From the NCBI GenBank assembly GCA_001516125.1, contig LOEX01000053.1, positions 1-45,247 on the forward strand: a stretch of DNA of 45,247 nt, given 5' to 3'. This stretch comes from Sphingomonadales bacterium BRH_c42. Lineage in GTDB: Bacteria > Pseudomonadota > Alphaproteobacteria > Sphingomonadales > Sphingomonadaceae. Below the pieces are notes generated by a model, which was not told the DNA's origin, searched no databases, and saw nothing but the letters and a program-made list of their open reading frames with translations. Positions within the stretch are counted from its first letter, which is position 1; each line of letters opens with the position of its first letter. Positions 1-45,247 of the stretch are shown here, piece by piece. The translations under genes were made by a program, and so were the position numbers.

Positions 1-794
1 GTCGATCGCGTATAGGGCGTGGTCGCCGCGCTGCGCGCGCAGGGCGCGGCGATCGCGCGGTCGCACGGCAGCCAGTTCTGCCAGTTCTCGTAACCCGCCT
101 GAAGCGCGTCTTCGATCAGCAATCCGCGAAAGCCGCTGCAATCGACGAAGAATTCGGCCTCCAGCCTTTGCCCATCGGCCAGCGTGACGCCGGTGATCGC
201 CCCGCTTTCAGGGTGGAGCGCAACCTCGACCACTTTGCCCTCGACCCGCGTAACCCCGCGCGCCTCGGCATATTTGCGCAGGAACGCGGCATAGAGCGAG
301 GCATCGAAGTGATAGGCATAGTCGAAGGTCGACTGGATCAGCCGCCGGTCGGCCACAGGGTGCGAAAACTTGCCCGCGCGGGCCATGGCCCAGGCCATCG
401 AGAAATCGTCGATCGGCCCCTTCACATTACCCGCCAGGCTCTCGCGCATCCAGTAATGGTAGAACGGCACAGCATCGAATTCGGCCCCGTGCTGGCCGAA
501 GGGGTGGAAATAGCTGTGCCCCTTGCGCGCCCAATCGACGAACTCGATACCCAGCTTGAACGAACCGCTGGTCTCGCGCACGAAGGTGGCCTCGTCGATC
601 CCCAGCCGGTGATTGAAGTGCTTGATCGGCGGGATGGTCGCCTCGCCCACCCCGATGATGCCGATTTCTTCAGATTCGACCAGCGTGATGCGGCAGCCAG
701 CGCCAAGGCTGTCGGAAAGCGCGGCGGCAGTCATCCACCCCGCGCTGCCCCCGCCAACGATGAGGATTTCTTCAATCGGGGCGAATTGTTCCAT
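1..794 (-). CDS. Tryptophan halogenase family flavoprotein, C-terminus beyond window edge
   Basis: Translating the minus strand from ATG at 794 gives MEQFAPIEEILIVGGGSAGWMTAAALSDSLG...IGVGEATIPPIKHFNHRLGIDEATF...SFKLGIEFVDW, open to the window edge. It has the FAD GxGxxG motif and GVGEATIP, and is collinear with the halogenase-like ORFs at 15407 and 22963. It is absent from the ORF track, probably because no stop lies in the window. Confidence 0.9.
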   Translation of the reverse strand, partial: MEQFAPIEEILIVGGGSAGWMTAAALSDSLGAGCRITLVESEEIGIIGVGEATIPPIKHFNHRLGIDEATFVRETSGSFKLGIEFVDWARKGHSYFHPFGQHGAEFDAVPFYHYWMRESLAGNVKGPIDDFSMAWAMARAGKFSHPVADRRLIQSTFDYAYHFDASLYAAFLRKYAEARGVTRVEGKVVEVALHPESGAITGVTLADGQRLEAEFFVDCSGFRGLLIEDALQAGYENWQNWLPCDRAIAAPCARSAATTPYTRS

Positions 795-800
795 TGGCCG

Positions 801-1829
801 TCAGCCGCCGCAGCTCTCGCGGATCAGCAGGCTCGTCTCCATCCGTTCCGAAGTCGCCGCGCCGCCCTGCGTGTCGATCAGTTTTGAGACCAGCATCCGC
901 CCCGCCAGATTGGCGTCCTGATCGATCGTCGTCAGCCGCGGCGTGACCAGCCGTGAGGCCGGGATATTGTCATAACCCACCACCGAAACATCGCCCGGCA
1001 CGCTGCGTCCGGCGCGGGCGAGTGCGCGCATCGCGCCAATCGCGATCAGGTCGCTGGCGGCAAAGATCGCATCGAAAGCGATGCCCCGGTCGATTGCCGA
1101 TTGGGTCGCCGCCTCGCCCGAATGCACGTCGAAATGCGCGGGAACCGCCATGTCCCCGGTGAATGCGAGCCCGGCATTGTCGAGCGCCTCGCGGTATCCG
1201 CGATAGCGTTGCTCCGCCTCAGGCGCTTCGGTATCGCCCAGGAACAGGATGCGTTTGCGCCCCAGCCGCGCAAGATGGGCTGCGGCGCGTCTGCCGCCGA
1301 GGAAATTGTCCGACCCGACCGAGCAATATTCGGCATCGGCAAAGCCTGCCCCCCAGACGACGAAGCGCCTGTCCCGCTTGGCCAGCGCGTTGAAGGCATG
1401 GTGCAGCGAGCTCTGCCCGATGAAGATCACCCCTGTCGCGCGGCTCGTGGCCATGGCGTATTCGAGGTCTTCGGCAGAGCCGGGGCTGAGGTGACTGACC
1501 AGCAGATCGGCATTGCGCTCGCGCGCGGCCTCGGCAATTCCGGCCAGCAGTTCGAGGAAGAACGGATCGGCCACGCGGCTGTCGCGCCCTTGCGGGGCGG
1601 GCACCACAACCGCAATCGTCGCCTCGGCACCTGCCGGACCCTTGGGCATGTTCTGGCGAAAATCGTAATCGTGCTCGCGCGCGATCTTCCAGATCGCCTG
1701 CTTGGTGCGGCGCTTTACCGCCGGGCTATCGTTCAGCGCGCGCGAAACGGTGGATATGGAGACCCCGGCCGCCAGCGCGATATCTTCCAGCCGCGCACCC
1801 TTGTTGGCATTGCGATCCGAATCCGCCAT
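801..1829 (-). CDS. LacI family transcriptional regulator
   Basis: N-terminal HTH 'ARLEDIALAAGVSISTVSRALNDSPAVKRRTKQAIWKIAREHDY' plus periplasmic-binding-like effector domain. The start is placed at ATG 1829 (MADSDRN...), which overlaps the upstream GH13 stop; the listed ORF extends to 1859. Confidence 0.92.
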   Translation of the reverse strand: MADSDRNANKGARLEDIALAAGVSISTVSRALNDSPAVKRRTKQAIWKIAREHDYDFRQNMPKGPAGAEATIAVVVPAPQGRDSRVADPFFLELLAGIAEAARERNADLLVSHLSPGSAEDLEYAMATSRATGVIFIGQSSLHHAFNALAKRDRRFVVWGAGFADAEYCSVGSDNFLGGRRAAAHLARLGRKRILFLGDTEAPEAEQRYRGYREALDNAGLAFTGDMAVPAHFDVHSGEAATQSAIDRGIAFDAIFAASDLIAIGAMRALARAGRSVPGDVSVVGYDNIPASRLVTPRLTTIDQDANLAGRMLVSKLIDTQGGAATSERMETSLLIRESCGG

Positions 1830-3493
1830 CAATCGCCCCTGGCTGCGGGAACCGCCCAATAACCCGACATTGGCGGTATGACTGACGGCACCTGCTGCAT
1901 CGATCCCACTTCCCCCTCGCTTGCGGCGATTACATACTTGCCCAGTTCCTCACCCGGTGACCAGCCCACAATGTGATCCGAAAGATTGAATGCGCACAGA
2001 ACGCTGCCCGATTGGTCGGTGCGGATAAAGGCGACAATCTCGTCAGGCGAGTCAAGCAGGCGGATATCCCCATCGGCGAGCGCGGGCAGCAACCGGCGCC
2101 GCGCGAGCAATTGACGGGTGAAATTGAGCATCGATGCCGGATCGCCCGACTGCGCATCGATGGCCAGCGGGGAATGCGCGCCGTCGAGTTTGAGCCAGGC
2201 TTTCTCGGCAGAGGTGAAGCCGGCATTGCGGGCTGCGCTGGTCCAGGGCAGCGGTGTGCGCGCGCCGTCACGCCCCAGCGTGTGCGGCCAGTTGGCGATC
2301 GCTTCGGGATCCTGAAGATCCTCGAAGGCGACCTCGCCCTGCGGCAGACCCAGTTCCTCGCCCTGATAGATGAAGGCATTGCCCCTCAGCGCGGTGAGCA
2401 GCAGCATCATGAGCCGGCTGACCTGCGCGCGGTTGGTACCGTTGCTCCAGCGTGTGATCGCGCGCGGGGCATCGTGGTTGGAAAACGCCCACGATGGCCA
2501 GCCTTCCCCCGCTTCGCCCGTCCAGTGCGCCAGCGATTCCTTGACCAGCGCAGCGGTAAGCCTGGGAGCGTAGAGGAAATCGAAATTATAGGCCGAATCG
2601 AGCCGTCTGCCCTGCGCGGTAAACGCCTTCATCTCGGGCAAAGGTTCGGGCCCGCCCACTTCGGCAACCGTAAACCGGTCGGGATATTCGTCGATCACCT
2701 GACGTATCCGTTCAAGGAAGCGCGGAATATCGGGATGCGACTGGCTGAACACCTGCCGCTGCATGTCGAACGGACGGGTGACCTGATCGTGCGCACGGCC
2801 CGATGGCGGATTGTCGCGCAGCTGCGGGTCGTGCATCGCGAAATTGATGGCATCGAGCCGGAACCCATCAACGCCGTGACCCAGCCAGAAGCGCGCCACC
2901 TTGAGCAGCGCGTCCTGAACCTCGCTGTTGTGGAGGTTGAGATCGGGCTGGCTGGTCAGGAAATTGTGCAGGTAATACTGCTTGCGCGGGCCGTCCCATT
3001 GCCAGGCCGAACCGCCGAACACCGATTGCCAGTTGGAAGGCGGCGATCCGTCCGCCCTGGCATCGGCCCAGACATACCAGTCAGCCCGGGGATTGGTGTG
3101 ATCGGCGCGGCTTTCCTGAAACCAGGCGTGCTGGTCCGAGGTGTGCGAATAGACCTGGTCGATAATGACCTTGAGGCCCAGGGCGTGAGCTTTCTCGATG
3201 ATGCGATCGAAATCGGCAAAATCGCCAAAGATCGGATCGATCCCGCAATAATCGGCAACGTCATAGCCGAAATCATCCATCGGCGATGTGAAGAAGGGCG
3301 ATATCCAGATGCCATCGACGCCCAGCGACGCGATATAGTCAAGCCCTTCGACAATGCCGTTCAGGTCGCCGATCCCGTCGCCATTGGTATCGCGGAAGCT
3401 GCGCGGATAGATCTGGTAGATGACGGCACCGCGCCACCATTCACCGCCCGCCTCCGGCAACAGCTCAACATTTTCGGCACGCGATTGGCTCAC
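1829..3493 (-). CDS. GH13 alpha-glucosidase / oligo-1,6-glucosidase-like, probably cytoplasmic
   Basis: WWRGAVIYQIYPRSFRDTNGDGIGDLNGI, DGIWISPFFTSPMDDFGYDV, GFRLDAINF, FTVAEVGG, FSNHDAPR: classic GH13 regions. No signal peptide. Confidence 0.94.
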   Translation of the reverse strand: MSQSRAENVELLPEAGGEWWRGAVIYQIYPRSFRDTNGDGIGDLNGIVEGLDYIASLGVDGIWISPFFTSPMDDFGYDVADYCGIDPIFGDFADFDRIIEKAHALGLKVIIDQVYSHTSDQHAWFQESRADHTNPRADWYVWADARADGSPPSNWQSVFGGSAWQWDGPRKQYYLHNFLTSQPDLNLHNSEVQDALLKVARFWLGHGVDGFRLDAINFAMHDPQLRDNPPSGRAHDQVTRPFDMQRQVFSQSHPDIPRFLERIRQVIDEYPDRFTVAEVGGPEPLPEMKAFTAQGRRLDSAYNFDFLYAPRLTAALVKESLAHWTGEAGEGWPSWAFSNHDAPRAITRWSNGTNRAQVSRLMMLLLTALRGNAFIYQGEELGLPQGEVAFEDLQDPEAIANWPHTLGRDGARTPLPWTSAARNAGFTSAEKAWLKLDGAHSPLAIDAQSGDPASMLNFTRQLLARRRLLPALADGDIRLLDSPDEIVAFIRTDQSGSVLCAFNLSDHIVGWSPGEELGKYVIAASEGEVGSMQQVPSVIPPMSGYWAVPAARGD

Positions 3494-3497
3494 AGGG

Positions 3498-5330
3498 TCA
3501 AAACTCCGACTTGCATACTAGATATCCGGTTGCGGGAAGCGTGAGCCGATAGGCACCCGGCGCCTGCGCATCTGCCGGGCAGGTGCCCATCAGCGCCTTC
3601 CAGGTGAGCGAGCGACCATCGACCGGAAAGGCAATCGAACGCGGTTCGCTCGAGGCATTGAAGCCGATCACGATCTCCGAACCATCGGCTGGATCGATCC
3701 GCGAAATCACGAACACACCGCCTTCGAGGTCCGAGTGGCGGGTGATCTGATCGCCGCGCCGCAGCGCTGGCTCAGCCGACCGGACCTGCGCCATCGCCGC
3801 GATCGCCCGGTAGATCGGATGACCGGTATCGAAATTCTCGTCCGCCACCGTGGCGTCGGTCGCGATAAGATCATTGTCGAGATATTCGGCGGTCTGGCCT
3901 GTGAACATGGTTTCGCGCGCGCCCTGATCGCCCCCATCAGAAACAAAGCCCTGCTCGTCCCCGTAATAGATCGTTGGCACCCCGCGCGAAAACATCATCA
4001 GCGCATGGCCGAGGACGACGCGGCGCTCCAGCTCTTCATCGGTGAACAGCGGATTGGCCTCTTTCAGGAACATGGCAAAGCGGCCCATGTCATGATTGCC
4101 GAGGAAAGTGGGCAATTGCCGCGCGGTTGCGGCACCGTCCTTGTAAACTGCGTCAGCCGAGAACAGACGCTCAAGTTCGCGCGCGGGCCTGCCTTGTGCG
4201 ATCACGCCGCGCGCCGCGCCCTGGAAGGCGAAGTCGAGCACGGCGGGCAGCCCCGCCGCGGTGGTAAATTTGGCGAGCTGCGCCGGATCGAAATCATAGA
4301 CCTCGCCGAACATGGTGAAATGCCCGATCCCTTCGGCACGCGCGTGTTCGAGAATGGCAGCGGAGAACACTTGCCAGAATTCATTGTTGACGTGTCTGGC
4401 GGTGTCGATGCGGAAGCCGTCAACGTGAAAATCGCTGATCCACTGCTTGTAGATATCGACGAAGCCCTGGACCACACGCGGGTTCGAGGTCATCAGATCG
4501 TCGAGCCCGGAAAAATCGCCCGTCAGTGAGTTTTCGCCCTCGAAGCGCGAATCCCCGCGATTGTGGTAATAGATCGGATCGTTAAGCCAGGCCGGATTCT
4601 TGGTCGATCTCTCCGCCTCGGGGACAAACGGCGTGTAGGCGTAATTCGGATTGGTCAGGTGCGCGAAGTTTTCCGGCGTCAGATGCCTGGCATCGGTGCC
4701 GAGGAAGCCTACGTTGATAGGCTCGCCGTCAGTGCCGCCGACGGTGGTATAAGGATAGTCACCCAGCGAGCGATAGGGGCAGGCCAGCGTCTCGCGCAGT
4801 TCGCGCGGAGCCTTGGGCCCGTGGCATTCGGCATACCGGATGACATCGGCGGTGTGGTTGGTGATGATGTCCATATAGACCTTCATCCCGCGCGCATGCG
4901 CCGCATCGACCAGCGCCTTGAAATCCGCGCGCGTGCCCAGATGCGGATCGATATCGAGGAAGTCGGTGATCCAATACCCGTGGTATCCCGCCGATTCCTG
5001 GCCGCGCGGACCCTGCACCGGCTTGTTGCGGAACACCGGGGCGAGCCAGATCGCGGTTACGCCCAGCCCCTGAATGTAATCGAGCCGCCGGGTCAGGCCC
5101 GCAAGGTCGCCCCCCTGATAGTAGCCCTTGCTGCCGGGATCGAAGCCATGGTCGAGGCGGCCACCCTCGATCCCGCCGCGATCATTGGCGGGGTCGCCAT
5201 TCTCGAACCGGTCGGGCAGGAGGAAGTAGATGATCTCGTCCTCAGGCGGGCGATCGACCGGATTTTGCGCGGCAACATGGCTCATCGGCAGGCATGCCGC
5301 AGCAGCAATCAGCATCAGCTTTTTCCGCAT
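3498..5330 (-). CDS. GH13 alpha-amylase family glycosidase, secreted
   Basis: Signal peptide MRKKLMLIAAAACLPMSHVAAQ. GH13 motifs DIITNHT, GFRIDTARH, FGEVYD, FLGNHDMGRF. Confidence 0.93.
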   Translation of the reverse strand: MRKKLMLIAAAACLPMSHVAAQNPVDRPPEDEIIYFLLPDRFENGDPANDRGGIEGGRLDHGFDPGSKGYYQGGDLAGLTRRLDYIQGLGVTAIWLAPVFRNKPVQGPRGQESAGYHGYWITDFLDIDPHLGTRADFKALVDAAHARGMKVYMDIITNHTADVIRYAECHGPKAPRELRETLACPYRSLGDYPYTTVGGTDGEPINVGFLGTDARHLTPENFAHLTNPNYAYTPFVPEAERSTKNPAWLNDPIYYHNRGDSRFEGENSLTGDFSGLDDLMTSNPRVVQGFVDIYKQWISDFHVDGFRIDTARHVNNEFWQVFSAAILEHARAEGIGHFTMFGEVYDFDPAQLAKFTTAAGLPAVLDFAFQGAARGVIAQGRPARELERLFSADAVYKDGAATARQLPTFLGNHDMGRFAMFLKEANPLFTDEELERRVVLGHALMMFSRGVPTIYYGDEQGFVSDGGDQGARETMFTGQTAEYLDNDLIATDATVADENFDTGHPIYRAIAAMAQVRSAEPALRRGDQITRHSDLEGGVFVISRIDPADGSEIVIGFNASSEPRSIAFPVDGRSLTWKALMGTCPADAQAPGAYRLTLPATGYLVCKSEF

Positions 5331-5382
5331 TGCATCCTCCCACCCAACGGACCTTGGTTCATGCCATCACTGGCAGCAATTT

Positions 5383-5516
5383 ACAAATTTTTGTTTGCGC
5401 CGGGCAGCAATCTTCGGGACGAAAATTTCCTTGAATTGCGAGGATATCGGCAGAATTGAACGCACGAAATGACGCAAAATCAATTCGAATGACGGATTTT
5501 CTTGCAAAATTTTGCA
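5383..5516. promoter_or_regulatory. Candidate operator region between divergent GH13 operon and MFS gene
   Basis: Perfect 14-bp palindrome TGCAAAATTTTGCA at 5503-5516 and ACAAATTTTTGT at 5383-5394, inside the 328-bp divergent intergenic region. Confidence 0.45.
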
Positions 5517-5658
5517 GTTGAGCCAGATTGAGCGATGAGAAGGCTGATCGGGCAGCCTGTGACGATCCGCGCATGGTAGCGATATTGCCGCGTCCGTCCA
5601 CAGGCAAAGCAGGCGGCAAACCGGGTCGACGGCCCGGACTTGGGGAGAGGCAGGGCAG

Positions 5659-7224
5659 ATGCGGAAACCGGTTATGAACCCGGCGCAGATCTGGAACATG
5701 AGTTTCGGCTTTCTGGGCATCCAGATCGGATTCGACCTTCAGAACGGCAATGTCAGCCGGATATTCCAGACATTGGGGGCCGAGGTGGACGAGCTGGCGA
5801 TCCTGTGGATCGCCGCGCCGATGACCGGGCTGCTGGTCCAACCGATCATCGGCCATCTGTCCGATCATACATGGGGCCGGTTCGGCAGGCGCAGGCCGTA
5901 CTTCTTCGTCGGCGCGCTGATCGCCAGCCTGGCGCTGTTCGTGATGCCCAACTCACCGGCCTTATGGGTGGCGGCGGGCATGCTGTGGATCATGGATGCG
6001 GCGCTCAACATCACCATGGAGCCGTTCAGAGCCTTTGTGGGCGACAATTTGCCCGATCGCCAGCGCACCATGGGCTATGCCATGCAGAGCTTCTTCATCG
6101 GGATCGGCGCAGTCATCGCGGGCGCGCTGCCCTGGGCCATGACCAACTGGCTGGGGATGAGCAATGTCGCGCCTGCTGGCCACATTCCCGAAACGGTGCG
6201 CTGGGCGTTCTACATCGGCGGCGCGGCCCTTCTGGCGGCGGTATCGTGGACGGTCTTCACCACGCGCGAATACAGTCCGCAGCAACTGCGCGACTTCGCC
6301 GGGGCGAGCGCTGTCCCCGACACCGACGTGGCCGAGCGGGAGGGAGCGCGTCGTTCGGCGCGCCAGTTTGCCCGCGGCGGGGCGATCTGGCTCTTCGTCG
6401 CGGCGATCATGGCGACCTTCGTGCTGCTCGCCCGGCAAGACCCGCGCCCCGAAATGCTGTCCTTCCTCGGCGATCTCGCCATTGCCAAGGAACTCTATGT
6501 GCTCGCTGCACTGGTCGGCATGTTCGGGCTGATCCAGCTCGCCGCCGCTGTGCTGCGCACGGGCCGGCGGGACCGGAATGGCTTCATGGAGGTGGTGAAC
6601 GATCTGTTCGCCATGCCGCGCACGATGCGGCAGTTGGCGGTGGTGCAGTTCTTCAGCTGGTTCGCGATGTTCGCGATGTGGATCTATGGCACGCCGGCGG
6701 TTGCCGAATTCCACTTCCTCTCGCCCGACCCGGCGACCCGCGGATATCAGGACGCGGCCGACTGGTGGGCGCTGCTGGGATCGCTGCGCAACGGCGTGGC
6801 AGCGGCGGCGGCCCTGTGCTTCATCTGGATCGCGGCGCGGATCGACCGGCGGCGTCTCCACGCCTTCAACCTCGTGATCGGGGCGGCGGGCTTTGCCTCG
6901 ATGCTGCTGATCCGCGACCCGCAGATGCTGTGGGTATCGATGATCGGGGTGGGGATCGCCTGGGCCTCGATCGTGTCGCTGCCCTATGCCATGTTGGCGG
7001 GCGCGGTGCCGCTTGCGAAAATGGGCATATACATGGGTCTTTTCAATATCTTCATCGTGGTGCCGCAACTGATCGCGGCGACCTTGCTCGGCTTTCTGCT
7101 GACAACCATGTTCGACGGCGCACCGATTTTCGCGCTGCTGATCGCCGCGTGTTCGTTCGTGCTGGCTGCGATCGCCACCTTCTTCGTTAGCGAAGATGTT
7201 GCCGAGGTGTCCGGCGCTGCTTAG
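5659..7224 (+). CDS. MFS transporter, SLC45/maltose-sucrose permease-like
   Basis: MNPAQIWNMSFGFLGIQIGFDLQNGNVSRIFQTLGAEVDELAILWIAAPMTGLLVQPIIGHLSDHTWGRFGRRRPYF is typical of SLC45-like maltose permeases. Many TM segments; adjacent to GH13 genes. Confidence 0.88.
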   Translation: MRKPVMNPAQIWNMSFGFLGIQIGFDLQNGNVSRIFQTLGAEVDELAILWIAAPMTGLLVQPIIGHLSDHTWGRFGRRRPYFFVGALIASLALFVMPNSPALWVAAGMLWIMDAALNITMEPFRAFVGDNLPDRQRTMGYAMQSFFIGIGAVIAGALPWAMTNWLGMSNVAPAGHIPETVRWAFYIGGAALLAAVSWTVFTTREYSPQQLRDFAGASAVPDTDVAEREGARRSARQFARGGAIWLFVAAIMATFVLLARQDPRPEMLSFLGDLAIAKELYVLAALVGMFGLIQLAAAVLRTGRRDRNGFMEVVNDLFAMPRTMRQLAVVQFFSWFAMFAMWIYGTPAVAEFHFLSPDPATRGYQDAADWWALLGSLRNGVAAAAALCFIWIAARIDRRRLHAFNLVIGAAGFASMLLIRDPQMLWVSMIGVGIAWASIVSLPYAMLAGAVPLAKMGIYMGLFNIFIVVPQLIAATLLGFLLTTMFDGAPIFALLIAACSFVLAAIATFFVSEDVAEVSGAA

Positions 7225-7250
7225 GCGTTTGGTTACGGCCTCTGTTGGAC

Positions 7251-8327
7251 TCAAGGACCGGGAACGGTGTCCCGATCCGTCAGCGCACGGATGAGCTGAG
7301 CACGGATTGCCGCCTTGTCGAGCGGCGCGTCGCTATCGAGCAGGCCGCGCACAAACTCGGGCAGGTGTGCGCCCGGATTGCCATTGGCAAGAAACACATA
7401 GTGATTGAAATTCGCCTGCCATGCGCGGCGCTGGGCGGGGGGCAACTGGCGGATCGCCAGGATCGCGTGCAGCATCGCATCCCACGGCTCCTGCGCCGCT
7501 TCGCCGGCATCGTTCCACCAGTAGTTGACCAGGACGTTCACGGGATCGAGCGCCTCGACGTGATGGAACCACTGGTAGGGTATGAAGATCGCGTCGCCAG
7601 GCTCCAGTTCGCCGACAAGGGCAGTCTCGATCGCTGCGGCGAACCGGGGATAGCGCGCCAGATCGGGCTCGGTCAGGTGCACCATGCTGATCGGCGTTCC
7701 AGCCGGGGTATTGTGAAGCGGGCCGAGGTAGAGATTGCCGATCTGTTCGGGCGGGAACAGCGTGAAGCGCCTCCGCCCGGCCATGACGCATGCGATATTG
7801 TCGAGCGGATCGTTATGGGTCGCAACCTTGGCGCGGTTGCCGATCCAGATGCGTGGCCGTGTGCCCGGCGGCACGAGGTCCAGGCTGATGCTCGCGGCAA
7901 GGCGGGGGAAACAATCGGCCAGGTCGACACTCTGGATGGCGATCGTCGGCGCTCCGGGGTTGTCGAGCGTGGCCTTTAGCGCTTTCAGGATTTCGCCGAT
8001 GGGCGCCGATTGCTTGCGAAAGGTGAACGATCGCATGTCATCGCTGTAATGTAGCAGCCCCCTGCTTTGCGGCGGCGCGATCGTGAATTCGACCGGCTGG
8101 GTACCGGCGAATGCGGCGAGCTGATCCAGCATGTCGTCGCCAGCGGCCAGATGCGGCCAATGCGCAGCCACTCCGCGCAGCACGGCAGGTTCGCCAAGCG
8201 GCCTGATTTCATCCGAGAAAAGTTCGGGAGTGACGTTTTTCCATTCGCGCAATTGCAGCAAAGGCCTGCTCCGTTCATATCTCTCCAAAGCGCAGGTATT
8301 CGCTTTCGGTTGGCGCTGGCAAACCAT
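7251..8327 (-). CDS. Cupin_8/JmjC-like putative Fe(II)/2OG oxygenase
   Basis: HND (HxD) in 'VATHNDPLDNIACVMAGRRRFTLFPPEQIGNLY' and distal His in 'GDAIFIPYQWFHHVEALDPVNVLVNYWW'. True start uncertain; it may lie downstream of 8327 because the divergent gene starts at 8342. Confidence 0.82.
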   Translation of the reverse strand: MVCQRQPKANTCALERYERSRPLLQLREWKNVTPELFSDEIRPLGEPAVLRGVAAHWPHLAAGDDMLDQLAAFAGTQPVEFTIAPPQSRGLLHYSDDMRSFTFRKQSAPIGEILKALKATLDNPGAPTIAIQSVDLADCFPRLAASISLDLVPPGTRPRIWIGNRAKVATHNDPLDNIACVMAGRRRFTLFPPEQIGNLYLGPLHNTPAGTPISMVHLTEPDLARYPRFAAAIETALVGELEPGDAIFIPYQWFHHVEALDPVNVLVNYWWNDAGEAAQEPWDAMLHAILAIRQLPPAQRRAWQANFNHYVFLANGNPGAHLPEFVRGLLDSDAPLDKAAIRAQLIRALTDRDTVPGP

Positions 8328-8341
8328 ATTGGACGCGGAAT

Positions 8342-9022
8342 ATGGAGAAAAGGTGCGGGATTGAAATCCTGGAAATCGGATCGGAGCGCAATCTTGCCGT
8401 CATCGTCGACGGTTTCGCAGCCAGTCCTGAACGTTGGCGCAGCGAAGCGGCGCAATGCGATTATCAGCCTATGGGCGATTTTTATCCAGGCGGCCGCGCA
8501 CCGGTGGGGCAGGCTTATCTCGCCGATGTCGGTCCGACGCTGGGGCAGGTGTTTCGCGAAATTTACAAGTGCCGCGCGCGGATGTCGGTACAGCGCGCGC
8601 TCTATTCGATCACCAGCACCGCGCCGGGCGATCTGGGCCTGGCGCAGCGGATTCCGCATTTCGACGATACCGGCAGGGACCGCTATGCCATGGTGCACTA
8701 TCTTGCGCGCGATGACATGGGCGGCACCGCATTCTATCGCCAGCGCAGCACCGGGTACGAGTCGGTGTCGCCCGATCGTCACACGAGCTATCTTGCCCGC
8801 CTGAAGGAGGACTTCGCGATCCACGGCGAGCCGGAGCCGGGTTATATCGTCGGCGATACACCGCTGTTCGAGCAGGTCGCTGTGGTTGAACACCGGTACA
8901 ACCGCGCGGTGATCTATCCCGCGTCCTTGCTGCACTGTTCACAGCTGCATCCAGGTATCGCATACAGCCCCGATCCCGCGTTGGGCAGGCTGACAGTTGC
9001 CGCGTTCATGCTTGCCAGCTGA
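8342..9022 (+). CDS. DUF6445-like protein, putative 2OG-Fe(II) oxygenase fold
   Basis: QRIPHFDDTGRDRYAMVHYLARDDMGGTAFYRQ...AVIYPASLLHCSQLHPG...LGRLTVAAFM, giving HxD...H...R spacing. Collinear with the ORF at 27803. Confidence 0.75.
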   Translation: MEKRCGIEILEIGSERNLAVIVDGFAASPERWRSEAAQCDYQPMGDFYPGGRAPVGQAYLADVGPTLGQVFREIYKCRARMSVQRALYSITSTAPGDLGLAQRIPHFDDTGRDRYAMVHYLARDDMGGTAFYRQRSTGYESVSPDRHTSYLARLKEDFAIHGEPEPGYIVGDTPLFEQVAVVEHRYNRAVIYPASLLHCSQLHPGIAYSPDPALGRLTVAAFMLAS

Positions 9023-9102
9023 ATCCCTTCGCGCTTGCCCGTCGTGGCAATGTCGCGCATGAACGGCGCGCAGCGGGCCCAACGCGGCAGAGGGACGTAC
9101 AC

Positions 9103-10161
9103 TTGAAAAGCAGGCGGCCAACCATCGATGATGTCGCGGCGCGCGCCGGAGTTGCGCGGGCAACGGTTTCGCGCGTGCTGAATAACGGCCCCAACGTGCG
9201 CCAGGAGGTGCGCGACAAGGTGCAGCTCGCGGTCGTCGAGTTAGGGTACAAGGTCAATGTCCAGGCACGCCATCTCGCCAGCGGCAGCAGTCGCCAGATC
9301 GCATTGATCCATGCCACCGATACCGAAGCCGAACCCAACAGCTACTATCACTCGGGCCTTGAGCTGGGGGCGATGCGCGGCTGCGCCGAGCGCGGTTATT
9401 CGCTGGCGACCTATACCGCCAATCCCGAAGCGGCGGGTGAGCGGGAGCGGATCCTCGATATGGCACGCAGCGGAAATCTCGATGGCCTGATCCTGACCCC
9501 GCCTTTCGCCGATGATCTGAAGCTGATCAAATCGATCCTGCAATCGGAGTGCCCGCTTGTCTGTATTTCCGCAGGGCCCGACGCGCAGCGGCTGGTTCCC
9601 TGGGTGGGGATCGACGATGCTGCGGCGGGCGAAGCGATCGGTTCGTTCCTTGTCCGTCTGGGGCATCGCCGTTTCGCCTATGTTGACGGACCGGCCGATC
9701 ACGTTTCGGCGGGCTTGCGGCGCAAGGGTTTCCTTGCCGCGCTGGCGAAGGCGGGCATCGGCCCTGAGGCAGTGGCGATTTACCGCGGCAACTTCACCTT
9801 CCGTTCGGGCGTCGAAATCGGGCAGCAAATCCTGTGCGCGCCCGACCGGCCGAGCGCGCTCGTGTGCGCCAACGATGACATGGCGGCGGGTGCCCTGCTC
9901 GCAGCGCACAAACTGGCGCTGCGCATTCCGGCGGATATATCGATAACGGGTTTCGACGACACGCCGGTGTCCGAGATCGTGTGGCCACCGCTTACGACCG
10001 TTCACCAGCCTATCCGCCTTCTGGGTGCGCGTGCGGTTGAACGGCTGGTGGAGGTCATAGAGACGAACGGCAAGGGCGATGGGTCGAGCGGGAACTGCGT
10101 TCCGTTTCGCGTGGTCGACCGCATGAGCACCGCGCCCGTGGAAGAGCGCCTGACAGGCTGA
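9103..10161 (+). CDS. LacI family transcriptional regulator
   Basis: RRPTIDDVAARAGVARATVSRVLNNGPNVRQEVRDKVQLAVVELGYKVN HTH; 352 aa; TTG start at 9103 preceded by a purine-rich RBS. Confidence 0.93.
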   Translation: MKSRRPTIDDVAARAGVARATVSRVLNNGPNVRQEVRDKVQLAVVELGYKVNVQARHLASGSSRQIALIHATDTEAEPNSYYHSGLELGAMRGCAERGYSLATYTANPEAAGERERILDMARSGNLDGLILTPPFADDLKLIKSILQSECPLVCISAGPDAQRLVPWVGIDDAAAGEAIGSFLVRLGHRRFAYVDGPADHVSAGLRRKGFLAALAKAGIGPEAVAIYRGNFTFRSGVEIGQQILCAPDRPSALVCANDDMAAGALLAAHKLALRIPADISITGFDDTPVSEIVWPPLTTVHQPIRLLGARAVERLVEVIETNGKGDGSSGNCVPFRVVDRMSTAPVEERLTG

Positions 10162-10196
10162 GCACCGCGGGGCGTCCCGGTTTTTCCGATAAAAAT

Positions 10197-10208
10197 GAAA
10201 GCGCTTCC
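10197..10208. promoter_or_regulatory. LacI-type operator candidate 1 upstream of TonB receptor
   Basis: GAAAGCGCTTCC with palindromic AGCGCT core; followed by TTGACA at 10218-10223, a possible -35. Confidence 0.6.
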
Positions 10209-10253
10209 AATTCGTACTTGACATCATCCTGCTCATAGCCAATCACTCACATT

Positions 10254-10265
10254 GAGAGCGCTTCC
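10254..10265. promoter_or_regulatory. LacI-type operator candidate 2 upstream of TonB receptor
   Basis: GAGAGCGCTTCC, sharing AGCGCTTCC with site 1; 57 bp centre to centre. Confidence 0.6.
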
Positions 10266-10364
10266 ATATACGGAGGCTCTCGAGTCGCAGCGATGCGGCA
10301 GGAGGGGTTTTCTGGATTTGTGATCGACGGGGAGTAATCCCCGCGCCTGGAGAGGATTTTGAAC

Positions 10365-13247
10365 ATGAGGAATCAGAACATGCCGGTCGGTCGGGCGTGG
10401 CGCATGGGGCTCTCAGCCTCGGCGATCGCACTCGCGGTGGCGATGCCCGGCGCTGCGCTGGCGCAAGACGAAGCTGCGGGTGATGAGGAGCAAGCCGCTC
10501 CCGACCAGGCCGCAGAAGGCGAGATCCTGGTGACCGGCCTGCGTTACGGCCTTGCCACCTCGATAGACACCAAACGCGACGAGCTTTCGATCGTCGAAGT
10601 GGTTTCTGCCGAAGAAATCGGCAAACTGCCCGATGTATCGATCGCTGAAGCGCTCGCCCGCTTGCCGGGCTTGACTTCGCAGCGGGTCAACGGCCGGTCG
10701 CAGGTGATCTCGATCCGCGGGTTTGCGCCCGACTTCGGTACAACACTGCTCAACGGCCGCCAGCAGGCCAGTTCGGGCGACAACCGCGCAGTCGAGTTCG
10801 ACCAATATCCCTCCGAATTGCTTTCCAGCGTCGTCGTTTACAAGACGCCCGATGCCGCGATCGCGGGCATGGGCCTTTCGGGCACCGCCGATCTGCGCAC
10901 CGTGCGCCCGCTTTCCTATGGCAAGCAGGCGATCGCCATGAACCTGCGGGGCGAGCTGACTTCGGGTGGCAAGCTCAACGACGATGTGCGCAACAGGGGC
11001 GGTCGGGCCAGCTTCAGCTACATCGACCAGAACGAGGATGGTACGCTGGGCTGGGCGCTGGGCTATGCCTATCTCGACTCGCCTTCGAAGAACCAGCACT
11101 TCAAGGGCTACAATTACGAATCATTCGGCTGCTGCGATTTTACCAAGGGCCGCATTTCGCCCGATAGTGCCGATACTGCGACCTTCCTCTCAGGGCAGGA
11201 AATCTTCGCCTACTCGCGGCTCAACAAGCGGCACGGTGTGATGGGCATCCTCGAGTGGGAACCCAGCGATGCCGTCCATCTGACAACCGATCTCTATTAT
11301 TCGAACTTCAAGCAGCGCGAAGTGATGCGCGGCGTGCAGTGGTTCTCGAACGTCTGGGCCGACAACCAGAATTTCTCCAATGTGACGACAGCCGATTTCG
11401 GCGGAACCCTGGTCGGCGTGAGCGGAACCAATACCGGTGTCGCGCCGATCGTTCGCAATGACCTCAACACCCGCGAGGACGATCTTTTCTCCGCCGGTCT
11501 CAACGGCGAGTTCGAAATGACCGATCGCCTGCGGCTGTTTGGCGACTTGTCCTATTCGCGCAACCAGCGTGACGAGAGCATTACCGAAACCTATGCTGGC
11601 TATGGCTGCTGCGCCACCAGCGCCACGCAGAACGCCAACCGGGTGTTCGACACGATCGACTGGGATATCACCGGCGCACTGGACGGGGGATACCCGACTT
11701 ACTCGTCGGGCCTCAACTATGCCGACGCCTCGCAGGTTTCGCTGGGTGATCGCGCCCCATGGGGCGGCTGGGGACATGACGGCCAGACCAAGGAGCCGCA
11801 CGTGACCGAGGAGGTCTATGCACTCGACCTCGGCTTCCAGTACGATGTCGACGGCTTCTTCGATCACTTCGATGTGGGCATGAACTTCACCCACCGCGAG
11901 AAGCGCAAGCGGGTGGACGAATTCGATCTCAATCTCAAGAACGGGCGCCTTCAGTCGCTGGTCGGCAGCGAATTCCTTGCCGATCCCACCAATCTGGGTT
12001 TTGCCGGTTTCGGCGACGTTCTGGCGGTCAATCTGGAGAAGGCCCTCCCGGTGTTCTACGACCGGATCACCTTCATCAACAACGACACCTTCGACAAGGC
12101 GTGGATGATCGAGGAGGAAGTGCTCACGCTCTACGCCAAGGGCACGATCGACGCGGGCGACCTGCGCGGCAATATCGGCGTCCAGGTGGTCAACCAGCGT
12201 CAGGAATCGACCGGCAGCTCGATCAACCGCACGCAAACCCCGACCGAGGTGACCGAAATCTCCCGCCGGGCAAGCTATACCGACATCCTGCCGAGCATGA
12301 ACCTGATCTACGATCTGGGCGGCGGGCACAACCTGCGCCTGGCAGCCGCACGGCAGATGGCGCGTCCGCGCATGGACGAGATGCGGGCGAACTTCCTGCC
12401 CAGCTTCTCCAACCCCTGCGGTGGCAGCCCGCCCTGCGTGCCCGGGCAGGAGATCAACCCCTGGTCCGCGACCGGCGGTAACCCGCTGCTCGAACCATGG
12501 CGGGCATGGGCGTTCGACGTTTCGTATGAATGGTATCTGGGCAAGGCGAGCTACATCAGCATTGCCGGTTTCTACAAGGATCTGAGCAACTACATCTACA
12601 CCCAGCGTCAGCCGTTCGATTTCACCGGATTGCCGCTGCCGCCGACCGCTGCAAACATTCCGGACGGGGTCATCATCAGCCCGATCGGCCAGATCAACCA
12701 GCCGGCCAACGGTCAGGGTGGCTCGATCAAGGGGATCGAACTGACTGCCGCGCTCGAACTGGGTCGGATCATCGAACCGCTTGACGGTTTCGGCGTGATC
12801 GGAACCTATTCCTACACCGATTCCAATCTGCGGCCGACCGCGAGCGAGAACCCCGAAGTGATTCAGGCAACGCGCATCGCCGGGCTTTCGGGCGATGTTT
12901 ACAACGTGACCGGATATTTCGAGAAATGGGGCTTCCAGGCCAGGATGAGCTATCGCTGGCGTTCGGCGTTCAAGGGCGAGGTGACGCAGCTGTTCGCTGT
13001 TCGCGGCGCAACCGAGATACTCGCGGAAGAAGACGTCTCGGCGCAGATCGGCTACACTTTCCAGCCTGGATCGACGTTGGAGGGGCTGGGCCTGCTGTTC
13101 CAGGTCAACAACCTCACCAATTCGCCCTTCCGCACCCGCCTGGGCGTGGATGCGGGCGGTGCGCGCACTTCGGACGGGTCGTTCCTGCCCGAGGTGGTGG
13201 AGAAGTACGGGCGTCAGTTCCTGTTCGGCTTCAGCTACAAGTATTAA
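10365..13247 (+). CDS. TonB-dependent receptor (Xanthomonas/Caulobacter carbohydrate type)
   Basis: Signal peptide; plug 'VVSAEEIGKLPDVSIAEALARLPGLTSQRVNGRSQVISIRGFAPDFGTTLLNGRQ'; C-terminal FLFGFSYKY beta signal. The listed ORF starts at TTG 10359; ATG 10365 is preferred with GGAGAGG upstream. Confidence 0.95.
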   Translation: MRNQNMPVGRAWRMGLSASAIALAVAMPGAALAQDEAAGDEEQAAPDQAAEGEILVTGLRYGLATSIDTKRDELSIVEVVSAEEIGKLPDVSIAEALARLPGLTSQRVNGRSQVISIRGFAPDFGTTLLNGRQQASSGDNRAVEFDQYPSELLSSVVVYKTPDAAIAGMGLSGTADLRTVRPLSYGKQAIAMNLRGELTSGGKLNDDVRNRGGRASFSYIDQNEDGTLGWALGYAYLDSPSKNQHFKGYNYESFGCCDFTKGRISPDSADTATFLSGQEIFAYSRLNKRHGVMGILEWEPSDAVHLTTDLYYSNFKQREVMRGVQWFSNVWADNQNFSNVTTADFGGTLVGVSGTNTGVAPIVRNDLNTREDDLFSAGLNGEFEMTDRLRLFGDLSYSRNQRDESITETYAGYGCCATSATQNANRVFDTIDWDITGALDGGYPTYSSGLNYADASQVSLGDRAPWGGWGHDGQTKEPHVTEEVYALDLGFQYDVDGFFDHFDVGMNFTHREKRKRVDEFDLNLKNGRLQSLVGSEFLADPTNLGFAGFGDVLAVNLEKALPVFYDRITFINNDTFDKAWMIEEEVLTLYAKGTIDAGDLRGNIGVQVVNQRQESTGSSINRTQTPTEVTEISRRASYTDILPSMNLIYDLGGGHNLRLAAARQMARPRMDEMRANFLPSFSNPCGGSPPCVPGQEINPWSATGGNPLLEPWRAWAFDVSYEWYLGKASYISIAGFYKDLSNYIYTQRQPFDFTGLPLPPTAANIPDGVIISPIGQINQPANGQGGSIKGIELTAALELGRIIEPLDGFGVIGTYSYTDSNLRPTASENPEVIQATRIAGLSGDVYNVTGYFEKWGFQARMSYRWRSAFKGEVTQLFAVRGATEILAEEDVSAQIGYTFQPGSTLEGLGLLFQVNNLTNSPFRTRLGVDAGGARTSDGSFLPEVVEKYGRQFLFGFSYKY

Positions 13248-13254
13248 TCGGACA

Positions 13255-13282
13255 CGGGTCGGCGGTCACGGCTGCCGACCCG
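13255..13282 (+). terminator. Hairpin in TBDR-GH3 gap (attenuator, partial terminator or mRNA stabiliser)
   Basis: CGGGTCGGC-10 nt-GCCGACCCG, perfect 9-bp stem, 7 nt after the TBDR stop. Only a weak U-tract follows (GAATTTCTTG). Confidence 0.4.
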
Positions 13283-13410
13283 GAATTTCTTGTGGCGAAG
13301 AAACGAGTTATCGCTCCGGCGCAGGCCCTTCGGGTTGTCGCGTGGCGCCGGGTTCTTGCGACCGGCAAGGCCTGGCGCAGGTGCAGGTTCGACATCGAGG
13401 TGGCGAAAAC

Positions 13411-15375
13411 GTGCTGAAAATCAATATTTTCCGTCTGTTCCCAAGGGCCGTGGCCGCCGCGTCCCTGCTGGCCTTTGTCGCTGCGTGCGCGCAGAGCCAG
13501 ACCGCAACGGACGAATGGCCGACGGTGACGAGTCCGGTCGTGCAGGATCCGGCGATGGAGGCGCGCATCGCGCAGATCGTGGCGGGGATGACCCTGCGCC
13601 AGAAGATCGGGCAGATGACACAGGCCGATATCCGCTCGATCACGCCCGACGAGGTGCGCGAGCACTACATCGGCTCAATCCTCAATGGCGGCGGGGCATG
13701 GCCACAGGGCAACAAGCATGCGACGGTCAAGGACTGGGCCGACCTGGCCGGTGCCTATTATCGGGCGTCGATGACCACCGACATGGCGGTGCAGATTCCG
13801 GTGATCTGGGGCACCGACGCGGTCCACGGCCACAACAACGTATTCGGCGCGACGCTGTTTCCGCACAATATCGGCCTTGGTGCCGCACACGATCCCGAAC
13901 TGGTGGGGCGCATCGCCGCCGAAACCGCCCGGCAGGTGCGCGCAACCGGCATCACCTGGAGCTTTGCGCCGACCGTGGCGGTTGTGCAGAGCCCGCGATG
14001 GGGCCGCACCTACGAAAGCTATTCTTCCGACCCGGCACTGGTACGCGATTATGCCCACGCCTTCGTGCGCGGTTTGCAGGGCGATATTGCCGGGCCCGAT
14101 GCGGTCATGGCATCGGTCAAGCATTTCATCGGCGATGGCGGAACGCATGGCGGGATCGATCAGGGCGAGACCCGCGCACCGCTTGCCGATCTCATCGCAA
14201 CCCATGCCCCCGGATATTACGGCGCACTCGAAGCCGGGGTTCAGACGGTGATGGTGTCCTACAGCAGTTGGACCGACAGCAAGGCCGGGGCGAGCCATGG
14301 CAAGATGCACGGCAACCGCGCGTTGATCACCGATGTGCTCAAGGGCAGGCTCGGCTTCGACGGATTGGTAGTGTCCGACTGGAATGCGATCGAGCAGGTC
14401 GATGGCTGCACCAAGGCGCATTGTCCGCAGGCGGTGAACGCAGGGATCGACCTGTTCATGGTGCCCGATGACTGGAAGGCGTTCATCGACAATACCGTGG
14501 CCGATGTCGAAGACGGCGCGGTTCCGATGAGCCGGATCGACGATGCCGTAACGCGGATCATCAGGGTCAAGATGCGTTCCGGGCTGTTCGAGCAATCGCC
14601 CGTTCCCGCGGCCGATCGTTCAGGGGCGATCGCGTCGGACGATGGCGAGGCGCTGGCGCGCGAGGCGGTGGCAAAATCGCTGGTGCTGCTCAAGAATCGG
14701 CGTCCCGGCCTGTTCCCGCTACCGCGCGATGCCCGCATCCTGCTGGTCGGACGCGGGGCGGACAGTGTGGTTGCGCAGCTCGGCGGCTGGTCGCTCACCT
14801 GGCAGGGCGACGGCACCGACGACGCCGACTTCCCGCAGGCCGACGACATGCTCTCCGCCTTGCGCAAGGCAGTGTCAGACGGCGGCAGGGTTGATTTCAG
14901 CGTCGATGCCGCAGGCGTGGATCCGCGCGATTACGATGTGGTGATCGCGGTGCTCAGCGAGACACCCTATGCCGAGATGAAGGGTGATATCCGCCTGCCC
15001 GGAACGCTGCGTCATTCGGACCGCTATCCTCAGGACCTGGCCGTGCTCAAGGCGGTGTCGGGCAAGGGCGTGCCGGTCGTGTCGATCCTCTATTCGGGCA
15101 GGCCGGTCTATGCCAACGACCTGATCAACCGGTCAGACGCCTTTATCGCCGCCTGGCTGCCAGGGACCGAAGCCACCGGCATTGCCGATGTGCTGTTCGG
15201 GGACCGCGACTTTACCGGCCGTCTTCCGTTTGACTGGCCGGGCGCGGCCTGCCCCGAAAGCTCGGCTCGGCCCGTGTTGTTCGCTCGCGGCCATGGCCTG
15301 CGCGCTGCCGAGACGGCAAAGTTGCGTGAGTTGCCGCTGGACAAGGTTGCAAGCTGCCCGATGCTGGACGAATAA
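13411..15375 (+). CDS. GH3 beta-glucosidase / exo-beta-glucanase, predicted lipoprotein
   Basis: 'MTLRQKIGQMTQADIRSITPDEVREHYIGSILNGGG', 'VIWGTDAVHGHNNVFGATLFPHNIGLGA', 'GLVVSDWNAIEQV' (GH3 nucleophile Asp). GTG start at 13411; leader ends in VAAC (lipobox). The listed ORF extends upstream to 13150. Confidence 0.93.
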   Translation: MLKINIFRLFPRAVAAASLLAFVAACAQSQTATDEWPTVTSPVVQDPAMEARIAQIVAGMTLRQKIGQMTQADIRSITPDEVREHYIGSILNGGGAWPQGNKHATVKDWADLAGAYYRASMTTDMAVQIPVIWGTDAVHGHNNVFGATLFPHNIGLGAAHDPELVGRIAAETARQVRATGITWSFAPTVAVVQSPRWGRTYESYSSDPALVRDYAHAFVRGLQGDIAGPDAVMASVKHFIGDGGTHGGIDQGETRAPLADLIATHAPGYYGALEAGVQTVMVSYSSWTDSKAGASHGKMHGNRALITDVLKGRLGFDGLVVSDWNAIEQVDGCTKAHCPQAVNAGIDLFMVPDDWKAFIDNTVADVEDGAVPMSRIDDAVTRIIRVKMRSGLFEQSPVPAADRSGAIASDDGEALAREAVAKSLVLLKNRRPGLFPLPRDARILLVGRGADSVVAQLGGWSLTWQGDGTDDADFPQADDMLSALRKAVSDGGRVDFSVDAAGVDPRDYDVVIAVLSETPYAEMKGDIRLPGTLRHSDRYPQDLAVLKAVSGKGVPVVSILYSGRPVYANDLINRSDAFIAAWLPGTEATGIADVLFGDRDFTGRLPFDWPGAACPESSARPVLFARGHGLRAAETAKLRELPLDKVASCPMLDE

Positions 15376-15406
15376 AGGCATCTGGCCGCGAAGGAGTGCA
15401 GGCGCG

Positions 15407-16918
15407 ATGAGTGAGCGGATCAAGTCCATCCTGGTGGTGGGCGGCGGGTCTTCGGGCTGGATGGCCGCGGCCCTGTTCGCGCACCTGTTTCAGGGGCTGT
15501 ACCGCATCCGACTGGTCGAATCGGAGGATATCGGCACGATTGGCGTGGGTGAGGCGACCATCCCAGCGATCAAGAAATACAACGAACTGCTCGAGCTTGA
15601 CGAAGCGCAATTCATGCGCCTGACGCAGGGCACCTTCAAGCTGGGCATCCAGTTCAACGACTGGGACCGGATCGGGTCGAGCTATATCCACGGCTTCGGG
15701 GTGATCGGGCAGGACATGGGTTGGCTGCGCTGCCACCAGTATTGGCTCAAGATGCACCTGCAAGGCGAAACATCCGACTTCGCCAATCTCTCGATCAACA
15801 CTGCCGCCGCGCTGCAAAACCGGTTCATGCCCGCGCGCCCCGACATGGGCGATTCGCCGATCGCGCACATTGCCCACGCCTATCAGTTCGATGCGGCGCT
15901 CTATGCAAGGTTCCTGCGCGGATATGCCGAGGACCGCGGCGTTACGCGCACCGAAGGCAGGATCGTCGATGTTTCGCTAAAGGCAGAAGACGGCTTCATC
16001 GAGGCGGTCACGCTCGAGAGCGGTGAGCGGATCGAGGCGGACCTGTTCATCGATTGCTCGGGCTTTCGCGGGCTCCTGATCGAGCAGGCGATGCAGACGG
16101 GTTTTGAGGACTGGAGCCATTGGCTGCCATGCGACCGGGCGCTGGCGGTCCCTTGCACCCGGTCCGAAAATTTCACCCCCTACACCAAGTCGACCGCGCA
16201 TGGCGCAGGCTGGCAATGGCGCATTCCGCTCCAGCACCGCACCGGCAACGGCCATGTCTATTCCAGCAAGTTCATGGACGAGGCCGAGGCGGAACGCATC
16301 CTCATCGCCAACCTCGATGGCGAGCAATTGGCCGAGCCTAACCGCATCCGCTTCACCGCGGGCAAGCGCCGCAAGGTGTGGAACCGCAACTGCGTGGCGG
16401 TGGGGCTGGCATCGGGATTTCTCGAACCGCTCGAATCGACCAGCCTTTATCTCATCCAGTCCGCGCTCATCCGTCTGATCCGGCTGTTTCCCGACGGCAG
16501 GCTGGACCAGGCCAACATCGACGAGTTCAACCGGCAGACCGACTTCGAATACGAGCGCATCCGCGACTTCATCATCCTTCACTACAAGGCCACCGAACGC
16601 GACGATTCGGAGTTCTGGCGTTATTGCCGTGACATGGACGTGCCCGCCACGCTCGAGCGCAAGATCGACCTGTTTCGCGCCAATGGCCGTATCTTCCGCG
16701 AGGACGAGGAACTGTTCAGCGAGGAAAGCTGGATTCAGGTGATGCTGGGGCAGGGGATCATTCCCAAGGGCTACGATCCGCTGGTCGATGTGAAGAGCGA
16801 GCCGCAGATCGTCCAGTATCTGGGCAATATCGAAAACGTGATCGGCAAATGCGTTGCGGTCATGCCCAGCCATGCCGATTTCGTCGAGAAATACTGCAAG
16901 GCGGAGCAGCGGGCATGA
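15407..16918 (+). CDS. Tryptophan halogenase family flavoprotein
   Basis: ILVVGGGSSGWMAAALFA (GxGxxG), IGTIGVGEATIPAIKKYNE, TFKLGIQFNDW, GAGWQWRIPLQHR (WxWxIP). ATG at 15407; 503 aa. Confidence 0.93.
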   Translation: MSERIKSILVVGGGSSGWMAAALFAHLFQGLYRIRLVESEDIGTIGVGEATIPAIKKYNELLELDEAQFMRLTQGTFKLGIQFNDWDRIGSSYIHGFGVIGQDMGWLRCHQYWLKMHLQGETSDFANLSINTAAALQNRFMPARPDMGDSPIAHIAHAYQFDAALYARFLRGYAEDRGVTRTEGRIVDVSLKAEDGFIEAVTLESGERIEADLFIDCSGFRGLLIEQAMQTGFEDWSHWLPCDRALAVPCTRSENFTPYTKSTAHGAGWQWRIPLQHRTGNGHVYSSKFMDEAEAERILIANLDGEQLAEPNRIRFTAGKRRKVWNRNCVAVGLASGFLEPLESTSLYLIQSALIRLIRLFPDGRLDQANIDEFNRQTDFEYERIRDFIILHYKATERDDSEFWRYCRDMDVPATLERKIDLFRANGRIFREDEELFSEESWIQVMLGQGIIPKGYDPLVDVKSEPQIVQYLGNIENVIGKCVAVMPSHADFVEKYCKAEQRA

Positions 16919-18345
16919 TCCACCGGCTGGCCCGCGCGGTTGGCATGGTGACCCTGTTCATGCTGGCCCCGGCGGCGTTTGCGGCTGGCGAAAAGTCCGG
17001 TCTCGATACGGTGCGCGGCTGGGTCACTTATGCTGACGGTTCGCGGCGAATGGCGAGCATGACGGACGCCGAGTTGCAAGTTGCCGATCCTGCGCACCCG
17101 CCCGACGTCGTTGTCGACGAGGCGCGCAGTTATCAGCCGTTCGCCGGTTTTGGCGCAGCGATCACCGATGCCAGCGCCTGGTTGATCCAGACCGGTATGG
17201 ACCCGAAGGCGCGCTCGGCCTTTCTTGAGGAAATGTTCGACCGTGAAAATGGCCTCGGCCTGTCGGTCACACGGGTTACCATCGGCGCTTCGGATTTCTC
17301 GCTGCGCCATTATACCTATGCCGACACGCCGGGCCGGGCGAAGGCGGACATCGAATCTGCCCGAATCCATCTGATCCCCACGCTCAAGGAGATGCGCGCG
17401 ATCAACCCGCAGCTTCGCATCATCGCCTCGCCGTGGAGCGCGCCTGCGTGGATGAAGGACAGCGGATCGCTCATCAAGGGGCGGCTGCGACCCGACCGCT
17501 ACCGCGATTTCGCGCATTACCTGGTCAGCTATGCCCGGGCGATGCGCAAGGCAGGCGTGCCGGTTGACATGCTCACGATCCAGAACGAGCCGCATTTTGA
17601 ACCTGCCGACTATCCCGGGATGCGGGTCGAACCGATGGAACGTGCGGCCTTCATCGCGGGTGAACTCGGGCCGCTGCTGCGCAAGCGGCTGCCAGGGGTG
17701 AAATTGCTCGATTGGGATCACAACTGGGATGAGCCCGAATCGCCGCTTGCAGTGCTCGCCGATCCTGCTGCCGTTGCCTATGTCGATGGTGTCGCCTGGC
17801 ACTGCTACGGCGGCGACGTTGCCGCGCAGTCGCTGGTCCATGATCTCCATCCCGACAAGGAGACCTGGTTCACCGAATGCTCGGGTGGTGGGTGGAGCGG
17901 CGATTGGGAGCGGGCCTTTGGCTGGACCGTCAGCCGCCTGGTGATCGGCGCACCGCGCAACTGGGCACGCGGGGTAGTGATGTGGAACCTGGTGCTCGAC
18001 AAGAGCTCCGGGCCGCATCTGGGTGGTTGTGGCAACTGCCGCGGGCTGGTCACTCTCGACACTGCGAGCGGCGAGCTGACCCGCGAGCCGGAATACTACG
18101 CCTTCGCCCATGCCAGCCGTTTCGTCAGGCCAGGCGCTGTCCGAATTTCGAGCGTTTCGGGGGAAGGCGAAGAGGGTGCGCTCGAGCACGTTGCATTCCG
18201 GCAGGCCGGATCGGGCGAGATCGTTCTGATCGTGCGCAACGCGGGTAAGATGCAGCGCCGTCTGCAGATCGTGCAAGGGAAAAGGGCTTTCGGCGCCGAG
18301 CTTCCCGCCGGTGCGGTCGCCACTCTGGCCTGGGACGGGCAATGA
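16915..18345 (+). CDS. GH30 family hydrolase (beta-glucosidase / beta-1,6-glucanase-like), secreted
   Basis: Signal peptide MIHRLARAVGMVTLFMLAPAAFA; FAGFGAAITDASAWLI, ASPWSAPAWMK, LTIQNEPHFEP (acid/base), WFTECSGG (nucleophile). ATGA overlap with upstream gene. Confidence 0.92.
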   Translation: MIHRLARAVGMVTLFMLAPAAFAAGEKSGLDTVRGWVTYADGSRRMASMTDAELQVADPAHPPDVVVDEARSYQPFAGFGAAITDASAWLIQTGMDPKARSAFLEEMFDRENGLGLSVTRVTIGASDFSLRHYTYADTPGRAKADIESARIHLIPTLKEMRAINPQLRIIASPWSAPAWMKDSGSLIKGRLRPDRYRDFAHYLVSYARAMRKAGVPVDMLTIQNEPHFEPADYPGMRVEPMERAAFIAGELGPLLRKRLPGVKLLDWDHNWDEPESPLAVLADPAAVAYVDGVAWHCYGGDVAAQSLVHDLHPDKETWFTECSGGGWSGDWERAFGWTVSRLVIGAPRNWARGVVMWNLVLDKSSGPHLGGCGNCRGLVTLDTASGELTREPEYYAFAHASRFVRPGAVRISSVSGEGEEGALEHVAFRQAGSGEIVLIVRNAGKMQRRLQIVQGKRAFGAELPAGAVATLAWDGQ

Positions 18346-19625
18346 ACCCTGCGGCGCGTACGGTGCGCCACCTTTCGGGCTTTTCGGCGGCCTTCGCCAC
18401 CGTCACCACGCTGTTCTTTGCCTGGGGGTTCATCGCTTCCAACAACGATCCGCTGATCGCCTCGCTCAAGGCCAGTTTTCACCTGAGCTATACCGAAGCG
18501 CTGATGGTCCAGCTGGTGTCGTTTGCCGCATATGGCGTAATGTCGTTCCCGGCGGCGGCCCTGCTCGGGCGCGTAGGACCGGTCAATGCGATCCTCGCGG
18601 CACTGGGCGTGATGATCGCGAGCTGCCTGCTGCTGCGTTTCGTGATCCGGTTCCAGGATTTCGCCCTAATCCTGTGCGCGCTGTTCGTGCTTGCTGCGGG
18701 CATGACCACGTTGCAGGTGGCCGCCAACCCGCTGGCAGCAGCGCTGGGACCGCCAGAATCGAGCCACTTCCGGCTGACCTTTGCCCAGGCGTTCAATTCG
18801 CTGGGCGTGGTTCTGGGGGTCAATTTCGGTTCGCGCATCATGCTCGACGAGCGAGTGATCAAGGCCGGCCATGCGCCGATCATCAATGAGGCCGACCGCA
18901 TCCTGGCGCTGGACGCGGTGGGCGAGACGTTCCTCCTCATCGCGGCAATGCTTGCGGGGTTGCTGGTGTTCATTGCTGCATCGCGCAGGCAGATTGGCGC
19001 GGCCAGGGCAGCGCAGGCCTGCCCGCAGCCGACATCGGTGCTTGAAGCATTGCGCTCGCGCTGGGCGATCTTCGGTGCTGTCGCCATCGGGCTTTACGTC
19101 GGGGCAGAGGTTTCGATCGGGTCGGTCATGATCAACTTCCTCAACCAGGAGGAAATCATGGGCCTGCCGCTCGAAACGGCGGGATTCTACCTCGCTAATG
19201 TTTACTGGATGGGGGCGCTGATTGGCCGTTTCATCGGCAGCTTTCTGCTCACCCGGCTGCCCGCGCCGCGCCTGCTGTTGATCGCCGCCGGGATGGCATC
19301 TGCGCTGTGCCTGCTCGTCGCGCTCAGCGATGGTCGTGTGGCGGGCTTTGCCGCGCTTGCGGTCGGGCTGTTCAACTCGATCATGTTCCCCACGATCTTC
19401 ACCATCACGCTCGAACGATCGGGAGTGTCGCAGGCTTCCACCTCGGGCCTGCTGTGCCTCGCCATCGTAGGTGGGGCGCTACTACCCTATGTGGTTGGGC
19501 AACTGGCCGACCAGGCCAGCCTGTCGCTGGCATTTTTCGTGCCGATGCTGGCCTATGGCGCGATCTGTGTTTTCGGGATCCTGGCGCAGAATGGGCGCAT
19601 GGCCCGGCAACCGGCCGCGCGATGA
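18342..19625 (+). CDS. MFS sugar transporter, FucP/GluP type
   Basis: FFAWGFIASNNDPLIASLKASFHLSY, MTTLQVAANPLAAALGPPESSHFRLTFAQAFNSLG; ATGA overlap with GH30. Confidence 0.92.
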   Translation: MNPAARTVRHLSGFSAAFATVTTLFFAWGFIASNNDPLIASLKASFHLSYTEALMVQLVSFAAYGVMSFPAAALLGRVGPVNAILAALGVMIASCLLLRFVIRFQDFALILCALFVLAAGMTTLQVAANPLAAALGPPESSHFRLTFAQAFNSLGVVLGVNFGSRIMLDERVIKAGHAPIINEADRILALDAVGETFLLIAAMLAGLLVFIAASRRQIGAARAAQACPQPTSVLEALRSRWAIFGAVAIGLYVGAEVSIGSVMINFLNQEEIMGLPLETAGFYLANVYWMGALIGRFIGSFLLTRLPAPRLLLIAAGMASALCLLVALSDGRVAGFAALAVGLFNSIMFPTIFTITLERSGVSQASTSGLLCLAIVGGALLPYVVGQLADQASLSLAFFVPMLAYGAICVFGILAQNGRMARQPAAR

Positions 19626-21145
19626 GCGCCGGATCGGGCAGCCGAACCTGCCGTATGCATCGAGGCCGGTTGGTAGTGGCCGCCGCGCTGGCATTGGCCA
19701 TGCCGGCGCAATCTTCCGCGGACAGCGGCGGACCATTGGTGCTCGATCCGCATGGATGGGCTCGCGTGGCGACGGTCGGCCCGCAATATCTTTCGTTCAA
19801 CATCGAGATGGCCGAGGTCACGGGGGGCGAGTTCTGGGCGCCATATGGCGATCCGTTCGAGCGCAGGCTTGCGCCGCGTCCGCCGCTGGATCTCACCGAC
19901 CCGCGCCTGGTGGTGCTGGCGCGTGCGCTCGGCCCCACGGTGATCCGGGTAAGCGGCACCTGGGCAAACAGTACCTATATTCCGGCAGAGGGCGAGCGGA
20001 CGCCGTCAGCCCCGCCGCCCGGTTTCGGTCAGGTACTGGGGCGGGATCGCTGGAACCAGCTTGCGGCACTGGTCCGCGCTACCGGCGGCGCGCTGCTGTT
20101 GTCGTTCCCGGCGAGCGCAGGCGCACGGCATGAAGACGGTAGCTGGTCCAGCGAACAGGCGGGAAGGCTAGTCGCGCTGGCGGGCTCGACGCAGACACCG
20201 ATTGCGGCGGTCGAGTTTGTCAATGAGCCCAATCTTGTGCGGATCGGCGCGTTGCCGCCCGACTATTCGGCTATGGACTATGCGCGCGATTTCACACTGT
20301 TCCGGCAGTTTGCGCAGCGTGAATTGCCCGGTGTCGCGGTCCTGGGGCACAGCACTTCGGGCAAGGGCGGCGAACTGCCGGTCGAGAGTATCGTCATCGC
20401 CGCTGGCGGGCAGGCCGATGTCGTCAGCTATCACTTCTATGGCGCCCTGTCGGCGCGATGCTCCGAGTTCGGGAACCAGACGTCTGCGGACGAGGCACTT
20501 TCGCAGGAGTGGTTGTCGCGCACCCAGGCGGATCACGACTGGTATGCCGGACAGCGCGACCGCCACGATCCGGGCAAGCCGATCTGGCTGACCGAAACCG
20601 CGCAGGCCGCCTGCGGCGGTGACGTGTGGGCATCGACCTTTCGCGACACGTTCCGCTTTCTCGACCAACTCGGACGGCTCGCCCGGGCGAATGTCCAATT
20701 GGTCGCGCATAATACGCTGGCCTCGGGCGATTACGCGCTGGTCGACCGCGAAACGATGGAGGCGCGTCCAAATTTCTGGGCGGCTGTGCTGTGGCGGGAG
20801 ACCATGGGTGTGGGGGTTCTCGACCCTGCTGTCGATACGCAGGGCTATTCAATCCACGCGCATTGCCATCCCGCTCGCGGGGGCGGTGTCACCTTGCTCG
20901 TGCTCTCGCTGTCGGACAGGCCGGGTCGCCTGACCATTCCCGTCGCAGCACAGGTCACTGAACTGGCGGCTTCCGATCTTGACGCGCGCACTGTTACCGT
21001 GAACGGCACCCCGCCCAAGATAACGCAAGCAGGGCCGAAGGCCTGGCCGGTCAGGCGCAAACGGGCCGGATCGGTGCTGCGCCTGCGACCGCACAGTGCC
21101 GTGTTCATTGAAATGCGCAAGGCGGGCAATCCCGCCTGCAACTGA
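19622..21145 (+). CDS. GH79/heparanase-like glycoside hydrolase, secreted
   Basis: Signal peptide-like N-terminus; LSFNIEMAEVTGGEFW, VEFVNEPNLVRIG (acid/base NEP), PIWLTETAQAACGGDVWASTFRDTFRFLDQLGRLARANVQLVAHNTLASGDYALVD, which resembles the heparanase nucleophile region. ATGA overlap with MFS. Confidence 0.75.
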   Translation: MSAGSGSRTCRMHRGRLVVAAALALAMPAQSSADSGGPLVLDPHGWARVATVGPQYLSFNIEMAEVTGGEFWAPYGDPFERRLAPRPPLDLTDPRLVVLARALGPTVIRVSGTWANSTYIPAEGERTPSAPPPGFGQVLGRDRWNQLAALVRATGGALLLSFPASAGARHEDGSWSSEQAGRLVALAGSTQTPIAAVEFVNEPNLVRIGALPPDYSAMDYARDFTLFRQFAQRELPGVAVLGHSTSGKGGELPVESIVIAAGGQADVVSYHFYGALSARCSEFGNQTSADEALSQEWLSRTQADHDWYAGQRDRHDPGKPIWLTETAQAACGGDVWASTFRDTFRFLDQLGRLARANVQLVAHNTLASGDYALVDRETMEARPNFWAAVLWRETMGVGVLDPAVDTQGYSIHAHCHPARGGGVTLLVLSLSDRPGRLTIPVAAQVTELAASDLDARTVTVNGTPPKITQAGPKAWPVRRKRAGSVLRLRPHSAVFIEMRKAGNPACN

Positions 21146-21151
21146 GAAAAA

Positions 21152-22069
21152 TCATTTTGGGGAACGGCGGCAACGCCCGCCATTACCCTGTTGCGGATCG
21201 AGCAGTGCGACCACGGGGAAATGGTCGGACGCCGCCCTGCCATTCTCGTGCTGGGCGATCACGCCGTGGACGCGCACCGCGATGGTGGGGCTGGTGAAGA
21301 CATGATCGATCAGTTTGCCCTCCCTAGGGAACGGATCGAATCCGTTGAAGCTGATCCTCGGCCCGAAGCTTCCCATGGCGGAGGCAGTCTTCGCGTCCAC
21401 GAGAGCCGCGCCTTGGGCGGAGCCAGCCGTCAGTTGCTGCACCGACGGTTCATCGGCCCCCGCATTGAAATCTCCCAGCACGACGACCTCTTCGCCCTTG
21501 CGCCGGTTGCGGGCGATCCATTCGAGCATCATCGCGCCGGAGTGCATCCGCGCGACCGTTCCGACATGATCCCAATGGGTGTTGAGCACCAGGAGGCGGC
21601 TACCACCGAAGCGGCGGCTAATCCGTGCCCAGGTGACCATCCGCTTGAACGCCCCATCCCAGCCAAGCGAAGGGACATCGGGTGTGGGAGAGAGCCAGAA
21701 CGTGCCGTGCTCCGTAACGCGAAACTGCCTCCGGTCGATGGCGAGCGGCGCGAATTCACCCTGCTCCCGTCCGTCATCGCGGCCCACACCCAGGACGATA
21801 TAATCGGGCAGGGCAGTTTCAAGCTCGCGCTTCTGGTGGGGCAGCACTTCCTGCAAGCCGAGCAGCTCGGGCCGCATTGTGGCGATCTGCCCGATCAGAA
21901 AATCGCGCCGGTGCGGCCAGGCGTCGTCGCCATCGGCAGGCGTATCGAGCCGGATGTTATAGGTCATTGCGAGCAGCGGCGGTCTGTCGCACGCCGCACG
22001 GGCGGGGCCTGCGATGGCTGGGGCGGCGAACAGGCCAAGCGTCAGGGCAAGAAGGATTCTTGTAAGCAT
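21152..22069 (-). CDS. Endonuclease/exonuclease/phosphatase (EEP) family hydrolase, secreted
   Basis: Signal peptide MLTRILLALTLGLFAAPAIA; MTYNIRLD, LLGLQEVLPHQ, LNTHWDHVG, VVLGDFNAG, ASDHFPVVA. Confidence 0.9.
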   Translation of the reverse strand: MLTRILLALTLGLFAAPAIAGPARAACDRPPLLAMTYNIRLDTPADGDDAWPHRRDFLIGQIATMRPELLGLQEVLPHQKRELETALPDYIVLGVGRDDGREQGEFAPLAIDRRQFRVTEHGTFWLSPTPDVPSLGWDGAFKRMVTWARISRRFGGSRLLVLNTHWDHVGTVARMHSGAMMLEWIARNRRKGEEVVVLGDFNAGADEPSVQQLTAGSAQGAALVDAKTASAMGSFGPRISFNGFDPFPREGKLIDHVFTSPTIAVRVHGVIAQHENGRAASDHFPVVALLDPQQGNGGRCRRSPK

Positions 22070-22100
22070 CCGATGGGTTCCTGGTGACTACGCGCGGCGA

Positions 22101-22793
22101 TCAACGACAATAGGGGCTTTTGCTTGCCTTGGCACCGCGCAGCGCGGCGCCGACACGGTTCTTCCAGATCGCATAGCCCTTGTGGTTCATGTGCAAGCGG
22201 TCCGAAATGTACAAATCGGCTCGCGGTTCACCCTGATCGAGCATCGGGGCGGCGATATCGATGAACACCAGGTCATCCTCACGCGCGGCCATCGCTTCGA
22301 TGCGGCGGTTGAAATCGCTCTGCGCGGCGAACTGCTGCCAGCGCGCGGGCGAAGGCTTGGCGGTGATGAAGAACACCGGGGTTGCACCGTGTACCTCGCG
22401 CTTGCGGTGCATGAAAGCGTCGAACTGTGCAGCCGCTGCTTCGGGCGTCATGCCTGCGTCGAGGTCGTTCTCGCCCGCGTAGAACACGATCTGTCGGGGG
22501 CGGTAACGCCCGACCACGGCATCGAAGCGGTAATTGATGTCGGCAATCGTGGCTCCGCCAAATCCGCGCCTGATGATCGGCCTGCCGGGAAAGTCGCGGT
22601 CGATCCCGAACCAGAACCGGATCGAGGAACTGCCAACGAACAGTGTCGCGCACGAGGGGGCGGGACGAACCTCGTCCTCGATCGAAAAGACATGGATTTC
22701 GTCACCGAAACGCGCGGACTCCGATTGGGCGCCGACGGGAGAGCAGGGCAAGGCTGCCAGTGCAAGCCCGACCAGCCGGATCGTCCGTATCAT
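22101..22793 (-). CDS. SGNH/GDSL-type esterase, secreted
   Basis: Signal peptide MIRTIRLVGLALAALPCSPVGAQ. SGNH blocks: LFVGSSSIRFW (I), RGFGGATI (II), YAGENDLD (III), SDRLHMNHKGY (V). Listed ORF starts at 22877; ATG 22793 preferred. Confidence 0.88.
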   Translation of the reverse strand: MIRTIRLVGLALAALPCSPVGAQSESARFGDEIHVFSIEDEVRPAPSCATLFVGSSSIRFWFGIDRDFPGRPIIRRGFGGATIADINYRFDAVVGRYRPRQIVFYAGENDLDAGMTPEAAAAQFDAFMHRKREVHGATPVFFITAKPSPARWQQFAAQSDFNRRIEAMAAREDDLVFIDIAAPMLDQGEPRADLYISDRLHMNHKGYAIWKNRVGAALRGAKASKSPYCR

Positions 22794-22918
22794 CCTCGAC
22801 AAGATCACAGCGGTTCGCCCTCGCCCGTCCGATTGGTACCCTGATGCCACCATGGCGGACGGTCCGCGATGGCACAAGCAAAACAGGGCTTCAATTCTGC
22901 CGATTTCGCCTTAAGAAC

Positions 22919-22939
22919 TGTAATCGGTTCCAGTAACCG
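22919..22939. promoter_or_regulatory. Degenerate copy of TGTAACCGGTTACA-type operator
   Basis: TGTAATCGGTTCCA (2 mismatches to TGTAACCGGTTACA) running into GTAACCG; 24 bp upstream of the halogenase-like start and within the divergent region with the SGNH gene. Confidence 0.5.
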
Positions 22940-22962
22940 GCACCATCGGAAGGAAGAGGACG

Positions 22963-24546
22963 ATGGAGGAGAACATACCCATTTCGCGAATCGTCATCGT
23001 CGGCGGGGGTACGGCGGGATGGATGACAGCGGCGCTGCTTTCCCGGCTATTCTCCACCGGCTACTCGATCACACTGATCGAGGCGAGCGACATCGGCACG
23101 ATCGGCGTGGGCGAGGCGACCATCCCGGCGATCAAGATCTACAACGAGATGGCCGGGATCGACGATCTCGACCTGCTGCGTGAGGCGCATGCGACCTACA
23201 AACTGGGCATCGAATTCGTCAACTGGCGTGAGCCTGGCCACTCATACATCCACGGTTTCGGCAACATCGGCCAGGACTTGCTGTGGCTTCATACGCACCA
23301 GTTCTATCTGCGTCATCGCGCGTCGGGCCAACTCGGCCACTTCGACAATTATGCGATCAATTGCGCCGCCGCGCGCCGTGCCGCCATGGCAACCCCGGAC
23401 AAGCGCAACCCTGGCTCGCCGTTCAGCGACCTCGATTATGCCTTCCATTTCGATGCCACCGCCTATGCCGCCTTCCTGCGTAAGCGCGCGGAGGCGCAAG
23501 GGGTGGCGCGGATCGACGGGCGAATCGTCGAGGTTTCGAAGTGTCCACAGCGCGGCTTCGTCGAAAGCGTCACCCTGGCTGACGGGCGGGTGATCGGCGG
23601 GGACCTGTTCGTCGACTGCTCGGGGATGCGGGGCCTGCTGATCGGCGATGCCATGGGGGTGGATTACCAGGACTGGAGCCAGTGGCTGCTGTGCAACCGT
23701 GCACTCGCCGTTCCGTGCGAAAATGCGCCGGTACTCTCTTCCTCCACCCGCTCGACTGCGCATGGTGCCGGGTGGCAATGGCGCATTCCCCTTCAGCACC
23801 GGATCGGCAACGGGCTGGTTTATGCGGCGGAGCATCTGAGCGACGACGAGGCTTCCGCGATCCTGCTCGCCAACCTAGACGGCGCCGCGCTCAAGGACCC
23901 GATGCCGGTACGGTTCCGCCCTGGTAGACGGGAGCGTTCGTGGGAAAGGAACGTCGTCGCCATCGGGCTTTCGAGCGGTTTCCTCGAGCCACTCGAATCG
24001 ACCTCGATCCACCTGATCCAGACCGGAATCTTCCGGCTGATTTCACTGTTTCCCGGTCGATCCTTCAATCAGGCGGACATCGATGAATACAACCGCCAGA
24101 CAGCGTTTGAATACGAGGACGTGCGCGATTTCATCATAGCGCATTACAAGGTGACCCGGCGCGAGGATACGCCATTCTGGGCCTATCTCAAGCATATGGA
24201 GGTGCCGCAAAGTCTGGCCGAACGGCTGGAGCTGTTCGCATCGGCGGCCCGCTTCTTCCAGCACGGCAAGGCCGAACTGTTCCGCGAGGAAAGCTGGGTC
24301 CAGGTGTTGCTGGGCCAGGGGTTCGAGGCAGCTCCCGATCCGATGGTCGATCTGGTCCCCGCCGACCAGGCAATGGCATTTCTCAAGGACATCGAGGAAG
24401 TCATCGCCGACAATGCCACGCGCATGCTCGACCATGCCGAATACATCCGGCGCAAGCTGGCGACGCAGCAGCAGCCTGCGCCCACGCTCCGCGTCGGTGC
24501 GGCGGGACCCGTGTCGAGCGTCGACCCGGCTTTCGGCGAACCCTAG
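22963..24546 (+). CDS. Tryptophan halogenase family flavoprotein
   Basis: IVIVGGGTAGWMTAALLS, IGTIGVGEATIPAIKIYNEM, TYKLGIEFVNW, GAGWQWRIPLQHR; 527 aa. Confidence 0.93.
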   Translation: MEENIPISRIVIVGGGTAGWMTAALLSRLFSTGYSITLIEASDIGTIGVGEATIPAIKIYNEMAGIDDLDLLREAHATYKLGIEFVNWREPGHSYIHGFGNIGQDLLWLHTHQFYLRHRASGQLGHFDNYAINCAAARRAAMATPDKRNPGSPFSDLDYAFHFDATAYAAFLRKRAEAQGVARIDGRIVEVSKCPQRGFVESVTLADGRVIGGDLFVDCSGMRGLLIGDAMGVDYQDWSQWLLCNRALAVPCENAPVLSSSTRSTAHGAGWQWRIPLQHRIGNGLVYAAEHLSDDEASAILLANLDGAALKDPMPVRFRPGRRERSWERNVVAIGLSSGFLEPLESTSIHLIQTGIFRLISLFPGRSFNQADIDEYNRQTAFEYEDVRDFIIAHYKVTRREDTPFWAYLKHMEVPQSLAERLELFASAARFFQHGKAELFREESWVQVLLGQGFEAAPDPMVDLVPADQAMAFLKDIEEVIADNATRMLDHAEYIRRKLATQQQPAPTLRVGAAGPVSSVDPAFGEP

Positions 24547-24590
24547 ACGGCGTCTTGACCGCGCCATCCGGGCCACATGTGAAATAAACT

Positions 24591-24604
24591 TGTAACCGGT
24601 TACA
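24591..24604. promoter_or_regulatory. LacI-type operator, perfect palindrome
   Basis: TGTAACCGGTTACA, 94 bp upstream of the TBDR start; identical 14-mer at 32281-32294. Confidence 0.8.
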
Positions 24605-24697
24605 GAAAACGATAATCAGAGGTTAATACTGGTCGATTCGTTCGGCCTGGAAACGGTCCGGCAACGAATTCGGACCAGAACAAGGGAGGAGAGGGGC

Positions 24698-27600
24698 GTG
24701 GATCACAGCAATCATTCCATTCGCCGCAGGCTGGCGGTAACGGGTTCGACGGCGGCATTGGCCTTGGCATTGCTCGCGGCGCAGCCGGTGTATGCGCAGT
24801 CGGACGCCGCGGTTCTGCAAGGCCGTGTCGACGGCGCGCAGGCAGGTGCCGTGGTGGTGGTGACCGATATTCACACCGGGCAGCAGCGCACGGGCAAGGT
24901 CGACGAACAGGGCAACTACGTCATCATCGGCCTGCGTCCTTCGACCTATCGGGTGGAAGTGGAAGGCCGCGACCCGATGGAAACGACGCTGCTCATCGGG
25001 CAGACGTCGGTGGTCGATTTCACCGACGCCTCGCGCGAGATCGTGGTGCGCGGCGGACGAATCGTGCAGGAAGTGCGCACGCAAAGCGTGGTGACCAATG
25101 TCACTCCCGCGCAGATCGAACATCTGCCGCAGAACAAGCGCAACTTCCTCGCCTTTGCCGAACTGGCGCCGGGCCTTTCCGTGTCACGCGGCGGCAACGC
25201 CCAGATCCAGGCGGGCAGTGTGGCATCGAGCAACGTCAACGTCTTCCTTGACGGGGTCAGCATCAAGAACCCGATCAATCACGGCGGAGTGCTCGGCCAG
25301 AACTTCGGCCTCGGCAACCCCTTCCCACAGATCGCGATCCAGGAATACAAGGTCGAAACGCAGAATTTCGGCGCGGAAACCGGCCAGGCAGGCTCCGCGG
25401 TGCTGACCGCCATCACCAAGACCGGCGGCGACGAGTTCCACGGATCCGCCTTCATCCAGTTCCAGCCCAAGGGGTTCATCACCCAGCCTTTCTTCGACAA
25501 GCAGCGGGGATTTGAGAAGCCGGATTATAACCGCAAGCAGTTTGGCGGTGAACTGGGCGGGCCGATCATTCCGGGCAAGCTGAACTTCTATGTCGCGATG
25601 GAAGGCACCGACCAGAATCTGCCCGGTGCCACCGGCAACGTGACGACGCCGATTCCGCAGAACCTGGCCAGCGAAGTCAACGTCACCCACAATAACGACT
25701 TCAAACAGCAGCTCTATTTCGGCAAGTTGACCTTCTATGCCTCGGGCGAAGATACGATTAACCTTTCGGGCTTCATCCGCAGCGAGAACAATCTTTCCGA
25801 TATCGACGGCAATGCCACGCCCAGCCATGGACGTACGATCCGCACCAACGAGGATCGTTACCAGCTCAACTGGACCCATGCCGGCGACGACATCTACAAC
25901 GTCCTCAATATTTCCTATCTCAAGGCCACGCAGTCGACCCCCAGTGTAGGCACCGGACCGGAGCTGATCCTGGCGCAGGGCACCAGTTTCGATGCGATCG
26001 TGCGGGCCGGGGCCCATTTCTTCGAGCAGGGCGATCGGACAAGGGCGCTGACGTTCCGCGACGATCTGACGCTGGCACGCGGCGATCATCGTATCAAGCT
26101 GGGTGCGCAGGTCGCCTTCCTGGATCTGACGCGCAATGTCTCGGATCATTTCAACGGGTCGTTCTTCTTCACCAACCCCGGCGCCGTCGCCAGTTTCGAT
26201 TTCGAGACCGCCACGCCGTTCGGCGCGCAGATCAATCTTCAGCCAAGCGACGAGCTTTCGTCAAGCGATACGCAGATCGGCCTCTACGCCCAGGACGAAT
26301 GGGCCCCCGACGAGCACTGGACCGTCAATCTTGGCTTGCGTTGGGACTTCGAATCGAACGCCAACAACAACAATTACGTCACCCCGCAGGCAGTAGCCGA
26401 CGCGCTGCGCAACTATCCCGGCTGGGCGGCGAACGGGATCGATCCGGAAGATTTCATCTCAACCGGCGACAATCGCGGGCGCGAATGGGGCGCCTTCCAG
26501 CCGCGCCTGGGCATTTCGTACGACGTTCATGGCGACCGTGACCTGGTATTCTTTGCCGGGGCCGGGCGCTATTACGATCGCAACCTCTTCATCGAAGGGG
26601 TGATCGAAACGCTGACCAATGAAAACAAGACGGTGACGGTGCCGTTCTGTTCGGCAACGGTCACCACCGGCTGCCTCGACTATTCCTCGGCGCTGCGCGA
26701 CACGGACGCACTCCGCGCAGCGGCGGCACCCTTGTTCCCGGGCGGCGGCAGCGTTTTCGTACTCAACAACAAGACCTCGCTGCCCTATTCCGATCAGTTC
26801 AACATCGGCGTACGCAAGCGGTTCGGCGATATCCAGGCATCGCTGACGCTGAGTCACATCGAGTCGGACAACATCTTCCAGTTTGTGCGCTCCAACTTCT
26901 TCGAGAACGGCTGGTTCTCGCGCTTCGTGACGCGCGATGCCAACGGCAATGTCACCGGCTGCACCGATGGCGGGCGCAACTGGATCCAGGACTTCAGCCC
27001 CGGCGGATTGTCCAATGGCGACGGATCGCCGGTGCCGGTTTCGGTTTGCGCGGCGCAGAATGCGCAGCTCGCCGGGTTTTCGGGCAAGCTCGATCGCGGT
27101 GTGTCCGACGGCAAGGCGCGCTTTACCGGGCTCTATTTCGAGCTGGAGAAGCCGTTTACCGACGTCAGCGAGTGGGGCTTCCGTTCGGTGCTCACCATAC
27201 AGCGGGCCACCTCGAACGTCGCGATGGAACTCAACGGCGACGAGTTCTTCAACGGTGCCGACCAGACCGGGTTCGGTTGGCAGAAGGTCAACGGGATCGA
27301 AGATTGGCGCTATGTCCTGACCGGAAACTGGCGGGCGCCGTGGGACATCGACCTGTCGGGCTTCCTCACGCTCACTTCGGGGCCGCGTTTCGGCACCCTT
27401 CAGGCGCCATGGAATGGCGGCCCTGCCGCACCTGATGGGGCGTGCTGTGTCGGTAACCTTGGCGGCCCACTCTCGCCCAAGCGATTCATCGGTTACAAAC
27501 GATTTGACCTGCGCGTGGCCAAGACCTTCAAGATGCCATATGGCGAAGGGCACGAACTGACGGTCGATTTCCAGGCCTTCAACGTGTTCAACTGGCTCAA

Positions 27601-27715
27601 CCGCAATTATTCGTCGTGGGGCGCTGGCGGCGGTGTCCCGCCGCCACTGGTCGAAGACAGTCAGGTGGGCAACGATGCCCGCAGCTTCCAGGCGGGGATC
27701 AAATACCGGTTCTGA
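24698..27715 (+). CDS. TonB-dependent receptor with N-terminal carboxypeptidase-regulatory-like domain (Oar-like)
   Basis: GTG start with GGGAGGAGAGG upstream; signal peptide; VLQGRVDGAQAGAVVVVTDIHTGQQRTGKVDEQGNYVIIGLRPSTYRVEVEG; plug; C-terminal FQAGIKYRF. Confidence 0.94.
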   Translation: MDHSNHSIRRRLAVTGSTAALALALLAAQPVYAQSDAAVLQGRVDGAQAGAVVVVTDIHTGQQRTGKVDEQGNYVIIGLRPSTYRVEVEGRDPMETTLLIGQTSVVDFTDASREIVVRGGRIVQEVRTQSVVTNVTPAQIEHLPQNKRNFLAFAELAPGLSVSRGGNAQIQAGSVASSNVNVFLDGVSIKNPINHGGVLGQNFGLGNPFPQIAIQEYKVETQNFGAETGQAGSAVLTAITKTGGDEFHGSAFIQFQPKGFITQPFFDKQRGFEKPDYNRKQFGGELGGPIIPGKLNFYVAMEGTDQNLPGATGNVTTPIPQNLASEVNVTHNNDFKQQLYFGKLTFYASGEDTINLSGFIRSENNLSDIDGNATPSHGRTIRTNEDRYQLNWTHAGDDIYNVLNISYLKATQSTPSVGTGPELILAQGTSFDAIVRAGAHFFEQGDRTRALTFRDDLTLARGDHRIKLGAQVAFLDLTRNVSDHFNGSFFFTNPGAVASFDFETATPFGAQINLQPSDELSSSDTQIGLYAQDEWAPDEHWTVNLGLRWDFESNANNNNYVTPQAVADALRNYPGWAANGIDPEDFISTGDNRGREWGAFQPRLGISYDVHGDRDLVFFAGAGRYYDRNLFIEGVIETLTNENKTVTVPFCSATVTTGCLDYSSALRDTDALRAAAAPLFPGGGSVFVLNNKTSLPYSDQFNIGVRKRFGDIQASLTLSHIESDNIFQFVRSNFFENGWFSRFVTRDANGNVTGCTDGGRNWIQDFSPGGLSNGDGSPVPVSVCAAQNAQLAGFSGKLDRGVSDGKARFTGLYFELEKPFTDVSEWGFRSVLTIQRATSNVAMELNGDEFFNGADQTGFGWQKVNGIEDWRYVLTGNWRAPWDIDLSGFLTLTSGPRFGTLQAPWNGGPAAPDGACCVGNLGGPLSPKRFIGYKRFDLRVAKTFKMPYGEGHELTVDFQAFNVFNWLNRNYSSWGAGGGVPPPLVEDSQVGNDARSFQAGIKYRF

Positions 27716-27744
27716 TGGCTGCCCCGGAAAATGCGGGTCCACAA

Positions 27745-27790
27745 GGGCAGGCAAGATGCGGTATCCTCCGTCTTGCCTGCCCCGTTTTTT
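27745..27790 (+). terminator. Rho-independent terminator downstream of TonB receptor
   Basis: GGGCAGGCAAGA (27745-27756) / TCTTGCCTGCCC (27771-27782), perfect 12-bp stem, 14-nt loop, followed by CGTTTTTT. Confidence 0.9.
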
Positions 27791-27802
27791 AATAGGTGGA
27801 CT

Positions 27803-28498
27803 GTGCAGCCCACGCGCCAGCTTGTCGGGATCAGTCGCACTCCGGTGCTTACGGTGGATGAAATCGGCCCGGAACCGGCGGCCATCATCGCCATGGCCCA
27901 GGCACTCGGCCCGTTTCCGTATGCGGCCAACAATTATCCCGGGCTGCGCCGGATCATTGGGCCCGCCGACAACGCAGCCTGGACCTATGTCACCAGCTTG
28001 CTGAAAGATGCGGCGAGCTTCATCGGCGGTGCATTCGATGTCGATGGTTTCGATCTCGTCGAGGCCAGCTTTTCGCTGGTGACCACACGCCCCCAGGCGC
28101 TGACCCCAGTGCAGCGCCTGCCGCATTTCGACAGCGTGGACGAGGATCTGATCGCGCTGCTGCACTATGCGGCGCCGTGCGCGGGCACCGCCTTTTACCG
28201 TCATATTGCAACGGGGCTGGAGCTGGTCACGCCAGATAACGTGGACCGGTTTGTCGCGATTGCCCGCCGCGACGCCCAAAGCGCCGGGCCGCGATACGTT
28301 TACCCCCGTGAGCATGGCGCCTTCGAACCTATCGGCCATGTCGAAGGGCGCGCAGGCAGGCTGGTCGCTTATCCGGGGCGCCTGCTCCATTCGGGCGTAA
28401 TTCCGCAGGGATTCGATTTCAGCGACGATCCCGCCTCGGGCCGGCTCACCACCAACATCTTCCTGAAGACGCGCCTCAATGCCGGAGCGCGGGCCTGA
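27803..28498 (+). CDS. DUF6445-like protein, putative 2OG-Fe(II) oxygenase fold
   Basis: QRLPHFDSVDEDLIALLHYAAPCAGTAFYRH...LVAYPGRLLHSGVIPQGF...SGRLTTNIFL aligns with the ORF at 8342. Listed ORF start (27731) lies upstream of the terminator; GTG 27803 with AGGTGG upstream preferred. Confidence 0.75.
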   Translation: MQPTRQLVGISRTPVLTVDEIGPEPAAIIAMAQALGPFPYAANNYPGLRRIIGPADNAAWTYVTSLLKDAASFIGGAFDVDGFDLVEASFSLVTTRPQALTPVQRLPHFDSVDEDLIALLHYAAPCAGTAFYRHIATGLELVTPDNVDRFVAIARRDAQSAGPRYVYPREHGAFEPIGHVEGRAGRLVAYPGRLLHSGVIPQGFDFSDDPASGRLTTNIFLKTRLNAGARA

Positions 28499-28590
28499 AG
28501 GAATTCGATGTCACCGGTGCCGGGCCTGCGCTAAGCCACATGCGCCGGGCAGTTGCGGTGAAGGCCGGAGAACGAGGGGCAGATGAATCA

Positions 28591-29928
28591 ATGACCGGAC
28601 CGAAACGGCAGAACTGGCGGCTGCTGGTGTTTGCATCGGGCGATTTCGCGTTCAACCTCTATTGGCAGAGCGTTATGCTCTACCTGCTGTTCTACTATAC
28701 CGAGGAACTGCACCTGCCGATCGCCCTGGCATCGCTGGGCTACGCACTGGCATCGATCTGGGACGGAATTGCCAGCCTTCTGGTGGGGGTCCTCGCCGAT
28801 CGGCTGCGTCGACCGGAGCGTTACCGGGCTGTACTGCTGGTCGGGGCCGTGCCACTCGGCCTCAGCTTCGTTCTGGCATATACCGCGCTTCCGGTTGACG
28901 ATGAACGGCAGTTCGTCTGGATTCTGGCTGGGCATCTGCTGTTTCGCACGCTGTATGCTCTCGTCAACATTCCCTACCTGGCGATGTCCGCACGGATCAG
29001 CCTCGACAGCGACGACCGGGCGCTGGTGGTTGGCGCGCGAATGCTGTTCGGCACGCTGGCTGCGGTGATCGTAGCGGTCGGAACCGTTCCCCTGGGCAAG
29101 GTATTGAGCGGTGGCAGCGGGAAGGAGGCCTTTCTGGCGTCGGCCGCGGCGTTTGCAATTGCCGGAACCGTGCTCCTCATCGTGGTCGGCCTGACTTACC
29201 GCGATGCCGATCGGATCCCGGCCGGGCGGACCCACGAAGCCGTTCGCGGAATGATCGCAGCAGTGATGAGCAACCGCGCCTTTCTGGTGCTGAGCGCGGC
29301 GGCGATGGCGATGATCGTGGCAGTGACCGGTCTCGACAAGTCGGTGCTCTACTATTTCAAGTATGCGCTGGATGACGAGCAGGCAGGGCAGCTTACGCTG
29401 GGCTGGATGATGGCGATCAGCGGTGTTGCGATCCCGCTGTGGTGGTGGATCGCACGAAGGTTCGGCGCGCGGAACGTGTGGTTCATGGCGGTCGTAGCCT
29501 GTCTTGTTTGCCTTGTTGTGTTCATCGCCCTTGCATTTGACCGCCCAATGCCGGTGCAGGTCTTCCTGGTCGCGGTGCAGGCCAGCATCGTCGGCCTGCA
29601 CTTCTCATTCTGGGCTATGCTGCCCGACACGGTAGAATACGGTCAGCGTACCACCGGCGTGCGGGGCGAGGCGGTGCTCTATGGCCTCTCGGCCCTGTTT
29701 CAGCGCCTGGCGATCGGTCTTGGCACGCTGCTGGTCGGGATCGGTCTGGGCGGCGAAGGCCTGCACCATGCCGAAGCAGGCGATGCCACCTACAAGATGG
29801 TGCTCGCTGTGATCCCGCTCTGCTTTTTTGCCCTGGCCGGGCTCGTCATGCTGGCCAATCCGCTCAGGCGCGGGAGCCACGGGCAGATTCTCGACGAGCT
29901 GAGGCGGATGAGCGGCACCCGGGACTGA
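28591..29928 (+). CDS. GPH-family (MelB-like) MFS sugar transporter
   Basis: GDFAFNLYWQSVMLYLLFYYTEELHLPIALASLGYALASIWDGIASLLVGVLADR; 'SFWAMLPDTVEYGQRTTGVRGEAVLYGLSALFQRLAIGLG' typical of GPH. Start ATG 28591 preferred over 28540. Confidence 0.9.
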   Translation: MTGPKRQNWRLLVFASGDFAFNLYWQSVMLYLLFYYTEELHLPIALASLGYALASIWDGIASLLVGVLADRLRRPERYRAVLLVGAVPLGLSFVLAYTALPVDDERQFVWILAGHLLFRTLYALVNIPYLAMSARISLDSDDRALVVGARMLFGTLAAVIVAVGTVPLGKVLSGGSGKEAFLASAAAFAIAGTVLLIVVGLTYRDADRIPAGRTHEAVRGMIAAVMSNRAFLVLSAAAMAMIVAVTGLDKSVLYYFKYALDDEQAGQLTLGWMMAISGVAIPLWWWIARRFGARNVWFMAVVACLVCLVVFIALAFDRPMPVQVFLVAVQASIVGLHFSFWAMLPDTVEYGQRTTGVRGEAVLYGLSALFQRLAIGLGTLLVGIGLGGEGLHHAEAGDATYKMVLAVIPLCFFALAGLVMLANPLRRGSHGQILDELRRMSGTRD

Positions 29929-29937
29929 CCGCCTCAG
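29899..29937. terminator. Possible bidirectional terminator between convergent MFS and GH3
   Basis: CTGAGGCGG (29899-29907) / CCGCCTCAG (29929-29937), spanning both 3' ends; no T-tract. Confidence 0.35.
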
Positions 29938-32210
29938 GCTGTGAGACGGATTTTCCCGCTTGCGCCTTCGGCCTGCGCCGACGGTGCGATCCACAGGTCG
30001 AACTCGCCCGGCTCGACCACCGGCTTTTCGTCGAGGCCGTAAAACTCCAGCATCGAACGATCGAGCCGGAACGAGACGGTCTTCGTCTGGTCCGGGGCCA
30101 GCGCGACCTTGTCGAACGCGACAAGTTGCCTGACCGGGCGGGTGACGCTCGCGACACGGTCGTGGATGTAGAACTGGGCTACCTCCTCGATCGCGTGCGA
30201 GCCCGAATTGGTGACGGTGGCCGAAACCGTTACCGCGCCGTCCCATGGCAGGACCTGCCCATCCAGGTGCAGATCGCCATAGCGGACTTCACCATAGGTG
30301 AGGCCGTGCCCAAAGGGAAACAGCGCCTCGTTCGGCACTTCGCGGAACTGCGCCTTGTAATCGACCCGGGGACCCGGCGGCTGCGGGCGGCCGGTCCGCT
30401 TGCGGTCATAGTGGAACGGCTGTTGCCCAGTGTCATAGGGAAAGCTGACCGGCAGGCGCCCCGACGGGCTGTGGCTTCCGTAGAGGATATCGGCAATCGC
30501 GGTGCCGCTTTCTGTGCCAAGATACCAGGTCACCAGTATCGCCTGGGCATCGCGGATCACGCCCTCGAGCGCGAGCGCCCGGCCATTGCGCAGCACGACC
30601 ACCATCGGCTTGCCCAGCTTCGCCACGGCCTCAGCCAGTTCCTGCTGCACACGCGGAACGATGATGTCGGTGCGCGACTGCGCTTCGCCCGACATTGTTT
30701 GCGCTTCGCCGAGCGAGAGAACAACGACATCGGCACCTGTTGCGGCCTCCAATGCCGCCTCGATTCCACCGGGAACCGGTGTCTCGACACCGCAGCCTTC
30801 GGCGACGGTGACCGTGCCGCCGGCTTTGCGCATCCCGGTCGCCAGATCGACAGCCTGCGCATCGTCGCCATAGACCGCCCAGCCACCGATCAGGTCATGC
30901 GGGCCTTCGGCGAAGGGACCGATCAGTGCAACCTTGCTGGAGAGCGGAAGTGGTAGCACGCCGCCTTCGTTCCTGAGCATGACGATCGATTTGCGCCCCG
31001 CCTCACGCGCCAGGGCGATGTTTTGCGCGGTCATCGAGCGTTTGGCTTCGCGCGCAGGGTCGATCCGACGGAAGGGATCGTCGAACAGCCCCAGCACGGC
31101 CTTGATCGTCAGCACTCTCCGGACCGATTCGTCGACCTGGCTTTCTGGAACCAGACCTTCGCGCACCAGCGCGGGCAGGTGCATCATGTAGAGGTTGCTC
31201 GCCATGCTCATGTCCACCCCCGCCAGGATAGACAGCCGCGCGGCGTCCTTGCCGTCCTCGGCAAAGCCGTGCATGATCAGCTCCTCGTCGCCGGTGTAAT
31301 CGGACACGACCATGCCGGGAAACTTCCATTCGCCGCGCAGAAGGTCGGTCATCAGCCACTTGTTGGCGGTCGAGGGCACACCCGAAATCTCGTTGAACGA
31401 AGCCATGGTTGTGAGTGCGCCCGCGTCGAACGACGCCTTGAACGGGGGCAGATAGACCTCGCGCAAGGTCCGCTCCGAAATATCGACGGTGTTGTAGTCA
31501 AGCCCGGCCTCGGCCGCGCCATAGGCGGCGAAATGCTTGGGGCAGGCGAGCATTGCATCGTCCGCAGTGAGGTCATCACCCTGGAAACCCCTGACGCGCG
31601 CCGCAGCGAACAGGCTGCCAAGAAGGATATCCTCGCCGGTACCTTCCATCACACGGCCCCATCGCTGGTCGCGGGCAATGTCGACCATCGGGGCAAAAGT
31701 CCAGTCGATGCCAGCGCCAGCGGCTTCGAATGCGGCGGCCCTGGCGGTGCGTTCCGCAAGCTCTGGCTCGAAGCTCGCAGCCTCGCCCAGCGGTAAGGGA
31801 AACAGCGTTCGATGGCCGTGGATGACATCGGCGGCGAACATCAGCGGGATACCGAGCCGTGACTGGGTCATCACGGCGTGCTGCATGCGGCGCGCCATTT
31901 CTGCGCCATTCCCGTTGAACACACCGGTCAGCTTGCCGGCGACGGCATCCGCCACTTGCTGGTCGAAACTCTGGCCGTTTCCGGGTGGGTTGAATTGAGC
32001 CGCCTTGGACCCCCCCCAGGCGGACGGCAGCAGCGTCAGTTGGCCCGCCTTCTCCTCCAGCGTCATCTTCGCGATCAACGCCTCGATGAAGGGCGCATCG
32101 GCGCGCTTGCCGATCGATCTGGCAAGTGCTGCGAGCGGCGTAGCGGCCCAGGCCGAAGCCAATCCCATCGCCACCAGCATGCTGCGCCGGGTCAACTGCA
32201 TTCTCGACAT
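29934..32210 (-). CDS. GH3 beta-glucosidase (BglX-like), probable Tat substrate
   Basis: Leader MSRMQLTRRSMLVAMGLASAWAATPLAALA (RR motif); MTLEEKAGQLTLLPS, IPLMFAADVIHGHRTLFPLPLGEAAS, GMVVSDYTGDEELI (nucleophile), C-terminal FnIII-like domain. Confidence 0.94.
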   Translation of the reverse strand: MSRMQLTRRSMLVAMGLASAWAATPLAALARSIGKRADAPFIEALIAKMTLEEKAGQLTLLPSAWGGSKAAQFNPPGNGQSFDQQVADAVAGKLTGVFNGNGAEMARRMQHAVMTQSRLGIPLMFAADVIHGHRTLFPLPLGEAASFEPELAERTARAAAFEAAGAGIDWTFAPMVDIARDQRWGRVMEGTGEDILLGSLFAAARVRGFQGDDLTADDAMLACPKHFAAYGAAEAGLDYNTVDISERTLREVYLPPFKASFDAGALTTMASFNEISGVPSTANKWLMTDLLRGEWKFPGMVVSDYTGDEELIMHGFAEDGKDAARLSILAGVDMSMASNLYMMHLPALVREGLVPESQVDESVRRVLTIKAVLGLFDDPFRRIDPAREAKRSMTAQNIALAREAGRKSIVMLRNEGGVLPLPLSSKVALIGPFAEGPHDLIGGWAVYGDDAQAVDLATGMRKAGGTVTVAEGCGVETPVPGGIEAALEAATGADVVVLSLGEAQTMSGEAQSRTDIIVPRVQQELAEAVAKLGKPMVVVLRNGRALALEGVIRDAQAILVTWYLGTESGTAIADILYGSHSPSGRLPVSFPYDTGQQPFHYDRKRTGRPQPPGPRVDYKAQFREVPNEALFPFGHGLTYGEVRYGDLHLDGQVLPWDGAVTVSATVTNSGSHAIEEVAQFYIHDRVASVTRPVRQLVAFDKVALAPDQTKTVSFRLDRSMLEFYGLDEKPVVEPGEFDLWIAPSAQAEGASGKIRLTA

Positions 32211-32280
32211 CCTCCCAGATTGCCAGCCAGCGCCGCATGCCTGAACCAGGAGACAGGTGCCAACATGCGTGCGATTGACA

Positions 32281-32294
32281 TGTAACCGGTTACA
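32281..32294. promoter_or_regulatory. LacI-type operator, perfect palindrome
   Basis: TGTAACCGGTTACA between divergent GH3 (start 32210) and LacI (start 32375); TTGACA immediately 5' at 32275-32280. Confidence 0.8.
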
Positions 32295-32374
32295 TATATG
32301 ACGTTCGCTATTGTGGCAATGGAAATGGCATTGAGCTAAGCAAATGGCAGTTCACCAGACGGAGGCCCATAACC

Positions 32375-33367
32375 ATGGCCAAGCCACCAGCTACGATCCG
32401 CGACGTCGCCCGCCATGCAGGGCTTTCGGTCGCATCGATCTCGCGAGTGCTCAACGGCCACAACCATGTGCATCCCGACACGCGCAAGAAGGTGATCGAA
32501 GCGATGAATGCATTGGGATATATTCCCAACGCCGCCGCGCGCAGCTTGAGCACCGCCAAGAGCCATGCAATCGGCGTGGTACTGCCCGATCTGCACGGCG
32601 AATTCTTTGGCGAGGTCGTGCGCGGCATGGACAAGGCTGCGAGCGAACGCGGCTACCTTCTGCTCCTTTCGACAATGCACGCCGACAGCCGACTGGCGCA
32701 CCAGGCGATGGGCACCATGCGTGGCAGGGTGGATGGCCTCATCATCATGGCACCGCAGCTTTCCGCAGAGGACCTGGCGCAGGCGATACCGGCGGACTTG
32801 CCCGCCGTGCTGATCAACAGCCCCGCCGATGCAACTCATTACAATCTGCGGATAGACAACCGCGGCGGCGTCATGCTGATGGTACGCCATCTGCTGGCAG
32901 GCGGGCGCAAAAACATCGTCCACCTTGCCGGTTATTCAGGCAATCTCGATGCTGCCGAGCGCGCCGATGCGTTCCGCGAAGCCATGCAGATGCTCGCCCC
33001 CGACTTGCCGGTCAGGATCGTGGAAGGCGACTTCACCGACGCGAGCGGGGAGCAATTGGTCCAGCAACTGCTCGCCGACGGGACGCAGTTCGATGCGATC
33101 TTTGCGGCGAACGACATGATGGCGCTGGGCGCGCTGCAAACGCTGCGCACCGTCGGGATCGAAGTCCCGGCGAAAGTGGCGGTTGCAGGTTTCGACGATG
33201 TGCCCATGGCGCGCCATCTCGGCCTTTCGACTGTGCGCGTGGACATGGCCGGCATCGGGGAGCGCGCGGTTCGGCGCTTGATAGATCAGCTCGAAGGTTC
33301 GAGCGAGCCGCCTGCGCTCGCGCGTCAATCACCGACGCTCGTGGCGCGCGCCTCCACCGGCCGCTGA
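32375..33367 (+). CDS. LacI family transcriptional regulator
   Basis: PPATIRDVARHAGLSVASISRVLNGHNHVHPDTRKKVIEAMNALGYIPNAAARSLSTAKS HTH/hinge; RBS GGAGG upstream. Confidence 0.95.
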   Translation: MAKPPATIRDVARHAGLSVASISRVLNGHNHVHPDTRKKVIEAMNALGYIPNAAARSLSTAKSHAIGVVLPDLHGEFFGEVVRGMDKAASERGYLLLLSTMHADSRLAHQAMGTMRGRVDGLIIMAPQLSAEDLAQAIPADLPAVLINSPADATHYNLRIDNRGGVMLMVRHLLAGGRKNIVHLAGYSGNLDAAERADAFREAMQMLAPDLPVRIVEGDFTDASGEQLVQQLLADGTQFDAIFAANDMMALGALQTLRTVGIEVPAKVAVAGFDDVPMARHLGLSTVRVDMAGIGERAVRRLIDQLEGSSEPPALARQSPTLVARASTGR

Positions 33368-33385
33368 CTTTCTTGGGGAGCATGC

Positions 33386-34834
33386 ATGTTTGAGGCTATC
33401 GACCGCCGCAAGGTCCTGCGTGGAATCGGCCTGGTAACGCCGCTGGCCGCAGTTTCGTGCACGCCCTCGGTGCTCGTCGGCAGCGGTTATGGCCGTGAAC
33501 TGCCGGAGTTCTTCACCGACCTGGAATACCGCACGTTTCGGTTCTTCTGGGAACGCGCCAACCCTGCGAACGGGCTGCTTCCCGATCGTTGGCCCACGCC
33601 TTCGTTTTGCAGCATAGCCGCGATCGGATTTGGCATCACCGCTTATGTGATCGGAGCCGAACGCGGCTGGATCACCCGCGATCAGGCGCGCGATCGCATA
33701 CTCCTGACGCTGCGTTTTCTCCATTCTCTTCCGCAGGGTGACGGAACGGAAGGCTTTGCCGGATATCGCGGCTTCTTTTACCATTTCCTCGACATGGACA
33801 CGGGCCTGCGCCACGGCAGGACGGAACTTTCGACCGTGGACACCGGGCTGTTGCACCTGGGCATGCTGCACGCAGCAGCATGGTTCGACCGCGACGATCC
33901 GCTGGAGCGCGAATTGCGTCAGCTCTCCACCCACCTCGTCGATATGGCCGAATGGGACTGGTTCCAGCAGAGCGGCCCGGCGATTCCGATGGGCTGGCAC
34001 CCTGAAACCGGCTTCATCGAACGCAAGTGGGACGGGTATAACGAGGGCAAGCTGGTCTATATCCTGGCGCTCGGATCGGGCGGGTATCCGGCGCGGGAGG
34101 ATAGCTGGCAGGCCTGGACCCGGCCCTATCGAAAATTCTGGCGCGGGGAGGGCGCAAACCGCTGGTTGGCGTTCGCGCCCATCTGGCCGGGGCAATACAG
34201 CGAGATGTGGATCGATTTCCGCGGAATCCAGGATGAACCGATGCGCGAGGCCGGAATCGACTATTTCGAAAATGGTCGACGCGAGGCGCGTGCCAACCAT
34301 GAATGGTGTGCGACCAATCCGATGGGCTGGGACGGCTATGCTTACGACATGTGGGGACTGTGTGCTTGCGACGGCCCGGGTTCGCACCGCGCAATGCGGG
34401 GTGGGCGCGAAGTACAGTTCCGGGGTTATTCGGCGCGCGGTCCGGCCAACGAGCCCGATGGATACGACGACGGCACCATTTCACCCACCGCAGCAATTGG
34501 TGCCATCCCATTCGTGCCCGAACTCGGCATCGCCGCAGCGCTGGCGATGAAGGAACGCTACGGTACCCACCTTTATGGACGCTATGGCTTCCTCGATGCG
34601 TTCAACCCCAGCTTTCGGGACACATCGCTACGGGTCGACAATGGCACGGTCGATCCGGTGAGCGGCTGGGTCGGTGGCGACTGGCTGGGTATCGATCAGG
34701 GGACGATTCTCGGCATGTTGGCGAACTATCGTTCCGATGCGATCTGGAAAGTGATGCGCAAATCGCCGAATATCATCCGCGGGCTGCGCCGCGCAGCCTT
34801 CAGCGGCGGCTGGCTCGACAGTGCCGACGCTTGA
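33386..34834 (+). CDS. Glucoamylase-family (PF10091 / GH144-like) glycoside hydrolase, candidate endo-beta-1,2-glucanase
   Basis: FFTDLEYRTFRFFWERANPANGLLPDRWPTPSFCSIAAIGFGITAYVIGAERGWITRDQA, ELSTVDTGLLHLGMLHAA, YDMWGLCACDGPG, NEPDGYDDGTISPTAAIGAIPFVPE. Leader has RRKVLRG and a cysteine (AAVSC). Confidence 0.88.
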   Translation: MFEAIDRRKVLRGIGLVTPLAAVSCTPSVLVGSGYGRELPEFFTDLEYRTFRFFWERANPANGLLPDRWPTPSFCSIAAIGFGITAYVIGAERGWITRDQARDRILLTLRFLHSLPQGDGTEGFAGYRGFFYHFLDMDTGLRHGRTELSTVDTGLLHLGMLHAAAWFDRDDPLERELRQLSTHLVDMAEWDWFQQSGPAIPMGWHPETGFIERKWDGYNEGKLVYILALGSGGYPAREDSWQAWTRPYRKFWRGEGANRWLAFAPIWPGQYSEMWIDFRGIQDEPMREAGIDYFENGRREARANHEWCATNPMGWDGYAYDMWGLCACDGPGSHRAMRGGREVQFRGYSARGPANEPDGYDDGTISPTAAIGAIPFVPELGIAAALAMKERYGTHLYGRYGFLDAFNPSFRDTSLRVDNGTVDPVSGWVGGDWLGIDQGTILGMLANYRSDAIWKVMRKSPNIIRGLRRAAFSGGWLDSADA

Positions 34835-35019
34835 GCCGGTTCCGGCAGCGGCTGCGAGGACACCATTGCCCCTGGCCGTAAATCATGTGGCGCAGCCAAA
34901 CAGCATTCGGGCCTGACCTGCCGGTAATCGGCTGCTTTCCCCGCTCACCGACGATCCGCTGCAATTCGTCGCCATGTGGCGCGAAGGCGCTTGCGCCCTG
35001 CCATCGACGCAGCTAGTGG

Positions 35020-37185
35020 ATGATACAACATTACATCAGGAACCTCAAATTGTCTCGACTTCTGACCAGCACAACAGTTGCCAGCGTAATCGCGTTGGGG
35101 GCGGCTGCCGCCCCCGCAGCCGCGCAGGAGAACGAAACCTGGCCGCAGCAGGAGGAAGCGGTGACCGCTGAGCAGCCGGTGCCCGATGACCTCCATGACC
35201 GGCGCGTCGATTATCAGGGCAATATCATGGTCAGCGCGACCGGGCTCAAGCAACTCGATGTGCTGGCCGGAACCAGCGTTATCGAAGGTGCAGCGCTGCA
35301 ACACAACCTTGCCGGCCAGATCGGTGAGGTGCTGACCAAGCTGCCCGGCGTTACGGCAACGGGCTTTTCGCCGGCAGTGTCGCGCCCGGTGCTGCGCGGT
35401 TTTTCCGGCGAGCGCGTGCGCGTGCTGATAGACGGAATCGGCACGATCGACGCTTCCAACACCTCGGACGACCATGCAGTGGCGATCGATCCGATCACTG
35501 CCGAGCGGATCGAGGTCCTGCGCGGCCCGGCGGTGCTGCTATACGGCAGTCAGGCAATCGGCGGCGCGGTCAACGTGATCGACAAGCGCATCCCGCGCCG
35601 GGTGCCCGATGAACCCATCCATATCGACGGGCTGACCGCCTTCGACAGCGTGAACAACCAGTTTCAGACCGGAGCTTCCGCCGATGCCCCGCTTGGTGGG
35701 GGCTTTGTCTTCCATGCCGATGGCTCGTGGCGCGACAGCGGCGACCTGGAGGTGCCGGGATTTATCGCTTCGGAGAGCCTGCGCGCCGACTTGCTCGCCG
35801 AGGCTGCATCGCGCGAGGCTGATGGCGAGATCGATGAAGCGGCGGAGCTGCGCGAACAGGCCGGGCAGCGCGGAGTGCTTCGCAACACTTCCGCCGAAAG
35901 CTGGAGCGCGAATGCCGGGCTTGGCTTTTTCGCGGGGGACAGCAGCCTTGGGGCCGCGGTTGGCTGGTATGACACCAATTACGGCGTTCCCGAACGTCCC
36001 GGCCTGGGCGGCGAAGAAGCAGTCTCGATCGGACTGAAACAGTTTCGCGTCGATCTGCGCGGCGATCTTGCGCTGGGCAGCGGCTTTTTCGAACGGTTGG
36101 TAACGCGGGTCGGCTATACCGATTACTCGCACACCGAATTTGAAGGGGCAGAGATCGGCACCGTTTTCAATATCGACGGAATAGAGGCGCGGGCCGAGCT
36201 GGTGCAGAACGACGAAGGCGCGCTGCGCGGATCGTTCGGCGTGCAGTACTTTTTCCGGGATTTCGAGGCGATTGGCGATGAGGCCTTTATCGCCCCCAAC
36301 CGTAACACGCAGATCGGGCTGTTCGCACTTCAGGAATATGGCACCGGCCCGTTCGAAATCGAGGCGGCGGGGCGGTTCGAACAGTCCAGTGTGAATTCGA
36401 GCCCGCTTGGCATCGAACGCGATTTCAACGCCGTCTCTGGCGCGCTGGGTCTTTCCTACGAAACCGGTGCCGGGCTGAAGCTCGGCATCAACGGCACGCG
36501 CGTGGTGCGCGCCCCATCGGGCGAGGAATTGTTCGCAAACGGGGCGCATGTCGCCACGCAGGCCTTCGAAGTGGGCGACCCAGGCCTGACGCAGGAAAGG
36601 GCATGGGGCGTCGAGGCCTATGTTCGCGGAAATGCCGGTCCGGCGCAGGTGAGCTTCGCCGCCTACCGCAACTGGTTCGATTCTTACATCTTTCTCAGCG
36701 CTACCGGCGAAGTGGAGGATGGCCTCCCGGTTTTTGCCTATCTGCAGGACGATGCCCGCTATTTCGGGCTTGAGGGCGAGGTCAGCCTGCCCTTCTATCA
36801 GGCCGAGGGGCTAACTCTGCTGGCGGATCTGCGCGGCGATTATATTCGCGCCAATCTGGCCGAGGGCACCCCGCTGCCGCGCATTCCGCCGATGAGCCTG
36901 CTCGGCGCGATCGAGGCGCAGAGCGACGCGCTCGACGGAAGGCTCGAAGTGCAATGGTTTGACGGGCAGGACCGCGTTGCGCCGTTCGAGAGTGCGACGG
37001 GAGGCTTCGCGCTGGCCAACGCCTCGCTCTCGTGGAAGCCCTATCGCGGCAGGAAGAACGTCACCATCATGCTGCAAGTGGACAATGCCTTCGATGCAGC
37101 CGGCCGCCGCCATGTCAGCTTTACCAAGGATTTCGTGCCCCTGGCGGGCCGCAATGTGAAGGCGAGCGCGCGCTTCAGTTTCTGA
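35020..37185 (+). CDS. TonB-dependent receptor, ZnuD-like subgroup
   Basis: Signal peptide; LAGQIGEVLTKLPGVTATGFSPAVSRPVLRGFSGERVRVLIDGIGTIDASNTSDDHAVAIDPITAERIEVLRGPAVLLYGSQAIGGAVNVIDKRIP; C-terminal F. Confidence 0.88.
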   Translation: MIQHYIRNLKLSRLLTSTTVASVIALGAAAAPAAAQENETWPQQEEAVTAEQPVPDDLHDRRVDYQGNIMVSATGLKQLDVLAGTSVIEGAALQHNLAGQIGEVLTKLPGVTATGFSPAVSRPVLRGFSGERVRVLIDGIGTIDASNTSDDHAVAIDPITAERIEVLRGPAVLLYGSQAIGGAVNVIDKRIPRRVPDEPIHIDGLTAFDSVNNQFQTGASADAPLGGGFVFHADGSWRDSGDLEVPGFIASESLRADLLAEAASREADGEIDEAAELREQAGQRGVLRNTSAESWSANAGLGFFAGDSSLGAAVGWYDTNYGVPERPGLGGEEAVSIGLKQFRVDLRGDLALGSGFFERLVTRVGYTDYSHTEFEGAEIGTVFNIDGIEARAELVQNDEGALRGSFGVQYFFRDFEAIGDEAFIAPNRNTQIGLFALQEYGTGPFEIEAAGRFEQSSVNSSPLGIERDFNAVSGALGLSYETGAGLKLGINGTRVVRAPSGEELFANGAHVATQAFEVGDPGLTQERAWGVEAYVRGNAGPAQVSFAAYRNWFDSYIFLSATGEVEDGLPVFAYLQDDARYFGLEGEVSLPFYQAEGLTLLADLRGDYIRANLAEGTPLPRIPPMSLLGAIEAQSDALDGRLEVQWFDGQDRVAPFESATGGFALANASLSWKPYRGRKNVTIMLQVDNAFDAAGRRHVSFTKDFVPLAGRNVKASARFSF

Positions 37186-37203
37186 GTGCGTGTCCCGCTG
37201 GCT

Positions 37204-38385
37204 TCAGTCCTCCGGGGTGAAGGCGATCTCGGCGTGTTCCTGTAGCCGCTCGACCAGCGCTTCGCCAAGGAAGGCGCCGGGGGTGCCGACCCCGCCCGGC
37301 CTGTCGCAGGCGAGCAGCGCAATCCCCGTTTCGGCCAGCATCCGGCTGGTCGAGCCGTAGCCCGGATCGTACCTGCCCTTCACGCCGTAGTGCAGCGAGC
37401 GCCCATCGGGCATCTCGGCAACGAACAGCACGTCGTAGTACCCGTTTTCGCGCTGTTCCTTGGTCGGCCCCTCGCCCGGCGCGGGCGGCTTGGCCCCGAA
37501 CGGGTTCTTGAGCATGTCCATCACCGCATGCGCGGCGGCCTTGCCCGCGTCGCCGGGACTGGTCAGCATCATCTCGTCATACTGGAAGTCGGCGCCATAT
37601 GGATGGCCGAGCAGGAAATTGGTGCGGTGGACATTCTTGGTGTTGATCGTCGCCATGATGAAGGGCGCGGCCCATTTGCCGAGGTCTTCCTCGTAATGCG
37701 GCACCATGCCCGAAGGCTGGTCCGGCCCTTCGAAGCCGGGGGTGAGGCCGAACGGGCTTTGCAGCACCTTGATGAGCGATGGGTTCTTCGCCACCGCTTT
37801 CATCGTCGCGGTCATGCTGGCCACGGTGCCGCCGGAAGCAGTGCCCGACATGCCGCGCACGCGGCCGCGAATGCGCGGTGCCGGTTTGCCAAAGCGCGCC
37901 TGCGCTTCCTTCTGCGTCATCAGCACACCCAGATCGAAGGGAATCGAATCGAACCCGCTCGAAAAGCAGATGCGCGCCCCGCTGGCCTTGGCCGCTTCGT
38001 GATGCTGGTCGATCTTCTGGCGCATCCATCCCGGCTCTCCGCACAGATCGGCATAGTCGGTGCCGGTGGCAACGCAGGCCTCGACCAGCGCGTCACCATA
38101 AAGCTGATATGGGCCGACCGTGGTCAGCACCACCCGCGTTCGCGCACACATGGCGGCGAGCGAGGCCGGATCGTCTGCATTGGCGACCAGCAGCGGCGTA
38201 TCGGCCGGCGCCCCAATCTCGCCGCGTACTTCCTCAAGCTTGGAGAGACTGCGGCCTGCCATTGCCCATTTGGGGCCGCCAGCCTTGCCGCCATATTCGC
38301 GGACGAAATGTTCGGCCACCAGCCGCCCGGTATAACCGGTGGCGCCATAAACGATGATGTCGAATTCGCGTGTTTCTCTGGCCAT
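37204..38385 (-). CDS. Saccharopine dehydrogenase-like oxidoreductase / trans-acting enoyl reductase family
   Basis: FDIIVYGATGYTGRLVAEHFVREYGG...WAMAGRSLSKL, TDYADLCGEPGWMRQKIDQHHEAA, GFDSIPFDLGV. Confidence 0.88.
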   Translation of the reverse strand: MARETREFDIIVYGATGYTGRLVAEHFVREYGGKAGGPKWAMAGRSLSKLEEVRGEIGAPADTPLLVANADDPASLAAMCARTRVVLTTVGPYQLYGDALVEACVATGTDYADLCGEPGWMRQKIDQHHEAAKASGARICFSSGFDSIPFDLGVLMTQKEAQARFGKPAPRIRGRVRGMSGTASGGTVASMTATMKAVAKNPSLIKVLQSPFGLTPGFEGPDQPSGMVPHYEEDLGKWAAPFIMATINTKNVHRTNFLLGHPYGADFQYDEMMLTSPGDAGKAAAHAVMDMLKNPFGAKPPAPGEGPTKEQRENGYYDVLFVAEMPDGRSLHYGVKGRYDPGYGSTSRMLAETGIALLACDRPGGVGTPGAFLGEALVERLQEHAEIAFTPED

Positions 38386-38462
38386 GGTGTCACTCCCGTC
38401 TTGCCAGAGTGATGCGCGCTGGCCCGGCGAGAGTCAAAACCGCTACGTCAGGGCTGGGCCGT

Positions 38463-39017
38463 TCACAACCTTGGCAGCGTCACGCCGCGCTGGCCCATAT
38501 ATTTGCCCGCACGATCCTTGTAACTCGTCTCGCAGCGTTCATTGCCCTTGAGGAACAGGAACTGGCAAGCGCCCTCGTTGGCGTAGATTTTCGCCGGGAG
38601 CGGGGTGGTATTGGAAAACTCGAGCGTCACATGGCCTTCCCAGCCCGGTTCGAGCGGGGTGACGTTGACGATGATCCCGCAGCGCGCATAGGTCGATTTG
38701 CCCAGGCAGATCACGAGCACATCCTCCGGCACACGGAAATATTCGACCGTGCGCGCCAATGCGAAGGAATTGGGCGGGATCACGCAGACATCGGTCTTGC
38801 GATCGACAAAGCTGTTGGCGGCGAAGTTCTTCGGATCGACCACCGCGCTGTCAACGTTGGTGAAGATCTTGAATTCATCCGCCACGCGCGCGTCATAGCC
38901 ATAGGAGGACAGGCCATAGGAAATGCAGCCCTCGCGCCGCTGCGCCTCGACGAAAGGCTCGATCATGCCCGCCGTCTGCGCCTGTTCGCGGATCCACTTG
39001 TCGGAAAGAATCGCCAT
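38463..39017 (-). CDS. dcd: dCTP deaminase
   Basis: [14 protein letters not shown]..., [54 protein letters not shown]. Confidence 0.95.
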
Positions 39018-39086
39018 GGCGACGTGATTCCCCTTTGCGCCGCGCAGGGCAAGCGCGCCGCGCGAACTAATCCCCCAATCCGGCGA

Positions 39087-39971
39087 TTACTCCCTGAGCA
39101 GACGCCCCGCCACCGCATCGAGCTTGGCCAGTAGCGCGGGGTCGTGCTGGTCGGGCGCGGTAATCACCGCATCGTCGAGCGCGGTGTCGATCGGCGACGG
39201 TGCGCGCTTGGCAGGCAGTGCCTTGATGAAGCGCACCACCGCATCGCGCGCCAGCTGGCTGTTGGCCTGCATCTGCGCCACTACCTGACCGACATCGACC
39301 GCCTCGCCCCCCCATTGCTCACTGGCGCGCCAGCAATCATAGTCTGTGACCATGCCGATCAGCGCATAGGGCAGCTCCGCCTCGCGCGCCAGCTGTGCCT
39401 CGGGCAATGCGGTCATGCCGATGACATCCGCGCCCCATTCACGGTAGAGGCGGCTTTCCGCGCGGGTGGAGAATTGCGGACCCTCGATCGCGATGTAGGT
39501 TGCGCCCTTGGCCAGTTTGCCCTTCGCTGCCTTGATCGCCGCCGCCGCCATTTCCGACAGTCTGGGGCAGACTGGATCGGCCATCGAGACATGCGCGACC
39601 AGGCCGTTGCCGAAGAAGCTGTTGGCGCGGCCGTGGGTGCGATCGATGAACTGTTCTACAATCGTGAAGCGGCCCGGCTCGAGCTCCTCGCGCAGGCTGC
39701 CCACCGCCGAAACCGCGAGAATGTCAGTGCAGCCTGTGCGCTTGAGCACATCGATGTTGGCGCGTGAATTGAGCTGGTGCGGGGAAATCGGGTGGCCCCT
39801 GCCGTGGCGCGGCAGAAAGCGAACGCGCACGTCGCCGATCCGCCCGCACAGTACCTCGTCACTCGGCTCGCCCCAAGGGGAACTGACCGGGATCCACTGT
39901 GCGTCTTCGAGTCCCTCGATCGCATAGAGGCCCGATCCACCGATGATCCCGATCGTCCAGGGGCTGGTCAT
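39087..39971 (-). CDS. mtnP: S-methyl-5'-thioadenosine phosphorylase
   Basis: IGIIGGSGLYAIEGL, FLPRHGRGHPISPHQLNSRANI, YIAIEGPQFSTRAESRLYREWGADVIGMTALPEAQLAREAELPYA. Confidence 0.94.
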   Translation of the reverse strand: MTSPWTIGIIGGSGLYAIEGLEDAQWIPVSSPWGEPSDEVLCGRIGDVRVRFLPRHGRGHPISPHQLNSRANIDVLKRTGCTDILAVSAVGSLREELEPGRFTIVEQFIDRTHGRANSFFGNGLVAHVSMADPVCPRLSEMAAAAIKAAKGKLAKGATYIAIEGPQFSTRAESRLYREWGADVIGMTALPEAQLAREAELPYALIGMVTDYDCWRASEQWGGEAVDVGQVVAQMQANSQLARDAVVRFIKALPAKRAPSPIDTALDDAVITAPDQHDPALLAKLDAVAGRLLRE

Positions 39972-40172
39972 TCCATGTCCTCGATTGCAGCGCCAAATCC
40001 ATTCGCTGGCGTCAATAGATCGCTTTGCCTTGTCATGGCAAAGAATTGGTTATCGCCGCAGCCAATCATGCAGGCATCGCACGTTGCGGAATGGGTTTGC
40101 AGCGGTATGGCCAAGTCAGCGTGAAGGTTGCATAAGGCAATCAATCGAGTCCTGACCCGCTGGAGACAGAGA

Positions 40173-41600
40173 ATGGCTACGCAGTACAAAAACCTCATCA
40201 ATGGCGAGATGGTCGACAACGGCCAGTGGCTCGACGTCGTCAACCCCGCGAACGAGCAGGTCATCGGACAGGTCCCCGCTTGCGACGCGGGCGATCTTGA
40301 CCGTGCGGTCGCCGCAGCCCGCGCAGCCTTCATCAGCTGGAGGAAAACCCCGATCGAAACCCGCCGCGAAGCGCTGCAAGCGATGGCCAAGGCGATCAAG
40401 GACAGCCATGAGGAGCTTTACCGGCTGCTGACCAGCGAGCAGGGCAAGCCGCACGAGCAGGCGCGCGGCGAAATCATGGGCTCGGCCTATATGACCGCGA
40501 CGCAGGCGACGCTCGATCTGGAAGAGGTGATCGTCGAGGACAGTGAGCAGCGCCTGTGCCGCTCGCGCCGCGTGCCGGTGGGCGTTGTTGGCGGGATCGT
40601 GCCGTGGAACTTCCCGATCCTGATGGCGGTGCAGAAGATCGTGCCCGCGGTGCTGTCGGGTTGCACCATCGTGCTCAAGCCCTCGCCGTTCACGCCGCTC
40701 ACCACGCTGCGGATGGCCGAACTGATCAAGGATGTGTTTCCGGCGGGCGTGGTCAACATCATCACCGGCGAAGATGCACTCGGCCCCCTGATGACGGGCC
40801 ATCCCGATATCGACAAGATCACCTTCACCGGATCGACCGCAACGGGCAAACGGATCATGGAAGGTGCCTCGAAGGATCTGAAGCGCATCACGCTCGAATT
40901 GGGCGGCAACGATGCCTCGATCGTGCTGCCCGATGCCGACCCACAAAAGGTCGCGCAGCAGCTGTTCTGGTCGAGCTTCACCAACGCAGGGCAGGTCTGC
41001 ATCGCGGCCAAGCGCATCTATATCCACGAGGATATCTATGACGATCTGGCCGCCGCGATCGTCGATTACGCCAAAACGGTCAAGGTCGGCGACGGGTCGG
41101 AGCAGGGGACGGGCGTCGGCCCGATCCAGAACCGCAAGCAGTACGAGCGCGTGCTCGAACTGATCGCGGACGCCAAGGACAATGGCTACAAGTTCCTGTT
41201 GGGCGGCGATGCCGATCCTTCGGGCACGGGCTATTACGTGCCGATCACCATTCTCGACAATCCGCCCGAAGATGCGCGGATCGTGGCCGAGGAGCAATTC
41301 GGCCCGGTCATGCCGCTGATGAAATTCTCGAGCGAGGCAGAAGTGATCGAGCGCGCCAACAATTCGGATTATGGCCTCGCCGGTGCGGTGTGGACCGCCA
41401 ATCCCGACAAGGGCGTGGAGATTGCCGAGCAGCTCGAAACCGGCACGGTGTGGATCAACGAGTTCATGCACGTCTCGCCCTTCGCGCCTTTCGGCGGGCA
41501 CAAGCAATCAGGCTTTGGCGCCGAATATGGCAAGGAAGGCCTCAAGGAATTCACCTATTCGCAGGTGATCACCGTCAAGAGGGATGCCGTGGTCGCGTGA
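40173..41600 (+). CDS. Aldehyde dehydrogenase family protein
   Basis: GIVPWNFPI, ITFTGSTATGKRI, LELGGNDASIVLPDAD, NAGQVCIAAKR (catalytic Cys). RBS GGAGACA before ATG 40173; listed ORF begins at 40128. Confidence 0.94.
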   Translation: MATQYKNLINGEMVDNGQWLDVVNPANEQVIGQVPACDAGDLDRAVAAARAAFISWRKTPIETRREALQAMAKAIKDSHEELYRLLTSEQGKPHEQARGEIMGSAYMTATQATLDLEEVIVEDSEQRLCRSRRVPVGVVGGIVPWNFPILMAVQKIVPAVLSGCTIVLKPSPFTPLTTLRMAELIKDVFPAGVVNIITGEDALGPLMTGHPDIDKITFTGSTATGKRIMEGASKDLKRITLELGGNDASIVLPDADPQKVAQQLFWSSFTNAGQVCIAAKRIYIHEDIYDDLAAAIVDYAKTVKVGDGSEQGTGVGPIQNRKQYERVLELIADAKDNGYKFLLGGDADPSGTGYYVPITILDNPPEDARIVAEEQFGPVMPLMKFSSEAEVIERANNSDYGLAGAVWTANPDKGVEIAEQLETGTVWINEFMHVSPFAPFGGHKQSGFGAEYGKEGLKEFTYSQVITVKRDAVVA

Positions 41601-41628
41601 TCGCGGCGGCGTAGCGTTCCGGCTCGCC

Positions 41629-43527
41629 CTATCGCAGCAGGTCGATCAGCTGGGCGACCAGCCCCGTCGGCGCGCTGTCGCGCGTGGGTGCGTCGGCCTT
41701 GCCCGCGGATTGCACCGGGCATTCCAGGCAATAGGCCTGCACCCCGCGCCGCGCCGAAATCCGGCCCAGGTCGCCCGCGATCCGCGTTGACAGCGCGGTC
41801 TGCCGCTGAGCCGACAATTCGAACAGGCCGGCAGGGGCACGTTCCTGTTCCGCATCGCTGGCGAGCATCTGGCGGATCAGCGAATCGTAAGTATTGCGCC
41901 CTTCGCCCAGATAGACGGCGTGCCAATTGCCATCCTTGATGCCTGCCTTGTCGGCTGCCCATGCCAGCGCGTCCTCGATCCCGCCAAACTGGTCGACCAG
42001 CCCAAGCTGGCGCGCGCTGCCTCCGTCCCACACGCGCCCCTGCGCCAATGTGTCGGCCCGCGCCCTGTCGAACCCGCGCGATTTGGCGACGATGCCCAGG
42101 AACCGGTCATAGATGTTCTGTGTGGTCGCCTGGAGGATCGCATCCACCTCGGGCGGGAAACCGGCGACGAGATCGGGTTGGCCCGAAAGCGGGCCGGTTT
42201 GATATCCGTCGGCATTAATTCCCAGCTTGGCCGCAGTTCCTTCAAACGTGGGGACTATGGCGAAGACCCCGATCGAACCTGTGATCGTTTCCGGTTGGGC
42301 AAAGATGCGGTCGCCCGCACTCGCCACCCAATAGCCGCCGCTGGCGGCCAGGTTGCTCATCGAAACGGCAATGGGGATGCCCGTTGCCTTGTGGCGGAGG
42401 ATCGCGCGGCGGATTTCCTCCGAGGCGAACGTCGAGCCACCCGGCGAATCGACCCGCACCACCAGCGCCGCCAGATCCTTGTCGAGCGCTTCATCGAGCA
42501 GGTCGGCGATGCGCGTTCCGCCAGCCGTGCCCGGCCCAGCGTCGCCGTCGACGATCTCGCCCGCGATGGTGATAACTCCGATCGGCTTGCCCGGAGTGCC
42601 GGGCGTGGTTCCTGCGAGCCATGGGGCAAGTTCGGTCGCGGCAAAATTGCCGGGTTCACCGTTCCACGGGTCTTCGCCCGCCAGTTCGGCCACTCGAGAA
42701 CCGAATTCCTCCCAGCTTCCCAACCGGTCGACCAGACCCGCCGCTCGCGCCGCCTTTGCAAGATCGCCCTTGCTCGCTGCAACCCAGCCCGCCGGATCGC
42801 CCGTCACCAGCGCGATATCGGCCTGCGGGCGGACCTTTTTCACGTTCGCCTGCCATTCTTCCCACAGCGCACCATAAAGTGCGGCGTAATTCTCGCGCGA
42901 TTCGTCCGACATCGAGCTGCGCGTGTACGGCTCGACCGCGGATTTGTAGGTGCCGACGCGATAGACGCGGGCGTTGACGCCCAGCTTCTGCAGCAGTTCC
43001 CCGTAATAGAGATTGCTGCCGCCAGGCCCTGCGATCACCGCGCCGCCCATGGGATCGACCCATATCTCGCTGGCGTGTGCGGCGAGCAGCATCCCGTCAT
43101 CGCCATAACCCACAGCGTAAGTCAGCACCGGTTTGTCGGCTGCGCGCACCCGGTCGATCGCTTCGCCGATCGCCTGAAGATGCACTTGCCCGCCGCCGAG
43201 AAAGCGGGTCAGGTCGAATACCACCGCCTTGATCCGGTTGTCGTCCGCCGCCGCGTCGAGTGCGCGCACCAGATCGCGCGCCTGGTATTCGCCAACCGGC
43301 GCGGTTTGGGTGAGCAGCGCCTGCAGCGGATCGATCCGGCTGCTTTCCTCGACCACATAGCCATCCAGCTCGATCAGCAAGGCACCCTCGCGGATCTGCC
43401 CGGGGCTGGGCCGCGATGATAGCGCGGCAAAGAGCAGGGAAAAAAACAGCAGCATGAACAGCAGCACCATGCCGTCCTTGATCCCGACCAGCAGCCGCCA
43501 GACCTTGCCTGCAAAGCTCATGTTCAT
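41629..43527 (-). CDS. sppA: Signal peptide peptidase SppA, 67K type
   Basis: N-terminal TM segment; two S49-type halves (FLGGGQVHLQAIGEAIDRVRAADKPVLTYAVGYGDDGMLLAAHA; ALVVRVDSPGGSTFASEEIRRAI...VSMSNLAASGGYWVASAGDRIFAQPETITGSIGVF). Confidence 0.94.
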   Translation of the reverse strand: MNMSFAGKVWRLLVGIKDGMVLLFMLLFFSLLFAALSSRPSPGQIREGALLIELDGYVVEESSRIDPLQALLTQTAPVGEYQARDLVRALDAAADDNRIKAVVFDLTRFLGGGQVHLQAIGEAIDRVRAADKPVLTYAVGYGDDGMLLAAHASEIWVDPMGGAVIAGPGGSNLYYGELLQKLGVNARVYRVGTYKSAVEPYTRSSMSDESRENYAALYGALWEEWQANVKKVRPQADIALVTGDPAGWVAASKGDLAKAARAAGLVDRLGSWEEFGSRVAELAGEDPWNGEPGNFAATELAPWLAGTTPGTPGKPIGVITIAGEIVDGDAGPGTAGGTRIADLLDEALDKDLAALVVRVDSPGGSTFASEEIRRAILRHKATGIPIAVSMSNLAASGGYWVASAGDRIFAQPETITGSIGVFAIVPTFEGTAAKLGINADGYQTGPLSGQPDLVAGFPPEVDAILQATTQNIYDRFLGIVAKSRGFDRARADTLAQGRVWDGGSARQLGLVDQFGGIEDALAWAADKAGIKDGNWHAVYLGEGRNTYDSLIRQMLASDAEQERAPAGLFELSAQRQTALSTRIAGDLGRISARRGVQAYCLECPVQSAGKADAPTRDSAPTGLVAQLIDLLR

Positions 43528-43602
43528 TCCGTCCTGTTTTCCCCGTTCACCTAACTAGAGCCATCGATTCAAACTTCCAATGAAATCGGTCGAAGGAAAA
43601 GG

Positions 43603-44679
43603 TTGAGTGACCGACAGCCATCGTCTAACGGCATGGCTTTAATGACATCGGCGGATCAATCTGGTGCTACGGGCCCGAACTTGCAGCGCTATCCTGCGGG
43701 CGCGCTTGCGTTTCCGCACCGCGATTTGCTGGGAATTGCCCAGCTCGAGCGGCACGAAATTCTCTATCTGCTCGATTCGGCCGAGCCATGGATCGAACTA
43801 AATCGCCAGCCATCGAAGCATTGTGACTTGCTGGCCGGGTTGACGATCATCAACGCATTCTTCGAGAATTCGACACGCACGCTTCTGTCGTTCGAGATCG
43901 CGGGCAAGCGGCTGGGCGCCGATGTGGTCAACATGCACGCGGCGCAATCGAGCGTGAAGAAGGGCGAGACGCTGATCGACACGGCGGTCACGCTCAATGC
44001 CATGCGAGCCGACGCAATCGTCATCCGTCACGGCGCGAGCGGCGCGGTCGATCTGATCGCCGGCAAGGTCGATTGCCCGGTGCTCAACGCGGGTGACGGC
44101 AGCCACGAACATCCCACGCAGGCGCTGCTCGATGCGCTGACGCTGCGCCATGCGCTGCGCGCACGCGGCGAGGGGGCAGAGGATTTTACCGGGCTCAAGG
44201 TCACGATCTGCGGCGATATCCTGCACAGCCGGGTGGCGCGCTCGAACATCCTGTGCCTCACCGCGCTGGGCGCTGACGTGCGCGTCTGCGCACCTCCAGC
44301 GCTGATGCCCGCCGGAGCCGAAGCGCTGGGCGCTCAGCCGTTCCACGATTTCGATGCTGCGCTGGCGGACGCCGACGTGGTCATGATGCTGCGCCTCCAG
44401 ACCGAGCGGATGCAGGGCGGCTTCATCCCCTCCGCGCGCGAATATCACCACCTCTACGGGCTTACCAAGGGTCGGCTCGCACGCGCTGCGCCAGGTGCAT
44501 TGGTGATGCATCCCGGGCCAATGAACCGCGGGGTCGAAATCGACAGCGATGTGGCCGACCTGCTCGACCGCTCGATCATCACCAGGCAGGTCGAAATGGG
44601 GGTGGCGATCCGCATGGCATGCCTTGAAATCCTCACTCGTCGCTCGAGGGGCGTTGCGGGATGGGACGCCGCGCGATGA
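43603..44679 (+). CDS. pyrB: Aspartate carbamoyltransferase catalytic subunit
   Basis: [80 protein letters not shown] start at 43603; ATG 43633 possible. Confidence 0.95.
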
Positions 44680-45247
44680 AGCAGCCGCGCCCGCTCACAA
44701 TAACCAATGGCCGCGTCGTCTTGCCATGCGGGGTTGTGTCAGGCGGCGTCCGCCTGGTCGATGGCCTGATCGAGGCCGCGGGCGAGGTCGAAGCCGGACC
44801 CGGTGACGAGTGCGTCGATGCCGAAGGGCGGTTGATTGCACCCGGCCTCGTCGATCTGGGCGTGTTCGCGATCGACAAGCCCGCGTTCCATTTCGGCGGG
44901 ATTACCCGCGCGGCGCTGATGCCCGATCAGTCGCCGCCGCTCGATTACCCGGCGCGGGTCAGCCACATCGCCAAGAGCGGCAAGCCCGATCTGTGGGTCC
45001 ATCCGCTAGCCGCCGCAACGCGCGGACTCGAAGGACAGGACCTGGCTGAAATCGCGCTGATGAAAGATGCGGGTGCGCGCGGGATAGCCACGGGCAGGCG
45101 CTGGATCGCCGATTCGGGCGTCATGCTCAGGCTGCTGCAATATGCCGCCATGCTCGATCTGGTGGTGGTCAGCCATGCCGAAGATGGCGGGCTGGCGGGC
45201 GAGGCGGCGGCAACTGCGGGCGAGATGGCGACGCGGCTGGGCCTTGG
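44676..45247 (+). CDS. Dihydroorotase-like protein (PyrC/PyrX type), partial, lacking the N-terminal HxH metal motif
   Basis: ATGA overlap with pyrB. Translation [21 protein letters not shown]...[39 protein letters not shown]...; the canonical PGxxDxHxH position reads PGLVDLGVF. Confidence 0.85.

Follow-up and report, generated by a model that had tools for sequence, protein, structure and literature searches.

Gene content of the two modules

The window, the whole stretch of 45,247 nucleotides analysed here, comes from an Erythrobacter-like genome (MAG, 78% complete). The original prediction had described 21152–34834 as a possible single utilization locus for decorated beta-1,2-glucan. The genes it named (GH144, GH3, TBDR, GPH, EEP and SGNH) were all found by Pfam, NCBIfam and PDB searches where it had placed them. 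However, synteny, phylogeny and operators did not bear out the single locus: on this evidence the interval is not one ancestral locus, and the tail of a GH30 module (module A, 9103–22877) is joined there to a GH144 module (module B, 22963–34834). Module A comprises LacI, TBDR, GH3, Trp-halogenase 1, GH30, FucP, GH79-like, SGNH and EEP, and module B comprises Trp-halogenase 2, TBDR, DUF6445, GPH, GH3, LacI and GH144. We consider it very probable that both are LacI-controlled, TonB-type glucan modules, with EEP and SGNH originating from module A and possibly captured by the regulon of module B.

Module A:
9103..10161, forward: LacI-8, the GH30-module LacI regulator, with recognition helix ARATVSRVLN; Pfam LacI, conserved beside the GH30-module TBDR
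10359..13247, forward: TonB-dependent receptor; copies 71-92% identical beside GH30 in congeners
13411..15375, forward: GH3 enzyme; Pfam GH3 N and C domains, NCBIfam best match exo-beta-1,3/1,6-glucosidase, below cut-off
15407..16918, forward: tryptophan-halogenase-family protein 1; Pfam E 2.7e-201
16915..18345, forward: GH30, endo-beta-1,6-glucanase type (BT3312-like); NCBIfam E 4e-95, below cut-off, PDB 5ngk E 7e-74
18342..19625, forward: FucP-like MFS sugar permease; Pfam MFS_1, conserved after GH30
19766..21145, forward: GH79/heparanase-like hydrolase; Pfam GH79n, PDB heparanase E 4e-18
21152..22069, reverse: secreted EEP hydrolase, of the GH30 module by descent; Pfam, PDB, tree, synteny
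22101..22793 (alternative start 22877; 22793 more likely), reverse: secreted SGNH/GDSL esterase-like protein; Pfam Lipase_GDSL_2, catalytic blocks, synteny with the GH30 module

Module B:
22963..24546, forward: tryptophan-halogenase-family protein 2, opening the GH144 module; Pfam E 1.4e-178, copies in other GH144 loci
24698..27715, forward: TonB-dependent receptor, carboxypeptidase-regulatory-domain type; orthologs 57-59% in GH144 loci
27731..28498, forward: DUF6445 protein; conserved in the GH144 module
28540..29928, forward: GPH-type sugar symporter; profile searches
29934..32210, reverse: GH3 beta-glucosidase, BglX/BT3567/Lin1840 clade, Tat-like signal; NCBIfam BglX E 7e-215
32375..33367, forward: LacI-22, the GH144-module LacI regulator, with helix SVASISRVLN; profile search, recognition helix
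33386..34834, forward: GH144-family protein, endo-beta-1,2-glucanase type; PF10091, PDB relatives, tree, residues

The predicted interval cuts into the other module, whose genes from LacI (9103) through GH79-like (19766) lie outside it, and inside it lie genes that had gone unmentioned: a Trp-halogenase (22963), DUF6445 (27731) and a LacI (32375).

Predicted activities of the encoded enzymes

The catalytic activities proposed for both modules are read from family membership and conserved residues. The GH144 protein matched PF10091 with an E value of 1.7e-67, and its family match spans the full domain, in PF10091 and in characterised GH144 enzymes alike, in agreement with the tree. Its best solved relative is XCC2207/XcSGL (8xul, E 5.5e-144), the Xanthomonas GH144 endo-beta-1,2-glucanase (PMC12102758), followed by other GH144 enzymes; the match to CpSGL had an E value of 1e-37. 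The whole-domain alignment with XcSGL retains the general acid E220 (E239 in XcSGL, E211 in CpSGL), the base candidate D152, which is acidic like E142 of CpSGL, and the subsite -3 tyrosine Y348 (Y367 in XcSGL, Y330 in CpSGL). In contrast, the clan GH-S phenylalanine (F286 in XcSGL, F268 in CpSGL) is replaced by W267, within WPGQYS where XcSGL has FGHQYS. Since this residue is Phe in 44/44 other aligned sequences, the active-site change is unusual, and because of it the protein is best called a GH144 homolog on sequence grounds, whose activity is less sure.

The GH3 protein of module B has among its PDB relatives BT3567 (5xxl) and Lin1840 (4zo6), both GH3 enzymes of beta-1,2-glucan metabolism (PMC12369401). 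For the part of the interval made up of GH144, GH3, GPH and TBDR, the predicted target, beta-1,2-glucan, is supported. Module B would import and degrade this glucan: GH144 would cut the chain, GH3 would trim the oligosaccharides, and GPH would import the product. Known sophorooligosaccharide clusters contain GH3 Lin1840 (Listeria), GH3 BT3567 (Bacteroides) or GH1 SGR_2426 (Streptomyces) (PMC12369401). The window GH3 falls in the same clade as the GH3 enzymes, whereas the window differs from these clusters in having a TonB receptor, a GPH symporter, a Trp-halogenase, DUF6445 and the LacI operator TGTAACCGGTTACA. Other GH144 loci in our set carry an extra GH1 and ABC transporter, like the S. griseus cluster (PMC12369401).

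In module A, the GH30 protein keeps 12/13 functional residues of BT3312, including the catalytic Glu pair and substrate residues, with N244 changed to D. It scored 319 bits against the NCBIfam BT3312 equivalog, under the 700-bit cut-off, so that it resembles BT3312 with equivalog status not proven, and its specificity rests on similarity and residues. Module A would probably target beta-1,6-glucan. It shares GH30 and GH3 with the B. thetaiotaomicron beta-1,6-glucan PUL BT3309-BT3314 (PMC5481569), but differs in its LacI/TBDR/FucP organisation, in the added EEP, SGNH and GH79-like genes, and in having no SusD.

SGNH and EEP lie 31 bp apart. Each protein begins with a signal-peptide-like segment and has its catalytic motifs intact. 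The metal/catalytic set of the EEP superfamily (Asn, Glu, His, Asp/Asn, Asp-His) is present in the window EEP and invariant in 33 homologs; SGNH retains GSSS, GFGG, GxND and DxLH. The EEP protein is probably a phosphate-ester hydrolase, and SGNH probably an O-acyl esterase. By sequence, EEP belongs to the subfamily of 3g6s, 3mpr and 4c1r (E 1e-38 to 1e-40), of which 4c1r, a mannosyl-6-phosphatase, is the nearest PDB relative with a named function; its context is mannan, whereas that of the window EEP is beta-glucan. Naming phosphoglycerol or succinyl as the real substrate group would be a guess.

Descent and regulation of the EEP-SGNH pair

Gene content, synteny, phylogeny and operator distribution were read directly from the genomes compared. 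In four congeners (G133, G320, G327 and G347), the order is TBDR-GH3-TrpHal1-GH30-FucP-EEP-SGNH, with or without Cupin_8, and then GH2; genome searches found no GH144 in any of them. Conversely, Erythrobacter sp. WM.002 (G342) carries the module B genes from TBDR through GH144 with the same right flank as the window, and EEP was not found in its genome at E 1e-40. Its left flank is unseen because the contig starts inside TBDR. The TrpHal2-TBDR-DUF6445 segment together with GH3-LacI-GH144 recurs in Stakelama, Sphingomonas and Parvularcula, the same genera in whose GH144 loci copies of Trp-halogenase 2 occur. In the EEP tree, the window protein groups with seven GH30-linked EEPs (100/100), and in the GH144 tree the window clusters with G342, G173 and other EEP-less loci. 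Among the 80 named GH144 loci nearest to that of the window, EEP lies within 10 kb in one and SGNH in none. Neither synteny, the EEP tree nor these loci revealed a stable linkage of EEP/SGNH to GH144 of this clade. By synteny and tree, EEP and SGNH descend from module A, and the same evidence does not support the proposal that they are partners of the window GH144.

Motif searches located the following candidate operators:

10195..10267, no strand: two A-type operators, GAAAGCGCTTCC and GAGAGCGCTTCC, before the GH30-module TBDR; relatives carry TTGGAAGCGCTTCCAA at the same place
22919..22932, no strand: variant of the B-type operator, TGTAATCGGTTCCA, between the divergent SGNH and Trp-halogenase 2 genes
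24591..24604, no strand: perfect B-type operator TGTAACCGGTTACA before TBDR
32281..32294, no strand: perfect B-type operator TGTAACCGGTTACA in the GH3/LacI divergent gap, conserved here in most GH144 loci with the GH3-LacI pair

The B-type operator is intergenic in 98/121 GH144 loci versus 0/12 GH30-only loci, and the A-type operator occurs in 0/121 GH144 loci. The recognition helices of LacI-8 and LacI-22 differ, and LacI-22 would repress module B from the TGTAACCGGTTACA operators. In the four congeners, EEP and SGNH lie under the GH30-module LacI operator GGAAGCGCTTCC; in 4/4 this A-type operator separates EEP from SGNH or Cupin_8. The window has none there: a GH30-type operator was not found in its SGNH-EEP promoter gap, which instead holds the GH144-type variant TGTAATCGGTTCCA. 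Only 0.02 matches to this variant are expected per shuffled window, and it also precedes TBDR in a Parvularcula GH144 locus. Because the gap has lost the A-type operator and carries a B-type variant, SGNH and EEP may have passed into the GH144 regulon, and EEP/SGNH may be induced together with GH144 in this genome. Alternatively, the candidate operator at 22919, 31 bp before Trp-halogenase 2, may serve that gene alone. A sigma-70-like promoter search of the gap gave no match.

Possible substrates of the joined modules

An operator at 22919 that serves Trp-halogenase 2 alone belongs to an explanation to which we give somewhat less than an even chance, in which EEP/SGNH and the rest of module A serve only fungal, lichen or similar beta-1,6-glucan and the nearness of GH144 is coincidental. 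The PUL with which B. thetaiotaomicron uses fungal beta-1,6-glucan has GH30_3 and GH3 as its two enzymes (PMC5481569), and in the four congeners EEP/SGNH accompany GH30 and share its operator. This reading would leave unexplained why the window has lost the A-type operator before SGNH-EEP.

The predicted single decorated locus, in which EEP takes off phosphoglycerol or phosphate and SGNH succinyl or acyl groups before GH144 and GH3 act, appears improbable for the window. E. coli OPGs do carry phosphoglycerol, succinate and phosphoethanolamine (PMC10514313), and a B-type operator does lie in the SGNH/Trp-halogenase 2 gap. In addition, EEP adjoins GH144 in 18 other Sphingomonadales genomes, mostly accompanied by two further genes, one esterase-like and one 6-O-sulfatase-like; most of these EEPs are close kin of the window EEP and have the same operator type, and in G178 SGNH-EEP is directly beside GH144. 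The EEP/GH144 partnership therefore recurs elsewhere, but the window's own EEP and SGNH belong to the GH30 module by synteny and phylogeny, window-type GH144 loci lack both genes, and the nearest EEP of named function is the mannosyl-6-phosphatase. Next to EEP, other GH144 loci carry a conserved cluster whose gene lengths had suggested ugpBAEC/ugpQ, a glycerol-phosphate uptake system that, if real, would support phosphoglycerol; Pfam instead identified an alpha/beta-hydrolase, an ABC transporter of the generic sugar type and GH1. Likewise, a phosphodiesterase reading of the sulfatase-family gene there was rejected, as its PDB neighbours are mostly sulfatases and the best-named ones act on 6-O-sulfate.

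A joint action of both modules on one branched polymer is very doubtful. In group 1 OPG, a beta-1,2 backbone bears beta-1,6 branches, and phospho/succinyl substituents are present (PMC10514313), so GH144, GH30, both GH3s, EEP and SGNH would jointly cover all its bonds. GH30 adjoins the GH144 module in Parvularcula UBA11161 too, the EEP subfamily is common to GH30 and GH144 loci, and a module B operator stands in the EEP/SGNH gap. However, the modules differ in LacI type and operator and usually occur apart, and a single other co-occurrence is thin. OPG branches are short, which fits poorly with a chain-acting GH30. BT3312-type GH30 acts on beta-1,6 chains and leaves gentiobiose uncut (PMC5481569). 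MdoG/OpgG, for OPG synthesis by the host itself, was not found in the 78% complete MAG.

There remains the combined proposal that the secreted EEP subfamily of Sphingomonadales GH30/GH144 loci strips phospho-groups from OPG, and that the window EEP-SGNH pair left the GH30 regulon for that of GH144 when its operator was replaced; we regard this combination as unlikely. The literature searched yielded neither a phosphoglycerol-removing enzyme for beta-1,2-glucan nor an enzyme stripping osmoregulated-glucan phospho-groups, and the recurrent GH144-EEP-esterase-sulfatase-like loci provide named candidates for such removal from OPG. If this proposal holds, the locus could remove the decorations of branched OPG and degrade the polymer, and the window would exemplify accessory enzymes that switch regulator with the genes themselves intact. 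The conserved TGTAACCGGTTACA operator offers a handle for finding the whole regulon.

Gene content and boundary of the two modules

In the original prediction, 21152-34834 was a possible single locus for decorated beta-1,2-glucan, in which an EEP-fold hydrolase and an SGNH esterase could strip the decorations. The genes it named (GH144-like, GH3, TBDR, GPH, EEP and SGNH) all lie at the predicted positions. The TBDR, GPH, GH3 and GH144 genes do recur together (module B, 22963-34834), but EEP and SGNH group with a GH30 module by synteny, as does EEP in its tree, and the interval cuts into this second module (module A, 9103-22877), which had gone unseen.

Features of modules A and B
9103-21145: module A genes LacI (LacI-8), TBDR, GH3, Trp-halogenase, GH30, FucP-type permease, GH79-like
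21152-22069 (-): EEP
22101-22877 (-): SGNH, likelier start 22793
22919: B-type operator variant TGTAATCGGTTCCA, two mismatches, in the gap common to the SGNH-EEP pair and Trp-halogenase 2
22963-24546 (+): Trp-halogenase 2 (TrpHal2)
24591: B-type operator TGTAACCGGTTACA, perfect, before the TBDR
29934-32210: GH3, BglX clade, alongside BT3567 and Lin1840
32281: B-type operator TGTAACCGGTTACA, perfect, between GH3 and LacI-22
33386-34834: GH144

The analysis covers one MAG window, compared with genome sets from the order (301) and the genus (114); gene calls beyond the window came from a simple codon-usage caller. Both EEP and SGNH have features of secreted proteins and keep their catalytic motifs intact. 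Within the genus, five genomes have GH144 and six have EEP; the two occur together only in the window's genome and one congener, G386. In four other congeners (G133, G320, G327 and G347), EEP and SGNH directly follow TBDR-GH3-TrpHal1-GH30-FucP, and no GH144 was found in these genomes. Erythrobacter sp. WM.002 (G342; PNJY01000017.1) has in common with the window the TBDR-to-GH144 module and the flank to its right as far as PyrB, with 80-95% identity across the common genes but 71% for GH144; no EEP was found in this genome, whose contig starts inside the TBDR, leaving the left flank beyond view. The window EEP clusters with seven GH30-linked EEPs in the EEP tree (33 rows; support 100/100), and the window GH144 clusters with those of G342 and G173 (100/100), then with further EEP-less loci. 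Within 10 kb of GH144, an EEP is present at one of the 80 named loci closest to that of the window, and SGNH at none of them. TrpHal2, TBDR, DUF6445, GH3, LacI and GH144 recur as a set, usually with GPH, in Stakelama, Sphingomonas and Parvularcula. Judged from gene order in relatives and from both trees, the predicted module boundary thus lies between 22877 and 22963.

EEP is also encoded near GH144 elsewhere: in the order sample, a homolog lies within ~10 kb of GH144 in 17 genomes, the window's excluded, and G386 makes 18. The window's EEP subfamily takes in 16 of these 18, those of G178 and G045 belonging to a more distant clade in the tree. Typically, TBDR-GH144 and GH3 are joined at these loci by an alpha/beta-hydrolase and a sulfatase-family gene close to 6-O-sulfatases; in many of them GH1 and a sugar ABC transporter are also present. 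B-type operators occur at most of these loci and often precede the EEP-holding operon; recurrent Sphingomonadales loci with TGTAACCGGTTACA operators are L042, L043, L044, L046, L047, L060, L062-L070, L075 and L112. Encoding EEP with GH144 is therefore a recurrent design, yet it is not the origin of the window's EEP copy.

Operators and possible regulatory capture

Two LacI-type palindromes, A-type and B-type, set the modules apart. The A-type operator TTGGAAGCGCTTCCAA precedes the TBDR of the GH30 module and is found at intergenic positions in none of 121 GH144 loci. The B-type is intergenic in 98 of the 121 GH144 loci and in 0/12 GH30-only loci; matches as close as the two-mismatch copy at 22919 have a chance expectation of 0.02 per shuffled window, and an identical copy of the variant TGTAATCGGTTCCA stands before the TBDR in a Parvularcula GH144 locus. 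The recognition helices differ in line with the operators (SVASISRVLN in LacI-22 versus ARATVSRVLN in LacI-8). In all four congeners G133, G320, G327 and G347, an A-type site occupies the divergent gap from EEP to SGNH or Cupin_8, and none was detected for the window's SGNH-EEP pair at up to 4 mismatches of 16. From the 22919 site it is 31 bp to the start of Trp-halogenase 2 and ~126 bp to that of SGNH (22793); most sites of the LacI family are found 30-140 bp ahead of the start codon (PMC4052901). The B-type variant, the missing A-type site and these distances make it plausible that SGNH-EEP has been captured by the regulation of the GH144 module.

Divergence of the GH144 enzyme

The predicted GH144-like identity of 33386-34834 was borne out by a PF10091 profile match (E 1.7e-67) and by its nearest solved relative, XCC2207/XcSGL (E 5.5e-144), a characterised GH144 beta-1,2-glucanase (PMC12102758). 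It is the sole GH144-like gene found in the MAG, which is 78% complete. The phenylalanine called clan-defining and close to the attacking water (F268 of CpSGL, F286 of XcSGL; PMC12102758) is Trp (W267) here, whereas the 44 other sequences in the alignment all have Phe, and the FGHQYS motif reads WPGQYS; other catalytic residues are intact. Nine departures fall across 137 near-invariant columns, exceeded only by the distant CpSGL. Since dS against G342 (L110:8812-10254) is 1.33 for GH144 versus 0.43-0.80 for eleven neighbouring genes, the comparison suggests that GH144 was swapped in place for a diverged allele, in one lineage. Given W267, the column departures and this apparent replacement, the activity of the enzyme is less certain than its family membership.

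Candidate substrates

Module B would operate by outer-membrane uptake through the TBDR, GH144 cleavage, GH3 trimming and GPH import, under LacI-22 repression; BT3567 and Lin1840, of the same clade as its GH3, act on beta-1,2-glucooligosaccharides (PMC12369401). For module A, beta-1,6-glucan is our best guess, because its GH30 keeps 12 of 13 functional residues of BT3312 (PMC5481569). For EEP, whose nearest relatives are Bacteroides proteins that include a mannosyl-6-phosphatase, the best guess is hydrolysis of a sugar phosphate ester. SGNH probably acts as an O-acyl esterase, and phosphoglycerol, succinyl, phosphate and acetyl groups are the candidate decorations. The combined gene set of both modules would fit group 1 osmoregulated periplasmic glucans, whose beta-1,2 backbone, beta-1,6 branches and possible phosphoglycerol, phosphoethanolamine and succinate groups (PMC10514313) suit these genes, although the two modules are normally found apart.

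Several further observations concern neighbouring genes. In Parvularcula UBA11161 (L154, 1539-16195), a GH144 module is adjoined by GH30 (49% identity), in another taxon. Beside a further GH144 gene, L078:6072-9140 encodes an uncharacterised ~1020-aa protein with an F5/8 type C domain, with homologs in 29 of the 80 named GH144 loci. Trp-halogenase-family proteins (15407-16918 and 22963-24546), Cupin_8 (7251-8327) and DUF6445 (27731-28498) lie beside TonB receptors both in the sugar modules described here and in relatives. A third sugar module (801-7224; LacI, two GH13 enzymes and an MFS transporter) adjoins the other two and probably targets alpha-glucans.
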